A stretch of DNA of 64,000 bases from Vibrio lentus. Lineage in GTDB: Bacteria; Pseudomonadota; Gammaproteobacteria; Enterobacterales; Vibrionaceae. The position numbers and the translations under genes were made by a program. The notes under the pieces are model-generated. The model was not told the origin of the DNA, made no database searches, and was given only the letters and a program-made list of their open reading frames with translations. The stretch covers positions 310,001 through 374,000 of the forward strand of contig NZ_JAUFQE010000002.1 in assembly GCF_030409755.1 (NCBI RefSeq), written 5' to 3'. Numbering within the stretch: the first letter of the stretch is position 1; every line of letters begins with the position of its first letter. Positions 1-64,000 of the stretch are shown one piece after another.

Positions 1-200
1 TCATTGGTATCTTAGTGGATAGTGTTGCTGAAGTGGTTTACCTACGCTCTTCTGAAATCGACACGACTCCAAGTGTTGGTACTGACGAAAGTGCTAAGTT
101 CATCCAAGGTGTAAGCAACCGTGATGGCAAGCTGCTTATCTTAGTAGATCTAAACAAACTACTAAGCGAAGACGAATGGGATGAGATGGCTCACCTGTAA
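1..200 (+). CDS. cheW: Chemotaxis coupling protein CheW, 3' end only
   Basis: Only the C-terminal part of the gene is present; the reading frame is open from base 3 and ends with TAA at 198-200. The residues (ILVDSVAEVVYLRSSEID, then a segment ending in GKLLILVDLNKLL) match the last beta strands of the CheW/SH3-like fold, including the typical run of hydrophobic residues before the end. CheW links receptors to the kinase CheA at the cell pole. The stop overlaps the next ATG by one base (TAATG), so the DUF2802 gene that follows is translationally coupled. The identification is firm for the family; the upstream part lies outside the window. Confidence 0.85.
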   Translation, partial: IGILVDSVAEVVYLRSSEIDTTPSVGTDESAKFIQGVSNRDGKLLILVDLNKLLSEDEWDEMAHL

Positions 201-709
201 TGTTTGAAGCGCTTCCTTTGAGTCCTGCGGTGTTAATTGCAGGAGTCGGCGTGTTTACGTTGTTCATCTTGATTTTGCTTAGCAAAGTGAAAAGTGCTAT
301 TCAAAAACAGGTAGATCAATCACGCCTTCAAGTTCGTAATTTGGACAAAGAGCTGCAAAAATCGAGTAAGCAATTACTTGAGGTTCGTTCTGTTGTTCTT
401 GGTCTTGGTCAAAAAGTGACTGAGCAGCAAGATGTGATTAAGCATTTGAATGAGCGTATTGTTGAACTCGAACACGCTGATACTGATGGTCGTTTGTACA
501 CACGAGCAACCAAAATGGTTCAGCTTGGTGCTGGGATCAACGAACTGATTGAAGAATGCGAATTGCCAAAAGCGGAAGCTGAGCTAATGATGTCTCTGCA
601 GAATAAGCTTGCAGGCAAAGAGAAGATTCCTTCATTAAGAAGTAATCCGTCATCTTTTGATGAACAGCCTTCTTCTCACGATCGCAAGCCTCCACCTCGA
701 CGTCGTTAA
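200..709 (+). CDS. DUF2802 single-pass membrane protein at the end of the chemotaxis operon
   Basis: The product has 169 residues. An N-terminal membrane helix (about residues 8-27, LIAGVGVFTLFILILL) is followed by a long coiled coil rich in K, E, Q and L (about 30-95). A small C-terminal domain (about 97-140) ends in IEECELPKAEAELMMSLQNK, which looks like the helix-turn-helix-like DUF2802 region. The tail is a basic, proline/serine-rich stretch. Vibrio genomes usually carry this gene between cheW and ccmA. Its molecular role is not known; a link to polar chemotaxis or flagellar assembly is inferred from position only. It starts on the last base of cheW and is followed by a strong terminator. 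Confidence 0.75.
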   Translation: MFEALPLSPAVLIAGVGVFTLFILILLSKVKSAIQKQVDQSRLQVRNLDKELQKSSKQLLEVRSVVLGLGQKVTEQQDVIKHLNERIVELEHADTDGRLYTRATKMVQLGAGINELIEECELPKAEAELMMSLQNKLAGKEKIPSLRSNPSSFDEQPSSHDRKPPPRRR

Positions 710-761
710 ATTGAGCGCTCAATCCGTATTAATATTCAGATGTTTATTATGTACTCCTCTT

Positions 762-788
762 AAAAAGAAGCTTCGGCTTCTTTTTTTA
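762..788 (+). terminator. Rho-independent terminator after the cheW operon
   Basis: A 10-bp stem, AAAAAGAAGC / GCTTCTTTTT with a TTCG tetraloop, runs directly into a run of T. It closes the chemotaxis operon about 50 bases past the DUF2802 stop and separates it from ccm. Confidence 0.9.
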
Positions 789-933
789 TGTCTGTCGCTT
801 TATTTATAGAACGATGTTTATAAGTGCTTGTATCTAGAGCAATATCTGCTTCAAGAATAAAAATGTGTAAATTGTGATGCGGTAGTAACAGTTTCTTACG
901 GAGTTTGTTCCCTCGAAAACGCCTAGTCCTGTT

Positions 934-959
934 TTGTGACCTTGTTGGTGTGCTACTAT
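934..959 (+). promoter_or_regulatory. Candidate sigma-70 promoter for ccmA
   Basis: An extended -10 element TGCTACTAT (951-959) follows a TTGTGA hexamer (934-939) with a short 14-base spacer. Transcription would begin near 966, downstream of the GTG-like upstream starts and just ahead of the ATG at 990, which supports the shorter ccmA start. This is read by eye only. Confidence 0.45.
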
Positions 960-989
960 AGCCCTCTCATTACTCGACTAAATTTACCT

Positions 990-1607
990 ATGCTAGAAGT
1001 CTCTAATTTAACTGCTATTCGTGACGACAGGGTTCTATTTGAATCGTTGTCTTTTCAGCTAAAACCTGGCGAACTGGTTCAAGTTGAAGGTCGTAACGGT
1101 ACTGGAAAAACGACACTCCTGAGGATCATCACTGGCTTAGGTGACCGTGATGAAGGCACTATCTCTTGGGATGGTAGCTCTATTGAGTCGAGTCGAGACA
1201 TTTATCATCAGAACCTTCTGTTTCTTGGGCACCAAACGGGTGTTAAGCGCGAACTTAGTGCGTATGAGAACCTTAGTTTTTATCAATCGATTCATAACGC
1301 TGATACAACTAAGGAAGAGCTCTATCATGCCTTGACTCAAGTGGGTCTGGCTGGAAGAGAAGATGTCCCTGCAGGTCAACTTTCAGCAGGTCAACAACGC
1401 CGTGTTGCGTTGGCACGTCTTTGGTTGAGTAAGCAAATGTTATGGATTTTAGATGAACCACTGACTGCAATTGATAAGCAGGGTGTCAAAGTTCTGGAAT
1501 CTCTTTTTTCTCAGCATGCGGATAATGGTGGCATTGTGTTATTGACCACTCACCAAGATATGTTTGCTGACAGCCCGAAACTAAGAAAAATAAAGTTGGG
1601 TGAGTAA
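990..1607 (+). CDS. ccmA: Cytochrome c maturation ABC transporter ATP-binding subunit CcmA
   Basis: This is the 205-residue ATPase of the CcmABCD complex, which releases heme-loaded CcmE in the inner membrane. The Walker A motif ([12 protein letters not shown]), the signature [14 protein letters not shown] and Walker B ([12 protein letters not shown]) are all visible. The open frame extends upstream to 936, but those 18 residues ([11 protein letters not shown]...) lie over the candidate promoter and do not fit the family. CcmA normally begins with MLEVSNL, so I place the start at 990. The gene is first in the ccm operon and its end overlaps or abuts ccmB. Confidence 0.95.
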
Positions 1608-1608
1608 T

Positions 1609-2277
1609 ATGATCTCTTCAATGACAATGATCATTCGACGCGAATTGCTTATCGCATTTCGCCGTCAAGCGGATATTTTTAACCCTCTGTGGTTTTTCAT
1701 CATTGTAATCACCCTTTTCCCGTTAAGTATTGGGCCTGAGCCAAACTTACTCGCACGCATTGCAGCAGGCATCGTTTGGGTTGCCGCTTTACTTTCTGCA
1801 TTGCTCTCTTTAGAGCGTTTGTTTCGCGATGATTTTCAAGATGGCGCCCTTGAGCAGATGATGCTGATGCCCATCCCGTTGCAGTTGGTAGTATTGTCCA
1901 AGGTCATAGCACACTGGTTATTGACCGGGTTACCATTAATTTTGATTAGTCCTCTATTGGCTGTATTACTGTCTTTGGATTTCGATACCTGGCTGTCGGT
2001 TGTTTTAACGTTATTGGTCGGTACGCCTGCATTGAGCTTTATTGGTGCGATTGGGGTAGCTTTAACGGTAGGGCTTCAGAAAGGTGGTGTGCTTTTAAGC
2101 CTGCTTATTTTACCGCTTTATATCCCAATTCTTATATTTGCTACATCAGCGATTGATGCGGCAGCACTAGGTGTTGCGTATAACGGACAGTTAGCAGTGT
2201 TAGGGGCGATGTTAATGGGCACAATGACGCTTACCCCATTTGCTATCAGCGCAGCACTGAGAGTGAGTGTTAACTAG
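1609..2277 (+). CDS. ccmB: Heme exporter subunit CcmB
   Basis: This is an integral membrane protein of about 222 residues with six hydrophobic helices and the conserved segment NPLWFFIIVITLFPLSIGPE near the N-terminus, characteristic of CcmB. It is the membrane partner of the CcmA ATPase. A GTG at 1600 would add three residues and overlap ccmA by eight bases; the ATG at 1609, one base past the ccmA stop, gives the usual family length and is preferred. A 177-base gap follows before ccmC; I see no clear terminator in it. Confidence 0.93.
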   Translation: MISSMTMIIRRELLIAFRRQADIFNPLWFFIIVITLFPLSIGPEPNLLARIAAGIVWVAALLSALLSLERLFRDDFQDGALEQMMLMPIPLQLVVLSKVIAHWLLTGLPLILISPLLAVLLSLDFDTWLSVVLTLLVGTPALSFIGAIGVALTVGLQKGGVLLSLLILPLYIPILIFATSAIDAAALGVAYNGQLAVLGAMLMGTMTLTPFAISAALRVSVN

Positions 2278-2454
2278 TTAATTATCTGATTAAAACTAGC
2301 TAACTAAGCGCTCACTTCCACTTTGTTTGTTCAGAGTGAACTAATTAAAACTTTCAAACTCATAGAGTCACTGGAAAAGATACAAGCCAACTAAATTATA
2401 ATAATTATAGCTGTGATAGCTGTAAGCAATATGAAGTAAGAGTGAGATTACAAC

Positions 2455-3195
2455 ATGTGGAAATGGCTCCATCCCTATGCCAAAGCAGAAACGTCTTATC
2501 AGCTCGCTGGTAAACTTTTGCCATGGTTCTCTATCCTAGCGCTATTGTGTCTATCCGTCGGTACTGTATGGGGGCTCGCGTTCGCACCTTCAGATTACCA
2601 ACAAGGTGATAGTTTCCGAATCATCTACATCCATGTTCCGTCAGCAATTTGGTCTATGGGCGTATACATGTCTATGGCGATTGCTGCCTTTATCGGTTTG
2701 GTATGGCAAGTCAGACTGTCTGAAATGGCTGCGTTGGCAATGGCTCCGATTGGTGCTGTGTTTACTTTTATCGCGCTATTAACGGGTGCGGTTTGGGGTA
2801 AACCAATGTGGGGTGCTTGGTGGGTTTGGGATGCACGTTTAACCTCAGAGCTGATTCTACTATTCCTATATTTGGGTGTGATTGCATTACACCACGCCTT
2901 TGATGACCAAAAAACAGCGGCAAAAGCGGCGGGTATTTTGGCTATCGTAGGTGTTATCAACCTGCCGATTATTCACTTCTCTGTTGAGTGGTGGAACACT
3001 CTACATCAGGGCGCGACAATCACTAAGTTTGATCAGCCTTCTATTTCAAATGACATGTTATGGCCGCTTCTTCTGAACATATTCGGTTTCGCCTTCTTCT
3101 TTGGTGCAGTCACTATGGTGCGTTTTAGAAACGAAATCATCAGTAAAGAAAGTCACCGTCCGTGGGTTCGTAAACTTGCGGCTGATAAAGCGTAG
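2455..3195 (+). CDS. ccmC: Heme-handling membrane protein CcmC
   Basis: The product has 246 residues and six membrane helices and belongs to the heme-handling family. The tryptophan-rich heme-binding loop is present (WGAWWVWDARLTSELILLFL, about residues 120-139), with histidines in flanking periplasmic loops (IYIHVPSAIW and INLPIIHFSVEWW). CcmC loads heme onto the histidine of CcmE. It follows ccmB after a 177-base leader and precedes ccmD by 14 bases. Length and motifs are normal. Confidence 0.95.
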   Translation: MWKWLHPYAKAETSYQLAGKLLPWFSILALLCLSVGTVWGLAFAPSDYQQGDSFRIIYIHVPSAIWSMGVYMSMAIAAFIGLVWQVRLSEMAALAMAPIGAVFTFIALLTGAVWGKPMWGAWWVWDARLTSELILLFLYLGVIALHHAFDDQKTAAKAAGILAIVGVINLPIIHFSVEWWNTLHQGATITKFDQPSISNDMLWPLLLNIFGFAFFFGAVTMVRFRNEIISKESHRPWVRKLAADKA

Positions 3196-3209
3196 TAGGG
3201 TAGGTAATT

Positions 3210-3416
3210 ATGTATTTTGAATCTCTGAGTGATTTCTTTGCCATGGGTGGCTACGCCTCATATGTATGGAGTGCATTTGGAATCACATTCCTTGCGATGA
3301 TCGTCTTACTGGTAGTAAGTGTTCGTCGTGGTAAGCAATTACTAACTGAAGTACAAGCGAAGATTGATCGTCAAGCTCGTATCGATGCAGCAAAAAATAT
3401 GGAGAACACTCTATGA
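3210..3416 (+). CDS. ccmD: Small heme exporter subunit CcmD
   Basis: This 68-residue protein has one membrane helix (about 19-38) and a charged C-terminal tail, the usual CcmD architecture. The N-terminal [15 protein letters not shown] segment is the typical CcmD signature. It stabilises the CcmABC complex and helps release CcmE. The gene overlaps ccmE by four bases (ATGA), indicating coupled translation. Confidence 0.93.
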
Positions 3417-3895
3417 ACCCAAGACGCAAAAAGAGGCTGGGCATTGTCTTAGCGATCTTTTTTGGTATCAGTGCAACTGTTGGATTAATGGTTTATGCAC
3501 TTAACCAGAACATGGATCTGTTCTACACGCCAACTGAGCTTGTTAATGGCAAAGACGGTAAAAAACCTGAAGTTGGCCAACGCCTACGTATTGGTGGCAT
3601 GGTTGTAGTCGGTTCTGTAAGCCGTGACAACGAATCACTACGTGTAAGCTTTGATTTGAAAGATGTTGGCCCTAAAGTAACGATTTTATACGATGGCATT
3701 CTTCCTGATCTTTTCCGCGAAGGGCAAGGTATTGTTGCTCAAGGCGTTCTAAAAGATGCGACAACAATTGAAGCGTTCGAAGTATTAGCGAAACATGATG
3801 AAGAGTACATGCCTTCTGAAGTTGCTGAAGCAATGAAGAAAACCCATGAGCCAATGCAGTACTCGACAGAACAAAAAGAAGGAAGTGCTCAATGA
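3413..3895 (+). CDS. ccmE: Periplasmic heme chaperone CcmE
   Basis: The product has 160 residues. A basic start (MNPRRKKRL) is followed by a membrane anchor (about 9-29) and a periplasmic OB-fold domain. The heme-linking histidine is visible in [11 protein letters not shown] (H128), with the adjacent tyrosine that ligates heme iron. It takes heme from CcmC and passes it to CcmFH. It overlaps both ccmD and ccmF by four bases. Confidence 0.95.
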
Positions 3896-5862
3896 TAGCC
3901 GAGATCGGCCACTTTGCCATGATCCTGTCCCTAGGGCTGGGATTGCTTTTGAGTGTGCTCCCCCTCTATGGAGCCTCTCGAAATAACACTTTATTGATGA
4001 ATAGTGCACGACCGTTGTCGTGGGGTATGTTCGGATTCCTAGCGATTTCGTTTTTCATCTTGTGTTACGCGTTTTACACCAATGATTTTACGATTCAATA
4101 CGTAGCAAGTAACTCAAACAGCCAACTTCCTTGGTACTATCGCATTACTGCGGTTTGGGGCGCTCACGAAGGCTCTTTATTACTTTGGGTTCTAATCCAA
4201 GCGGGTTGGACGGTTGCTGTTGCTACGTTTAGCCGCGGTATGCCTCAAGAGTCTGTGGCTCGCGTACTTGCAATCATGGGTTTGATTACTGTCGGCTTCT
4301 TGCTGTTCATTATCATAACGTCTAACCCGTTCTTACGTACGCTGCCTTTCTTCCCTGTCGATGGCCGTGACTTAAACCCACTATTGCAAGATCCGGGTTT
4401 GATCATTCACCCGCCAATGCTTTACATGGGTTACGTAGGTTTCTCGGTAGCGTTCTCTTTTGCTATTGCCTCTCTAATGAGTGGCCGTTTAGATACGGCA
4501 TGGGCTCGTTGGTCTCGTCCTTGGACAATCGCTGCTTGGTTATTCCTAACAGTAGGTATCGCACTAGGTTCATGGTGGGCTTACTACGAACTTGGCTGGG
4601 GTGGCTGGTGGTTCTGGGATCCAGTAGAAAACGCTTCATTCATGCCTTGGTTGGCTGGTACTGCACTGATGCACTCACTAGCGGTAACCGAAAAGCGTGG
4701 CACATTTAAAGCTTGGACAGTATTGCTGGCTATCTCTGCATTCTCACTAAGCTTACTAGGTACGTTCCTAGTTCGTTCGGGCATCTTGGTATCGGTTCAC
4801 GCATTCGCGTCAGATCCTGCTCGTGGTATGTTTATTCTAGGTTTCCTAGTGTTCGTTATCGGTGGTTCTCTGTTGTTGTTCGCTGTTAAAGGCGCATCGG
4901 TTCGTGTCCGTGGTAACTTCGATTTAGTTTCTCGAGAAAATGCACTACTCGGCAACAACATATTATTGATTGCTGCGTTAGTGGTTGTGTTAGTGGGTAC
5001 ATTGCTTCCACTAGTTCATAAGCAGTTAGGTTTGGGCTCGGTTTCAATCGGTGCTCCATTCTTTGATATGTTGTTCTTCTGGTTAATGATTCCGTTCTCG
5101 TTCCTATTGGGTATCGGTCCACTGATTCGTTGGAAGCGTGACAACCTGTCTAAGCTTATTAAGCCCATGTTGGTTTCAGGTATCTTCTCGCTAGGTTTAA
5201 GTGCGCTAATGGTGACACTGCTGGCTGACCGCTTCAGTGGTACTGCTTTTGCTGGTTGGGTTATGGCGTTCTGGATCTTCTTCATGCACGGCTTTGAGCT
5301 GCATGAACGTGCGACTCACCGTCATACCTTCATGAAAGGTCTAACTAAACTGCCTCGTAGCCATTGGGCGATGATCTGTGGCCATATTGGTTTAGCTGTG
5401 ACAGTGATCGGTATCGCGATGGTGCAAAACTACAGTATTGAACGTGATGTTCGTCTGGCACCTGGCGAAAGCTACCAACTTGAAGAGTACGATTTTCTAT
5501 TCACTGGTGTTCGTGACAAAGATGGCCCTAACTACGATGGTTACATCGCTGACTTTGAAATTACCAAAGAAGGCAAATACATCAACACGCTTCACGCTGA
5601 AAAACGTTTCTACACTACAGCTAAGTCTATGATGACTGAAGCGGCGATTGATCGTGGCGTAACACGCGACCTTTATATCGCAATGGGTGAGCGTTTAGAC
5701 GACAACAAGTCTTGGGCTGTTCGTATCTACTACAAACCGTTTGTACGTTGGATCTGGGCGGGTTCTTTGATCATGTCGATTGGTGGCGTAATTGCAATCA
5801 GTGACCGTCGTTACCGTTTCCGTAAGCCAACGAAAAAGTCGGCTCAAGAGCAGGAGGCCTAA
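3892..5862 (+). CDS. ccmF: Cytochrome c heme lyase subunit CcmF
   Basis: This 656-residue polytopic protein is of the usual size for CcmF. It carries the tryptophan-rich motif [20 protein letters not shown] (about residues 237-256) and conserved histidines such as those in [12 protein letters not shown] and [13 protein letters not shown]. It is the core of the lyase that attaches heme to CXXCH motifs of apocytochromes on the periplasmic face. Its last base overlaps the first base of ccmG. Confidence 0.96.
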
Positions 5863-6413
5863 TGAACAAGAAGATTTTATTTGTTCCACTGATTGCTTTT
5901 ATGATTCTAGCTGGAGTCTTTGCAACCCAACTGATGCGTAACCAGTCGGGAGATGATCCGACTAAACTGGAATCGGTATTGATTGGTAAGCAAGTGCCTG
6001 AATTTGGCCTAGAGGATTTGGAACAACCTGGAAAGTTTCATGATCAAGCGATCTTTAAAGGTGAGCCATTGCTGCTTAACGTTTGGGCGACTTGGTGTCC
6101 TACTTGCTATGCAGAGCACTCATACTTGAACAAGCTTGCTGATCAAGGCGTTAAAATTATTGGCCTTAATTACAAAGATGATCGCAATAAAGCAGTAGGT
6201 TGGTTGAACGAACTGGGCAATCCATACCTGATCAGCTTGTTCGATGGTAATGGCATGCTAGGCCTAGACCTTGGTGTGTATGGCGCACCAGAGACGTTCC
6301 TAATTGACGCTAACGGTGTTGTTCGTTACCGCCATGTTGGAGATGTGAATCCAACAAACTGGGCTTCGACACTTGAGCCGATGTACCAAGAGTTATTGGA
6401 GGAGGCAAAATGA
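5862..6413 (+). CDS. ccmG: Thiol:disulfide oxidoreductase CcmG/DsbE
   Basis: The product has 183 residues with an N-terminal membrane anchor (about 4-24) and a periplasmic thioredoxin fold. The active site is WATWCPTCYAEH, with the CPTC centre typical of CcmG. A cis-proline loop (VYGAPETFLID) is present. It reduces apocytochrome or CcmH cysteines before heme attachment. It overlaps ccmH by four bases. Confidence 0.95.
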   Translation: MNKKILFVPLIAFMILAGVFATQLMRNQSGDDPTKLESVLIGKQVPEFGLEDLEQPGKFHDQAIFKGEPLLLNVWATWCPTCYAEHSYLNKLADQGVKIIGLNYKDDRNKAVGWLNELGNPYLISLFDGNGMLGLDLGVYGAPETFLIDANGVVRYRHVGDVNPTNWASTLEPMYQELLEEAK

Positions 6414-6898
6414 TTAAACAAACACTTGTAGCATTGTTTGCCACATTCGCTATCTCTGCGTCGGTAACAGCTGCGCCTATCGAATTTCATGAGTTTGATA
6501 CGGTCGATCAAGAGCAACAATTTAAAGATTTGAGCAATACGCTTCGTTGCCCAAAATGTCAGAACAACACTATTGGTGATTCGAACGCGGAACTTGCGGT
6601 CGACTTGCGTCAAAAAGTGTATGAGATGACAAAAGATGGCAAGTCTGAACAAGAAATTATTGATTACATGATTGCTCGTTACGGTAACTTTGTAACGTAC
6701 AACCCGCCACTGACCTTAGCGACATCGATCCTTTGGGTTGGCCCGTTTTCGGTTGTTGTATTAGGTTTTGGTTTGATTGTTTTACGAAGCAGAAAGTCAA
6801 AATCGAAAGCAGTAGAGTCCAATAAAGACTGGGATGCAGACAAAGAAGCACGTTTAAAAGCGTTACTCGACGAAGAGAACGACGGAGATAAACAGTAA
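6410..6898 (+). CDS. ccmH: Cytochrome c-type biogenesis protein CcmH
   Basis: The product has 162 residues with a cleavable signal peptide ending about AAPIEF. It carries the redox motif LRCPKCQNNTI of the CcmH/CcmL family and a C-terminal membrane helix (about 103-125). This corresponds to the N-terminal half of the longer E. coli CcmH; the TPR half is the separate downstream gene ccmI. It delivers reduced apocytochrome to CcmF. The last base of its stop is the first base of the ccmI start. Confidence 0.95.
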   Translation: MIKQTLVALFATFAISASVTAAPIEFHEFDTVDQEQQFKDLSNTLRCPKCQNNTIGDSNAELAVDLRQKVYEMTKDGKSEQEIIDYMIARYGNFVTYNPPLTLATSILWVGPFSVVVLGFGLIVLRSRKSKSKAVESNKDWDADKEARLKALLDEENDGDKQ

Positions 6899-8118
6899 TG
6901 ACTCTATTTTGGATTTCTACAATTGTCCTTTCGCTAGCTGCAGTTTTATTGATTGTTCTGCCTTTCTTGAACAAGAAAGAAAACAACGATGACGTGCTTC
7001 GCGATGAGTTGAATAAAGCCTTCTATAAAGATCGCTTAGTTGAATTAGAAGTAGAAGCGGAAGAAGGCCTTGTTGATAACCAGCAAGAACTGATCGCTGA
7101 CTTAAAGCAGTCGCTACTTGATGATGTTCCAGCACAAGAAAAGATCAAGAAGACACAAATCTCTACGCTGGGTGTTGTTGTACCATCAGTGATTCTTGTT
7201 TTGGTTGTGACCTACGGTATGTACTTTAAATTTGGTGCATTAGATAAGGTTCAGCATTGGCAAGAAGTGAGCGCTAATCTTCCTGCATTGTCTAAAAAGC
7301 TGATGTCATCAGAAGGCGGTGCGTTAACGGATGATGAATTGGAAGACCTAACTTTGGCTCTTCGTACTCGTCTTCACTATCAACCAAAAGACTCAACGGG
7401 TTGGTTGTTACTGGGCCGTATCGCATTAGCAAATCGCGATGCTGAAACTGCGAAAGATTCAATGGAAAGAGCCTACAAGCTTGAACCTAAGAATGAAGAT
7501 GTTCAGTTAGGTTTCGCTCAAGCATTGATGCTTTCTCCTGATGAAGCCGATCAAAACCAAGCTCGTTTGATTTTGAGCCGCTTGATTCAAAATGATTACG
7601 TTGATCTTCGTGTGTTCTCATTACTAGCGTTCGATTCGTTTGAACGTCAAGACTACCCAGGTGCTGTGAAGTACTGGAGCATCATGCAACAGATGATTGG
7701 TCCACAAGACAGTCGCTACGAGATGCTGTCACGCAGTATTGAAAGTGCTCAGAAGAAAATGGGCGACACCATGGGTGTTGACCAAGGTAAGAGTGTTGCA
7801 GTAACGCTTGAGCTGTCTGGCGATGTGAATGCTGATCCTAAGTCTGTGTTGGTTGTTTCGGTACATAGAGCCGATGGTTCGCCAATGCCGGTCGCAGCAG
7901 CCCGTTACCCATTGGGTTCTTTCCCTCGCACTGTTGTTCTCGATGATGGTAACAGCATGATGGAAGGGGCGAAGTTGTCTAGTCTTGAAACTCTGATGGT
8001 TAGAGCTAGGCTTGATACAGATGGTAATGTTTCAACTCGCGATGGTGATTGGTACGGTGAAAGTGAAGTGGTTGAACTGGGTGCTCCAGTGACCATCAAC
8101 ATCAATAAGCAATATTAA
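6898..8118 (+). CDS. ccmI: Cytochrome c biogenesis protein CcmI (TPR apocytochrome chaperone)
   Basis: The product has 406 residues. Two membrane helices (about 3-22 and 93-114) enclose a cytoplasmic loop with a leucine-zipper-like stretch. A periplasmic TPR region follows (about 155-285; WLLLGRIALANRDAETAKD and the next repeat are clear), then a C-terminal beta domain. It holds the C-terminus of apocytochromes for the lyase. It is the last ccm gene and is followed by a strong terminator at 8188. Confidence 0.92.
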   Translation: MTLFWISTIVLSLAAVLLIVLPFLNKKENNDDVLRDELNKAFYKDRLVELEVEAEEGLVDNQQELIADLKQSLLDDVPAQEKIKKTQISTLGVVVPSVILVLVVTYGMYFKFGALDKVQHWQEVSANLPALSKKLMSSEGGALTDDELEDLTLALRTRLHYQPKDSTGWLLLGRIALANRDAETAKDSMERAYKLEPKNEDVQLGFAQALMLSPDEADQNQARLILSRLIQNDYVDLRVFSLLAFDSFERQDYPGAVKYWSIMQQMIGPQDSRYEMLSRSIESAQKKMGDTMGVDQGKSVAVTLELSGDVNADPKSVLVVSVHRADGSPMPVAAARYPLGSFPRTVVLDDGNSMMEGAKLSSLETLMVRARLDTDGNVSTRDGDWYGESEVVELGAPVTININKQY

Positions 8119-8187
8119 TCATCACTTTGCATACGTGTTAGCTATTCCGATTTCACGATAAACGGTATAGACTTATGCAAACAATTG

Positions 8188-8213
8188 AGGCCAGCGATTG
8201 CTGGCCTTTTTTA
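8188..8213 (+). terminator. Rho-independent terminator after the ccm operon
   Basis: A perfect 8-bp stem AGGCCAGC / GCTGGCCT with a GATT loop is followed by TTTTTT. It lies 70 bases past the ccmI stop. Confidence 0.92.
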
Positions 8214-8242
8214 TTATATGAATTCCTTATGGAAAAGGTGAT

Positions 8243-9028
8243 ATGTCTGTCAGTGTTTTAAGACTCTCGAGTTTACTTTTTATCGCAAGCTTAACGGTGG
8301 GCTGTTCTAGCGCGCCAGATGAAAGCACTAATGATAATAACCTCGAAACCTCTGAATACGTCGAAGAGTCCCACCCGAATGACCCTTTCGAAGGGTTCAA
8401 CCGAGCTATGTGGGATATCAACTACGAATATCTTGATCCTTATTTAGTTCGTCCTGTTTCACTCGCTTATGTTGGCTATACTCCTGTTCCAGTTCGCTCT
8501 GGTATCTCAAATTTTTTAGCCAACTTAGATGAACCTGCAAGTATGGTGAACAACTTATTCATGGGTAATGGCGAGAAAGCACTCGATCATTTCAACCGTT
8601 TTTGGATTAACTCAACCTTTGGTCTGTTGGGCTTGATTGATATTGCGAGTGAAGCCGGGATCACCAAGTATGATGATAAGTCGTTTTCTGATGCGATTGG
8701 TCATTATGGGGTAGGGAATGGGCCGTACTTTATGGTGCCGGGTTATGGTCCTATTACGACTCGTGAAGTGACGGAGCAAGTGGATAGTTTATATGTGCCT
8801 TTAGCTCTGTTGAACTTCTGGGCAAGCCTCGGAAAGTGGGCATTTGAAGGTATGGAGACTCGTGCACAGCTAGTTTCTCAAGAAGCTCTGTTGGATGACT
8901 CGCCAGATCCGTATGCGTTAACGCGAGATGTTTATATTCAACGTCGTGACTTTAAAGCCGAGATCGAGCCTGAAGAGGTCGACCTTGAAGAAGAAGATTT
9001 GATCGATGGTTATCTAGAAGATTACTAG
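8243..9028 (+). CDS. mlaA: Phospholipid-binding lipoprotein MlaA (VacJ)
   Basis: The product has 261 residues with a lipoprotein signal peptide and lipobox LTVGC (Cys21). The body has the MlaA/VacJ pattern, including DPFEGFNRAMWDINYEY, LDEPASMVNNLFMGN and FGHYGVGNGPYFMVPGYGP-like segments. MlaA sits in the outer membrane with porins and removes surface-exposed phospholipid, passing it to MlaC. The C-terminal tail is very acidic (EPEEVDLEEEDLID). It stands alone between two terminators. Confidence 0.93.
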   Translation: MSVSVLRLSSLLFIASLTVGCSSAPDESTNDNNLETSEYVEESHPNDPFEGFNRAMWDINYEYLDPYLVRPVSLAYVGYTPVPVRSGISNFLANLDEPASMVNNLFMGNGEKALDHFNRFWINSTFGLLGLIDIASEAGITKYDDKSFSDAIGHYGVGNGPYFMVPGYGPITTREVTEQVDSLYVPLALLNFWASLGKWAFEGMETRAQLVSQEALLDDSPDPYALTRDVYIQRRDFKAEIEPEEVDLEEEDLIDGYLEDY

Positions 9029-9055
9029 AAATATGATTTAGAAAATCGATAAAAG

Positions 9056-9091
9056 AAAGGCTCGATATTGAAGCAACATCGAGCCTTTTTA
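9056..9091 (+). terminator. Terminator between mlaA and the convergent fadL gene
   Basis: An 11-bp stem AAAGGCTCGAT / ATCGAGCCTTT with a short loop is followed by TTTTATT on the plus strand. It may also serve the convergent minus-strand fadL gene ending at 9123. Confidence 0.85.
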
Positions 9092-9122
9092 TTGTTTGTT
9101 ACTTTAGATTAAGTAAAACAGA

Positions 9123-10400
9123 TTAGAAGCGGTAGTTAGCTTGGATACCTACTAGCCAGATGCTACCTGTCACTTCACCTTCGAAAGTGCCGCCAAACGG
9201 TGCTGATGCCGCATCATCTTCAAGCATCTTCGCATCTTTCGCTAGAATGTAGGTGAAGCCTGCATCTAGAGTTAATTGCTCAGACCATTGATAGCCTGCA
9301 CCAATGCTTAACCAAGTACGGTCCGTTTCAGGAATCGTCGCAGTACGGTGCTCTTCACTTACGGCTGAAGTATCGTATGCAATACCAGAACGCAAAGCTA
9401 ACTTAGGCGTCATTTGGTAAGTGGTACCAAGAGCAAAGCGGTAGTTGTCTTCCCAGTTCTCTTCTTTGATTGACACTGATTCCGTTGGGAAATCAGCAAC
9501 AAGCTCTTTGAAGCTGCTCCAGTTAGTCCAGTTAATGCTCGCGTGAACCGCGACTTTCTCTGTCAATTGGTGGAAACTTGCAAGCTCTGCGGTCGCAGGA
9601 AGCGCAAGATCCATTGAGCCATTTCTCTTCTGACCTTGAGGTAATGTGAAGCCTGCGCCCTCTGCATGACCTTCAAGTGTAAGGTCAACTTCTGATTTGT
9701 AGGTAAAGCCAAGACGGTTGTTTTCATTGATCTGCCACGCAGTACCTACTTGCCAACCCCAAGCTGTGTCATCGCCTTCCATATATTTTAGAGTGTCGCC
9801 TTTTGCTACACCAGCAAGTGGAAACGGAGCCGACGCAACTGCGCCAAAGCTGCCTTCAGCCATGATGTAGCGAATACCGCCACCAATAGAAACGGTTTCT
9901 AGTATTTGGTAAGCCGCGTTTAAGTTTAGCTCCATTGTCGTAACACTTGCTTCGTTACCGTGGTTAGCGCCACCGAAGTCTGTACCTAGGTCTGTTTCCA
10001 TACCGTAGTTAGTACCAGCAGCAAAACCTAATGCAAACTTGTCGTTGTACTTATGAGAAACATAAAAGTTTGGAATTACTGCGCTATGTGCAAAATCGCT
10101 AGAGTTAGATGAGGACTTAGCGCCAGTAAAAGCAGACGTAGAAGTGCCATCGATATCAATGTTCGGGTCAACATAGATAGCGCCAACAGAAACTTGTGTG
10201 CCTTCTAGGTAAGTAAGAAGAGCAGGGTTACGCCATTGTGAACCAGCGTTGTCTGCGATTGCTGCTTCACCAGCGTATGCACGGCCTAGGCCTGTTGCTG
10301 AGTATTCTGCTAGTTGAAAACCTGCCGCTTGAGTGACGGTAGAAGTCGAAAGTAGTCCAACTGCCACTGCAGCAGATAGAAGAGTCTTATTCATTTTCAT
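9123..10400 (-). CDS. fadL: FadL-family outer-membrane long-chain fatty acid channel (copy 1)
   Basis: The product has 425 residues with a signal peptide cut before AGFQLAEYSATGLGRAYAG, the N-terminal hatch segment of OmpP1/FadL/TodX proteins. The family NPA motif is in WRNPALLTYLEG. The chain is an alternation of beta strands and ends with an aromatic residue (NYRF), as expected for outer-membrane barrels. It should admit long-chain fatty acids or other hydrophobic compounds. It is paralogous to the next gene upstream (10697-11959), with about 300 bases and a terminator between them, so it probably has its own promoter. Confidence 0.9.
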   Translation of the reverse strand: MKMNKTLLSAAVAVGLLSTSTVTQAAGFQLAEYSATGLGRAYAGEAAIADNAGSQWRNPALLTYLEGTQVSVGAIYVDPNIDIDGTSTSAFTGAKSSSNSSDFAHSAVIPNFYVSHKYNDKFALGFAAGTNYGMETDLGTDFGGANHGNEASVTTMELNLNAAYQILETVSIGGGIRYIMAEGSFGAVASAPFPLAGVAKGDTLKYMEGDDTAWGWQVGTAWQINENNRLGFTYKSEVDLTLEGHAEGAGFTLPQGQKRNGSMDLALPATAELASFHQLTEKVAVHASINWTNWSSFKELVADFPTESVSIKEENWEDNYRFALGTTYQMTPKLALRSGIAYDTSAVSEEHRTATIPETDRTWLSIGAGYQWSEQLTLDAGFTYILAKDAKMLEDDAASAPFGGTFEGEVTGSIWLVGIQANYRF

Positions 10401-10645
10401 TATTATGTTCGCTGAATCATAAGTATTTAGTGGCGTGATTCTACGTTTAGAGTTATTACTTTAAAAATGAAATTCGAATAAAACAGTGTTTTAGGGATTT
10501 AATGACAAAATGTGACTGATTATTAGGTAAATAGTCTGAATGTTTCGGCTGTGTTGCGAAGTTTGAGCGTACACCTGTAGGCGTATTTTACCTTTGCAGG
10601 CTACAGCTGTAAGCCTAAATCGATGTCAGTCAGTGGTTTAGGCAA
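10401..10645. other. Intergenic region upstream of fadL copy 1
   Basis: No gene is seen here. The stretch should hold the minus-strand promoter of fadL copy 1. It contains one imperfect palindrome (AGGCTACAGCTGTAAGCCT, around 10599-10617, one base off perfect symmetry). I find no FadR-like sequence in it, unlike the region upstream of copy 2. Confidence 0.4.
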
Positions 10646-10674
10646 CAAAAAAGGGTCGCATAATGCGACCCTTT
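10646..10674 (-). terminator. Terminator of fadL copy 2
   Basis: An 11-bp perfect stem AAAGGGTCGCA / TGCGACCCTTT (10650-10674) with a 3-base loop is followed on the minus strand by TTTTTTG. It lies just past the stop of the fadL gene at 10697. Confidence 0.9.
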
Positions 10675-10696
10675 GGAGATTACTTATTCGCGTATA

Positions 10697-11959
10697 TTAG
10701 AAGCTACGGCTGTACTGAAGACCCAGTAGGATTGCATCAGCATGAGTTGTGCCTGTAATTGACGAAACTGGTACAACAACTCCCGGAGCTGGCTCCACTT
10801 CAGTTGTTTCTTTAACATCTACATCGTCACCCATCAGGTACGTGAAACCAAAGTCGATGTTTGACTTTTCATCTAGGTGGTATGTAAAGCCTGCTGAGAA
10901 CCACTGACGATCTGAGTCAGGAACAGAGATTGAAGTTAGCTCATCCTGTGCGCTTGTGTCGTACATGTAACCCGCACGTAATGTCCAAGTTTGGTTTAGG
11001 TAGTACGTACCACCGATAGCGTAGTGCATACCATTTTGCCATTCGTAGTCATTTAGTACGCCAGCGTCTTTAGCTTCTAGCTTGTCGAAAGAGCTCCAGC
11101 CGATCCATTGAACAGAGTAGTGTACTGCAAATTTTGTATCTTCAATGCGGTGGTAACCAGAGAACTCAAGAAGATCTGGTAGAGGCATGTGTAAAGTGTC
11201 GTTCTTGTACTCGGTACCTAAGTAAGAGATGTCGCCTTTTGCATCAAGCTCAGGAGAGTAGTGATAAGCTAAACCGAAACGGTTGTTCTTATCTAGTTCG
11301 AACACAGTACCTACGTTAAAGCCTAGCGCCCAACCATCAGCGTCAACATTTAAAGCATCGCCCTGCATACCAAGTGGGTTTGGTCGCTGAAGCTTACCTT
11401 TACCGTAGATTAGATCAAGGCCAGCACCAAAGCTCCATTGTTCGTTTAGACGGTATGAACCAGCAAGGCCAAAGTTAACACTTTGTACATCTGTTAGACC
11501 ACCAAACTCGTTACCTGCGTAATCTCCAGAAAATTCAGTTTTCGTACCGAAGTTAGAGTACGCGTTCACACCCCAAGCAAACTTGTCATTTACAGGAACG
11601 ATAAGGTGGATGTTTGGAGCGATAGAAGTACCACCTGCGTCATCGTAGTTTGCATTTGAAGACAAAGGAGAAGAAACTCCGCCTGGATTGTATTGAGCAT
11701 CTTTAACTTCAATCATTGAAGTGATCGACTCAAAACCAAGAGAAAGTTCAACGCTATCAAATAGTGCCATTGCTGCAGGGTTACGTGCCATTACTGACGC
11801 GTTATCTGCGATTACTGCATCACCAGCGAAAGCACGGCCGATGCCGGTTGCTGATTGTGCGTTAAGTTGGAAACCTGCTGCCATCGCTTGCGAAGACGCC
11901 AGTGTGATTGTTACTGCTAAAAGAGACTTTTTAAACAGACGCGTGTTGTTGGTAGTCAT
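10697..11959 (-). CDS. fadL: FadL-family outer-membrane long-chain fatty acid channel (copy 2)
   Basis: The product has 420 residues with a signal peptide ending near SSQAMA and the mature start AGFQLNAQSATGIGRAFAG. The NPA motif lies in MARNPAAMALFD and the C-terminus ends LQYSRSF. It shares the same framework as copy 1, including ADNAS/ADNAG and DTSA-D/E segments, so the two arose by duplication, but they are clearly diverged. The start has a good ribosome site (AAAGGAATAA). The region upstream holds a perfect 16-bp palindrome and a weak FadR-like site. Confidence 0.9.
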   Translation of the reverse strand: MTTNNTRLFKKSLLAVTITLASSQAMAAGFQLNAQSATGIGRAFAGDAVIADNASVMARNPAAMALFDSVELSLGFESITSMIEVKDAQYNPGGVSSPLSSNANYDDAGGTSIAPNIHLIVPVNDKFAWGVNAYSNFGTKTEFSGDYAGNEFGGLTDVQSVNFGLAGSYRLNEQWSFGAGLDLIYGKGKLQRPNPLGMQGDALNVDADGWALGFNVGTVFELDKNNRFGLAYHYSPELDAKGDISYLGTEYKNDTLHMPLPDLLEFSGYHRIEDTKFAVHYSVQWIGWSSFDKLEAKDAGVLNDYEWQNGMHYAIGGTYYLNQTWTLRAGYMYDTSAQDELTSISVPDSDRQWFSAGFTYHLDEKSNIDFGFTYLMGDDVDVKETTEVEPAPGVVVPVSSITGTTHADAILLGLQYSRSF

Positions 11960-12001
11960 TCATTTATTCCTTTATATATCCGCCTCTACAGGGCGATTAA
12001 T

Positions 12002-12017
12002 TTGAGCAATTGCTCAA
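12002..12017. promoter_or_regulatory. Perfect 16-bp palindrome upstream of fadL copy 2
   Basis: TTGAGCAATTGCTCAA is fully symmetric and lies 43-58 bases ahead of the fadL start. It could be an operator for a dimeric regulator or a hairpin in the leader RNA. I do not recognise the binding protein. Confidence 0.45.
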
Positions 12018-12049
12018 TGGTGGCTGATCCTATTCGGAAGTATACGATA

Positions 12050-12066
12050 TACAAATCCGACCATTG
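12050..12066 (-). promoter_or_regulatory. Weak FadR-like operator upstream of fadL copy 2
   Basis: On the minus strand CAATGGTCGGATTTGTA matches the left half of the FadR consensus (TGGTC then N then GA) with a poor right half. It is about 91-107 bases ahead of the fadL start. FadR represses fadL in enteric bacteria, so the position is sensible, but the match alone is not strong. Confidence 0.35.
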
Positions 12067-12193
12067 GAAATTTTGAGGATAAAATTATGGAAATGACGCC
12101 TATCTGACACGAAAATGGTGGGAAATGCTTCTTTTTAGAGTTTTAACTCTAGATGTATTGGTGGTGTGAATGGTTTTTCGGTTTGTCTATAAA

Positions 12194-12234
12194 TAAAGCC
12201 CAGCAATATCAAGAGTATAGTTGCTGGGCCTTTT
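12194..12234 (-). terminator. Terminator of the ECF sigma / DUF3379 operon
   Basis: A 9-bp stem GCCCAGCAA / TTGCTGGGC with a 14-base loop (12198-12229) is followed on the minus strand by TTTATTTA. It lies 25 bases past the DUF3379 stop. Confidence 0.8.
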
Positions 12235-12256
12235 GTGACGGGGCTTTGAGAGCGAG

Positions 12257-12985
12257 TTAGCTCATCGGTTTGATCATTTTGGTTAGCTTTTCGGCGATCT
12301 TAGAAACGTCCTCGCCATCTTCACCTACGAGGATCAGACTGCTGTTATCGATAGGTGTTACCGAACCTGACATGCCTTTTTCATCGAAGTCGATCGATTT
12401 GTCAGTCGGAATCCCTGTTAAAAACAGCGTGACTTTGCCTTTTTCACCTTGGAAAACCATGTGCATTGCATTGGACTTACCAAAGCCACAATGATTTAGG
12501 TAGTAAACGTGATAAGGAAAAGCTTTATCAAACTGAAAATCAAATGGGTTCATTTTGGCATTGATCTGTTGTGATGTGACTTGTTCATCAATTCCACTGA
12601 CGAAGCTCTTTTCATTAACCACATGTTTCATTGCTGTATCAGCCAAACTTGCTTGAGCTGGAGAGACTAACGCATTTCCCCAGTTAACTTGGCCAACGAG
12701 TAAACCTGCAACGAATGCAACTGAGGCTGCCATTGCCATCGCTCGTCGAGCAAAAGTAGGCCTTACTACTTTGCTTTCTTCGCTTGAGGTTTGATTGAAG
12801 AGAATGCGATCAGCAAGATCGTCTGGCACATCCACGTTCATTGCTGAATGGATCTTCTTATCAAGCGATAGTACATCGTCTAAAAAGTTACTATTGGCTT
12901 CGCTATTTGCTGTCGCATCAATAATATCTTGTGTGCGTTGTTTAGGTTCCGACAATACACGACGACGAAATTCCAAATCATCCAT
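12257..12985 (-). CDS. DUF3379 membrane protein, probable anti-sigma factor
   Basis: The product has 242 residues. The N-terminal cytoplasmic part (1-80) begins MDDLEFRRRVLSEPKQRTQD, as in DUF3379 proteins. One membrane helix (about 82-100) follows, then a C-terminal domain of about 140 residues that should be periplasmic and contains an isolated LNHCGFG segment (H165, C166). The gene overlaps the upstream ECF sigma gene by eight bases, the usual arrangement for a sigma factor and its membrane-bound inhibitor. Its role as anti-sigma is inferred from topology and position. What signal it senses is unknown; its neighbours are fatty acid genes. Confidence 0.75.
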   Translation of the reverse strand: MDDLEFRRRVLSEPKQRTQDIIDATANSEANSNFLDDVLSLDKKIHSAMNVDVPDDLADRILFNQTSSEESKVVRPTFARRAMAMAASVAFVAGLLVGQVNWGNALVSPAQASLADTAMKHVVNEKSFVSGIDEQVTSQQINAKMNPFDFQFDKAFPYHVYYLNHCGFGKSNAMHMVFQGEKGKVTLFLTGIPTDKSIDFDEKGMSGSVTPIDNSSLILVGEDGEDVSKIAEKLTKMIKPMS

Positions 12986-13553
12986 TATGTTGCCCCCTCT
13001 CTGCCTCTTCTGTATCCAGCATCTCTTTCAACTGATTTCGAGCTCTGAATAAACGTGTCATCACCGTGTTCTTGTTGAGGTCGAGAATATCCGCGATCTC
13101 ATCACCACTAAACCCACCAATCACTTGCAAGAAAAGAGGTTCACGATAATCAATTTCAAGTTTCATGATCTGAGCTTGTAACCACAGATGTTGATGGTGT
13201 GGGTCATCACTGACACTAGCATCATTACCATGATCGTCGATATCAACCAGATCAAACTGCTTGCGTTCAAAACGTCGAGCGTTCTCGCGTCTCAAGATGG
13301 TAATCAGCCAAGACTTAGCGGCTTTTTCATCTTGTAGGCTATCGAGTGACTTCCATGCTCGAAGGCAAGTCTCTTGTACTAAATCCTCGGCAATGCTTTT
13401 GTCTTTACATAACCAATAGGCGTAGCGAAAGAGGTCACGATGATAGGCACGCACGAGTGCTTCGTATTTTCTTTGTTTGTCCATATCAGAGTTGACCGGA
13501 CGCTTGGCTGTTTTCTTTCCAAACATTTTTATTATTGACACACGAGCCTCCAT
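12978..13553 (-). CDS. ECF-type sigma-70 family RNA polymerase sigma factor
   Basis: The product has 191 residues as called. Region 2 (ALVRAYHRDLFRYAYWLC to ETCLRAWKSL) and region 4 (GFSGDEIADILDLNKNTVMT, then RLFRARNQLKEML) are both complete. The start is uncertain: ATGs at 13553, 13526 and 13484 (MDKQRK) are all possible and none has a good ribosome site; the last would still contain all of region 2. It is cotranscribed with the DUF3379 gene and lies back to back with the candidate small RNA and fadIJ. No known ECF group can be assigned by eye. Confidence 0.85.
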   Translation of the reverse strand: MEARVSIIKMFGKKTAKRPVNSDMDKQRKYEALVRAYHRDLFRYAYWLCKDKSIAEDLVQETCLRAWKSLDSLQDEKAAKSWLITILRRENARRFERKQFDLVDIDDHGNDASVSDDPHHQHLWLQAQIMKLEIDYREPLFLQVIGGFSGDEIADILDLNKNTVMTRLFRARNQLKEMLDTEEAERGQHNG

Positions 13554-13698
13554 AATTGCTCTGCGTATAGCTGTCCTCTATACGTTGTGCTTCGTTTTTA
13601 TATTTTTAGAGCTAACGATCATCGGCAGGAAATCGTAAAATCACATTAAAATTGATCTACTTCAAAATCTAAGGCCTCGAACCCGTTATAGTACACCT
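13554..13698. other. Divergent promoter region between the ECF sigma gene and the candidate small RNA
   Basis: No gene is seen. Near the plus-strand end is GAACCC (13679-13684), which with GTCTAG (13703-13708) resembles a loose ECF/sigma-E type promoter (GAAC ... GTCTA, 18-base spacer). A TATAGT hexamer (13687-13692) is an alternative sigma-70 -10. Neither is decisive. Confidence 0.35.
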
Positions 13699-13862
13699 TG
13701 TCGTCTAGTTAGTCATTCGTGGCTAGCATGTTGAGCAAGACGACACTTCCTTTTGAAGGCTGACTTTACTTTCTCCTAATCAGGAAACTGATTATTTCAA
13801 TTGGCGTTAAGTTAATTGCTTTATATACGTTCCGACCACACAGCTTTGTGTGGTTTTTTTTT
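13699..13862 (+). ncRNA. Candidate structured small RNA upstream of fadIJ
   Basis: This stretch has no convincing ORF but a dense series of hairpins and ends in a strong terminator. GTCGTC near 13702 can pair with GACGAC near 13740. CCTT/AAGG forms a small loop at about 13749-13759. TAATCAG-GAAA-CTGATTA (13777-13794) is a perfect 7-bp stem with a GNRA-type loop. The RNA would end with the terminator stem ACCACACA/TGTGTGGT and eight or nine U residues, a typical Hfq-type end. Between two hairpins lies TTTCTCCT (13770-13777), exactly complementary to AGGAGAAA, the ribosome site of fadI (14091-14098). It could instead be an attenuated leader of fadIJ. The 5' end is a guess. Confidence 0.5.
13835..13862 (+). 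terminator. Strong intrinsic terminator about 240 bases ahead of fadI
   Basis: An 8-bp perfect stem ACCACACA / TGTGTGGT with a GCTT loop is followed by eight or nine T. No protein gene precedes it on the plus strand, so it should end a short non-coding transcript. Confidence 0.88.
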
Positions 13863-14066
13863 GCCTTCAGAAAATACTCTGATACAAAACCATCGACTCT
13901 TTACCCACACATAACAGTCTCAACTAGCAATAGTTTAGTCTCTTAGGACAACCTTTCCCCCAAAAAGGTTCGCCTGAATGTGCAGTTATATTTTCAAGCA
14001 GTGAGATACTCGTATCACGTTTATTTAAACGCTCGTTTGATTTAATTAACAACTTCTTTACAATGC

Positions 14067-14083
14067 TTCAGGTCAGACCTCTT
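14067..14083. promoter_or_regulatory. FadR-like operator ahead of fadI
   Basis: TTCAGGTCAGACCTCTT contains the perfect dyad AGGTC-A-GACCT and agrees with the FadR consensus (ANCTGGTCNGACCNGNT) in its core. It ends 17 bases before the fadI ATG, overlapping where the transcript start or leader would be, which fits repression. FadR control of fadIJ is established in enteric bacteria. Confidence 0.75.
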
Positions 14084-14100
14084 AACTTTAAGGAGAAACC

Positions 14101-15408
14101 ATGGGCAAACAGGAAGTCAAAACGCGTTCTGGAGAACGTGTTGCCGTTGTCGCTGGACTACGAACCCCATTCGCTCGTCAGAGCACAGAATTTAGCCAAG
14201 TGCCTGCGGTTGACCTAGGCAAAATGGTTGTGAGCGAAATGCTTGCACGAACGGATATCGATCCTGCGCTTATTGAGCAAGTTGTATTCGGCCAAGTTGT
14301 GCAGATGCCAGAAGCGCCCAATATTGCGCGTGAAATCGTATTAGGCACCGGTATGGACATTAATACTGATGCTTACAGTGTGACACGTGCTTGTGCAACG
14401 AGCTTCCAAGCGGCAGTTAACGTCACAGAGAGCATTATGGCTGGCACGATTGATGTCGGTATTGCGGGTGGCGCTGATTCTTCTTCTGTATTGCCAATCG
14501 GTGTTTCGAAAAAGTTAGCGGCAAACTTATTAGCGCTCAGTAAAACCAAAACCATGGGTCAAAAGCTTAAGATTCTTAAAACGCTTTCCGTTAAAGATCT
14601 TATGCCAGTACCGCCTGCTGTTGCTGAATACTCGACTGGTTTATCTATGGGTCAAACCGCTGAGCAGATGGCGAAAACTCATGGTATCACCCGTCAAGAA
14701 CAAGACGCACTTGCTCACCGTTCTCACTCTTTGGCTTCTCAAGCTTGGAAAGAGGGCAAGATCCAAGGTGAAGTGATGACAGCCTTCCCAGCGCCTTATA
14801 AAAAGTATTTAGCAGAAGACAACAACATTCGTCATGACTCGACCGTTGAAGGCTACGCTAAATTACGCCCAGCATTCGACAGACAATACGGCAGTGTAAC
14901 GGCAGCCAATGCCACGCCTCTTACCGATGGCGGCGCCGCGGTGATGTTGATGCGCGAAGGCAAAGCGAAAGAGCTAGGCTTAGAAGTGCTTGGTTACATT
15001 CGTGGCTACGCGTTCTCAGCGATTGGTGTTGAAACGGATATGTTGATGGGTCCGACTTACGCGACTTCTCAAGTTTTGAAGAACACGGGTCTAGAATTAT
15101 CAGATCTAACACTTATCGAGATGCACGAAGCGTTTGCAGCTCAAGTTCTAGCTAACGTCAAAATGTTTGCAAGTGACGAGTTTGCTCAGAAGAATCTTGG
15201 CCGTGACAAAGCGATCGGTGAGATTGATATGGAGAAATTCAACGTGCTGGGTAGCTCAATTGCTTACGGACACCCGTTTGCAGCGACTGGTGCGCGTATG
15301 ATGACTCAGACACTGCGTGAACTTAAACGTCGTGGTGGTGGCCTAGCATTGAATACTGCTTGTGCGGCTGGTGGTTTAGGTGCAGCAATGATCTTGGAGG
15401 TGGAATAA
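14101..15408 (+). CDS. fadI: 3-ketoacyl-CoA thiolase FadI
   Basis: The 435-residue thiolase is of FadI length. The acylated cysteine is in [11 protein letters not shown] (C98), and the C-terminal [11 protein letters not shown] and [13 protein letters not shown] motifs carry the catalytic histidine and second cysteine. It performs the last step of beta-oxidation, cleaving 3-ketoacyl-CoA, in complex with FadJ. A strong ribosome site (AAGGAGAAACC) precedes ATG at 14101. The stop overlaps the fadJ start (TAATG). Expression is probably controlled by FadR through the site at 14067. Confidence 0.96.
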
Positions 15409-17654
15409 TGTCTACGACTCTTGATGTGAAAAAAGAAAAGAAAGCAGTCAAAAAAACGGATTCAAAGCCAGTGACTGCATCTAAAAGTGACAAGACGGTT
15501 TTAAACGATGAAGCCGTAAAACCGGCGACCGCGTTTTCTTTAACTATCGATGACCAAGATATTGCATGGCTTGCGATCGATGTGCCAAACGAAAAAATGA
15601 ATACGCTACAAGCAGCGTTTGCCGAAGAAATGAAGGCAATCTTCGATCAGTTGAAGGAAAAGCAAAGCCGAGTTAAAGGCTTAATCGTTCATTCATTGAA
15701 GCCAGATAATTTTATTGCTGGCGCTGATGTTCGAATGCTTGATGCCTGCAAGACGGCTGATGAAGCACAATCTCTCGCTCGTCAGGGGCAAGAGATGTTC
15801 CAAGCGCTTTCTGATTTGCCTTATCCTGTTGTCGCAGCGATTCATGGCCCATGTTTAGGTGGTGGCTTAGAGCTAGCACTATCGTGTGATTACCGCGTAT
15901 GCACAGACTCAGACAAAACTCGCCTTGGCTTGCCAGAAGTCCAACTTGGTCTGCTACCTGGTTCTGGTGGTACGCAGCGTCTTCCTCGTCTTATCGGTTT
16001 ACTGCCTTCTCTTGACCTTATTCTTACGGGTAAACAGCTGCGCGCTAAGAAAGCGAAATCGCTAGGTGTCGTGGATGCTTGTGTGCCAGAAACTATCTTG
16101 CTGGAAGTGGCTAAGAGCTTTGTTGAAAAGAACTCAGGCGGTAAAAAAGGCAAGCGTTTGGCGTCTAAAAGCCAAGCTTCGACCAAAGAAAAACTAATCT
16201 CACGTACGGGTCTTGGTCGTAAGGTTATTTTTGAACAGGCTTCGAAGAAAACTAACCAGAAAACACGCGGTAATTACCCTGCAGCCGATGCGATTCTTGA
16301 TGTGATTCGTTACGGCCTTGAGAACGGTTTTGATAAAGGTCTTCAGTATGAAGCGAAACGTTTCTCTGAACTGGTAATGACTTCAGAATCTAAAGCCCTT
16401 CGTTCGATTTTCTTTGCAACGACTGAAATGAAAAAAGAACACGGCGCAGACGCAGAACCGAAAGCGGTTAAGCGTGTTGGTGTGCTAGGTGGCGGTCTAA
16501 TGGGGGCAGGCATCAGCCATGTCAGCGTTGCTAAAGCGAAAGTACCGGTTCGTATTAAAGATGTGTTTAACGAAGGTGTGCTCAATGCGCTTAACTACAA
16601 CTACAAGTTGTTCGATAAGCAGCGTAAACGTCGTATCCTGAGCCGAGCTGGCCTTGAAAGTAAGATGCTTCAGCTTTCTGGTGGTATCGACTTTACAAGC
16701 TTTAACCATACTGATGTTGTGATTGAAGCGGTATTTGAAGATCTTGACCTTAAGCAGTCAATGGTTGCGGACATTGAAGCCAATGCCAAGCCTAGTACTA
16801 TCTTTGCGACCAACACTTCTTCATTGCCAATCCATAAGATTGCAGAGAAGGCGCAACGACCAGAAAACGTGGTCGGTCTTCACTACTTCAGCCCAGCAGA
16901 AAAAATGCCACTGGTTGAAGTTATTCCTCATGAAACAACCTCAGAAGAGACGATTTCGACGGTTGTTGCATTAGCGAAGAAGCAAGGTAAAACCCCTATT
17001 GTTGTTAAAGATACAGCTGGCTTCTACGTGAACCGTATTCTTGCTCCATACATGAATGAAGCGGCGCATTTGTTACTGGCGAATGAGCCGATTGAAAAGC
17101 TCGACAGCACGTTATTGGACTTTGGTTTCCCGGTTGGCCCAATTACTTTGCTAGACGAAGTCGGTGTTGATATCGGTGCGAAAATCATCCCAATTTTGGT
17201 TAATGAATTAGGCGAACGTTTCCAAGGCCCTGATGTGTTCGACATTCTGTTGAATGACAACCGCAAAGGCCGTAAGAGTGGCAAAGGTTTCTACACTTAC
17301 AAAGGTAAGAAGAAGGAAGTTGATAAGTCAGTTTACAAGCTGCTTAAGCTGCAACCTGAACCTAAGCTAAGTGATAACGACATCGCAATGCGTTGTGTGT
17401 TACCGATGCTTAACGAAGCGGTTCGTTGTCTAGATGACGGCATTATCCGTAGTCCAAGAGATGGCGATATTGGTGCTATTTTCGGTATCGGTTTCCCGCC
17501 ATTCCTAGGTGGTCCGTTCCGTTATATGGATCAAGTGGGTATTAAGTCACTGGTAGAGATGATGAACGACTTCGCTAAGAAGTACGGTGATCGTTTCGCG
17601 CCATGTGATGGCCTACTGACACGCGCTGGATTGGATGAGTCTTTTTATAAGTAA
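15408..17654 (+). CDS. fadJ: Fatty acid oxidation complex alpha subunit FadJ
   Basis: The product has 748 residues: an enoyl-CoA hydratase domain (about 45-230, with [10 protein letters not shown] and [18 protein letters not shown]), a linker, the NAD-binding 3-hydroxyacyl-CoA dehydrogenase domain ([16 protein letters not shown], about 360) and its C-terminal dimerisation domain. The frame is open from 15360, but the ATG at 15408 overlaps the fadI stop and follows GGAGGTGG, so it is the start. The first 40 or so residues are a lysine-rich, low-complexity extension ([13 protein letters not shown]) absent from the E. coli protein of 714 residues. It forms an operon with fadI and ends at a terminator. 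Confidence 0.95.
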
Positions 17655-17675
17655 CTCTCTAGTCTGCTAGTTATT

Positions 17676-17706
17676 GAGCCCGTATCAAGCAATTGATGCG
17701 GGCTTT
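17676..17706 (+). terminator. Terminator after fadIJ
   Basis: The stem GCCCGTATCAA / TTGATGCGGGC (one G-T wobble) is followed by TTTT. It lies about 20 bases past the fadJ stop. Confidence 0.85.
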
Positions 17707-17735
17707 TCTGTTTGGTGGCTGAGCGAAAGGAATAA

Positions 17736-17782
17736 GATTCCCAACTCAGTCATTCTTCCTTCTCGGGAATGACGACTGAGAT
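17736..17782. repeat. Imperfect palindromic intergenic element
   Basis: CTCAGTCATTC (17745-17755) faces GAATGACGACTGAG (17767-17780), an inverted repeat with a 3-base insertion, between the fadJ and M16 peptidase terminators. It looks like the small dispersed palindromes common between Vibrio genes. Only one copy is in this window, so repetition cannot be shown here. Confidence 0.4.
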
Positions 17783-17813
17783 GTAAAAAGTAAGCTATTG
17801 TGTTGCACCCAAT

Positions 17814-17845
17814 AAAAAAGGTTGATGCTTTCACATCAACCTTCT
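17814..17845 (-). terminator. Terminator of the M16 peptidase gene
   Basis: On the minus strand AAGGTTGATG / CATCAACCTT forms a 10-bp stem with a 6-base loop followed by TTTTTTATT. It lies 20 bases past the peptidase stop. Confidence 0.88.
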
Positions 17846-17865
17846 GATCTTTTTACTAAGAACGA

Positions 17866-20643
17866 CTAACCAAGCTCACAGTCTTTCGGGCGCAGTTGAA
17901 ACTCATCAATAGAGCCTATTTCCACACCTGCTGATAGCTTTTCTTCTTCGTTATGCGCATTACCTTGCGCGTGCATAATCAGACGATTTGCGGTGCGTGG
18001 TTTAAGTTGGCTAACCACGAAGCGCATCATGTCAGAGCGAGTCAGACCTTTGAGCTCTTCTAGCACACGATCTCTTTGATTGAATTCCAAGTCCTTATTG
18101 CCTATCGCAACCCATAAGCGCTGAGCTCGACCTCGTAAGGTGGTATCTGGCGTTGAAATTTGATTCCAGAGGCCGCGTTTACTGCTGTGCCATTGATAGT
18201 CATTAAGCTCTAACAGCACCATGTAAAAGGCATTGAGGAACTCGTCTATTGAAGCCAACAGATCTGCTGGCGCTGCATTCGGGGACTGCACGTACAACAC
18301 AATACCTGGGTGTCGGTTAAGCGGCATATTACCGGTGCCGACCATATAACCTAGCTGTTGCTTGGTACGAATCTCGTGGAAGAAGGTGGCCGACATTAAG
18401 TGGTTAGCCAGTGAATACAGCGCAATGTTTTCAGGTGAGATATCGGCGCACTGGTAATAAACCACGATCGCTGAATCATCTTGGTTACACACCACTTCAC
18501 GTTGAAAGCTGCCGTTCTCACCCAACATGATTAACGGGCGCAATGACTCTTCGTAGGCTTGGTCTTGAACACGCAGGGCATCTTTTAGCGTTTCCGCCAT
18601 TTTGTGTGCATCGGCTTTTTTCCAGTCGCCATACACAAACATCTCTACATGCAGTTCAGCCAAGATAGCTTGAACAAAAGAAGAGAGTTCATCGACCTCT
18701 ATCGTTTCCAGCGCTTCAATTAATACAGAGTAGGGCGGGTTATTTGGCTGCAAGATCCCGGTCATCGCATTAAACAGCTGCGAAATAGGGCGGTCTTGCG
18801 ACGCATTATTCCAGTTTCTTAGCAATTGATGCTTAATCGTTTCGAAGCGTGTTGGACTAAAGTCGCGTGCTTGAAAGCGTTCAAGGATCATATTGAGCAA
18901 TTGTGGCTGCTTCTCGCTGAATCCAGAAAGCGTGAGTGTGACACCACCTTGATGGGTATACATGTTGTAGCCCATACCGGCGATTTCAGCCTGATAAGTA
19001 TCCTTTTCAAGCGAGTCTAAGAACATCTCTACACACAAGCGTGTTTTGACGATATTTCTAGGGCTAGCTACCGAGTGTGGGCTGTCGATGGCGATATACA
19101 CGACACCTTTCGGTACTCGAAACTGATGATCTTGTAGATGCCACAACTTAAATCCGTCTAACTCTTCGAGCAGCTGTGGAAATTCAGTTTGCTCTTCAAG
19201 CTCGGCAGGGTCTAAGTCATAACAAATAAATGGGTTTCTATCGGGTAATTCAAATTGCCAACCGGGATTGATGCAGGTAAAACACTGTTGCTGTTCGCTG
19301 CTAAACGGTGTCACGGAGTAGGGCGTAAAGTACCACTTCGCTTCTCGGTCATATTCGAAACCTTGGGCAACAATGGTCGCGCGCATATTGTCGACGGTTA
19401 AGTAAGGAAGCAGAGACCGTTGTAACTCGTCATCGAAATGCGACATTTTATAATCGCCATACACCACGTCTTGCTCTTGGTAGTGTTGCATGTTGATCAC
19501 TAGGTGACTTACGACATCAAGCGGCCTTGCTGGCTCTTGAAAGCGGAACGCGGACTCTAAAACCGCACGCTTCTCTAGGTAACGCCACTCTTCAATACCT
19601 TGTTGTTCAATCAACTTGATGTACTGGAATACGGCTTGGATGATGTTGTCCGTTTTGGTCAAACCTTCGATGGTCAATGAACAACTGACCGTGAAATCAC
19701 GATAGTTACTGCCACTGGCACCACCACCGGCCGAGAGAGAAGTAATCCAACCTTTTTCCTTCAGTTGCATCATTAGGCTGCCGTCACCCTCATAACCTAA
19801 TAGGTGAGCAAAGAACGACAGTGGCTTAATACCATAGTGTTCATCCATGCTTGGCATTGGGAAAGTTAAAATCAGTTTTCGTACTTCTTTTATCGGCTCT
19901 ACGTGTACTTGTACGCCAGTGCTTAACTCGCCAACAATGGGTACTTCAACCTTCTTGCCTTGTAGGTTGTTATTGGTAATCGAGCTAAAGCGATCCTCAA
20001 CCCAGCTTTGCATCTCATTTAATGACTGATTGCCAGAAAGTGTCAGCGTCATTAAGTCAGCAGAGTATTGTTGCTGGTGGAAAACTAAGATCTCTTGTCG
20101 AATCGTCTCACCGTTTCTGTCGCCCAACGTATCGATATTACCGACAGAAAACTTCGAGAATGGGTGATTGTGATTTACCAACTCTTTGGTAACTTGGTAC
20201 AAGCGTCGCGAGTCGTCATTGAGTTTCATCTTGTACTCAGAATCAACAGCTTGGCGTTCTTTGTCTAAGGCTTCTTCGTTGAACAGGGGAGCCGTGAAAA
20301 ATTGGCTGAAGCGATCGAGTGCGGTTTCAAAGGCATTCAATTCAACATCAAAAAAGAAGCAGGTGTGCTCTGTTCCTGTCCAAGCGTTGTTGCTACCGCC
20401 ATGTTGACTGATAAAACTTTGGAACTCTCCGACCTTTGGATACTTTTCAGTTCCCAAAAATAGCATATGCTCTAAGTAGTGAGCTAAACCCTCTCGGTCT
20501 GTAGGGTCATCAAAATGCCCGACATTAACGGCGAGTGCGGCTGCAGCTTTTTGAGCGTTCTGATCGTGAACTAACAGTACTCTCAACCCGTTATCCAATG
20601 TTACGTAACGGTATTGATGTTCATCATTAGGGCTTAAATGCAC
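17866..20643 (-). CDS. Insulinase-family (M16) zinc metallopeptidase, pitrilysin-like
   Basis: The product has 925 residues in four M16 repeats. The inverted zinc motif is HYLEH (H55, E58, H59), and the third ligand fits E136, 77 residues on, as in pitrilysin and insulin-degrading enzyme. The C-terminal half carries the RTKQQLGYMVGTG substrate-binding signature. It should cleave peptides of medium length inside its closing chamber. No signal peptide is seen, so unlike E. coli Ptr it is probably cytoplasmic. It is monocistronic. Confidence 0.9.
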   Translation of the reverse strand: MHLSPNDEHQYRYVTLDNGLRVLLVHDQNAQKAAAALAVNVGHFDDPTDREGLAHYLEHMLFLGTEKYPKVGEFQSFISQHGGSNNAWTGTEHTCFFFDVELNAFETALDRFSQFFTAPLFNEEALDKERQAVDSEYKMKLNDDSRRLYQVTKELVNHNHPFSKFSVGNIDTLGDRNGETIRQEILVFHQQQYSADLMTLTLSGNQSLNEMQSWVEDRFSSITNNNLQGKKVEVPIVGELSTGVQVHVEPIKEVRKLILTFPMPSMDEHYGIKPLSFFAHLLGYEGDGSLMMQLKEKGWITSLSAGGGASGSNYRDFTVSCSLTIEGLTKTDNIIQAVFQYIKLIEQQGIEEWRYLEKRAVLESAFRFQEPARPLDVVSHLVINMQHYQEQDVVYGDYKMSHFDDELQRSLLPYLTVDNMRATIVAQGFEYDREAKWYFTPYSVTPFSSEQQQCFTCINPGWQFELPDRNPFICYDLDPAELEEQTEFPQLLEELDGFKLWHLQDHQFRVPKGVVYIAIDSPHSVASPRNIVKTRLCVEMFLDSLEKDTYQAEIAGMGYNMYTHQGGVTLTLSGFSEKQPQLLNMILERFQARDFSPTRFETIKHQLLRNWNNASQDRPISQLFNAMTGILQPNNPPYSVLIEALETIEVDELSSFVQAILAELHVEMFVYGDWKKADAHKMAETLKDALRVQDQAYEESLRPLIMLGENGSFQREVVCNQDDSAIVVYYQCADISPENIALYSLANHLMSATFFHEIRTKQQLGYMVGTGNMPLNRHPGIVLYVQSPNAAPADLLASIDEFLNAFYMVLLELNDYQWHSSKRGLWNQISTPDTTLRGRAQRLWVAIGNKDLEFNQRDRVLEELKGLTRSDMMRFVVSQLKPRTANRLIMHAQGNAHNEEEKLSAGVEIGSIDEFQLRPKDCELG

Positions 20644-20947
20644 AGATGCATCTCCAGAGAAGGTGGTTTTTAAATTATGTACGCGATGATTTAAGGTGCA
20701 AACCTCGCGATCATATTTTGGGATATGAAGTGCTTTTTGGCGACTTCTAAATCACTTTTATCGATTTTTATCAGTGATTTATTTTCTTTTAATAAGATTG
20801 TTAAGAAAGTCGAACTCTTTAGCAAGTGACTTGATATAATTATTTATATAGACTGCGGTTTCTCTAGTTTGAGAGCCAAACGCTAAGTAGCGTATCGCTG
20901 ATATGGGATATATCGACTTTCGAAATGTTACGTAGACAGGACTGAAC
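20644..20947. other. Divergent promoter region, M16 peptidase / sixA
   Basis: No gene is seen. A perfect -10 hexamer TATAAT lies at 20835-20840 on the plus strand, with only a poor -35; transcription would start near 20847, giving sixA a leader of about 100 bases. The leader includes the short dyads GGTTTCTC/GAGAGCC and ACGCTA/TAGCGT around 20856-20894. Confidence 0.45.
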
Positions 20948-21412
20948 ATGAAAATATTCATAATGCGCCACGGTGAAGCAGAACATTTTGCTAACTCGGA
21001 TGCAGAACGAGCGTTAACGAAGCGCGGTAAAATGGCGTCTCTTGCGGTAGCTCAAGCTGCAAATGAGCAAGGGTTTAGCCAGTTCGATAAAGTGCTTGTG
21101 AGCCCATACTTAAGGGCACAAGAAACGTGGTTAGAAATCTCTCAAGCGTTTTCTGGAAAGAAAGTAGAAACCTGTGATGATATTACGCCTTACGGAATGT
21201 CCGACGATGTGTTTGATTTGACCATAGCAATGGCTGAAGTAGAAAAGCTAGAGACCATTTTATTTGTTTCTCATTTACCTCTAGTGGGCTATTTAACGGC
21301 TGAATTTGCGACGGGCATGGCGCCACCTATGTTTCCAACATCAGGGCTAGCGTGTATTGAATTCGACCTTGAAAAACAAAAAGGTGAGTTGCTTTGGAAC
21401 ATTAATCCATAG
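20948..21412 (+). CDS. sixA: Phosphohistidine phosphatase SixA
   Basis: The 154-residue protein starts MKIFIMRHGEAEH, the RHG phosphatase signature, and has a second conserved histidine in LFVSHLPLVGYL. SixA removes phosphate from histidine, acting on ArcB-type HPt domains or on the nitrogen PTS protein. Length is normal for the family. It is a single gene with a terminator at 21439. Confidence 0.92.
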   Translation: MKIFIMRHGEAEHFANSDAERALTKRGKMASLAVAQAANEQGFSQFDKVLVSPYLRAQETWLEISQAFSGKKVETCDDITPYGMSDDVFDLTIAMAEVEKLETILFVSHLPLVGYLTAEFATGMAPPMFPTSGLACIEFDLEKQKGELLWNINP

Positions 21413-21438
21413 CTGAGACCGTTTTCTCAAGATAAATA

Positions 21439-21472
21439 AAAGGGCACCTCATGATTATTGAGATGCCCTTTG
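21439..21472. terminator. Bidirectional terminator between sixA and smrB
   Basis: AAAGGGCACCTCA / TGAGATGCCCTTT forms a 13-bp stem with one weak pair, flanked by T-rich sequence on the sixA side and by A-rich sequence (U-rich in the minus transcript) on the other. It sits between two convergent genes. Confidence 0.85.
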
Positions 21473-21547
21473 TTGTTTCTAACGGACTATTTTGACCAAA
21501 CGACAAGGTGCTGGACGTACTTTTTAGAATAAAGAGCAAGTCGATGG

Positions 21548-22078
21548 CTATTTATCTGGGATAGCGAGTAAAACCAGTAGCGCCCCATGGCCGCCAAACT
21601 CTAAAGGCGCTTGGTGGAAGGCCATTACGTCTGGGTGCTGTGCTAACCACAGTGGCACTTTCTGCTTCAAAATGTGCTTGCCGATACCATGCTGAACACA
21701 GGCACATGCCACACTTTCTTTAATACAGTGTGCAATCATAGCCCCAAGCTCACGTTTGGCTTCTTGCTGCGTCATACCATGCATATCGAGATACACGTCG
21801 GGCACATAGACCCCACGACGTAGACGTTTCACTTCGTATTTAGAGACATCATCGCGCGCATAACGTGTTGGTCCTTCCTCACTAAGGTGCGGAATGAACT
21901 CGTCAGAGAAGTAAAACTCGCTATCACTGGCTTGTCTGGCCGTTCGAGTAATTTCTTTTTGCTTGGTATTTCTTTTTGGCTGCTGGACTATGGTATCCTG
22001 TTGCAACTTTTTAACGCCCTTTACTGCATCGTTGAATAAGGCGAAATCGTCATCAAAGTCGGTGTCTTTTTTGCTCAT
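21548..22078 (-). CDS. smrB: Ribosome rescue endonuclease SmrB
   Basis: The product has 176 residues. The C-terminal Smr domain (about 95-176) has the DMHGMTQQEAKREL and QHGIGKHILKQKVPLWL motifs. SmrB cleaves mRNA between collided ribosomes. The N-terminal part is charged and partly disordered. It is divergent from prmB with 63 bases between starts, as commonly found in gammaproteobacteria. Confidence 0.93.
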   Translation of the reverse strand: MSKKDTDFDDDFALFNDAVKGVKKLQQDTIVQQPKRNTKQKEITRTARQASDSEFYFSDEFIPHLSEEGPTRYARDDVSKYEVKRLRRGVYVPDVYLDMHGMTQQEAKRELGAMIAHCIKESVACACVQHGIGKHILKQKVPLWLAQHPDVMAFHQAPLEFGGHGALLVLLAIPDK

Positions 22079-22141
22079 CAGGTTATGAATTCTAAATTAG
22101 AAACGTAATTAGCAGTATTGTAGCGCTTTTCGGAGACAATT

Positions 22142-23074
22142 TTGGATAAGATTTTTGTAGAAGAAGCGGTATCAGAACTACACACGCTTCAAGATGTGAT
22201 TCGTTGGACTGTTAGCCGCTTTAACGCAGCGGGCCTATTTTATGGTCACGGCACTGATAACGCGTGGGATGAGGCGGTACAACTTATTTTACCTACTCTG
22301 TATCTACCGATTGATGTTCCTCCGCATGTTTTGAACTCTCGTCTAACAAGCAGTGAGCGTCTACGCATTGTTGAGCGTGTGATCAAGCGTATCAATGATC
22401 GCACCCCTACAGCTTACCTAACCAACAAAGCTTGGTTCTGTGGTCTTGAGTTCTTTGTTGATGAGCGCGTTCTTGTGCCTCGTTCTCCAATTGGTGAGCT
22501 GATTGAAGCTCAATTCCAACCTTGGTTAACTGAAGAACCTGTTCGTATCATGGATATGTGTACGGGTAGTGGCTGTATTGCGATTGCATGTGCTCATGCT
22601 TTTCCTGATGCGGAAGTGGATGCGATTGATATCTCTACTGACGCACTGCAAGTTGCAGAGCAGAACGTTCAAGATCACGGCATGGAGCAACAAGTGTTCC
22701 CAATCCGTTCAGATCTTTTCCGTGATTTGCCAAAAGAAAAATACAACCTGATCGTATCGAACCCACCTTACGTGGACGAAGAAGATATGAACAGCCTGCC
22801 AGATGAGTTCACACACGAACCAGAACTTGGCCTAGCTGCAGGTACAGACGGACTGAAACTGGTTCGCCGTATTTTGGCAAACGCACCAGACTACCTAACT
22901 GATGATGGTATTCTGATCTGTGAAGTCGGCAACTCAATGGTTCACATGATGGATCAGTACCCAGAGCTTCCATTCACTTGGATTGAATTCTCAAACGGTG
23001 GTCACGGTGTATTCATGATTACTCGTGAGCAGTTAGTGGCTTGCGCAGACGAGTTCTCTATCTACAAAGACTAG
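22142..23074 (+). CDS. prmB: Ribosomal protein L3 glutamine N5-methyltransferase PrmB
   Basis: The product has 310 residues with a SAM-binding Rossmann fold ([19 protein letters not shown]) and the catalytic NPPY motif ([13 protein letters not shown]). The N-terminal helical domain is typical of PrmB/PrmC. It methylates a glutamine of L3 during 50S assembly. The start appears to be TTG at 22142 ([13 protein letters not shown] in the family), a rare start codon that would limit expression. A strong terminator follows at 23162. Confidence 0.94.
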
Positions 23075-23161
23075 GTTACTGTTAGTTGTTAGCTTAGGGA
23101 TTAAGCTGGAAACTTAAGGTTAGAACCTTATAAGACGTTCTATTTAAAACGTTTGAATTTA

Positions 23162-23191
23162 AACGCCATGCAGCAATGCATGGCGTTTTTT
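23162..23191 (+). terminator. Terminator after prmB
   Basis: A perfect 11-bp stem AACGCCATGCA / TGCATGGCGTT with a GCAA loop is followed by TTTTTAT. Confidence 0.92.
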
Positions 23192-23322
23192 ATTGCTGGA
23201 ATTTAAGGGATAAGTAATCAACACAGAGTGAACGTACTTAATATTTAGTTGCTTAATATGAATAGCTATTACATATTGGTGCCTAATATTTAGTCGTTTT
23301 AGTGAGTTAAGGAGAATTCGCG

Positions 23323-23964
23323 ATGAGCTTTGATACATGGATTTATTATTTGTTGGCGGTGTTAATTTTAACAGCCTCGCCAGGGCCAAGCTCTTTGTTG
23401 TGCATGACTAAGGGTGTGCAATCAGGCTTTAAGTTATCGATATTTACCGCCTTGGGTAGCGTGACTGCCATTACCGGAATCTTAACGTTATCGTTTACCG
23501 GTTTAGGGGTGATTATTGCTTCATCAGAAGTGGTGTTTAATATCATTAAGTGGACGGGTGCTGCTTACCTTATTTATCTCGGTTGGAAGTCGCTACGGTC
23601 GAGTCAGCAAGATTATGACAAGCTATCGAATCAACAAGCAGGCTCTCAACCTGTTAAAGAAAGCGCTGCGCAGCATTATGTGAGTGGCTTTATTGTTGGC
23701 GCGAGTAATCCAAAAGCTATCCTGTTTTTTACCGCACTTTTCCCTCAGTTTATTGACCCGTCGATAGCGCTATTTCCTCAATTTTTGGTGTTCGCTTTGA
23801 CCTTCGTTGTCATGGAATTGTCTTGGTTATTGGTCTATGCCTACCTAGGTGCAAAATCATCAACTTGGTTATTTGCAAAGGGTCGAGCCAAGGTGTTTAA
23901 CCGTGTTACAGGGGGCGTGTTTATTGGTGCTGGAGCGCTACTTTCGACGACAAGCCGAGCATAA
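23323..23964 (+). CDS. LysE/RhtB-family amino acid or metabolite exporter
   Basis: The product has 213 residues and six predicted membrane helices, with the family N-terminal motif ASPGPSSLLCMTKGVQSG and the conserved VGASNPKAILFFTALFPQFI segment. Members export amino acids such as lysine, homoserine, threonine or leucine; the substrate cannot be read from sequence. A good ribosome site (AAGGAGAATTCGCG) precedes the ATG. No regulator gene is next to it. Confidence 0.9.
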   Translation: MSFDTWIYYLLAVLILTASPGPSSLLCMTKGVQSGFKLSIFTALGSVTAITGILTLSFTGLGVIIASSEVVFNIIKWTGAAYLIYLGWKSLRSSQQDYDKLSNQQAGSQPVKESAAQHYVSGFIVGASNPKAILFFTALFPQFIDPSIALFPQFLVFALTFVVMELSWLLVYAYLGAKSSTWLFAKGRAKVFNRVTGGVFIGAGALLSTTSRA

Positions 23965-24039
23965 CTTTTCGATTTATCAAAGGGCTGAATAGTTACAGAA
24001 AATTCTTAGTGCTGTCATAAAAGGTTAATATTAATATGC

Positions 24040-24069
24040 TTGCTGCTTTTGGCGAAAAGCCGATATATT
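24040..24069 (+). promoter_or_regulatory. Candidate promoter of the 33-codon ORF
   Basis: TTGCTG (24040-24045), an 18-base spacer and TATATT (24064-24069) form a plausible sigma-70 promoter with a start near 24076, about 28 bases ahead of the small ORF. Confidence 0.5.
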
Positions 24070-24103
24070 GGTGTTACACCATCACGTTCTCAAGGAGAGA
24101 CAT

Positions 24104-24205
24104 ATGCAGCATCAAGAAATGATTCAACACAGTAACTTTGGCGTTATCAGCCGCACTTGGCTTTTCTCTACCCTGTCTCTAGTGGGTATTCTTGCTCTAA
24201 TGTAG
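24104..24205 (+). CDS. Candidate 33-residue small membrane protein
   Basis: The ORF starts at ATG 24104 behind a near-ideal ribosome site (AAGGAGAGACAT) and ends with TAG at 24203. The protein begins MQHQEMIQHSNFGVISRT and ends in a hydrophobic helix, WLFSTLSLVGILALM. It has its own candidate promoter and a weak hairpin (24287-24327) downstream. I do not recognise a family. A polar N-terminal half and a C-terminal membrane helix are typical of bacterial small membrane proteins, including regulators of transporters and type I toxins. The strength of the ribosome site is the main support for it being real. Confidence 0.5.
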   Translation: MQHQEMIQHSNFGVISRTWLFSTLSLVGILALM

Positions 24206-24286
24206 TCAGCTTTATGGCTCTATATTTTTAGTTTTTATTATGAACACACTTGTTAAAAAGTCTTCAAAGTCAGAACTCTTCTTCTC

Positions 24287-24327
24287 TTAATGTGGCTCTT
24301 CTCATCAGGCTAGCCACTTAACCTTTT
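24287..24327 (+). terminator. Possible weak terminator between the small ORF and selO
   Basis: TTAA-GTGGCT pairs with AGCCAC-TTAA (one bulged base, 14-base loop), followed by CCTTTTCTT. It is weaker than the other terminators in the window. The rest of 24206-24481 is C/T-rich and holds nothing else I can identify. Confidence 0.35.
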
Positions 24328-24481
24328 CTTAGCTGTACCTTCCTCTCTGTAACCTTTTTCTCTGACGAATCTCTTTGTCTGGTTAACCCTTTATCTCAAT
24401 AGACTCACTGCATAACCTGATCTGAAGTTGTTATCAAACTGTGATAATCTTAAGTTATCTTTTATTTACAGTGTATCTCTC

Positions 24482-25939
24482 ATGTCTGTCTGGGATTCTA
24501 TTTCATTTAACAATCGATTTACTGCATTACCTCGATTGTTCTATACCCCAATTCAACCTACACCGCTCAGCAATGTCCAATGGCTCGCATGGAACCATAA
24601 CCTTGCGAATGAACTCGGCTTTCCGTCATTTGAGGATGCCTCAGAGGAATTGCTTGAAACGCTGTCGGGCAATGTTGAACCTGAGCAATTCTCGCCAGTA
24701 GCAATGAAATACGCAGGCCACCAGTTTGGCTCTTATAACCCTGATTTAGGTGATGGGAGAGGGCTCTTGTTAGCTCAAGTTGTCGCGAAAAGCGGTGAAA
24801 CGTTCGACTTACACCTTAAAGGTGCGGGTAAAACCCCCTATTCTCGTATGGGCGATGGCCGTGCTGTTATTCGATCAACCGTTCGTGAGTACCTATGTAG
24901 TGAAGCGATGGCAGGGCTTAATATCCCAACCACTCGCGCGTTGGCGATGATGACCAGTGACACACCCGTATATCGAGAGAAGCAAGAGTGGGGCGCATTG
25001 TTGGTGCGTGCTGCTGAGTCACACATCCGTTTCGGTCACTTTGAACATCTTTTTTATACCAATCAGTTGGCTGAGCATAAGTTGCTGGCCGATAAAGTCA
25101 TTGAGTGGCATTTCCCTGAATGTCTTGATGAAGAGAAACCATACGCTGCAATGTTTAATCAGATTATTGATCGCACTGCGGAAATGGTCGCGTTGTGGCA
25201 AGCGAATGGTTTTGCCCATGGGGTCATGAACACCGATAACATGTCGATCATCGGCCAAACCTTCGATTATGGCCCGTTCGCCTTCCTTGATGAATATGAC
25301 CCGAGATTGATCTGTAATCACTCCGACTACCAAGGTCGTTATGCCTTTAATCAACAGCCTAGAATTGGATTATGGAATTTGTCAGCTCTGGCTCATTCAC
25401 TTTCGCCGCTGGTGGATAAAGCCGATTTAGAGGCAGCGTTAGAACAGTACGAGCCGCAAATGAATGGTTATTTCAGCCAGTTAATGCGTCGTAAGTTGGG
25501 GCTGCTTTCGAAACACGAAGGTGACAGTCGCTTGTTTGAATCGTTGTTCGAGCTGATGTCGCAAAACAAAGTCGATTACCCAAGGCTCTTTAGAACGCTG
25601 TCGAACCTAGATACATTGCCGCCGCAAGACGTGATTGATTTGGTTATAGACCGCGAGGCCGCAAAGCTATGGGTGAATAACTACTTGCAACGTTGTGAAT
25701 TGGAAGAGAGTTCAGTGACCGAGCGCTGTGAAAAGATGCGACAAGTAAACCCGAAATACATCCTCAGAAACTACCTAGCCCAGCTTGCGATAGATAAAGC
25801 TGAGCGTGGTGATAGCAGCGATATTGATGCATTAATGGTGGTGCTGGCAGACCCTTATGCGGAACATCCTGACTACGAACATCTTGCTGCCTTGCCGCCT
25901 GAGTGGGGCAAAGCCATGGAAATCAGCTGTTCCTCTTAA
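24482..25939 (+). CDS. selO: Protein adenylyltransferase SelO (YdiU)
   Basis: The product has 485 residues, a pseudokinase-fold enzyme that transfers AMP to Ser/Thr/Tyr of target proteins. Visible family segments include [20 protein letters not shown] near the N-terminus, [12 protein letters not shown] and the [25 protein letters not shown] active-site region. The C-terminus ends SCSS, with cysteine at the place where animal SELENOO has selenocysteine. The frame extends to 24428, but the ATG at 24482 ([13 protein letters not shown]) fits the family. Its ribosome site is poor. A role in redox stress is known for the family. Confidence 0.93.
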
Positions 25940-26096
25940 CCTCCTATGATTCTTTGAGTCGCTAAGTACAGGTAGAGGTCACTAAGATGTGATCTTTATC
26001 TGTTTGTTCGTCTAACTTTACAAACATGTCAATAATCAAATAATCGGCCAGCCTATACACTATGTGAATAAGTTGTAAATTTAATAGGTTTGGGCG

Positions 26097-26825
26097 ATGC
26101 CAACAAATACTCGAATTCTCGTGGTGGATGATGATCAAGAAATCCGCGAGCTGCTGGAAGAGTACCTCACTAAATCGGGTTTCGATGTCTCCTCTGTTGG
26201 AGACGGTGTTGAATTAAAAACCCACCTGCAAAGCCAAGGTTATCCCGACCTGATTCTGCTCGATGTGATGCTGCCCGGTGACGACGGTTTTACCTTGTGT
26301 CAGCGAGTTCGAAAACAATCAAATGTGCCTATCATTATGCTGACAGCGGTATCGGATGAAACCGATCAGATTATCGGCTTAGAAATTGGTGCAGATGATT
26401 ACATCGCGAAGCCGTTTAGCCCTCGTCAGTTAATGGCTCGAATCAAAGCGTTATTGCGCCGCGTTCAAGTGGTGGATGACAAACCGAGTGATGCACTGCC
26501 AAAGCAGATTATCTTTGGTGATTGGACACTTGATACGCTCGCGCATCGAATTTCCCACAATGAAAACTCAGAAGAGATGGATTTGTCGGGCAGTGACTTT
26601 TCTTTGTTAATGCTGTTCTTAACTCGTCCTAACGAAGTTCTCGACCGTGACACCATCTCTTTCGCGACCAGAGGCCGTGAAGCGCTGCCTTTTGAACGTG
26701 GCATTGATGTGCAGCTTAGTCGTCTGAGAAGCCGATTGGGCGACAGTGGTAAATATCCTCACTACATCAAAACCATGCGCGGCAACGGTTACATTCTTGC
26801 TGTGCCTGTTCAGTATGAACACTGA
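26097..26825 (+). CDS. OmpR-family response regulator, GltR-like
   Basis: The product has 242 residues. The receiver domain has acidic residues D11-D13, the phosphorylation site D56 in LILLDVMLPGDDG, and K105 in YIAKPFSP. A C-terminal winged-helix DNA-binding domain follows (about 140-238, with RLGDSGKYPHYIKTMRGNGY). It precedes its sensor kinase by 45 bases, and the pair is followed by a GtsABCD-like sugar transporter. The same arrangement (GltR-GtrS next to Gts) controls glucose uptake in Pseudomonas, so control of this transporter is a reasonable inference. Confidence 0.88.
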   Translation: MPTNTRILVVDDDQEIRELLEEYLTKSGFDVSSVGDGVELKTHLQSQGYPDLILLDVMLPGDDGFTLCQRVRKQSNVPIIMLTAVSDETDQIIGLEIGADDYIAKPFSPRQLMARIKALLRRVQVVDDKPSDALPKQIIFGDWTLDTLAHRISHNENSEEMDLSGSDFSLLMLFLTRPNEVLDRDTISFATRGREALPFERGIDVQLSRLRSRLGDSGKYPHYIKTMRGNGYILAVPVQYEH

Positions 26826-26870
26826 TAATCAAGTGCTGTTAATGAACACCTTGCCAATGAAGTATTTCCT

Positions 26871-28316
26871 ATGAACTGGTTGAGTCGATTAAAACCAAAC
26901 TCATTGGTCGCAAGAACATTGTTGCTGACCTTGTTAGCCGTTGTGATTGCTCAAGGTATCGCAACGTCTATTTGGTATAGCGAATCCAAACACAAAGAAC
27001 TGGAAGGGATTCGTTCTGCCTCTTCGAGCATGGCAAACATGTTTGCCTCAACGGTGACTTTCTTCCAATCTTTGCCCGTCAAGTATCGTCATATCGTATT
27101 AGATCAGATCCGCAATATGGGCGGTACGCGCTTCTTCGTTTCTTTCAATAAAGAGGCTTTGATCGTTGAACCGATCCCTGACACGCGCTTAAAAACCGCA
27201 TCGATAGAAGCGATAGAAAGTGTTTTAAGTAGCAAGCTCAATAAAGTCGAATCGGTGCGGGTAGATTTTTCTCGACCTGAACACCTTCGCTTGCTTAAAA
27301 ACGACATCTACTTAAGCGATCTCCCGCGATCGTGGGCGCATCACACCTTAACGTTAGAACCTCTTAATCCGCCAATTCTGGTTGTTCAAATAGAGCTAAC
27401 CAGTCATGAATGGGTGTACATTGCCGCACTGTTGCCAGCGCCATACGTGAAACTCGACGATACGATTCTTGGCAGAGAGCAGGTGATCTTCTTAGTTTCT
27501 TCAACGCTCATTTTACTGGTGTTGACTTACTTGATGATTCGTCGCCAAGTACGTCCTCTTAAAAAGTTGGCAAGAGCGGCTAATGAAATGAGCATGGATA
27601 TTCAGCAGCCCCAACTGAAAGAAGAGGGGGCGACTGAACTGGTCACGGCAACCAGAGCCTTTAACCGCATGCAGCAGCGGATTCGTCGTTATGTTGCCGA
27701 CCGAGAGCATTTGTTCTCTGCTATCTCTCATGACTTGAAGACACCAATCACCCGACTCAGGCTTCGTGCTGAGTTGTTGGAAAGCGAAGTAAAGAAAGAC
27801 AAATTCAACAAAGATCTTGATGAGCTTGAGATGATGGTGAAAGGTGCATTACAAGCAGTAAGAGACACCGACCTTCATGAAAACAATGCCATTATCGATC
27901 TCAACGAGATGATGCTCTCCGTGATTGAATTGCACAACCAATACCAAACTCAGGTCGAGTTTGAACCTGCTGTGGTTGAGCCTTTGGTAGCTAAACCTTT
28001 AGCGATTAAACGCGTGCTCACCAATCTTATCGACAATGCTGTGAAATATGGACAATCCGCCGAAGTCGATATCAGCAGTGATTCAGTGTGGGTCATTGTG
28101 ACGATTCAGGATCACGGCAAAGGTATCCCTGAAGACAAGTTAGAGTTGGTTTTTGAACCCTACTTTAGGCTGGCAACCGACGACCAAGGACACGGCTTAG
28201 GGCTCGGGATCTGCCGAAATATCCTGCACGGACACGGCGGAGATCTCATTATTCGCAACTCCTCTCAAGGTGGCTTAGAAGCTAAAGTCTATATACCAAG
28301 AGGCTTAGAAGTGTAA
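26871..28316 (+). CDS. Sensor histidine kinase paired with the GltR-like regulator
   Basis: The product has 481 residues. A first membrane helix (about 15-36) and a second (about 205-223) enclose a periplasmic domain of about 165 residues. A HAMP segment follows, then the dimerisation helix with the phosphorylated histidine H287 (SAISHDLKTPITRLRLR) and an HATPase domain with N, G1 and G2 boxes (LIDNAVKYG, DHGKGIP, GHGLGLGICRN). The periplasmic domain shows no recognised ligand fold by eye. In the Pseudomonas counterpart, the periplasmic domain of GtrS senses a sugar acid; that the ligand is the same here is not shown. Confidence 0.87.
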   Translation: MNWLSRLKPNSLVARTLLLTLLAVVIAQGIATSIWYSESKHKELEGIRSASSSMANMFASTVTFFQSLPVKYRHIVLDQIRNMGGTRFFVSFNKEALIVEPIPDTRLKTASIEAIESVLSSKLNKVESVRVDFSRPEHLRLLKNDIYLSDLPRSWAHHTLTLEPLNPPILVVQIELTSHEWVYIAALLPAPYVKLDDTILGREQVIFLVSSTLILLVLTYLMIRRQVRPLKKLARAANEMSMDIQQPQLKEEGATELVTATRAFNRMQQRIRRYVADREHLFSAISHDLKTPITRLRLRAELLESEVKKDKFNKDLDELEMMVKGALQAVRDTDLHENNAIIDLNEMMLSVIELHNQYQTQVEFEPAVVEPLVAKPLAIKRVLTNLIDNAVKYGQSAEVDISSDSVWVIVTIQDHGKGIPEDKLELVFEPYFRLATDDQGHGLGLGICRNILHGHGGDLIIRNSSQGGLEAKVYIPRGLEV

Positions 28317-28335
28317 TGTAACAATTGTGTTACAT
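28316..28335. promoter_or_regulatory. Perfect 8-bp inverted repeat between kinase and transporter genes
   Basis: ATGTAACA-ATTG-TGTTACAT starts on the last base of the kinase stop codon and ends about 91 bases before the SBP gene. There is no T-run, so it is more likely an operator than a terminator. It is a candidate binding site for the adjacent response regulator; the arms also resemble a TyrR-like box (TGTAAC-N6-GTTACA). A possible -10 (TATAAA) lies at 28360-28365 with no good -35, as expected for an activated promoter. Confidence 0.55.
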
Positions 28336-28426
28336 AGGGCTTACCTTTTGTTTCAATCTTATAAATCAGAATAAGTAGACTCTTTATTGAACCGGACGTC
28401 GAGTCCGCTAAACATGGAAGATTATA

Positions 28427-29674
28427 ATGAAAATCAATAAAACCCTACTTACTCTATCTCTTCTTGCTGCCTCAACATTTTCTCAAGCTGGTGAAGTGGA
28501 AGTGCTTCACTGGTGGACTGCCGGTGGTGAAGCGAAATCTGCTGCGGTACTGAAAGAGATGATTGAAGAACAAGGCCATACGTGGAAAGACTTTGCTGTT
28601 GCTGGTGGTGGCGGTGAAAGTGCGATGACTGTTTTGAAAACTCGAGCAGTGTCGGGCAATCCTCCATCTGCCGCGCAGATTAAAGGTCATGATATTCAGG
28701 AGTGGGGTGGTTTAGGTTTTCTAACGTCTCTCGATGCGACTGCTAAACAAGAACAATGGGATGAACTACTACCAGAGGTGGTTACTAAAGTGATGAAGTG
28801 GGATGGCGAATATGTGGCAGTTCCTGTCAACGTTCACCGTGTTAACTGGCTTTGGGCTAACCCTGTTGTTTTAGAAAAATCAGGCGTTACGGTTCCAACT
28901 ACGTTAGATGAGTTCTTTGTTGCTGCAGACAAGATTAAAGCGGCTGGTTTCATTCCATTGGCTCACGGTGGTCAACCTTGGCAAGACGCGACGGTATTCG
29001 AAGCCGTGGCACTTGATGTACTAGGCAGTGAAGACTACAACAAAGCGTTCGTTGATCTTGATATGGACGTGTTATCTGGCGACAAAATGGTGGAAGTGTT
29101 CACCAAGTTCAAAAAGATGCGTGATTACATCGACAGCAACTCTCCAGGTCGTGATTGGAACGTCGCAACTTCAATGGTTATCAATGGCGAAGCCGCGATG
29201 CAAATCATGGGTGACTGGGCGAAAGGTGAATTTACTGCGGCAGGCAAAGTACCGGGTAAAGATTACATCTGTGCGCCAGCACCGGGCACTGATGGCCAGT
29301 TCACTTTCAACATCGATAGCTTTGCGTTCTTTGAGTTAAGTGACAAAGAGAACCAAAAAGCGCAGCAAGACCTAGCGAAAACCATTCTTACCAAAGATTT
29401 CCAAGAAGTCTTCAACCTTAACAAGGGTTCTATCCCTGTACGTCTAGATATGGACATGTCTAAATTCGACCAATGTGCGTTGGATTCAATGGCTACCTTC
29501 AAAGCGAGTGCTGAATCGGGCGATCTTGTTCCGAGTATGGCTCACGGCCTAGCGACAACAAGCTACGCTCAAGGCGCTATCTATGACGTAGTGACCAACT
29601 TTTTCAACGAGAAAGATGCCGATCCTAAACAAGCGGCAGCTAAGTTAGCAAAAGCAGTGAAAGCGGCTATTTAA
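28427..29674 (+). CDS. gtsA: Sugar (glucose-type) ABC transporter substrate-binding protein
   Basis: The product has 415 residues with a signal peptide cut near STFSQA. It is a family 1 extracellular solute-binding protein. The segments [34 protein letters not shown] and [17 protein letters not shown] closely resemble the Pseudomonas glucose-binding protein GtsA. Two cysteines (in YICAPAPG and DQCALDS) may form the disulfide seen in that group. It binds sugar in the periplasm for the two permeases downstream. Glucose is the probable ligand by resemblance, not proven; mannose or related sugars are possible. Confidence 0.85.
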
Positions 29675-29692
29675 TCTAACTTGATAAGTGAC

Positions 29693-29765
29693 ACACAACG
29701 CACGTGAGTGACGGGTTGTGTTGCTTTATCGAACCCCCAGGGTGGGTAGGCTCGTAGGGAGCCTA
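29693..29765 (+). promoter_or_regulatory. Intercistronic stem-loops after the substrate-binding protein gene
   Basis: Two hairpins fill the 181-base gap: ACACAAC / GTTGTGT (29693-29721) and TAGGCTC / GAGCCTA (29747-29765). Neither has a strong T-run. Such structures often protect the mRNA of the binding protein and lower expression of the permease genes. Confidence 0.5.
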
Positions 29766-29855
29766 TCTACTCTTCACTCCCAATTCTGATATGCGTGATG
29801 CTGATGTGGTGCCGAAAGGTAAGCCATTGGCTCGATTGTGCAACAAGGATAAGTT

Positions 29856-30794
29856 ATGGAGCATGTTTTGACTGAGTCGACTCCAAAACCCACAAGGAGC
29901 CAGCCTGCACCGAAACCGAGTTTTGCTGACAGGTTGCAACATTGGTTACCTAAAATAGTACTGGCGCCCACCGCGTTAGTGACCGTGGTGTGTATCTACG
30001 GCTATATATTCTGGACGGCAGCGCTGTCGTTCACCAACTCTCGATTTTTGCCGAGCTTTAACTTCGTTGGTTTAACCCAATATGAAAAGCTGATGGATAA
30101 CGACCGCTGGATCACCTCAATCACCAACCTCGGTTTGTTTGGTTTTCTATTCATGGCGATTGCTATTTTGTTAGGTGTTGGTTTGGCTGTGTTGCTTGAC
30201 CAAAATATCCGCCAAGAAGGCGCGATTCGTACTATCTATCTTTACCCAATGGCGTTGTCATTCATTGTGACGGGTACGGCGTGGAAATGGATTCTTAACC
30301 CGGGTCTTGGCATTGAAAAGCTGATGCAAGACTGGGGCTTTACTGACTTCAAATTCGATTGGCTCGTCGACTCCGAAATGTCGGTCTATACCTTGGTTAT
30401 CGCAGCACTTTGGCAGTCTTCTGGATTCGTGATGGCGATGTTCTTAGCGGGTCTTCGCGGCATCGATTCTTCAATCATCAAAGCGGCGCAAATCGATGGG
30501 GCAAGCTTACCTACCATCTATCTCAAAATCATTTTACCTTGCTTGCGCCCTGTGGTTTTCAGTGCGGTGATCATTACGTCGCACATTGCGATTAAGAGCT
30601 TCGACCTTGTGACCGCAATGACGGCTGGTGGCCCCGGTTATTCATCGGATCTTCCTGCACTATTCATGTATGCACACTCCTTTACTCGCGGTCAAATCGG
30701 CCTTGGTGCTGCCAGCGCCATGATGATGCTTGCCGGTATTTTAGCGATTCTCGTGCCTTATCTTTACTCTGAACTTAGGGAGAAAAAGTCATGA
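29856..30794 (+). CDS. gtsB: Sugar ABC transporter permease, GtsB-like
   Basis: The product has 312 residues with six membrane helices after a 35-residue proline-rich cytoplasmic N-terminus. The coupling EAA-type motif is AAQIDGASLPTIYLKIILPC. It is one of the two membrane subunits of the MalF/MalG-type importer. It overlaps the next permease gene by four bases. A ribosome site (AAGGATAAGTT) precedes the ATG. Confidence 0.87.
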   Translation: MEHVLTESTPKPTRSQPAPKPSFADRLQHWLPKIVLAPTALVTVVCIYGYIFWTAALSFTNSRFLPSFNFVGLTQYEKLMDNDRWITSITNLGLFGFLFMAIAILLGVGLAVLLDQNIRQEGAIRTIYLYPMALSFIVTGTAWKWILNPGLGIEKLMQDWGFTDFKFDWLVDSEMSVYTLVIAALWQSSGFVMAMFLAGLRGIDSSIIKAAQIDGASLPTIYLKIILPCLRPVVFSAVIITSHIAIKSFDLVTAMTAGGPGYSSDLPALFMYAHSFTRGQIGLGAASAMMMLAGILAILVPYLYSELREKKS

Positions 30795-31648
30795 TGAATA
30801 ATATCAATTTTGCTCGAATCTTTATTTATTCAGCACTGCTTTTCTTCTGTTTAGTGTACCTAATGCCATTGTTCGTGATGGCGCTGACCTCATTCAAAAC
30901 TCTGCCTGACATCAAGGCGGGTAACTTGATGAGCTTACCGAAAGAGTGGGTGTTTGATGCTTGGTATAAAGCGTGGGACACCGCTTGTACGGGCGTGAAA
31001 TGTGAAGGCATCAAAGGCTACTTCTGGAACTCGTTTCAAATGGTGATTCCTGCGGTTGCGATTTCAACATTGCTCGGTGCATTCAATGGCTATGTCGTGA
31101 CGAAATGGCAATTTAGAGGTTCAAACCTGTTCTTTAGCTTGTTGTTGTTTGGTTGCTTCATCCCATTTCAAGTGGTGTTGTTACCAATGGCAACCATGCT
31201 CGGCAAGATGGGGCTAGCGAACACAACTATCGGCTTGGTGATTGTGCACGTTATCTACGGCATGGCGTTTACCACTCTGTTTTTCCGTAACTTCTACATC
31301 TCGATTCCTGATGAATTGATCAAAGCGGCAAAACTTGATGGTGCAGGTTTCTTTACCATCTTCTTCAAGATTTTATTACCGATCTCAACGCCAATTATCA
31401 TGGTGACGGTGATCTGGCAGTTCACTGCAATCTGGAATGACTTCTTGTTCGGAGTGGTTTATTCCGGCTCAGAGACTCAGCCGATCACCGTGGCATTAAA
31501 CAACCTAGTTAACACCAGCACTGGCGTTAAAGAATACAACGTCGACATGGCTGCCGCGATCATCGCCGCACTGCCAACGCTGTTGGTGTATGTCTTCGCA
31601 GGAAAATATTTTGTTCGTGGCCTAACGGCAGGATCAGTAAAAGGATAA
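30791..31648 (+). CDS. gtsC: Sugar ABC transporter permease, GtsC-like
   Basis: The product has 285 residues and six membrane helices. The EAA-type motif is AAKLDGAGFFTIFFKILLPI, and the MalG-type C-terminal end FVRGLTAGSVKG is present. It pairs with the preceding permease to form the channel. It starts inside the end of gtsB (ATGA overlap) and is followed six bases later by the ATPase gene. Confidence 0.87.
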   Translation: MMNNINFARIFIYSALLFFCLVYLMPLFVMALTSFKTLPDIKAGNLMSLPKEWVFDAWYKAWDTACTGVKCEGIKGYFWNSFQMVIPAVAISTLLGAFNGYVVTKWQFRGSNLFFSLLLFGCFIPFQVVLLPMATMLGKMGLANTTIGLVIVHVIYGMAFTTLFFRNFYISIPDELIKAAKLDGAGFFTIFFKILLPISTPIIMVTVIWQFTAIWNDFLFGVVYSGSETQPITVALNNLVNTSTGVKEYNVDMAAAIIAALPTLLVYVFAGKYFVRGLTAGSVKG

Positions 31649-31654
31649 TTACCC

Positions 31655-32767
31655 ATGGCAACATTAGATTTAAAACAGATCCGTAAAACCTATCGAAACG
31701 CGGACAACGAAACGTTAAAGGGCATCGACATTAGTATCGATTCGGGGGAATTTTTGATACTTGTCGGCCCTTCGGGGTGTGGAAAATCCACCCTAATGAA
31801 CACCATCGCTGGGCTCGAAAATATTAGCTCGGGTGAAATCGTGATTGATGGTGTCGATGTGGCGCAGGTTGAACCTAAAGATCGCGATATTGCGATGGTA
31901 TTCCAGTCGTACGCGCTTTACCCAAACATGACGGTACGTGGCAATATCGCTTTCGGTCTGAAGATCCGCAAGATGCCGCAGCAAGAGATCGATGCTGAGG
32001 TTAATCGAGTGGCAGAAATGTTGCAAATTGAACAATTGCTGGAGCGTAAACCGTCGCAGCTTTCTGGTGGTCAGCGTCAACGTGTCGCGATGGGCCGTGC
32101 TCTAGCTCGTCGTCCTAAGCTGTATCTGTTTGATGAGCCGCTTTCTAACTTGGATGCCAAGCTACGTGTTGAAATGCGCCACCAGATTAAACGTCTCCAC
32201 CAGAAGCTGAATACCACAATTGTTTATGTAACCCATGATCAGATCGAAGCAATGACGCTCGCTGATCGCATCGCAGTAATGAAAGACGGTGAACTGCAGC
32301 AGTTAGGTACACCACAAGAGATCTACACCAAGCCAAATAATATGTTCGTGGCGGGTTTTATGGGCTCACCATCAATGAACTTCATTAAAACCATGGTGGA
32401 CTTGGATGAGGAACAGAATCCGATCATCAAAGTAACTGGCACGGCGGAGCAAGAACACCACATTCGATTGCCACAGAGTATGCGCGATCAAGATGGCAAG
32501 GAATTGGTCATTGGGTTGCGTCCTGAACACATTACTGAGCAAGAAGGTGATGATATGTCGGCAACTACAAAGCTAGACCTGCAATTGGAAGTGTTGGAGC
32601 CAACAGGGCCAGATACTATTGCGATGGTCAAAGTGAACGATCAAGAAGTCGCGTGTCGTTTATCGCCAGAATTTGAAGTGTCGGTTGGGCAAATGGCACC
32701 GCTTCATTTTGACTTATCAAAGGCAGTATTCTTCGATGCTCAAACTGAAGCGAGAATCGACTTTTAA
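31655..32767 (+). CDS. gtsD: Sugar ABC transporter ATP-binding protein, MalK/UgpC type
   Basis: The product has 370 residues. The Walker A motif (GPSGCGKSTLMN), Q-loop (MVFQSYALYPNMTV), signature (LSGGQRQRVAMGRALA), Walker B (LYLFDEPLSNLD) and switch histidine (YVTHDQIEAMTLAD) are all present. A C-terminal TOBE/OB regulatory region (about 235-370) follows. It drives the GtsBC permeases. It is the last gene of the sugar operon, with a hairpin at 32824. Confidence 0.9.
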   Translation: MATLDLKQIRKTYRNADNETLKGIDISIDSGEFLILVGPSGCGKSTLMNTIAGLENISSGEIVIDGVDVAQVEPKDRDIAMVFQSYALYPNMTVRGNIAFGLKIRKMPQQEIDAEVNRVAEMLQIEQLLERKPSQLSGGQRQRVAMGRALARRPKLYLFDEPLSNLDAKLRVEMRHQIKRLHQKLNTTIVYVTHDQIEAMTLADRIAVMKDGELQQLGTPQEIYTKPNNMFVAGFMGSPSMNFIKTMVDLDEEQNPIIKVTGTAEQEHHIRLPQSMRDQDGKELVIGLRPEHITEQEGDDMSATTKLDLQLEVLEPTGPDTIAMVKVNDQEVACRLSPEFEVSVGQMAPLHFDLSKAVFFDAQTEARIDF

Positions 32768-32823
32768 CTTCTAACGTCTAGTTGCTGAGTTAGTTTAACA
32801 ATCAAAGTTCATGTCTAAATCAA

Positions 32824-32869
32824 AGGCAGTATCACCAACTAGTAATAAGTAATGTGATGCTGCCTGTTT
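32824..32869 (+). terminator. Probable terminator of the sugar transporter operon
   Basis: AGGCAGTATCAC / GTGATGCTGCCT forms a 12-bp stem with one wobble and an 18-base loop, followed by GTTTCGTT. The T-run is weak. Confidence 0.55.
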
Positions 32870-32946
32870 CGTTGTCTATACTTGCTTTTTATCCCTTATA
32901 AAAACAGAGGGATAAACGATATATATGCTTCTACTGCAATAATATC

Positions 32947-32974
32947 TTGATTTAGTATCCCTTAGCTCTATAAA
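32947..32974 (+). promoter_or_regulatory. Sigma-70 promoter of the hflX-like gene
   Basis: TTGATT and TATAAA are separated by 16 bases, with a start near 32981. Downstream, the dyad TGCACC-TT-GGTGCA (33025-33038) lies in the leader just ahead of the ATG at 33054 and could be an operator or a translation-limiting hairpin. Confidence 0.6.
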
Positions 32975-33053
32975 GCTGACGTAGAAACGCGTAGGATCAC
33001 ACTACTTTAGACCAAAAACTAGGTTGCACCTTGGTGCATAAACAGAAGAATAC

Positions 33054-34421
33054 ATGAAACTAACAGCAAAACCAGCGGCGAATAACGCTTTACTTATTTC
33101 TATTACGACACCGGATTTTAAAGGTGACGAAGCAAAAGAGTCTCTTGCCGAACTTGCTCGCTTAGTGACAACCCTAGGGTTTAAAGTCGTCGGTACACAA
33201 TCGCAACACCACAGTTCATCTCAAAGACAGAATGTGTTGGGTGCGGGTAAGCTTGCCGAAATTGCACATCTAACTGGTTACCAAGGCTCTATTGAAGAAG
33301 CTGAAGATGAAGACTTTCTTGATGAGTCGGGTTTGTTTGATTCTGAAATCGATGAGCTAGATTTTGATGATCTTCCAACGGGCAACTTCCAATACGGTGC
33401 TGCTGATGTTGTGGTATTTGACTGTGATTTAAGTCCATCTCAAATGCGTACTGTTGAGGCGAGTTTGGGGGTGGAAGTATTTGACCGTACTGGCATCATC
33501 ATCGAAATCTTTAGCCGCCACGCTCGTACTCGTACTGCTCGTCTGCAAGTTGATATCGCTCGTCTAAACTACTTAGTGCCACGACTTCGTGAAACGGCTG
33601 AGGGTGATAAAGAGCGTCAAATGGGTCAGGGCGCCGGTGAAACTTCACTTGAGCTAGACCGTCGTAACGTACGTGACCAAATTGCTGCGCTTAAGCGTGA
33701 GCTAGTAAGCGTACAAGATGAAATGAAGACCCGACGCACAAGGCGCGCGGAGCTTTTCACTGTTGCTTTAGTTGGCTACACCAATGCCGGTAAATCTTCG
33801 ATGATGCGTGCAATGACCGCAACCGAAGTGGTCGGTGAAGATAAACTGTTCGCAACGCTAGACACTACGGTTCGTGCGCTTCAGCCAATCACTCAACCGC
33901 GTATTCTGGTTTCAGATACGGTGGGTTTCATCAAGAAATTGCCACACGATCTGGTTGCTTCGTTCCACTCAACGCTAGCAGAAGCGCACGATGCTTCATT
34001 GCTACTTTATGTCGTTGATGCTTCTGACGTTTCATTCCGCGCACAACTTGATGTGGTACACGACGTATTAGCTCAAGTGGGTGTAGAAGGCAGCGAAAAA
34101 CTATTAGTTCTGAATAAGTGCGATAGATTGACTGAAGAGCAGCAATTAGAGCTGATCGAAGAATTTCCAGATGCGATGCTGACGTCGACTCGAGATCCGC
34201 TGGATATTACGAAACTGCACAAGTACATCGTTGGTGTTGCAGAAGAGGGCATGATTGAAGAAGAGATCACGATTCCTTATTCTGGCCAAGGCATCATCGG
34301 TGAGATTCGCTCAAACATGAGTGTGGTTAAAGAAGAGTACGACTACGAGTGTATTAAGTTGACCGTTCGCTCTAGTGAAATTGACTTAGCTCGACTGAAA
34401 AAGCGTATGCAGAAATCTTAA
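33054..34421 (+). CDS. HflX-family ribosome-associated GTPase with acidic insertion
   Basis: The product has 455 residues. An N-terminal HflX domain and helical linker (ARTRTARLQVDIARLNYLVP) precede the GTPase domain with G1 GYTNAGKSS (about 244), G3 DTVGF and G4 NKCD. Residues about 81-108 form an unusually acidic insertion (EEAEDEDFLDESGLFDSEID onward) not found in typical HflX. The gene stands alone rather than in the hfq-hflX operon, so it is probably a second, divergent HflX-type protein. HflX splits stalled 70S ribosomes in stress; the role of this form is not known. Confidence 0.85.
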   Translation: MKLTAKPAANNALLISITTPDFKGDEAKESLAELARLVTTLGFKVVGTQSQHHSSSQRQNVLGAGKLAEIAHLTGYQGSIEEAEDEDFLDESGLFDSEIDELDFDDLPTGNFQYGAADVVVFDCDLSPSQMRTVEASLGVEVFDRTGIIIEIFSRHARTRTARLQVDIARLNYLVPRLRETAEGDKERQMGQGAGETSLELDRRNVRDQIAALKRELVSVQDEMKTRRTRRAELFTVALVGYTNAGKSSMMRAMTATEVVGEDKLFATLDTTVRALQPITQPRILVSDTVGFIKKLPHDLVASFHSTLAEAHDASLLLYVVDASDVSFRAQLDVVHDVLAQVGVEGSEKLLVLNKCDRLTEEQQLELIEEFPDAMLTSTRDPLDITKLHKYIVGVAEEGMIEEEITIPYSGQGIIGEIRSNMSVVKEEYDYECIKLTVRSSEIDLARLKKRMQKS

Positions 34422-34454
34422 TCACTTAGCTAGTTTAAGAAGAATAACCAAAAG

Positions 34455-34484
34455 AAAAGCGACCCGTTAAGGTCGCTTTTTTTT
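34455..34484. terminator. Bidirectional terminator between the hflX-like gene and pfaD
   Basis: AAAAGCGACC / GGTCGCTTTT, a 10-bp stem with a 6-base loop, is followed by eight T on the plus strand. In the minus direction the stem is followed by TTTTCTTTT. It closes both the hflX-like gene and the pfa operon. Confidence 0.9.
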
Positions 34485-34519
34485 GTTCGTTGAGCTTAAT
34501 TAACGCTGTATTGAAATGC

Positions 34520-36157
34520 CTAGGCCATTCTTTGCGTTGGCTTCCAGCGTGCTAGTTCCGGATCAAGCTTGATACCTTGCGAAGTCAGCAGGTTAACACG
34601 AGCCAAGTAGGCTGCGCCGTGCATTAGGTGTTTTGCTAGGTCGACTGCATTACGCTGCTGGTAATCGTCTAAGTAGCTGTCTTTCGCCCATGCGTTGAAT
34701 GCGCCAAGTGCAGGACCTGCCCATACTTGGTAATCCATTTCACGACCTTGTTCGCCGGTGTTTGACCAACGGCTAGAAAGACCCAAGTACCAACGGAAAA
34801 TCAACGCCATCTTACGCTTCGGGTTGCCTTCCGCTCGTTCGATCTGTTTAGGATCGCGCTCGTTAAAGTGAGCCACAGTCCCTGCCCAAATATCATCCAG
34901 TGTTGAACGGAAGACTTGCTTCTCAAGTTTCAGACGCTCTTCTACTGGAATCGCTTCAATTGAATCGTAGCGAGTGTAAAGTTCGTACAGTTTGTTTGCA
35001 CGCATTGGGAACAAGGTACCACGCTTAACCACTTGCAGTTTCACGCCCATTTCGAACATGTCGGCCGCCGGAGCCATAGTCACGTCAGCCATTTCAGTTG
35101 TCGATAGCAGCTTACGTGTGTGTTCGCTCGCGCCAGCCTCAACACACGCTTGGTTGATTGAACCAGTAACAATGTAAGCAGCACCCATGTTAAACGTCGC
35201 TAGAGCAGCGTCAGGCGTGCCTACGCCACCACCACAGCCAACACGCAGCGGTGTTTTGAACTGGTACTGTGCTTGGATTTGCTCTTTCAGTGCAAGAATC
35301 GTTGGTAGTAGGGTAACCAGTGGACGATTGTCGGTGTGACCACCAGAATCGGCTTCTGCAGTAATGTCATCAGCCATAGGAACCAGCTGTGCCAGTTCCA
35401 TCTGTTCTGCTGTGATTCGACCTTCATCAACCAAAGCTTGCAGCATTTTCACCGGAGCAGGTTGCATGAACTTACTTGCAACTTCAGTACGGCTTACCTT
35501 AGCAATAACCTTATTACTAATCTGAATCTCACCTTGTGCATCGCGGCTAAGGCCAGCTGCACGGTAGTGAACGATTTGCGGTGTTAAACCTAAGAAGGCA
35601 GAAGCCTCAACGGTTTTCACTTTGTGCTTCAAAAACAGCTCAACACTGCCGCGCTCTAGAGCGGGTTCGCTTGGGCTGTGAATCAGGTTAAACGCGTAAG
35701 GACCGTTTGGTAGTGCTGCTTGGATACGATTAATCGCTTGCTCAACACGAGACGGGATTAAACCCGCCGCGCCAAATGAACAAAGAATGCCAGCTTGGCC
35801 AAGCGCAATCACCAACTCTTCAGATGAAATGCCGTTTGCCATTGCGCCCGCATAGTAAGCGTATTTCACGCCATGACAGCGACGAAAATCTTCGTCGCCT
35901 AGGCTTTGTGTACCAAGAGCTGGGGCAAATGCGCTAACAGGTTGGTTGTTCGCTGAACTTGCTGAATCGCCCGATGCAATCTCAGCTTGTTGGCTTACGC
36001 CTAAGCCTTTTTCTGGGTGGTTCACGATGTAACAAGCAAGGCTTAAGTCTTTTAATATTGTCGACATTGCCGCGTTATCAAAGCGAGTTGTGCTCTCTTC
36101 GATCTGCCAAGGCCACGGAGATAGCTTTTCGTTATTGATTGTAGTTTGAGTTGTCAT
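34520..36157 (-). CDS. pfaD: PUFA synthase enoyl reductase PfaD
   Basis: The product has 545 residues, an FMN-dependent TIM-barrel protein of the nitropropane dioxygenase type. Flavin-binding glycines are visible in RVGCGGGVGTPDAALATF, and the N-terminal SLACYIVNHPEKG segment is typical of PfaD. It acts as the trans enoyl reductase of the PfaABC megasynthase. It is the last gene of the pfaABCD operon, 30 bases past pfaC, and ends at a strong bidirectional terminator. Confidence 0.95.
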   Translation of the reverse strand: MTTQTTINNEKLSPWPWQIEESTTRFDNAAMSTILKDLSLACYIVNHPEKGLGVSQQAEIASGDSASSANNQPVSAFAPALGTQSLGDEDFRRCHGVKYAYYAGAMANGISSEELVIALGQAGILCSFGAAGLIPSRVEQAINRIQAALPNGPYAFNLIHSPSEPALERGSVELFLKHKVKTVEASAFLGLTPQIVHYRAAGLSRDAQGEIQISNKVIAKVSRTEVASKFMQPAPVKMLQALVDEGRITAEQMELAQLVPMADDITAEADSGGHTDNRPLVTLLPTILALKEQIQAQYQFKTPLRVGCGGGVGTPDAALATFNMGAAYIVTGSINQACVEAGASEHTRKLLSTTEMADVTMAPAADMFEMGVKLQVVKRGTLFPMRANKLYELYTRYDSIEAIPVEERLKLEKQVFRSTLDDIWAGTVAHFNERDPKQIERAEGNPKRKMALIFRWYLGLSSRWSNTGEQGREMDYQVWAGPALGAFNAWAKDSYLDDYQQRNAVDLAKHLMHGAAYLARVNLLTSQGIKLDPELARWKPTQRMA

Positions 36158-36187
36158 AATTATTTCTTTCCTAGTCCCGTGTCAGGC

Positions 36188-39100
36188 TTATGCTTCTTCG
36201 ATACAAATTGCGATGTCTTTCACTTCGTAAATACGCAGGCCATCTTTGCTCAGGTTTGCGTCGCCAACGATGATGCGTTTGCCGTCTTCGTCTTTGATTG
36301 CAGTGATGTGTACATCCAGTGACATCTGTTTGTTCAGAGGGTTAATCTGACCACGGTATTTCCACTTCACTTCAGATTGAATTTGACCAAACTTCGGATT
36401 GCGGAAGCCAGCGCCAAGGTCTTTGTTCAGAGCGTAGGTTTGCATTAGTTCGATGATCGCTTCGACACCTAGAGAGCCTGGCATTACCGGATCTTGATGG
36501 AAGTGGAACTGGAAGAACCAATCGCTTGGGTCAATCGTACGCTCAGCGTATAGGTAACCTAGGCCATCTTTACCACCATCGCTGGTGATCTGCACCGTAT
36601 CGATAAAGTTTAAGCGACCGCCAGCCAGTTGGTAGTGCTCTTGTACTTCACCAGTAGCAGAAACAGGTGCATTGAAGTAACGCGTCGTTTTGTCTAGTAG
36701 GTTGATGTTTACATCAGGCGTGCGGTTGTTATCAACATGCCAAGGGTGAGTCACTTTACCGTTGTCCAAACCAAGTTGATCTTTCAGTGCTGCGCCCTTG
36801 AAGTAACCAAATACCGCTGTACCTTGGTAGAAAGGCACGCCGTCAGTGCTCAGTTCGAAGCTGAAGCTCTGAACGATGTTGGTGCCCATCATTACTGTTG
36901 AAAGCAGACGAGAATCGTTGGTAATCGTTTTGCCGCGCAAGTCGACGTTACGCAACATTTTACCGCTGCCATCTAGGTTGCGGAAAAACAGTTCTTCACC
37001 TGGGAAGCCCAGTGTTGTGCCCATGTAGCCTGAGATGAAGCCGTTTGGCTGCAGTGAAATCTCCATCAATACCGAGTAAGGCATTAGGGTCTGGTGGCTG
37101 TTTTCATCAAAGTACCATGCGTTTTCTGGCACTTCGTATTCTGCAATACACGATGAAGGCTTCTTGAAGTCGCCACGCTTACCATCGATTTCAACGACAC
37201 GAGTGGTTAGCTGTAGGTCGCCACACGGAGTACGTGGTGGAATCATGCCACGGTAGATAGAGAAATCAGGACCGAAACATTTCTCGATATCACCAGTCGC
37301 GAATTCGAACATATGATAAGGCGTGAATGGAACCGTATCGGGTGTGCGGTTCGGGTAATCAGGAGTTACCGGAGCTTCAACGTGTTGAAGAGGAACCACA
37401 CCTTTGTTTGGTGCAGTTTCTAGGTCTTCAATTTGAGCCATTAATGGCGCATTAGCTGAAGCCTGCTGATTAACGGCTGGTGTATGTCCCAAGTTTTCGA
37501 TAACAGGGGTCGCGACAGCTGTTTCTAAAGAAGGCAGGTAACGAGTACATTCGTCGTCTTCTTTGATCATCACCCCCAAGTTTTGGAAATCAACAATCAC
37601 TTTGCCGTTCAGCAAAATATCGATGTTGGCTTTCGCGTATGGACGAGGGCTTAGACCAATCTCAGTCACTTCCATGCGGTACGTCAGCTCTGCCGATTGT
37701 GGTAGCACTTGTCCACGACAACGTACTTGTTGAGGCGCATTCTCAAGCGGTTGGAAACGACCATTTTGAACAAGCGTATGCATGCCAAGGTGCATCATGA
37801 AGAACTGAAGCAGTTGACCACAACCTTCTGCCATCAAAGAACCAGCCATTACTGAGTCATCTTTGAAGTGACAAGGGAAGTACCAGTGCTCAGGCTCTAG
37901 CTGCTTGTGACCTTCAATCAGACCAAGTCCCCATGTGCCGCCTTGCGGTTCAACACGGCTAACCTTTTCGATCATCATGAACTTCTCTGAGCTGAAGCAT
38001 AGAGAAGGCTGGTGGCTATTGGATTGGTGAGTTGGGCCAAAACACTCTGCAATGTTGGCAGTCAGTAGATGACGCAATTCTTGGTGGTTAAACTGCGTTT
38101 TAGGGCAGTGCAACATAGGGTCGAAGCGTTGCTTAGTTGCAAGCTTACGAGCCTTGATTTCATCTTCAGTGTGAATCACACCTTTGCCATCTGCTAGCTC
38201 TTCGTCCGTGAAGAAGCCCGCACAGCCGTTATCCATTTTGAGGATCATCTTGTCGCCAACGAAACATTCGTACGAGAAGAAGAACAGCAACGTGTCGCCA
38301 TTGCGAGCAAAGTTGTTGATTGAGATATCGTAACGCAGCGTATCGCCACCACGAGGCAAGTCACCAAGGAAAGTCAGCGTACAATCAAGCAGGCGATAAA
38401 CTCGCTCGCCTTTGTTTTCAAAATCGATACCTAAGTAGCTGATCAGCATTAGATCACACTGACCAGATTCAACTGCAACAGCCCAAGGGATCTGACCATC
38501 AACAAGATACGGCGCATCAACTGGGATGTCGTATTCGGTGGTCATTGTGCTTGGCTTGTACTCGTTAACGGTCGCGTTTAGCTTGGTTACACGAGATACC
38601 AATAGGTAGTCAGTGGTTGGCAAGCGAACGCGGCGCGAGTAGCTATCGATGATTGCGTAATCAGGGCCAAATACATTGGCGATATCGCCTTCGGCGTATT
38701 CAACCAGATCATCGTAATCCCAGATACATGGTTTACGGATAGGTTTTACTGGTGCTGGTGTCGCAAGTACGTTGACTGGTGTTGACTGAACCTGAGCTGG
38801 TTGAGCTTGAACAGGCTGAGCTAATGTTTCGGCTGAGCTATCTAAACCAGACGTAATTGCGTTTAACTGTGCTTTTAATAGCGCATCAGCCATTTGCATG
38901 CCTTGGGCACGAGTGTGCAGGAATGCTTTGTGTACTTGCTGCGCCGCTTGCTGGTTTTGAGCAAAAGCTTGGTTGTGTGGTGTTACAGACGGCTGTAATG
39001 CTGCGTCCGTATTAGCGTCGATTGGAGACGTGCCATTTTTAGCGGATAGGACATGAGTCATATTGCTGTGGTTACCTGTTAGCTGACTGTGGCGAGTTGG

Positions 39101-42079
39101 CGCCAGAGTAGGGGATACTGATGTAGGAGTTTCGATGACTGGCTCTACCGCGTTCTGCGCTAATGCTTTCTTCTCTAACTCTTTTTGCACAAGAGCTGCT
39201 TGAATGCTTGCTGTCGTTGGAATCGACGCCACTCTTGCTGCTTGTTTACCAGAAGCTTTTTGCTGAATCGCAGCCAAGTTGGTCACTGGGGTTTGGGCAA
39301 TATGTTGATAGATATCACGACCACCAAGAGTCACTTGCTTAACCAATTGACGTTTAGCATCGCTCGCCAGTTCATTGCTTAAACGAACGGAAAGTGATTG
39401 AGATTCAACACCCGATTGGCTTAGTAGCAGCTGTGAACATTGTCCTTCGCTGATGTTGGCAACAATCGCATTTTTAGAGCTGACATTCGGATTTAGAGGT
39501 GCAAGGTTCAGATTGAGTAGACCGTGTAGCAGGCTTGCCATACCAGAAGCTGCAGAGCAGTGACCCACACGCTGACTCGCTTGAGTCGTCTTTGTGCTCG
39601 ATAAACTTAGAGATGAAGACTGATGTGATGAAGATTCTGGTGCATGGTTAAGTTCAAGCAGAGAAACATCGTTCGAGCTCATACCGACTTGAGTCAGTAA
39701 CTCATCAGCAACGGCGTTGTTACGCTCACTTGAACCAAAAGCCAAGGCGTTGATTCTGCCGTAAGCCGCATCTTGGTTGCTCGCTACTTGACCTTCTTCC
39801 ACAAGAACAATCGCACCTGCGCCTTCGCCCACATTCCAACTACCGTCTTGCGGTTGTCCGAATTTTGGATCAAGCGACACTGGGCTCATGCTGTTCTTCA
39901 GAATCACATGCTCTGCACTGCCGCTTAGGTCGACGGCTGCAATCACAACAGCGTCCATGGATTCTTGCGACATTAGGTTTTGTGCGACATCAATACAACG
40001 TGCAACTGACTGTTCAGCGGCTGAAATCGTAAAGGCAGGGCCGTTAAAGTCCCACAATGAAGAGATACGCGAAGCCATGATGTTGCCGATGAAACTGGTG
40101 TATTGGTTCAGCTTGGCTGCGTCCATCACACTGTCCATCGCGATGGTTTCTAGCGCTTGGTATTCGTCTTGAGTTAGTTTGATGCCCATGTTGGCAAAGC
40201 TGTCAGCCAATTGGCTATGCAGGTTTACGCGTCCACGGAATTGGTGCATCTCAAGCTCTGTTTCCATCGCAACGAGTACTGCAACCTTTTGGCCTGCTAC
40301 AAGCTTGGCATCTTTAATGGCTTCGTCTGCAACTTTCATCAGTAGCAACTGCTGAGAGATCAAACGGTCATCTTCATTTGGCGGCACTTTGAAGCGAAGG
40401 AAATCGAGATCGAATTGATCGATGTAGGCTCCGTTTGGAATGCCGGGTAAACCAAACTGATTCAGGAGTTCTGGATGTTGGTCTAAGCCTTTCCAGCGTT
40501 TCTTAGGCAAAGCAATGAAAGCATCGTTGTTGGTTTCAATCGCAGTGCTCAGTGCATTGATACTTTGCAGAGAACCGAAGTGAGACGCGAGGCCTGTAAT
40601 GCTTAAATTAGACGGTTGTAGGCTTGGAGAAGCCGACTCTAAAGTCTGGTTTACATGACGAGTGTCTGAATACGCTTCAAGCAGTAAGTGAGCGTTACAA
40701 CCACCGAAACCAAAGACAGAAACACCTGCGCAGCGCTCTGGGTTACCCGCTTTACTTGGCCAAGATTGAACCTGCGTTGGCAGAGTCTGTGAGCCAAATA
40801 AACCTTCCGGCGACGATAGTGGCTTATCCAAGTTAATACTTGGCGGAAGCACACCTTCTTTCATCGCAAAGATCATCTTCATGATCCCTGGCATACCTGC
40901 CGCAGTCAGCAAGTGGCCGAGGTTGGACTTCGCAGAGCCAATCAGTGGCGGGTTAGAACCATTCAATTTGTCAGCAAAGAAACGCTCCATTGAGGTTAAC
41001 TCAACTTTGTCACCTAATGGCGTGCCGGTTGCGTGACACTCAATCACTTCAATGCTGTCTGGTGTTAGATTTGATGCCTCGTAAGCGCGTTCAAAGGCTT
41101 GGACTTGTCCTTTGCTATTTGGGCTTAATACGAACTGGCCACGGCCATCGTTCGACAAGCCAATACCGCTGACGACTGCGTAGATGTTGTCGCCATCACG
41201 CTCCGCATCAGCTAAGCGTTTTAGGACTAAAACCCCCGCACCTTCGCCAGCAAACAGACCTTTACTATTGCTATCAAACGGAACCGACACTCCGTGGTCA
41301 GGGTAAGCGTGGAAGATCGAAAAACCCATGTTGATAAAGAATGGGTCAGCACCGGATACCGCGCCTGCCAACATCATGTCGGCTTTGCCCGTGTTCAAGT
41401 AATCACACGCTAACTTCAATGAATACACAGAGCTTGCACATGCGGCATCTAGACTCAGTTGTACGTTACCTAAACCCAATGCATCAGCCACTAACTTAGA
41501 GGCGTTATGCGCTGCAGCACCATTGATAGGGTTGAGGTCTTGCGCGGTTTCATTGGTTGGTAGCAATGAAAATTGGTCATTAGCTAATTTATCTTTCAGT
41601 GCTTTTTCGACCACCGAGTGATACATCGGCAGAAACAGGTCGTTCGAGCGTGTTGTTGGGAACGAAAGGGCACCCATGATCACGCCGGTACGCTCTAAAA
41701 CATCGGCATTTAAATCAATGCCGGCGTCGACTAAAGCCTTGCGACTGGTATCCAAAGCCCAAAGGAAACTTTGGTCAACACCGTTGAACGACTCGGCTGT
41801 TAAGCGGTAGCCATTGCTATCGAAATTGAAGTTTTCGATGTAGCCGCCTTTGTCACAGTAAAAGCGGTCTGACTCACCTTGCACGCCCTGATAGCTTTCA
41901 GGTTTAGCGCCTAACTTTTCAGCGCTTAATGTGGTTCGAGAATCTTTTTTGTTTAGCAAGTTTTGCCAAAAATCTTTTGGCGTATCAGCTTCAGGGTATT
42001 GGTTAGCAATACCGACAATCGCGATCTTATTGCACTTCACTTGCTGTTTGTTCTGAGCCTGATTCGATTGAGAACTCAT
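36188..42079 (-). CDS. pfaC: PUFA synthase PfaC: ketosynthase, chain length factor, two dehydratases
   Basis: The product has 1963 residues. Domains in order are: KS (about 18-460, active site DAACASSV, C214); a second KS-like domain (about 493-950) whose active-site position reads SAAEQSV, so the cysteine is lost and it is a chain length factor; a Q/A/P-rich linker; and two FabA-type dehydratase regions (about 1115-1510 with FPCHFKDDSVMAGSLMAEG, and about 1585-1960 with FHFHQDPVMPGSLGVEA). The second region places the cis double bonds. The frame is open to 42217, but the ATG at 42079 overlaps the pfaB stop (ATGA) behind AGGAGAGC, so it is the start. It works as part of PfaABCD. Confidence 0.95.
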   Translation of the reverse strand: MSSQSNQAQNKQQVKCNKIAIVGIANQYPEADTPKDFWQNLLNKKDSRTTLSAEKLGAKPESYQGVQGESDRFYCDKGGYIENFNFDSNGYRLTAESFNGVDQSFLWALDTSRKALVDAGIDLNADVLERTGVIMGALSFPTTRSNDLFLPMYHSVVEKALKDKLANDQFSLLPTNETAQDLNPINGAAAHNASKLVADALGLGNVQLSLDAACASSVYSLKLACDYLNTGKADMMLAGAVSGADPFFINMGFSIFHAYPDHGVSVPFDSNSKGLFAGEGAGVLVLKRLADAERDGDNIYAVVSGIGLSNDGRGQFVLSPNSKGQVQAFERAYEASNLTPDSIEVIECHATGTPLGDKVELTSMERFFADKLNGSNPPLIGSAKSNLGHLLTAAGMPGIMKMIFAMKEGVLPPSINLDKPLSSPEGLFGSQTLPTQVQSWPSKAGNPERCAGVSVFGFGGCNAHLLLEAYSDTRHVNQTLESASPSLQPSNLSITGLASHFGSLQSINALSTAIETNNDAFIALPKKRWKGLDQHPELLNQFGLPGIPNGAYIDQFDLDFLRFKVPPNEDDRLISQQLLLMKVADEAIKDAKLVAGQKVAVLVAMETELEMHQFRGRVNLHSQLADSFANMGIKLTQDEYQALETIAMDSVMDAAKLNQYTSFIGNIMASRISSLWDFNGPAFTISAAEQSVARCIDVAQNLMSQESMDAVVIAAVDLSGSAEHVILKNSMSPVSLDPKFGQPQDGSWNVGEGAGAIVLVEEGQVASNQDAAYGRINALAFGSSERNNAVADELLTQVGMSSNDVSLLELNHAPESSSHQSSSLSLSSTKTTQASQRVGHCSAASGMASLLHGLLNLNLAPLNPNVSSKNAIVANISEGQCSQLLLSQSGVESQSLSVRLSNELASDAKRQLVKQVTLGGRDIYQHIAQTPVTNLAAIQQKASGKQAARVASIPTTASIQAALVQKELEKKALAQNAVEPVIETPTSVSPTLAPTRHSQLTGNHSNMTHVLSAKNGTSPIDANTDAALQPSVTPHNQAFAQNQQAAQQVHKAFLHTRAQGMQMADALLKAQLNAITSGLDSSAETLAQPVQAQPAQVQSTPVNVLATPAPVKPIRKPCIWDYDDLVEYAEGDIANVFGPDYAIIDSYSRRVRLPTTDYLLVSRVTKLNATVNEYKPSTMTTEYDIPVDAPYLVDGQIPWAVAVESGQCDLMLISYLGIDFENKGERVYRLLDCTLTFLGDLPRGGDTLRYDISINNFARNGDTLLFFFSYECFVGDKMILKMDNGCAGFFTDEELADGKGVIHTEDEIKARKLATKQRFDPMLHCPKTQFNHQELRHLLTANIAECFGPTHQSNSHQPSLCFSSEKFMMIEKVSRVEPQGGTWGLGLIEGHKQLEPEHWYFPCHFKDDSVMAGSLMAEGCGQLLQFFMMHLGMHTLVQNGRFQPLENAPQQVRCRGQVLPQSAELTYRMEVTEIGLSPRPYAKANIDILLNGKVIVDFQNLGVMIKEDDECTRYLPSLETAVATPVIENLGHTPAVNQQASANAPLMAQIEDLETAPNKGVVPLQHVEAPVTPDYPNRTPDTVPFTPYHMFEFATGDIEKCFGPDFSIYRGMIPPRTPCGDLQLTTRVVEIDGKRGDFKKPSSCIAEYEVPENAWYFDENSHQTLMPYSVLMEISLQPNGFISGYMGTTLGFPGEELFFRNLDGSGKMLRNVDLRGKTITNDSRLLSTVMMGTNIVQSFSFELSTDGVPFYQGTAVFGYFKGAALKDQLGLDNGKVTHPWHVDNNRTPDVNINLLDKTTRYFNAPVSATGEVQEHYQLAGGRLNFIDTVQITSDGGKDGLGYLYAERTIDPSDWFFQFHFHQDPVMPGSLGVEAIIELMQTYALNKDLGAGFRNPKFGQIQSEVKWKYRGQINPLNKQMSLDVHITAIKDEDGKRIIVGDANLSKDGLRIYEVKDIAICIEEA

Positions 42080-44121
42080 ACTAGCTCTCCTTGATGATTC
42101 ACTGCGCTGCCTTGAGACACACCACTTAATTGCTTCGTGGTGATCTGTTGTTCTAGCCCTTGAATAAGAGGCTCGACAGACAGTGGAATTTGATGAGTAA
42201 TGAGCTGACCAATGCATTTGATGAGCGTGACAACATCGTCACCGCCTTTGGCATTGGAAGCGATTGTGCAGTATTGGTCGGCTACGTTGTCGCTACGATT
42301 GATCTTGTCGATCAATGTGCTGGTTTGACGATCGGCACCGACTTCTACAAACAGGCGAGCACCTTGTTGACGTGCACTCTGGATCAACGCGGTGAAATCC
42401 AGCGTTGAACAGAAAGTGTCGGCAATCGAAAGGGCGATGCTGTCGCTGTCGATATTGATTGGTGCGCCAGTCGGCAGACCTGCCGCGCTGATAAAGCGGA
42501 TACGTTTTGGCAACTCGTCGAACAGTGGTTGCGTGTAAAACTCTTGCACTTGGCTATGTTGGCTCAACGCTGGCGTAGTGTGCATTGCAGTAACACGGTT
42601 AGCGGCAATGCCACGTTTACCCAGTTTCTTGAGCAATGCACGACAGGTACTTTCACAACCTGCTAGCACGCAAGTATCACCTTGGATGATAGCGAGATAA
42701 GCGCGCGGAAACTCTGGTAGCAGCGCCTCAATCGCTTGTGCATCACTGCGAACCACAAAGCTATTCCATTGGATGTTTTCGTCGCCGTTGAGCTGCCAAT
42801 CTTGACGCACTGCGGTGAGTTCACCAGAAATAGCCGTGGTGAAGATAGGACTGGTTTGAGTCATCTCAATCAGCGCATGTGGTTTCTTCCAAACATTTAA
42901 GCTGGCCCACATTGAAGCTTCACCCTTGGAGTAGCCCAAGGCGAAATCTGGCTGCACTTTGAATTCATCACACAGCAGTTGTGTTAACAGATAACTACTG
43001 CCCACACCTGCAATGGCCAATTCACTGAGTGACATTTCTTGCGAGTCTTCAGCGTAGGTTTTTTCAGCCTGCAGCATCTCTTTCAAGTTACCTTCGCGCT
43101 CTAAACGAGCAAACAACTGTGGGAAATGGTGGTGAAATTCGCGCAACATACCGGGATAAACCGTGCCAACACCAGGGTAAACAAATGCAACGCCACCTTT
43201 GCTTTGAGGCATCGGTGAGAAACAACTGCCCGCTGGCGTTTTGTATTGGCTATTTTCAGCCATTACTTTTGGCAACGCATTTTCTAGCGCTATGATCTCT
43301 TGTATTGCAGCATCAATTGAAGCCGCTTGAATCACGATGTTCGCATTACGGCCAGCATTGTGCTGAACGCTTTGGAAGTGACTTAGGTTTGAATGCATCA
43401 AGCTGGCGATAGCAAGTTTGCTGTCTGCCGCTTCGTCAACGCATTTAAGCTCAGCTCTTAACGAGATTAACTGAGAAACCAACTCGGCTTGTTCGTTGCC
43501 TGAAACCACAAACATCAAACGCTCGCTTGATAGCAAGGGTTTTGGTTCTTGCAAACCTGTTGCTTGCGTCAATATTAGGCTGGTGGCTTTTTGGTTATCG
43601 TCACTGAAATTTAACGCAGCAACACGAGCTTTGTTCGGCTCAGTGAACCAGTAATGGTTAGGTAATGAATGGCTCGGTAATGAACGGCTCGATATCGCCT
43701 CAACTATATTCAACAACTCATCAAACTGCTGCGAAGCAGATAGGGCTGAGTATTGCTGTTGATGGCTTAGGTCTGTAGCGGGGCGGCGTGCAATATCCAG
43801 AGCAAGCTGAACGCTATCTTCGGTAGCTGAATCTACAAAACCCGCTAGATAAGCGTGTGGATGAATCTTGTTTTGAGCAGCCGTCAACGCGCTCAACATC
43901 ACTAATGATGGAGAATGAGAATCCAAACAAAGCTTAACCACATTACCTTGATTGACTGTCTCGATGGCGTGAGCAAGTGCTTGATTAAAATTGCCATCAA
44001 CCACAACAGTAACCATCTCAGGAAGCGAAGGTGATAAGTCGGCAGAAAGCTCAGCCGCGTTTGCTGGCTGAGCTAAAAGAGCGATGCGCAATGGCATCGC
44101 TTTATTAGTAGGAACAGTCAC
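42076..44121 (-). CDS. pfaB: PUFA synthase acyltransferase PfaB
   Basis: The product has 681 residues. An N-terminal region resembling a decayed KS is followed by an acyltransferase domain (about 310-620). The serine nucleophile lies in LGYSKGEASMWASL (around residue 398), preceded by FVYPGVGTVYPGM. PfaB is known to influence which product is made, EPA or DHA; the sequence alone does not tell which. The start is GTG, whose first base is the last base of the pfaA stop (TAGTG), and its stop overlaps the pfaC start, so translation of the operon is tightly coupled. Confidence 0.92.
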   Translation of the reverse strand: MTVPTNKAMPLRIALLAQPANAAELSADLSPSLPEMVTVVVDGNFNQALAHAIETVNQGNVVKLCLDSHSPSLVMLSALTAAQNKIHPHAYLAGFVDSATEDSVQLALDIARRPATDLSHQQQYSALSASQQFDELLNIVEAISSRSLPSHSLPNHYWFTEPNKARVAALNFSDDNQKATSLILTQATGLQEPKPLLSSERLMFVVSGNEQAELVSQLISLRAELKCVDEAADSKLAIASLMHSNLSHFQSVQHNAGRNANIVIQAASIDAAIQEIIALENALPKVMAENSQYKTPAGSCFSPMPQSKGGVAFVYPGVGTVYPGMLREFHHHFPQLFARLEREGNLKEMLQAEKTYAEDSQEMSLSELAIAGVGSSYLLTQLLCDEFKVQPDFALGYSKGEASMWASLNVWKKPHALIEMTQTSPIFTTAISGELTAVRQDWQLNGDENIQWNSFVVRSDAQAIEALLPEFPRAYLAIIQGDTCVLAGCESTCRALLKKLGKRGIAANRVTAMHTTPALSQHSQVQEFYTQPLFDELPKRIRFISAAGLPTGAPINIDSDSIALSIADTFCSTLDFTALIQSARQQGARLFVEVGADRQTSTLIDKINRSDNVADQYCTIASNAKGGDDVVTLIKCIGQLITHQIPLSVEPLIQGLEQQITTKQLSGVSQGSAVNHQGELV

Positions 44122-47100
44122 TATGACAATTGCTCCTTTTCTGCGTTCTTAGTCGCCTCTTTCTTTGATACTGCTGAGCTAGACTTCGGCAAAAATGCGT
44201 CGTTTAAGCTCTTGCTGATGGTGACTTTGGCACCTTTCATTACCGCACTTAAACGACCATCTTGGTGGTAAAGCGAGATATCAGCTTGCAGAGAACGAGC
44301 CGTGCTTTTTATCACGCTCAGCTCTAGCCAACCTTGGTCACCATTGTGCATCGGTGCGTAACAAACAAACTCACCGATTGCAGACGGTAGGCTTGCCGCG
44401 CCGTATTTCAATCGAGCCCATACCAGCATTGCTTGCAACAGATAATCTTCAGCAAATGGCTGACTATCGCCAAAACCTTGCTTAGGAATAAATGATCCGC
44501 AGTCGCTGTTTTCAATCTGAGGCAATTGGCACTGAGCCAGTAAGCCTAAGTCGTCAAAGCGTTCGACTGAGGTTATACCTTGCAGTCTTGGTCCGTGAAA
44601 CAGAGTGCCGTCACTGTATAGAGCTTGTGCCGTTGTTACAGGTGCTGAAGTGTTGGCTTCAAAGCGCTTTTCTGACGCTTGTTGAGCATCTTCAGACACT
44701 TGCACAGAGGCAACTTGCAACTGAGCTTGATACTGTGGTCGCCCTTGGCAACTGATCACCGCTTTTAGCTGCTCTTTTGATTTAGCATCAGAAGAAAGAA
44801 CCAGTTTTAGCTCTTGCACTTCATCAGTATCAAAAATCACACCCTTAAGCAGTTTGTAGTTGTGAACGCTAACGTTCAGCCCTAACAGTTGCTCTGCCAC
44901 TTCACGCATCCATTGGATGGCACACACTGTCGGTAACACTGGGTTACCGGCAATGCAGTGATCTTGAATGAAAGGCAATGCCTTTGGATCAAGATGACGT
45001 GTCACAGTAATGCTTGTACTCAGCGGACTCTCTGCAAGGTGCACAGACTCCGCATTAAGCTTTTTTACAGCAGCTTCCTTGTTGTCAGAACCTTGCATGC
45101 TCGTACCAACCAGCAGTTGAATGCCAGTTTCGTTCAGTAGTTGAGAGCTAAACAGCTCTGCACCCGCCTGAAGAGGAATCACGTACACACCGCGCTCTGT
45201 GAACATACGTTTCAGTGCTGCGTTGACCATGCCACCGTCCCACGGTCCCCAGTTGAAGCTCATCACTTTCGCTTGAGGGTTACGTGCAGATAGTTGTAGA
45301 GCCGCTTTGTTTAGGATCTCGTTGGACATCGAGTAATCACTTTGGCCAGTGTTTCCGTAGAAACCCGCCGCCGAAGAGAACATCGCAATCAGTTTTAGCT
45401 TGCTGCTATCAAGACCACCAAGAACCGCTTCTAGCCCGCCCACTTTCGTGCCGTAAACCATGTTCAGTTCATCAAGTGTTTTATCTTGAATGTGTTTGTC
45501 AGCCAGTACACCTGCACCGTGGATAAGACCCGTGATGCCGTCGAAATTCGCCAGTGTTTTCGCTACAGACTCATGGTTCGACACATCTAGACTTAGGTAT
45601 TCAGCGCTCGCGCCAATCTCGTTGAAAGCGGCAAGTGCTGCGTTGATTTCAAGGCTGCTCAATACAGGTTTTAGCAAGGTATCAACTTTCTTTGGCGTTG
45701 GTTTGTCACCTGTTGCTTGTAGGTGAGCAATAGCCGCAGGTTTAAGCTCTTTCTCTTGCTTGCCTTGTGCCCACTGAGGTAGCTCAGCTGAAGTAATATG
45801 CTTACTACGACCTGCAAGAATGAAGTGAGACTTACATTGCTTAGCAAGCGTCAGTGCACATTCAAACGTCACGCCTTTAGCGCCACCAGTTACGAGAACT
45901 TTGTCGCTCTTGGTGAGTTGAGCACCTGTGTTTTTGGTTTGTGCAGCACCTGGTGTTGCCGCAATCAATGTTGCACGACCAGATTCACCGTTTTCTGCAT
46001 GGCTAAGGCCGATTTCAACCGTGTTGGTATCGATATCGAACAGTTCGCCTGTGATAGCTTCAGCTAGGTGACGAGCATCAATAGAAGCGTCAGCATCCAA
46101 TGCGCGGCAGAACACGTTTGACCATTCATGGTTTAGTGTCTTAGTTAGACCAGACAGCGCGGCTTGGTTAAGTTCCGCATTCGCTAGTTGCTTAGTATCT
46201 AGGTAACCAAAGCCACCATCGATACGGCTTAGTGTGAAGAAAACACTGCGACCAGAAACGGTATTCAGCTGACCATTTAGGTGCTTCGCGAATAAGAACG
46301 CTGTGGTTAGTGAAGTTCTTGAGTCTGCATTCAAGTTAACCGCTTGCTCGTTGCTTTGTTTCGCATCAACGATAGCTTGTAAATGAATGAAGCCAGCAAT
46401 CACTTTGTTCGACGTTTTAAGGTCTGCTTCGATGTCGTTAATAACCGCAGTCACACCAGCATCATCGATGCTGTTGAGTGTGTAGCTTGCGATTTCACTG
46501 TTTAAAGGTGACGCGGCAGAAAGGGCACTACGCACTACGGCAACTTGAATGCCGTTAGCGGTCAACTTTTCTGCTAGAACACCGGCGTTGTGACCATCAT
46601 CTGTGATCACGACACAAGCGTCTTTTGAGAAACAATCGACGAGTTTATCTGCCGCTGGTAGCTTTTTTAGCGCTACCTCATTGTGTGGAGGAAGTTCCGC
46701 TGTCGCTGTTTCTGCGATAGGCGTTACTGATTCAGCTTTTGGAGTCGCTACGGGTGCAGCAGCGGATAGCTTGCTTTGCATGTATGTAACGATTTCACCA
46801 AGCGTACGACACTCAGCTAGGTCTTCAGGGTTTAGCTCTGGCAGCGTTGGTAGCTGGTCTTGAACTGTACCTAAAATCTCAACACGTTTGATTGAGTCGA
46901 TACCAAGGTCTGCTTCCATGTCCATCGCGAGGTCGAGCATTTCTGCTGGGTAACCTGTTTTGTCGGCAACCACTTCCATCATTGTTGATTGAACATGAGC
47001 AGGGTTTAGGTCGTTGCTTGCGCTTTCTACAGCGGCTGTAGCTGCTACTGTCGGAGTTGCTGCGTTAGGAGCTAACTTGCTGTTCATGTAGTCAACGATT

Positions 47101-50100
47101 TCGCCAAGAGTACGGCACTCAGCTAGGTCTTCAGGGTTTAGCTCTGGCAGTGTTGGTAGCTGGTCTTGAACCGTACCAAGGATCTCAACACGTTTGATTG
47201 AGTCGATACCAAGGTCTGCTTCCATGTCCATTGCTAGGTCTAGCATTTCTGTTGGGTAGCCCGTTTTATCAGCCACTACGCTCAGCATTGTGCTTTGAAC
47301 TTGTTCTGCGTTTAAACCGTTTGATACTGCTTGCGCTGGTGCAGATGCTTGAGCTGCTACTGGAACAGAAGCTGGAAGCTTACTGTTCATGTAGTCAACA
47401 ATTTCGCCTAGAGTGCGACATTCAGCTAAGTCTTCAGGGTTTAGCTCTGGAAGAGTCGGTAGCTCGTCTTGTACCGTACCTAGGATTTCAACACGCTTGA
47501 TTGAGTCGATACCAAGGTCAGCTTCCATGTCCATTGCTAGGTCTAGCATTTCAGTCGGGTAGCCCGTTTTCTCTGCGACTACTTCTAACATGGTTTTTTG
47601 AACGACAGCCGCATCTAGACCATTGCTAGCTGTTGCCGGAGTAACTACTGGTGCTTGTGAAGACACTGGAGCAGAAGCTGGAAGCTTGCTGTTCATGTAG
47701 GCAACGATTTCGCCAAGAGTACGACACTCAGCCAAGTCTTCAGGGTTTAGCTCTGGAAGAGTAGGCAGTTCATCTTGAACCGTACCAAGAATCTCAACAC
47801 GCTTGATTGAATCGATACCAAGGTCAGCTTCCATATCCATTTCTAGATCAAGCATTTCCGTTGGGTAACCTGTCTTCTCAGCAACCACTTCTAGCATGGT
47901 TTGTTGAACGACTTTCGCATCAAGACCGTTAGCGGCTTGAACAGGAGCGGCTGCGCTTGGCTGTGCTGCCACAGGCGCTGATGCTGGCATCTTGCTGTTC
48001 ATGTAGGTAACGATTTCACCAAGAGTACGACACTCAGCTAAATCTTCAGGGTTCAGCTCAGGTAGGTTCGGCATTTCGTCTTGAACGGTACCAAGGATCT
48101 CTACACGCTTGATTGAGTCGATACCAAGGTCTGCTTCCATGTCCATTTCTAGATCAAGCATTTCCGTTGGGTAACCCGTTTTCTCAGCGACTACTTCTAG
48201 CATCACTTTTTCAGCATCGGCTGTTTGTACTGCTACTGGTGCAGCCACAGGAGCTGGTTGTGCTTTTACTGGCACAGGCTGAGCTGCAACAGGTGCTGCT
48301 GCTTGAGCGACTACTTGTGGTGCAGGAACGGCTTTCTGGACTGGAGCTTGCTGAACTGTTGTATTTTGAACTGGCACAGCCTGTACAGGAGCTGTTTGTA
48401 CTTGAGCTACAGGCTGTTGGACGATAGCTGCTGGAGTAGTTGGAGCTTGAATCGCTGGTTGAGCATTTACTGGCGCAACGAAGGTTGGTTGTGCCGTTTG
48501 TACTGAACCTTGCGTCAGCATATTAAGTGCTGAGTTGTTGCTGTGCGCTTGCATTTCTAGGTAATGAGCGTGCGCTTTTAGCGTTTCAGCTTGGTGCTGG
48601 TGGAACATTTCCATAGAACGCTGTAGGTTCTCAGGAATTGCTACTCCTGCTGTTGCCATTTTCGCTTGCTCAGACATTAGGGTGTTGAATGTGTCACCGT
48701 ATTGCTGAGGAATCGCCAAGAATTGCTGATGTACTTCTGCTGTTTGTTGTTGAGCATTGAAGAACGATTGCAGTGAAGATTCATCAACTGTTACTTGAGC
48801 TGCTGGCTGAATAGTCGCTGGTGCAGATTGCGCCACTTGTGGCTGCTGAGCTGCTGTTACTACTTGTGCACTTGGTGCTGGAGCAGTTGACTGTTGTACA
48901 TTTGAAGCTTGAGGAGCAGCCACAGGTACTTCAACGATTTCTGTTTTAATTACTTCTTTTTCCACGATTTTCTCGACTTCAACTTTCACTTCAACAATCT
49001 CGGTCTTTTCGGTGACGTTGCCCGAAGCCAATGATTGATCCATTTTCTTACGAGTAGCAGGGCTGATGTAGTTGGTTGCATTCAGCTTGATGTTCATTGG
49101 TGATGCCTTTGCAGGTTCAGCAATGTCAGCTTGGTAAGGGTCAATGTTGTCTAATGAAACACCTGCCACGCACAGTTGAACCGCAGCTAAACGAAGCTGT
49201 TGGTCACTGTCGCCTTTAGGGCTTGGGTTGATGCTGATTGCATAAAGTTCTTCGTTCTTATCAGCCAATGTTTTTTCAACCAGCTTTTGAAGAATGTTCT
49301 TCGGACCGAACTCAACGAATACACGCGCGCCTGCTTCATACATCGCTTCAATTTGCTCGCTAAAACGAACCGATTGCAGCATGTGTTGCTTGAACGCTTT
49401 CTTAATCGCTTTCGCGTCTTTGCTGTGTAGTTTGCCCGTTGCGTTTGAGTAAAGCGGCAGCGTTGGAGCGCTAAATGAAGCTTTGTCAATTGCAGCAGCA
49501 AATGGTTTTTGAGCGTGAGCAACAAGTGGAGTGTGGAACGCGCCAGATACAGGCAGAGCGATTGCTTTGAAGCCTTGTTCTGTCAGCGCTTGTGCTGCTT
49601 GTTGAACCGTCGCAGTTGGGCCAGCAATAACCAGTTGAGTCGGAGCGTTGTAGTTGGCAATGCTCACGCCTTCGAATTGGCTGATGCAGCTTTCAACGGT
49701 TGGAAGTTTGTCTGCGTCTAAGATGACCGCAAACATAGTACCGCTGTCGCCTTGTTCAGGTGTCGCAGCCATCGCATCGCCACGAGCGAAAGCTAGCTGG
49801 TAGTAATCGTCTTGCGAGATAACACCCGATGCACATAGTGCGCTTAGCTCACCAAAGCTGTGTCCTGCGACCATGTCTGCTCTGAAGCCAGCTTGAGTCA
49901 TGATGTCGAACTGACCCATAGACACAGTACCAATCGCACTTTGCGCATTGGCCGTGTTGGTTAACACCGCTTCTTGAGCTTTGGTTGCTTCTGGTGTGAA
50001 AGTTGGAATTGGGAACAGAATTTGCGACAGAGCCGTTTTCTTGTGCTGACCAAATACTTGATCCGCTTGAGCAAGCTGTTGACGCATCTCTGGGTAGTGA

Positions 50101-51947
50101 CACGCAAGCTCGCGCCCCATGTTTAGGTATTGAGAACCTTGACCGGCAAATAGCGCTGCCACTTTACCTGCACCGTTTTCAGCAATCAGTGCTGACTCAC
50201 GATAGCTAGTACCGTTTGGCATCTGCCAATGTGCTTTGGTTTGGCTCTCAAGCATAGAAACAGCCTGAGTCAATTGCGCTTGAAGGTCTGCTTGGTCAGT
50301 GACAACTAAACCAAGGCGAGCGTGCTTAGCGTCTACTTCGCGTAGAGCGTGCTGCTCAGCAAGCGCTTCCAGTTTGAACGCAGCGTCTGCAGCTTGAGTT
50401 GAAACTTGTTTTAGCTCATTGATCAATGCTTGACGAGATTCTGCGCTGAATAACAGAGTTTGCGGTACTTGGCGCTGACGGTATTTGTCACCGCGAGCGT
50501 GCTCTGGCGTGTACTCTTCCAATACCACGTGGAAGTTAGTGCCACCAAAACCAAATGAGCTGATACCTGCACGGCGTGGTGTACCGTCGACACGTTTCAT
50601 CCAAGGACGAGTTTGTGTGTTTAGGTAGAACGGTGAGTTCTCGATATCCAACTTAGGATTCGGAGCCGATACGTTAATCGTTGGCGGCAGTACTTTGTGG
50701 TGCAGTGCTAATGCAGCTTTGATTAAACCTGCAGTACCCGCGGTTGACTTAGTGTGACCAATTTGAGATTTCACAGAGCCTAACGCAATGTGTTGCTTCT
50801 CTCCATTGTTCTCACTGAATACCGAGTTTAAGCCACCAAATTCAGCCACATCACCCGCTGCAGTACCTGTACCGTGCGCTTCTAAAAGACCAAGCGTGTG
50901 CGGTGCGAAACCAGCATCATCGTAAGCACGTTTTAGTGCTTTTGCTTGTCCTTCAGGGCGAGGTGCGTAAATACTCTTGAACTTACCGTCCGAAGAAGAA
51001 CCGACACCTTTAATCACAGAGTAGATTCTGTCGCCATCGCGCTCTGCATCTTCAAGACGCTTAAGAGCAACCATGCCGATACCTTCACCAATCATCATAC
51101 CTTTTGAATCGATATCGAAAGGTTGAATGGTTTCATTAGTAGTGAATGCTGGCGTTTTAGAGAAGCTCATGTACATGGTTGGTGAGTTATCAGTACACAC
51201 ACCACCTGTGATCATCATTTCACTGCGGCCTTCAACCAGCTCACTTAGAGCCATACGCATTGCGGCTAGAGAGCCTGCACACGCAGCATCTACTACACAG
51301 TTGATGCCACCAAGGTCAAAGCGGTTAGCAATACGACCTGAAATTACGTTACCCAATGAACCAGGGAATGAGTTCTCTTCCCAGTGGATGTATTGGTCTT
51401 GGAATTTTTTGATCAGCATTTCGCTGTCGTCGTCGCTGATACCACTGCTCTTGAAGACTTTTTTCAAAACAGGGTATTGAAGACGAGCATTTAGGCTTTG
51501 AGCGATCTTTTGACCACCACCAACACCGAGCGTGATACCGATCTTATCGCGATTGTAGCCTTCAGGCAGCTTGGCATCTTCAAGTACTTCTTTTGCAACG
51601 ATCAAAGAAAGCAGCTGTGAAGTATCAGTTAGTTCTAGGATATTTGGCGGAAGACCGAACTCCATAGGGTTGAAGTCTACTTCTGGGATGAAACCACCGC
51701 GCTTACAGTAAGACTTGTCTGGCGTAGTACGATCTGAATCGTAGTAATCTTCTGGACGCCAGTGCGTATCTGGTACTTCAGTAATCGCATCGATCTTTTC
51801 GCTGATAAGGTCCCAAAATTTATTCAGGTAGCGAGAGTTTGCAAACATGCTCGCCATACCAACGATAGCGACAGGCATATCTTTAAGGCGTTTATTCAGT
51901 CGAGAATCGTCGACTGATTCCGGTGTATTTGTCTCGGGTTGGCTCAT
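44121..51947 (-). CDS. pfaA: PUFA synthase PfaA: KS-AT-5xACP-KR-DH megasynthase
   Basis: The product has 2608 residues. It contains a KS (about 22-480; C223 in DAACAGSLAA, H358, H398), a malonyl acyltransferase (about 595-900; S697 in GHSFGE), a charged coiled linker (about 1000-1040), a Q/A/P-rich linker, five ACP repeats (about 1246-1729, each with LGIDSIKRVE), a ketoreductase (about 2010-2270, VTGGAKGVTFECAL) and a C-terminal dehydratase-like hot-dog domain (PFIQDHCIAGNPVLP, about 2326). It builds the acyl chain carried on ACPs activated by PfaE. ATG at 51947 follows GGAGAC. A FadR-like operator lies 360 bases upstream. Confidence 0.96.
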   Translation of the reverse strand: MSQPETNTPESVDDSRLNKRLKDMPVAIVGMASMFANSRYLNKFWDLISEKIDAITEVPDTHWRPEDYYDSDRTTPDKSYCKRGGFIPEVDFNPMEFGLPPNILELTDTSQLLSLIVAKEVLEDAKLPEGYNRDKIGITLGVGGGQKIAQSLNARLQYPVLKKVFKSSGISDDDSEMLIKKFQDQYIHWEENSFPGSLGNVISGRIANRFDLGGINCVVDAACAGSLAAMRMALSELVEGRSEMMITGGVCTDNSPTMYMSFSKTPAFTTNETIQPFDIDSKGMMIGEGIGMVALKRLEDAERDGDRIYSVIKGVGSSSDGKFKSIYAPRPEGQAKALKRAYDDAGFAPHTLGLLEAHGTGTAAGDVAEFGGLNSVFSENNGEKQHIALGSVKSQIGHTKSTAGTAGLIKAALALHHKVLPPTINVSAPNPKLDIENSPFYLNTQTRPWMKRVDGTPRRAGISSFGFGGTNFHVVLEEYTPEHARGDKYRQRQVPQTLLFSAESRQALINELKQVSTQAADAAFKLEALAEQHALREVDAKHARLGLVVTDQADLQAQLTQAVSMLESQTKAHWQMPNGTSYRESALIAENGAGKVAALFAGQGSQYLNMGRELACHYPEMRQQLAQADQVFGQHKKTALSQILFPIPTFTPEATKAQEAVLTNTANAQSAIGTVSMGQFDIMTQAGFRADMVAGHSFGELSALCASGVISQDDYYQLAFARGDAMAATPEQGDSGTMFAVILDADKLPTVESCISQFEGVSIANYNAPTQLVIAGPTATVQQAAQALTEQGFKAIALPVSGAFHTPLVAHAQKPFAAAIDKASFSAPTLPLYSNATGKLHSKDAKAIKKAFKQHMLQSVRFSEQIEAMYEAGARVFVEFGPKNILQKLVEKTLADKNEELYAISINPSPKGDSDQQLRLAAVQLCVAGVSLDNIDPYQADIAEPAKASPMNIKLNATNYISPATRKKMDQSLASGNVTEKTEIVEVKVEVEKIVEKEVIKTEIVEVPVAAPQASNVQQSTAPAPSAQVVTAAQQPQVAQSAPATIQPAAQVTVDESSLQSFFNAQQQTAEVHQQFLAIPQQYGDTFNTLMSEQAKMATAGVAIPENLQRSMEMFHQHQAETLKAHAHYLEMQAHSNNSALNMLTQGSVQTAQPTFVAPVNAQPAIQAPTTPAAIVQQPVAQVQTAPVQAVPVQNTTVQQAPVQKAVPAPQVVAQAAAPVAAQPVPVKAQPAPVAAPVAVQTADAEKVMLEVVAEKTGYPTEMLDLEMDMEADLGIDSIKRVEILGTVQDEMPNLPELNPEDLAECRTLGEIVTYMNSKMPASAPVAAQPSAAAPVQAANGLDAKVVQQTMLEVVAEKTGYPTEMLDLEMDMEADLGIDSIKRVEILGTVQDELPTLPELNPEDLAECRTLGEIVAYMNSKLPASAPVSSQAPVVTPATASNGLDAAVVQKTMLEVVAEKTGYPTEMLDLAMDMEADLGIDSIKRVEILGTVQDELPTLPELNPEDLAECRTLGEIVDYMNSKLPASVPVAAQASAPAQAVSNGLNAEQVQSTMLSVVADKTGYPTEMLDLAMDMEADLGIDSIKRVEILGTVQDQLPTLPELNPEDLAECRTLGEIVDYMNSKLAPNAATPTVAATAAVESASNDLNPAHVQSTMMEVVADKTGYPAEMLDLAMDMEADLGIDSIKRVEILGTVQDQLPTLPELNPEDLAECRTLGEIVTYMQSKLSAAAPVATPKAESVTPIAETATAELPPHNEVALKKLPAADKLVDCFSKDACVVITDDGHNAGVLAEKLTANGIQVAVVRSALSAASPLNSEIASYTLNSIDDAGVTAVINDIEADLKTSNKVIAGFIHLQAIVDAKQSNEQAVNLNADSRTSLTTAFLFAKHLNGQLNTVSGRSVFFTLSRIDGGFGYLDTKQLANAELNQAALSGLTKTLNHEWSNVFCRALDADASIDARHLAEAITGELFDIDTNTVEIGLSHAENGESGRATLIAATPGAAQTKNTGAQLTKSDKVLVTGGAKGVTFECALTLAKQCKSHFILAGRSKHITSAELPQWAQGKQEKELKPAAIAHLQATGDKPTPKKVDTLLKPVLSSLEINAALAAFNEIGASAEYLSLDVSNHESVAKTLANFDGITGLIHGAGVLADKHIQDKTLDELNMVYGTKVGGLEAVLGGLDSSKLKLIAMFSSAAGFYGNTGQSDYSMSNEILNKAALQLSARNPQAKVMSFNWGPWDGGMVNAALKRMFTERGVYVIPLQAGAELFSSQLLNETGIQLLVGTSMQGSDNKEAAVKKLNAESVHLAESPLSTSITVTRHLDPKALPFIQDHCIAGNPVLPTVCAIQWMREVAEQLLGLNVSVHNYKLLKGVIFDTDEVQELKLVLSSDAKSKEQLKAVISCQGRPQYQAQLQVASVQVSEDAQQASEKRFEANTSAPVTTAQALYSDGTLFHGPRLQGITSVERFDDLGLLAQCQLPQIENSDCGSFIPKQGFGDSQPFAEDYLLQAMLVWARLKYGAASLPSAIGEFVCYAPMHNGDQGWLELSVIKSTARSLQADISLYHQDGRLSAVMKGAKVTISKSLNDAFLPKSSSAVSKKEATKNAEKEQLS
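46768..48206 (-). repeat. Five tandem ACP-encoding repeats inside pfaA
   Basis: Five copies of about 300 bases each encode acyl carrier domains separated by A/P/Q-rich linkers. Each has the phosphopantetheine serine in LGIDSIKR; these codons lie near 46895, 47200, 47502, 47811 and 48118. Copies 1 to 3 share the start MLEVVAEKTGYPTEMLDL, while copies 4 and 5 read VVADKTGYP. The high identity between copies makes the region prone to recombination and to assembly error. Confidence 0.95.
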
Positions 51948-52153
51948 TATGAGTCTCCACTAGAAATCACAGAAAGTGATGTCGTGTTTTGAGGCTGCGC
52001 TTTTAAAGCTATAGAAAGAAAATCTGAAACAGACTTAGGGAAGCGCAGCTGAAAATTCAGGTTGCTGAGTGGCGGCAACCAGATAGAAATTAGTTCTTCG
52101 AAGTGCGTTGACTTACGAGAGTAGGGGAGGTGTTTCATGCGCGACGGTGGCAT
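51947..52153 (-). CDS. Possible leader ORF coupled to pfaA
   Basis: This 68-codon ORF ends with a TAA that overlaps the pfaA ATG (TAATG), the same coupling seen inside the pfa operon. It could begin at 52153 or at the ATG at 52138 (MKHLPYSRKSTHFEEL). No ribosome site is seen at either start and I recognise no family. It may be chance; the overlap is the only support. Confidence 0.25.
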   Translation of the reverse strand: MPPSRMKHLPYSRKSTHFEELISIWLPPLSNLNFQLRFPKSVSDFLSIALKAQPQNTTSLSVISSGDS

Positions 52154-52304
52154 TCAAATGTTGAGGCGATGTCCATTAAAATCCTGTTCAAAGTCTGACT
52201 AAACGACAAGTCGGTATCCGCAAAGAAAACGTGTGAATTTGTTTAATGGTTGAGCAGGCTACCCGAGGTGAGTGGTCGATACAATGCTCCCAGAGGCCAC
52301 TATG

Positions 52305-52321
52305 ATCTGTTCAGACCAGAT
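52305..52321. promoter_or_regulatory. FadR-like operator between pfaA and pfaE
   Basis: ATCTGTTCAGACCAGAT matches the FadR consensus ANCTGGTCNGACCNGNT at every defined position but one (T for G at position 6). It is almost a perfect dyad. Compare the known enteric fadBA site, which has the same outer ATCTG/CAGAT arms. If the minus-strand -10 at 52283-52278 is used, the operator is centred near -42 for pfaA, similar to where FadR activates fabA. Confidence 0.65.
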
Positions 52322-52606
52322 GAATTTGGCATGGTTTTGATTTTTGTATTTTTAATTTAATTAACTTATTGATAATTAATGGGTATGGGTTGTTTTTTAG
52401 TGTTTTTACTCTATATTTCGACTTGGTGAGATCTATGTCATATTTTTGTAAGTAACATTTAATGGATTCCTCTTGTGTAAGGCTAAGTGTGATCTGTGTT
52501 TTAATTTGTTATTATTTGAAAAATTAGTTTTAAGTCCTCATATGAAGGGGGTTTCCCTCCCGTATTCTCTAGGTTCCACTTAATTCATAGCTGAGTTAAA
52601 TTTGTT

Positions 52607-52626
52607 CGATTGGATTGTTCCAATCG
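52607..52626 (+). promoter_or_regulatory. Perfect inverted repeat ahead of pfaE
   Basis: CGATTGGA-TTGT-TCCAATCG has a perfect 8-bp stem and a 4-base loop, ending 39 bases before the pfaE ATG. It could be an operator or a hairpin in the pfaE leader. Confidence 0.5.
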
Positions 52627-52665
52627 TGTTTTGAAGAGTGATTTATAGAAGTGAGTTCGAGTTAA

Positions 52666-53493
52666 ATGAAAACTCCCGTTGTTGATTTGTGGCTATGCTC
52701 TCTGAGTAACTTGAATGACCAGCCAGACAATGTATCTCAGCTCAAAAAGAGACTGACAACCGATGAGATTGCCAAAGTTGAGCGTTATCGAATGCCCTCA
52801 TCTCAGATTCAAGCTTTGTATGTACGAAATTATCTGAGAAAGGTGCTGTCTAGCTATTCTGATTTGATGCCTGAAGCGTGGCGCTTTGAATATGGTGAGA
52901 AAGGGAAGCCAAGATTAATTGAGAAACAACAAATAGAAACCGGCCTGAATTTCAATATCAGTCATAGCAAAGAACATTTGTTAATCGCAGTTTGCCAGAG
53001 AGAAGGTAAGCAAGTTCAGCTAGGTGTTGATATTGAACATGCCAGAAGCTCGACCAATATTGACTCGATCATGAAGCACTACTTTTCAGATACGGAATTG
53101 ACGGATTTACTTGAGCTCAGCAAAGAAGAACAAAGAGAGCGTTTTTTCGATCTTTGGGCGCTGAAGGAGTCGTATATCAAAGCGACAGGTAAAGGGCTAG
53201 CCACATCATTGCGAAGCTTTTCGTTCGATTTCTCCAATCTGACGGAGCAAACACTGTCACTTCACACTTCGGATTTTCAACCAAACTTGCAGGATGAAAT
53301 TAGATTGCATGGTGAAATCAGCATATACAGTGGAGTTGGGTTGGATGTTACTGAGCAAACCGATAGTTCTACAAGTTGGCAATGTTGCTTAGGGCGGCTG
53401 GATGAACAGTATCGCTTTGCGGTTACGCTTGGTGGAAATTTGCTACCGATGAAGATAGAGATGAGAACCTTTTCATCGTCTCATCTCTTTTAA
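52666..53493 (+). CDS. pfaE: 4'-phosphopantetheinyl transferase PfaE
   Basis: The product has 275 residues, of the Sfp type. Core motifs are FNISHSKEHLLIAV, the metal-binding VDIEHAR, and FFDLWALKESYIKATGKGL. It transfers phosphopantetheine from CoA to the five ACP domains of PfaA. It is divergent from pfaA with about 720 bases between, and convergent with the thioesterase gene. No strong ribosome site is seen; the start fits the family N-terminus (VDLWLCSLSNL). Confidence 0.93.
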   Translation: MKTPVVDLWLCSLSNLNDQPDNVSQLKKRLTTDEIAKVERYRMPSSQIQALYVRNYLRKVLSSYSDLMPEAWRFEYGEKGKPRLIEKQQIETGLNFNISHSKEHLLIAVCQREGKQVQLGVDIEHARSSTNIDSIMKHYFSDTELTDLLELSKEEQRERFFDLWALKESYIKATGKGLATSLRSFSFDFSNLTEQTLSLHTSDFQPNLQDEIRLHGEISIYSGVGLDVTEQTDSSTSWQCCLGRLDEQYRFAVTLGGNLLPMKIEMRTFSSSHLF

Positions 53494-53498
53494 GCGAG

Positions 53499-53531
53499 TT
53501 TGGTGAGACGAAGTTAGCTCGTTTCGCCAAG
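53499..53531. terminator. Possible terminator hairpin between pfaE and the thioesterase gene
   Basis: TTGGTGAGACGA / TCGTTTCGCCAA forms a 12-bp stem with two wobbles, overlapping the 3' end of the thioesterase gene. The T-run is poor. Confidence 0.4.
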
Positions 53532-53930
53532 CATCGCTTTTAAGACTTCAGCAGGCACGGGTTGTAGTTGCTTGTCTTTGTCTAGGCAAACCATTTCGAT
53601 ATCACCAATCACCGCGGGTTTGGTTGCATCTTTACGCCACACTTCCTGTCGCCATAGCGTTTTGTATTTGCCATCAAGTTCAAAAGAGGTTCGGATGTCG
53701 CAGATCTCAGCGAACTCAACCCCATCTTGAAAAGTCATGTTGGCTTTATATACCGCAAAACCTACTCCATGTTCATTCCACAATGTTGCCAGTTTATCGC
53801 TACCCAATACATGTTCGCGTGCACGCTCAAAGTACTTTAGAAAGTTAGGGTGATAAACCACACCTGAGTGATCGGTATCTTCATAGTAAATTTGTACTGG
53901 GTGATGGTAGATCTGGCTCATTGATATCAA
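53514..53930 (-). CDS. YbgC-type hot-dog acyl-CoA thioesterase
   Basis: The product has 138 residues, or 135 if the start is at 53921 (MSQIYHHP). The motif YYEDTDHSGVVYHPNFLKYF carries the catalytic aspartate and HPxFxxYFERARE pattern of the 4-hydroxybenzoyl-CoA thioesterase/YbgC family. Such enzymes cleave acyl-CoA or acyl-ACP. It lies next to pfaE, and the PfaABCD synthase shows no thioesterase domain, so a role in releasing its product is possible. A FadR-like operator about 100 bases upstream suggests fatty acid control, as known for the FadM thioesterase of E. coli. Confidence 0.85.
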   Translation of the reverse strand: MISMSQIYHHPVQIYYEDTDHSGVVYHPNFLKYFERAREHVLGSDKLATLWNEHGVGFAVYKANMTFQDGVEFAEICDIRTSFELDGKYKTLWRQEVWRKDATKPAVIGDIEMVCLDKDKQLQPVPAEVLKAMLGETS

Positions 53931-54025
53931 CTCTTATTAAGTAGCATTGAAGTAAATCTGACTAAGTTGTGCAGCACTCTACAGGATAGGTAGAAATTAC
54001 TTCAAGGCATCTTCGACTATTGAGC

Positions 54026-54042
54026 TTTTGGTCAGACCTCAT
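54026..54042. promoter_or_regulatory. FadR-like operator upstream of the thioesterase gene
   Basis: TTTTGGTCAGACCTCAT has the complete FadR core TGGTC-A-GACC and the final T of the consensus; the outer arms are weaker. It is 96-112 bases ahead of the thioesterase start and about 236 ahead of dctP. Confidence 0.55.
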
Positions 54043-54075
54043 TCAGCCTTATTCATTACTAATACGTTGGTCAGC

Positions 54076-54119
54076 TTCCACCCATTTACAAATATTCTAT
54101 GTGTCATTTTCCACCCATT
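54076..54119 (+). promoter_or_regulatory. Two 11-bp direct repeats, candidate DctD enhancer
   Basis: TTCCACCCATT occurs twice, at 54076-54086 and 54109-54119, exactly 33 bases apart, about three turns of the helix. The repeats lie about 85-130 bases upstream of the sigma-54 promoter, where activators of this class bind. Confidence 0.6.
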
Positions 54120-54203
54120 AATTTTTGCGGCGAGTTGATGACTACTGCAGGCCGATATCATGAAGCCTTACGGTTAAAGGGTTGTTAATGGTTTGTGTCA
54201 ATG

Positions 54204-54219
54204 TGGCGCGCTAATTGCC
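54204..54219 (+). promoter_or_regulatory. Sigma-54 promoter of dctPQM
   Basis: TGGCGCG-CTAA-TTGCC has the GG and GC doublets with exactly 10 bases between, matching the -24/-12 consensus. Transcription should start near 54231. The sigma-54 activator DctD is encoded nearby. Confidence 0.85.
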
Positions 54220-54277
54220 TTAGTGAAAGCACGCAGTTCCCATTGAAGGGCTGCTTTGTTTACTAAGGAGAATAATA

Positions 54278-55273
54278 ATGTTTAAGCCTCTTACCCTGCT
54301 GTCTGTATCTGCTCTGGCGCTCACAAGTTTTAATGCTGCTGCAAACTGTGACCCAGGTGAAATCGTGATTAAATTCAGTCATGTAACCAATACCGACAAG
54401 CACCCGAAAGGCATTGCCGCTTCTTTACTGGAAGAGCGAGTAAACACGGAAATGAATGGCAAAGCTTGTATGCAAGTTTTCCCTAACTCAACACTCTACG
54501 ATGATAATAAAGTATTGGAAGCCCTATTAAATGGTGATGTTCAAATGGCGGCACCATCGCTGTCTAAATTTGAGAAGTTCACTAAGAAATACCGCATTTT
54601 TGACCTTCCTTTCCTATTTGAAGACGTAGAAGCTGTTGACCGTTTCCAAAACTCAGAGTCTGGCGAAAAGCTGAAGAACGCGATGAAGCGTCGTGGCCTG
54701 CAAGGTCTAGCGTTTTGGCACAATGGCATGAAACAGATGTCAGCAAACAAACCTCTTATCAATCCTGAAGACGCGGAAGGTTTGAAATTCCGTGTTCAAG
54801 CATCAGACGTATTGGTTGCTCAGTTTGAACAACTGGGTGCTAACCCACAGAAGATGTCTTTCAAAGAAGTATACGGTGGCCTACAAACTAAGGTTATCGA
54901 TGGCCAAGAGAACACATGGTCAAACATCTACGGTAAGAAGTTCTTTGAAGTACAAGACGGCGTCACAGAAACTAACCACGGTATCCTTGATTACCTTGTA
55001 GTAACGTCGAACGACTTCTGGAAAGACCTACCTGAAGATGTACGTACGCAACTTGGCACAATCGTTCAAGAAGTGTCTGAGACTCGTAACGCAGAATCTT
55101 CAAAAGTTAACCTAGCGAACAAAAACAACATCATCGAAGCGGGTGGTGAGGTTCGTACGCTTACGCCTGAACAGCGTGAAGCATGGGTAACTGCGCTTCA
55201 ACCAGTATGGAAGAAGTTTGAAAAAGACATCGGTTCAGATCTTATTGATGCAGCGTTAGCTTCAAACCAATAA
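54278..55273 (+). CDS. dctP: TRAP C4-dicarboxylate transporter substrate-binding protein DctP
   Basis: The product has 331 residues with a signal peptide ending near FNAAA. It is a DctP-type periplasmic receptor: IVIKFSHVTNTDKHPKG at the start, the carboxylate-binding arginine in GLKFRVQASDVLV, and GGLQTKVIDGQENTWSN further on. It binds succinate, fumarate or malate with high affinity. A strong ribosome site (AAGGAG) precedes the ATG. Expression is probably driven by sigma-54 and DctD. Confidence 0.94.
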   Translation: MFKPLTLLSVSALALTSFNAAANCDPGEIVIKFSHVTNTDKHPKGIAASLLEERVNTEMNGKACMQVFPNSTLYDDNKVLEALLNGDVQMAAPSLSKFEKFTKKYRIFDLPFLFEDVEAVDRFQNSESGEKLKNAMKRRGLQGLAFWHNGMKQMSANKPLINPEDAEGLKFRVQASDVLVAQFEQLGANPQKMSFKEVYGGLQTKVIDGQENTWSNIYGKKFFEVQDGVTETNHGILDYLVVTSNDFWKDLPEDVRTQLGTIVQEVSETRNAESSKVNLANKNNIIEAGGEVRTLTPEQREAWVTALQPVWKKFEKDIGSDLIDAALASNQ

Positions 55274-55338
55274 CACCGCTAAGGGAGTGGCGTGCATTTC
55301 GCCACTCCTTATTAAAATAACTATAAGCGGAGTCAATT

Positions 55339-56094
55339 ATGGATAATCCTCAAATGGAACAACCAAATTCTAGCGAATCAGCACTGGAAACCTCTCTTTT
55401 TTCCAAAGTCGGAAGAGTTACGGATGTGATTGAAGAGTCATTAATCGCATTTTTCCTTGGCGCAATGACGCTACTTACTTTTGCCAATGTGGTGTTTCGA
55501 TACGCATTCAACGATAACATCTTATGGGCACTGGAACTGACCGTGTTCATGTTCGCTTGGATGGTGTTAGTAGGTGCATCTTATGGCGTCAAAAAGCACT
55601 TCCACATTGGCGTTGATGTGATCATTAACCTTGCCCCAGAAAAGCTACGTAAAGTGTATGCGTTAATCGCCGTTACAAGTTGCCTAGCATTCTCAATTCT
55701 ACTTCTTATTGGTTCTTGGAATTACTGGTACCCGTTCGCGACTGAGCGCGCTTGGTATGAAACCGATGATATTCCAATGCCAGAGATGCTTCAGTTTCTT
55801 GCCGACTGGCTAAATGAAGGCGAGCGATACGAGAAATTGCCACGTTTTATTCCTTACATGGCACTGCCGATTGGTATGGCAATGCTGACGTTCCGATTCA
55901 TCCAAATCGCTTATCAAGTGGCGACGGGCAAACTTGACCGCATGATTGCAGGCCATGAAGCCGAAGAAGAGCTGGATGCATTAAAAGCTGATGTTTTAGC
56001 GGGTTCTGATGAAGACGCGACAGCGGTATTGGATTCGACTAAGCAAAACAAGGCGAATGAGTCGGGTACAAAATCTAACGGTAAGGAAGACTAA
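55339..56094 (+). CDS. dctQ: TRAP transporter small membrane subunit DctQ
   Basis: The product has 251 residues with four membrane helices (first about 33-55) and the DctQ segment NVVFRYAFNDNILWALELTV. It is longer than many DctQ proteins because of acidic N- and C-terminal cytoplasmic tails, the last 45 residues being D/E/K/S-rich. It forms the membrane complex with DctM, whose gene begins two bases past its stop. Confidence 0.92.
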   Translation: MDNPQMEQPNSSESALETSLFSKVGRVTDVIEESLIAFFLGAMTLLTFANVVFRYAFNDNILWALELTVFMFAWMVLVGASYGVKKHFHIGVDVIINLAPEKLRKVYALIAVTSCLAFSILLLIGSWNYWYPFATERAWYETDDIPMPEMLQFLADWLNEGERYEKLPRFIPYMALPIGMAMLTFRFIQIAYQVATGKLDRMIAGHEAEEELDALKADVLAGSDEDATAVLDSTKQNKANESGTKSNGKED

Positions 56095-56096
56095 TC

Positions 56097-57458
56097 ATGG
56101 CAATGTTATTTCTATTTTTAATGGTAATTGCTTTCATGTTGGTCGGTGTGCCAATTGCGATTTCCCTCGGTTTATCAAGCGTCATATTCTTATTGATGCA
56201 TTCAGATGCTTCTTTGGCATCCGTTGCACAAACGCTGTTTAATGCATTTGCAGGCCACTACACACTCTTAGCGATTCCTTTCTTTATCTTGGCCTCTAGC
56301 TTTATGTCTACTGGTGGCGTGGCGAAACGTATTATCCGTTTTGCTATCGCAATGGTGGGTTGGTTCCGCGGCGGTTTAGCAATGGCATCGGTTGTGGCGT
56401 GTATGATGTTCGCTGCACTATCAGGTTCTTCACCGGCTACGGTTGTGGCAATCGGTAGTATTGTTATCGCGGGCATGATCAAAAACGGCTACACAAAAGA
56501 GTTCGCGGCAGGGGTTATCTGTAACGCGGGTACGCTGGGTATCTTGATTCCACCATCCATCGTTATGGTAGTTTACGCGGCGGCGACAGATGTCTCTGTT
56601 GGTCGTATGTTCCTTGGTGGTGTGATTCCTGGCCTGTTGGCGGGTGTGATGTTGATGATTGCTATCTACATTGCAGCACGTATTAAGAAGATTCCTGCAC
56701 AGCCATTTGTGGGCTGGGGTGAGATGTTCGCAGCCGCCAAGGATGCGAGCTGGGGCTTGTTGCTGATTGTTATCATTTTAGGTGGTATCTACGGCGGTAT
56801 CTTTACTCCGACAGAAGCGGCGGCTGTTGCAGCGGTTTACGCGTTCTTCATTGCCAACTTTATCTACAAAGATATGGGGCCGTTTGCGGACAAGAAAAAT
56901 ACAAAGCCTGCTTTGGTGAAAGTGTTCCAAACGTTTTTCCATAAAGACACCAAAGACACGCTTTACGATGCAGGCAAGCTGACCATCATGCTGCTGTTTA
57001 TCATTGCCAATGCTCTGATTCTTAAACATGTACTGACAGAAGAACGTATTCCTCAGATGATCACGGAATCGATGTTGTCTGCAGGTTTAGGTCCAATCAC
57101 CTTCTTGATTGTGGTGAACGTTCTACTCTTGATTGGTGGGCAGTTCATGGAGCCATCAGGTTTGCTGATCATCGTTGCTCCGTTGGTTTTCCCAATTGCA
57201 ATTGCATTGGGCATAGACCCAATTCACCTTGGTATCATGATGGTGGTGAATATGGAGATAGGGATGATAACACCGCCTGTGGGGCTCAACTTGTTTGTGA
57301 CCGCAGGGGTCGCGAAGATGTCGATGATGAATGTGGTAAAAGCCGCACTGCCATGGGTTGGCGTGATGTTCTTATTCTTGATTATCGTAACTTACGTGCC
57401 TTGGGTATCAACATGGTTACCAACCACCTTGATGGGGCCGGAGATCATAACCAAATAG
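56097..57458 (+). CDS. dctM: TRAP transporter large membrane subunit DctM
   Basis: This 453-residue polytopic protein is the sodium-coupled channel of the TRAP system. Typical features are the GVPIAISLGLSS start, the ALSGSSPATVVAIGSIVI hairpin, and the C-terminal MEIGMITPPVGLNLFVTAGV segment. It works with DctP and DctQ to import C4-dicarboxylates. It ends the dctPQM operon, and the small minus-strand gene at 57520 converges on it. Confidence 0.94.
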   Translation: MAMLFLFLMVIAFMLVGVPIAISLGLSSVIFLLMHSDASLASVAQTLFNAFAGHYTLLAIPFFILASSFMSTGGVAKRIIRFAIAMVGWFRGGLAMASVVACMMFAALSGSSPATVVAIGSIVIAGMIKNGYTKEFAAGVICNAGTLGILIPPSIVMVVYAAATDVSVGRMFLGGVIPGLLAGVMLMIAIYIAARIKKIPAQPFVGWGEMFAAAKDASWGLLLIVIILGGIYGGIFTPTEAAAVAAVYAFFIANFIYKDMGPFADKKNTKPALVKVFQTFFHKDTKDTLYDAGKLTIMLLFIIANALILKHVLTEERIPQMITESMLSAGLGPITFLIVVNVLLLIGGQFMEPSGLLIIVAPLVFPIAIALGIDPIHLGIMMVVNMEIGMITPPVGLNLFVTAGVAKMSMMNVVKAALPWVGVMFLFLIIVTYVPWVSTWLPTTLMGPEIITK

Positions 57459-57507
57459 CGGTTTGTTCTATGTGATTAGAATTGAAAAAGGTTTATTGGA
57501 ATAAAAA

Positions 57508-57533
57508 ATGAGGAGGTCACTAGACCTCCTCAT
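57508..57533 (-). terminator. Terminator of the dctBD-small gene unit
   Basis: A perfect 11-bp stem ATGAGGAGGTC / GACCTCCTCAT with a 4-base loop is followed on the minus strand by TTTTTTATT. The stop codon of the 57-residue gene lies in the loop. Confidence 0.9.
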
Positions 57534-57693
57534 CTATGTTTCTACCGCGATTCGAATGAGGATTAATCTGCTCATACAGCGCTCGCTTCGCTTCTAATTC
57601 TGGTGTGTTTAAGTCGACATGCTGATCGGTGTAGTAGATACCGTCTATCTCAAACGTATCAGTAATCGATGGTACTTTCGTTTTCTCACCCAT
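57520..57693 (-). CDS. Uncharacterised 57-residue protein downstream of dctD
   Basis: The ORF starts at ATG 57693 behind a good ribosome site (AAGGAAATAGAT) and stops in the loop of its own terminator. The protein starts MGEKTKVPSITDTFEIDGIY, is soluble and acidic (ending RNIDEEV), and has no membrane segment or cysteine. It lies 78 bases past the dctD stop with no terminator between, so it is probably the third gene of dctB-dctD. I do not recognise a family. Its placement suggests a role tied to dicarboxylate uptake or its control, which is inference. Confidence 0.7.
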   Translation of the reverse strand: MGEKTKVPSITDTFEIDGIYYTDQHVDLNTPELEAKRALYEQINPHSNRGRNIDEEV

Positions 57694-57771
57694 ATCTATT
57701 TCCTTATCCTATTTATTGCATAACATCCTGTTATCAAAATAAGTATAGGTGATCTTGCTCCCAAATCTAAT

Positions 57772-59121
57772 CTAGTTTTGTTCTACCTTATAAGACTCTT
57801 TCGTGAGCTGGTGTTTTTGCATCTTGTCGTAGAGTGTTTTTCGGGGAAGTTGTAGCCTTTCCATTGTCTCTTTTATGCTGCCGTTACACTCAATAAGTGC
57901 TTGCTTTAACGTGTTTTTTTCAAAATCACAGACCAGCTCGGTGAGTGACATTTCATGGCTGGAGTCGGTGCTGTTTTCTGACATATGAGAAAGCTTACCT
58001 AACAACACAAAACGTTCTGCAGTATTACGTAATTCACGTACATTTCCCGGCCAATCATGGGCTAGAAGCTCATGTAGCTGTTTTTGTGGAAGCGCAGGGG
58101 CTGTTTTCCCATAGCGAGCCGCAGCCACAAGTAAGAAGTGGTGAAATAGTGCAGGGATGTCTTCTTGGCGGCTTCTTAACGGCGGTAAATCCAAGGTAAC
58201 AACATTGAGTCGGTAATAGAGGTCTTGTCGAAAAGTCCCTTCTTCAGCAGCTTTCTTTAGATCGATTTTGGTGGCGGCAATCACTCGAATATCGAGAGGC
58301 ACCAAGCTATTGGATCCAACTCTCTCAATCACGCGTTCCTGTAATACACGCAGTAGGCGAATTTGTGCCTGCATTGGCATGGATTCAATTTCATCTAAGA
58401 ATAGGGTTCCGCCTTGAGCAAATTCAAATTTACCGACACGTTTGCTTTCTGCGCCAGTAAACGCGCCTTTTTCATGTCCATACAGTTCGCTTTCAATCAG
58501 GTTCTCTGGAACCGCACCGCAATTGACGGCGACAAAGTTTTGTTCTCGTCGGCTGCTTTGTTCATGCAGGGAACGTGCGACCAACTCTTTGCCTGTGCCA
58601 GTTTCACCAAAGAGTAAAATGTCAGCGTTAGTGTCTGCCACATGAGTGATGATAGAACGTAGCTCAGTCATGGATTGTGTGTCACCAATGATTCTTGGTC
58701 CAAGTGCTTTACTGGCCTTGAGCGAGCGCTTTAATTCAAGGTTCTCAAGGGTGAGTTGACGTTTATCTATCGCACGTTTGGTTGTTTCAATTAAGCGCTC
58801 ATTGGCGAACGGCTTTTCAATGAAATCATAGGCACCGTCTTGGATGGCTTGTACTGCCATGGAGATGTCACCGTGGCCTGTGATCATAATGACGGGAAGT
58901 TCTTTATCTTTGTGCATCAGGGTATTGAGTAGATCATGCCCTGATATACCTGGCAAGCAAATGTCAGTGATGATGACATGGGGAAGACCATCCGCTTGGA
59001 TAGCGAGCAAGGCGGATTCTGCATCGGGAAAGAATTCAGCATCGATATCAGCAAGCTCAAAGCTTTGCTCGATGGCCATTCTTAAATCGGATTCATCATC
59101 AATGAAATAGACGTGACACAT
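57772..59121 (-). CDS. dctD: Sigma-54-dependent response regulator DctD
   Basis: The product has 449 residues. It has a receiver domain (phosphorylated Asp in [12 protein letters not shown], about residue 52, and K in FIEKPF), an AAA+ domain with Walker [13 protein letters not shown] and the sigma-54 contact motif GAFTGA, and a C-terminal Fis-type helix-turn-helix ([20 protein letters not shown]). It should activate dctPQM from upstream sites when phosphorylated by DctB. It follows dctB by 60 bases. Confidence 0.94.
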
Positions 59122-59181
59122 AGTTATTCCTTTAATCTTTTATTTTTATTATTGGTGAAGGTGTACTGGTTTGCTTAGCGA

Positions 59182-60990
59182 CTAATCTGATTCTTTTGTC
59201 GGAACGATAGGTAACTCGATACTAAATCGAGCACCACCTTGGGGGCTGGTACCTGTAATAAGCTTTCCGTTAATTCCGCTGATTATTTGTTGAGAAATCG
59301 ACAGGCCTAACCCAAGCCCATTCTTCTTCGTGGTATGGAAAGGTTCGAAAAAATCACCGTTCGAAGGTGAGGAAAATCCCGGGCCATTGTCATCGATATG
59401 AATAAGCAGTGTACTCGTTGTGTCTGTGCTTGGTGGTCGTATCTCCAACAAGATGGACAATTGTTTGTCGTCTTGTTGATCCATTGCTTGAATAGCATTG
59501 GTCAGCAAGTTAATAACGACTTGTTCCAGTTGAATAGCATTGGCGACCACACGAACATCAAAAACATCGGGTAACTCATTAATTTTGACCCTCTCGCTCT
59601 TGAGTTGAGGCTTCATCAGTTCTTTTGAGGAATGAAGAACCGGTAAAATTTGCAACGTGTGTAGCTCTTCCGCGGTCGATTTCTTAGCAAAAGAGCGAAG
59701 TTGGTGACTGATTTTAGCCATTCGATCGGTGAGTGCTGAGATCCGCGATAAGTTGTCATCAACACGGTCGGTCTTTTCTTTGGCGAGAAAAAGTCGGCCA
59801 TTGTCTGCATAACTGCGAATAGCCGCTAACGGGTTGTTCAGCTCATGACTGATGCTCGCTGACATCTGACCCAGAACGGCCAATTTTGCGGCTTGTATGA
59901 GTTCATCTTGGGTTTGTCTGAGTACGCGCTCTGTTTCGATACGTTGCTTGATCTCTATATGAAGCTCAGAGGTTCTTTCGAGCACTTGAAATTCAAGTTT
60001 CTGGTTCGCTTCAGACTGCAATCTGTCGATCTGCGCACGCCTTTGTTGACGATGTGTGTTGAGTTGTATCGCAATATAAATAATGGCGAACACTAAGCTC
60101 AGCACCACGAGGTAGGCGATCAAATCCCACCAGACTAAGTGAGTTGGAGAGAACACTCTGACGGTTAATCTAGGGTCGGACAGGAAGCGTGAAGAGGTAA
60201 AGAACTGTTCCTTTACCAATGGATGAGATGACTTAATGCTGCTGGTGGCGCTTTCTAAATCGCCGGAGAAATGGAGGCTCTCGATATTGGTATCTAGATA
60301 TTGTTGGCTTTCTCTAATACGAGAGCGTTGCTCTTCGCCCAAAGGTTGAAGGCTTTTGAACAGCCATTCAGGATTACTCGACATGAAAACAATTTGGTCT
60401 TTATCGTCAGCAACAAAAAAGCTCTGCTTACCCTTCCAACTGGCTTCAATCAGCGATAAATCCATCTTTACGACAATAACGCCAATAATTTCAGCGGCAT
60501 AGGATACAGGGTAGGAATAGTAATAGCCGCGTTTCCCTGAGGTCGAACCTAACGCAAAGTATTGGTTTTCATGACCAAGAATGGCTTGTTGGAAATAGGG
60601 GCGAAAAGCAAAGTTACGTCCAACAAAAGAGCGCTGTTGATTCCAATTACTGGCCGCAATCGTGGTGCCGATGCTGTCGAGTAAATACGTGTCTGATGCT
60701 TGAATGACAGTGTTTACATGGCGTAGATAGCGGTTGGTGAGTTCAATTTGCGCAGAGTTACTGGGTGAATGCAGGGCATCAATCAACTCTTTGTCTTTTG
60801 ATAATAGCTCTGGAATGTGTGCGAATTTGTCGAGTTGGCTTGAAATATGGACCGAAAAGCGGTCGAGTTTGGATTGATGATCATTTAACAAACTTTGATG
60901 GCTGGTGTTCCATACCCAGTGGCCACCGATAATCATCAACAAGCTATAAGTGATCAACAATAAAACAGGCACTCTTAAAGCTTGAAACAT
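59182..60990 (-). CDS. dctB: C4-dicarboxylate sensor histidine kinase DctB
   Basis: The product has 602 residues. An N-terminal membrane helix (about 8-28), a periplasmic tandem PAS-like sensor domain (about 30-275, including FVGRNFAFRPYFQQAI and GKRGYYYSYPV) and a second helix (about 285-305) are followed by a coiled coil, the phosphorylation helix (SASISHELNNPLAAIRSYAD) and an HATPase domain (LLTNAIQAMD, DNGPGF, GLGLGLSISQQI). It senses C4-dicarboxylates in the periplasm and phosphorylates DctD. Confidence 0.93.
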   Translation of the reverse strand: MFQALRVPVLLLITYSLLMIIGGHWVWNTSHQSLLNDHQSKLDRFSVHISSQLDKFAHIPELLSKDKELIDALHSPSNSAQIELTNRYLRHVNTVIQASDTYLLDSIGTTIAASNWNQQRSFVGRNFAFRPYFQQAILGHENQYFALGSTSGKRGYYYSYPVSYAAEIIGVIVVKMDLSLIEASWKGKQSFFVADDKDQIVFMSSNPEWLFKSLQPLGEEQRSRIRESQQYLDTNIESLHFSGDLESATSSIKSSHPLVKEQFFTSSRFLSDPRLTVRVFSPTHLVWWDLIAYLVVLSLVFAIIYIAIQLNTHRQQRRAQIDRLQSEANQKLEFQVLERTSELHIEIKQRIETERVLRQTQDELIQAAKLAVLGQMSASISHELNNPLAAIRSYADNGRLFLAKEKTDRVDDNLSRISALTDRMAKISHQLRSFAKKSTAEELHTLQILPVLHSSKELMKPQLKSERVKINELPDVFDVRVVANAIQLEQVVINLLTNAIQAMDQQDDKQLSILLEIRPPSTDTTSTLLIHIDDNGPGFSSPSNGDFFEPFHTTKKNGLGLGLSISQQIISGINGKLITGTSPQGGARFSIELPIVPTKESD

Positions 60991-61627
60991 GGTGGATCTC
61001 CGCTAAATCTGGGCAAAATCAACAAGCCTGCATTATCCGGTTAAGACCGTAAACAATAGCTATTTTTACGGAAATTTAAGAGTTAGCAGCTCAGAATAGG
61101 TTAAGGCCTTGTAACGGAGATTGTTGAAAAAGTTATCGACTCTGAGGGGTAAAACAAGAGCAAGATCTCTTTTTAAGGTTTTTAGCAAAAAAAGCCCTCC
61201 ATTCCCTTGAAAAAGTCGCTATTGTCCCCATTTCTGATGTGCTAAGTGATGATTTGATCGTTTTTGTATCATTTAGTTGGACGAATTTAGAGCATTCATC
61301 ATCAAGCAGAGGTGAACGGCTCGACAGAGATTAAACAGATCGCTAGAATGTCGCGTCTAAAATTTCTGTCCTGAGGCTAATCGGAGATACCTTTCTTGTT
61401 TCTGAAAACAAGCTTTATTGCGTTTTAATCGACGCGTGAAGAACGAAGATATCGCTGATTAGTCTGGTGTTTGGTTGAATAATCAATTCAGACATCAATG
61501 CTCGATTTTAAATTAGGTGTTCGGATAGAGCACTACACAAGAATGAAGCTAACAACGTCGGCTTTGAATAAAAGCTAAGTTACGGCTCATATGCTCAGAT
61601 TACTGAGCCAGTTTTGAGGTTTATATA
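60991..61627. other. dctB-tig divergent region with a long tig leader
   Basis: No gene is seen in these 637 bases. The dctB promoter should lie in the first part on the minus strand, but I cannot place it. The sigma-32 promoter at 61206 would give tig a leader of about 385 bases, which holds no ORF of note. A hairpin GGCTCA / TGAGCC (61584-61609) lies just before the tig ribosome site (GAGG). Confidence 0.5.
61206..61233 (+). promoter_or_regulatory. Sigma-32 heat-shock promoter upstream of tig-clpP
   Basis: CTTGAAA and CCCCATTT are separated by 13 bases, an essentially perfect match to the RpoH consensus. Transcription would start near 61241, in the direction of tig, clpP and clpX. Confidence 0.85.
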
Positions 61628-62926
61628 ATGCAAGTTACTGTTGAAACGCTAGAAGGCCTAGAGCGCCGTCTTAATATTACTGTTCCTGCTGCTAACATCG
61701 AAGATGCAGTTACAGCTGAACTACGCAACATCGCGAAAAACCGTCGTTTCGATGGTTTCCGTAAAGGCAAAGTGCCAATGAAGATGGTTGCTAAAATGTA
61801 CGGCCAAGCAGTACGTCAAGACGTGATGGGCGAAGTAATGCAACGTCACTTCATCGAAGCGATCGTTAAAGAGAAAATCAACCCAGCTGGCGCACCTACT
61901 TTCGCACCAGTTGAAAACAACGCAGGCGCTGACCTAGTATTCAACGCAACTTTTGAAGTTTACCCAGAAGTTGAGCTGAAAGGTCTAGAAAACATCACTG
62001 TTGAGAAACCAGCAGTAGAAGTTAAAGAAGCTGACGTTGAAGAGATGATCGAAACTCTACGTAAGCAACAAGCAACTTGGACTGAAGTTGAAACTGCAGC
62101 TGACGCTGGTTCTCGTGCAACTATCGACTTCGTTGGTTCTATCGACGGTGAAGAGTTTGAAGGCGGCAAAGCTGAGAACTTCCCACTAGAGATGGGTGCT
62201 GGTCGCATGATCCCTGGTTTTGAAGACGGTATCGTTGGTAAAACAACAGGTATGGAATTTGAAATCGAAGTAAACTTCCCAGAAGATTACCACGCAGAAA
62301 ACCTAAAAGGTAAAGCTGCTAAGTTCGCAATCAAGATCAACAAAGTTGAAGCTCGTGAACTTCCAGAACTAAACGAAGAATTCGTTTCTAAGTTTGGCGC
62401 TGCTGACGGTGTTGAAGGTCTTAAAGCTGAAGTTCGTAAGAACATGGAGCGTGAGCTTAAGCAAGCTGTTAAGAACCGCATCAAAGAGCAAGCAATCGAC
62501 GGTCTAGTTAACGAAAACAACATCGACGTACCTTCTGCTCTTATCGATCAAGAGATCGGTGTTCTTCGTCAACAAGCTGCTCAACGTTTTGGTGGCAACA
62601 CTGAAGCTGCTGACCAACTTCCACGTGAGCTGTTCGAAGAGCAAGCTAAACGTCGCGTAGTTGTAGGTCTTCTTCTTGGTGAAGTAATCAAGACTGAAGA
62701 ACTAAAAGCTGACGACGAAAAAGTTAAAGCTATCATCCAAGAGATGGCTACAGCATACGAAGATCCAACTGAAGTTATTGCTTACTACGAGCAAAACGAG
62801 CAAATGATGAACAACATGCGCAATGTTGCTTTAGAAGAGCAAGCTATTGATGCAATCATCGCTAAAGCTCAAGTTTCTGATAAAGAAGTTAGCTTCAACG
62901 AGCTAATGAATCAGCAACCTGCTTAA
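61628..62926 (+). CDS. tig: Trigger factor, ribosome-bound chaperone and prolyl isomerase
   Basis: The product has 432 residues, the usual length. The N-terminal ribosome-binding motif is present ([14 protein letters not shown], about 38-51). A PPIase domain (about 150-245, [20 protein letters not shown]) and a long helical C-terminal domain follow. It shields nascent chains at the ribosome exit. The codon use is strongly biased, as in highly expressed genes. It is followed by clpP after 105 bases that contain an imperfect terminator. Confidence 0.97.
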
Positions 62927-62978
62927 TATAGTAATATCTGACGTAGAAGGTTGACGTACGGTCAACAATTCTGCTAAC

Positions 62979-63016
62979 AATGGTCCGTATGATTTAATCA
63001 TTCGGGCCATTTATTT
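62979..63016 (+). terminator. Imperfect terminator or attenuator between tig and clpP
   Basis: AATGGTCCGTATGAT / ATCATTCGGGCCATT forms a 15-bp stem with one wobble and one mismatch and a 3-base loop, followed by TATTTT. A second small hairpin GTTGAC / GTCAAC precedes it. Partial read-through would set the ratio of tig to clpP. Confidence 0.65.
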
Positions 63017-63031
63017 TAGGGACATAAGAAT

Positions 63032-63658
63032 ATGAGCTACCAAGAAAAAAACACAATGCCATCGATTATGGACGCACTAGTTCCTATGGTGGTTGAACAG
63101 ACTTCCCGTGGTGAACGTTCTTACGATATTTATTCTCGTCTATTAAAAGAACGTATCATTTTCTTAACAGGTCAAGTGGAAGACCACATGGCAAATCTTG
63201 TCGTGGCTCAACTGCTTTTCTTGGAATCAGAAAACCCAGACAAAGATATCTATCTTTACATCAACTCACCTGGCGGTAGCGTAACAGCGGGCATGTCTAT
63301 CTACGACACAATGCAGTTCATCAAGCCAAACGTGAGCACAGTATGTATGGGTCAAGCTTGCTCTATGGGTGCATTCTTACTAGCGGGTGGTACTCCAGGT
63401 AAGCGTCACGTGCTTCCAAACTCACGTGTAATGATTCACCAGCCACTTGGCGGCTTCCAAGGCCAAGCGTCTGATATTCAAATTCACGCGCAAGAGATCC
63501 TAACGATCAAGCAAAAGCTAAACAAACTATTGGCAGAGCATACAGGTCAGCCTCTAGAAGTTGTTGAGCGTGATACAGATCGTGACAATTTCATGTCTGC
63601 TGATCAAGCAGTAGAATACGGCTTAGTGGATTCAGTTCTTAATCACCGCGGTCAATAA
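63032..63658 (+). CDS. clpP: ATP-dependent Clp protease proteolytic subunit ClpP
   Basis: The product has 208 residues. The catalytic serine is in [14 protein letters not shown], the histidine in [12 protein letters not shown], and the aspartate further on ([13 protein letters not shown]). A short propeptide precedes the mature enzyme, as is usual. Fourteen subunits form the barrel that degrades proteins unfolded by ClpX or ClpA. It probably shares the heat-shock promoter with tig. Confidence 0.97.
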
Positions 63659-63739
63659 TTGCACGGCAATTGTTTAACGCAAAGTGATTCAAATTGATAT
63701 ACACTCAAGCATAGAAAGTAAAGGCTAAGAGGTTAGCGA

Positions 63740-64000
63740 ATGACAGATAAAAGCAAAGAGGGTGGTAGCGGTAAACTGCTTTACTGCTCTTTCTGTGGCA
63801 AAAGCCAACACGAAGTTCGCAAGTTAATCGCAGGTCCTTCTGTTTACATTTGTGATGAATGTGTCGATCTTTGTAACGACATTATTCGTGAAGAAATTAA
63901 AGATGTTCTTCCTAAGAAAGAATCGGAATCGCTGCCAACGCCGCGTGAGATTCGTGAGCATCTTGACGACTATGTAATCGGTCAAGAATACGCGAAAAAA
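63740..64000 (+). CDS. clpX: ClpX unfoldase, 5' end only
   Basis: The first 87 codons are present. The N-terminal zinc-binding domain shows four cysteines in [14 protein letters not shown] and [11 protein letters not shown], followed by the start of the AAA+ domain ([20 protein letters not shown]). ClpX unfolds substrates for ClpP. The gene begins 81 bases past clpP and runs off the window. Confidence 0.97.

Follow-up and report, generated by a model that had tools for sequence, protein, structure and literature searches.

The region upstream of pfaA, the first gene of the polyunsaturated fatty acid (PUFA) synthase operon, contains a 17-bp operator that is almost certainly a real site under constraint, and whose partner is probably FadR, an acyl-CoA-responsive GntR-family regulator. 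On balance, we favor a mechanism in which FadR, bound at about −39, activates pfaABCD and is released by acyl-CoA. We infer FadR binding, an activating sign and an acyl-CoA response at pfaA from (i) the operator, (ii) its conservation, (iii) its spacing to a −10-like box, and (iv) the one FadR gene of the genome. Little is understood of how marine bacteria couple the costly production of EPA/DHA to that of ordinary unsaturated fatty acids; if correct, the proposal would place the two under one acyl-CoA sensor. The features concerned lie in the window, i.e., the whole 64-kb stretch of DNA that was analyzed:

52305–52321, minus strand: FadR-like 17-bp operator, ATCTGGTCTGAACAGAT read towards pfaA (forward strand ATCTGTTCAGACCAGAT)
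44121–51947, minus strand: pfaA, first gene of the PUFA synthase operon (open frame, ATG at 51947)
34520–44121, minus strand: pfaB, pfaC and pfaD, the remaining operon (assigned by position)
52666–53493, plus strand: pfaE, divergent, with a phosphopantetheinyl transferase domain (open frame and domain)
52281–52286, minus strand: proposed −10 box of pfaA, CATTGT, 18 nt downstream of the operator
52247–52267, minus strand: conserved leader element, CTCGGGTAGCCTGCTCAACCA
52362–52374, minus strand: IHF-like site, TATCAATAAGTTA, at a fixed distance ~53 bases upstream of the operator
14067–14083, no strand assigned: FadR-like site of fadIJ, 18.3 bits, the top FadR score of the window

The N-terminal region of PfaA is 99% identical to that of V. 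splendidus, and judged by its pfaA relatives the window comes from a Vibrio near V. splendidus. PfaD domains are found at 34520–36157, at the distal end of the operon, and dehydratase-like matches lie within the frame at 36188–42217. With the pfaA ATG at 51947 on the minus strand and pfaE starting at 52666 on the plus strand, the operator does lie between the two divergent transcription units, as originally proposed.

The claim that the 17-mer departs from the FadR consensus at one position also held up: it has one mismatch to the FadR-type palindrome ATCTGGTCNGACCAGAT and is the sole match in the window at up to three mismatches (mean of shuffles, 0.12). Across the 5.9-Mb genome it is the best match and the sole place with one mismatch, the four other places listed having three; by arithmetic with equal base odds, ~0.07 places are expected genome-wide at one mismatch or fewer.

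For scoring, a symmetric FadR matrix was derived from promoters of genes that FadR is known or predicted to control, taken from up to 16 Vibrio genomes; the four genes were fadB (15 promoters), fabA (16), plsB (15) and fadI (7). The fadI start was located in six of 14 stretches (the other eight were dropped), and the window itself supplied the seventh. The fadB, fabA and plsB rows from outside the genus Vibrio and the fadE loci were left out of the matrix, and the fabA match of genome G004 included in it is a neighboring site. At 14.8 bits, the pfaA operator is outscored in the window by the separate fadIJ site alone, whose predicted existence is borne out; the fadI start, at 14101, is 17 bases past that site. 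Whichever target gene is omitted from the matrix, the pfaA operator ranks first or second in the window, and its score falls inside the Vibrio fabA range (9.8–16.8 bits, 16 promoters). The other Vibrio ranges are 14.2–19.3 bits for fadI (7/7), 9.9–18.5 for fadB (14/15) and 14.7–18.6 for plsB (14/15), with weak outliers at fadB of G003 (1.8 bits) and plsB of G013 (7.1 bits). Held-out fabA promoters score only 2.7–14.1 bits, and the matrix is thus a rough tool for activating sites; scores of at least 9.5 bits occur at about nine positions in the window. Twenty-five variants of the operator average 10.2 bits, against 2.2 bits for random changes, a comparison that is biased upward because the variants were partly found by pattern.

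The constraint on the operator is apparent from its conservation among pfaA relatives, of which 80 of 229 were kept. It occurs in 23 of the 25 Vibrio and Photobacterium pfaA loci compared (L002–L026), 371–417 bases upstream of the pfaA start (460 bases in L012). In an ungapped promoter alignment of 16 representatives, left from 25 segments once near-identical rows had been removed, no other of the 171 17-nt windows is as conserved as the 17-mer (mean majority, 0.93 versus 0.65 overall). The alignment of the pfaA–pfaE region that the original prediction had called for thus reveals strong conservation. The form found in the window, ATCTGGTCTGAACAGAT, is that of the V. splendidus group. The commonest other form, AACTGGTCTGAAGAGAT, has a weak right arm and scores 11.6 bits, such that the changes seen in the V. 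splendidus form bring the FadR score up to 14.8 bits; the P. profundum form, AACTGGTCTGAAGTGAT, scores 11.4 bits. Three further Vibrio clusters carry the window's form in two cases and a weak form (5.4 bits) in G003. In the P. indicum locus (L017) the left arm is broken (4.2 bits), and an Aliivibrio-labeled metagenome-assembled genome without a pfaR match (L038) has just a four-mismatch copy (9.4 bits). One locus, L026, differs from the other Vibrio loci: it has a full pfaR of the Shewanella type (67% identical), the operator is missing from the conserved place, and a three-mismatch copy (6.1 bits) lies 924 bases upstream. Possibly, L026 is a horizontally acquired cluster.

The geometry of the promoter resembles that of fabA. 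A NATTGT box is found in 25/25 segments (the window plus L002–L025), separated from the 17-mer by 18 nt in 23 and by 19 nt in two; its position would put the center of the operator near −39, the fabA geometry, and the pfaA transcription start would lie near 52274. Of the original prediction, the fabA-like geometry stands, while a −10 at 52283–52278 with the operator centered near −42 gives way to a better-placed −10 at 52286–52281. In fabA of E. coli K-12, 18 nt separate the FadR site AACTGATCGGACTTGTT from TATCCT; in fabA of the window's own genome, 18 nt likewise lie between the FadR site and TAATAT (the −10 as read here). A sigma-70 promoter scan of the minus strand found none with a −35. 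The fabA-like 18-nt spacing and the lack of a recognized −35 together point to a promoter arrangement that needs an activator near −39.

Two further elements flank the operator. The upstream IHF-like site matches WATCAANNNNTTR, which we take to be the IHF consensus, exactly in 17 of 25 segments and with one mismatch in most others. The leader element, downstream of the proposed −10 box, is strongly conserved across Vibrio and Photobacterium (mean majority of 0.84 over the stretch), and it is unique in the genome at zero mismatches. A known RNA element in the pfaA leader was considered and rejected, as comparison with Rfam gave no match up to E = 1. Many pfaR promoters of Shewanella also have leader-like sequence past the GATTGT box, whether or not a FadR-like site is present.

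In Shewanella, the gene order is promoter, pfaR, pfaA. We examined 55 pfaR loci (54 from Shewanella, plus L026), 54 of which have a GATTGT or GATTAT box. Sites were defined by position alone, as the 17 bases ending 17 nt before the box, with no sequence filter. By this definition, the TGGTC half-site is intact in 27 of the 55 loci, all of them Shewanella; their right arms include GAAGAG, TATCAG, TATCTG and GATCTG, and their FadR scores are 7.9–14.2 bits. The operator is absent from the conserved place in another 27 loci (26 among those bearing the box), and is thus dispensable in about half of the pfaR loci; in L062 it is damaged. Loss of FadR itself found no support as the cause of site loss: 12 of the 13 site-less pfaR genomes searched (a set that lies outside the L028 genome) still have FadR. 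A FabR-type palindrome (at most four of 16 mismatches) is found in 32/55 pfaR loci, versus 1.8% of single-letter-shuffled promoters, about 285–293 bases before the codon of PfaR residue 28 (L027–L081). Among the 27 site-bearing loci, 26 have it ending 2 bp ahead of the FadR-like site; the order is thus the reverse of that in fabA, where the FadR site comes before the FabR palindrome.

A further cluster, in G016 (stretch L238; PfaA N-terminal region 71% identical), we take to be Moritella-like from its likeness. It contains two FadR-like 17-mers head to tail, about 330 to 297 bases ahead of the pfaA start, which score 11.9 and 12.8 bits; a FabR-like palindrome, identified by eye, lies ~170 bases further upstream. 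G020 has a GATTGT box without a FadR-like site, and no FadR-like site was seen in the G018 stretch, which contains masked bases.

The mechanism that we favor runs as follows. FadR would bind the 17-mer, centered near −39 on a pfaA promoter without a recognizable −35, and would aid RNA polymerase in transcribing pfaABCD, as at fabA. Imported fatty acids would cause long-chain acyl-CoA to build up, and FadR would be released; fadIJ would then be derepressed, and fabA and pfa would lose their activator. Omega-3 synthesis would, as this suggests, be lowered when external fatty acids are available. The protein called for is encoded in the genome: there is one FadR_C gene, and residues 1–75 of its FadR are identical to those of the two best-matching solved FadR chains, 5dv5 and 4p96.

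The main counter-evidence to FadR comes from P. profundum SS9, where, as Allemann and Allen (J Bacteriol 2020) reportedly found, pfa expression drops when monounsaturated fatty acids are supplied from outside, through PfaF bound to the pfaA promoter and with no need for FadR or FabR. That system likewise acts on pfaA and responds to fatty acids. Also counted against FadR are the weak right arm of the common form, the roughly nine window positions that reach 9.5 bits, the broken or weak sites in L017 and G003, the lack of the site in half of the pfaR loci even though nearly all such genomes searched keep FadR, and the unchanged DHA yield of an E. coli fadR deletion with plasmid-borne pfa genes (PMC5992819). 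One rival reading is that the 17-mer, while real, is owned by a different regulator whose half-site resembles that of FadR, with PfaF the prime candidate; FadR would then not be the physiological partner here. The right arm GAAGAG, which is off consensus, is common to many Vibrio, Photobacterium and Shewanella sites, and constraint by FadR alone need not keep it. However, the right arms vary (GAAGAG, AACAG, TATCAG, TATCTG, GATCTG) within the tolerance of FadR, while TGGTC and the palindromic A and G are kept. In addition, the search of a P. profundum genome gave weak fragments besides one full FadR_C gene; with a single full FadR_C protein there, as in this genome, a paralogue of the FadR_C family is excluded as PfaF in P. 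profundum. The leader element at 52247–52267 is, speculatively, an alternative PfaF site; a search for PfaF through a second genomic copy of the element gave a single other place, with three mismatches, and located no PfaF. Taken together, we regard ownership of the 17-mer by such a regulator as unlikely, though worth keeping in mind.

FadR may, alternatively, bind the 17-mer and repress pfaABCD, so that pfa would be induced together with the fad genes. The sign of regulation is unreadable from a site alone, and most of the matrix targets (fadB, plsB and fadI) are not of the activated kind. Yet the spacing equals that of activated fabA, no −35 is recognizable, and exogenous fatty acids are said to lower pfa expression in P. 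profundum; repression is hence improbable. Least credible of all is that the 17-mer is a chance match, or that it serves pfaE rather than pfaA. Looser matches are indeed common (~200 in the genome at up to three mismatches of a related pattern), but both the sequence and the spacing of the 17-mer are conserved, and a chance match was rejected on these grounds. As for pfaE, its start is 345 bases from the 17-mer, and the Shewanella site stays with pfaR–pfaA. The upstream neighbor in L036 is a long minus-strand frame and not pfaE, on which basis service to pfaE was rejected.

Other local regulators were also considered. PfaR has been proposed as a regulator of the Shewanella and Colwellia pfa clusters (PMC4744452). 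It would act on the same operon, but pfaR gave no match in this genome at E values up to 1, and none in the P. profundum genome searched; PfaR was accordingly rejected as the local regulator of pfaABCD here. A search of the window and the L002–L025 leaders for pfaR remnants gave a sole, weak match, in L018 (E = 0.0007, PfaR residues 242–288), corresponding to the C-terminal 47 residues of PfaR; the L018 pfaA leader perhaps holds a remnant of a lost pfaR. The window itself scored −1.3 bits, which is not significant. A FabR operator at the window's pfaA promoter was rejected as well, the best candidate there having six of 16 mismatches and lying far upstream.

FadR is an established activator of fabA in V. 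cholerae (PMC5733061). The fabA genes of E. coli, V. cholerae and S. oneidensis are FadR-activated (PMC5733061; PMC4273635), and the pfaA promoter is alike in having a FadR-type 17-bp site 18 nt before the proposed −10. It differs in that the target is the PUFA synthase operon, that FadR binding is predicted, and that the FabR palindrome is missing from the window's pfaA promoter. In E. coli with plasmid-borne pfa genes, deletion of fadR leaves DHA yield unchanged, under a plasmid promoter that may not be the native one (PMC5992819). For six Shewanella species, Leyn et al. predicted that FabR controls pfaRABCD, and they give fadIJ and fadL as the shared FadR targets that Shewanellaceae have kept (PMC5343134). 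Their prediction concerns the same operon and promoter region, and likewise assigns an unsaturated fatty acid regulator to PUFA synthesis, but the paper names FabR alone and appears to make no mention of the FadR-like site 2 bp downstream of the FabR palindrome. Among the open-access matches listed, none describes FadR acting at a pfa promoter. Control of the Shewanella pfaRABCD operon by FabR has thus been predicted in print before; the pfa operator is, in silico, a putative addition to the FadR regulon with an unusual target.

We put forward a broader reading tentatively, as a realistic possibility that we hold with less than even confidence. The pfa operons of Shewanella, Vibrio, Photobacterium and the Moritella-like cluster may carry a fabA-like unit, with FadR as activator and, where the palindrome is kept (Shewanella, Moritella-like), FabR as repressor. 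Mono- and polyunsaturated synthesis would be jointly lowered by acyl-CoA; in the P. profundum group, PfaF would have taken over later. FadR control of pfa would, if true, explain a decrease in pfa expression upon supply of exogenous fatty acids in species that do not belong to the P. profundum group, and would make omega-3 output adjustable via fadR dosage and acyl-CoA level.

The third-best match to the FadR matrix in the window, TTTTGGTCAGACCTCAT at 54026–54042 (12.2 bits), stands ~235 bases before a DctP/DctQ/DctM transporter operon; this site could belong to another GntR regulator.
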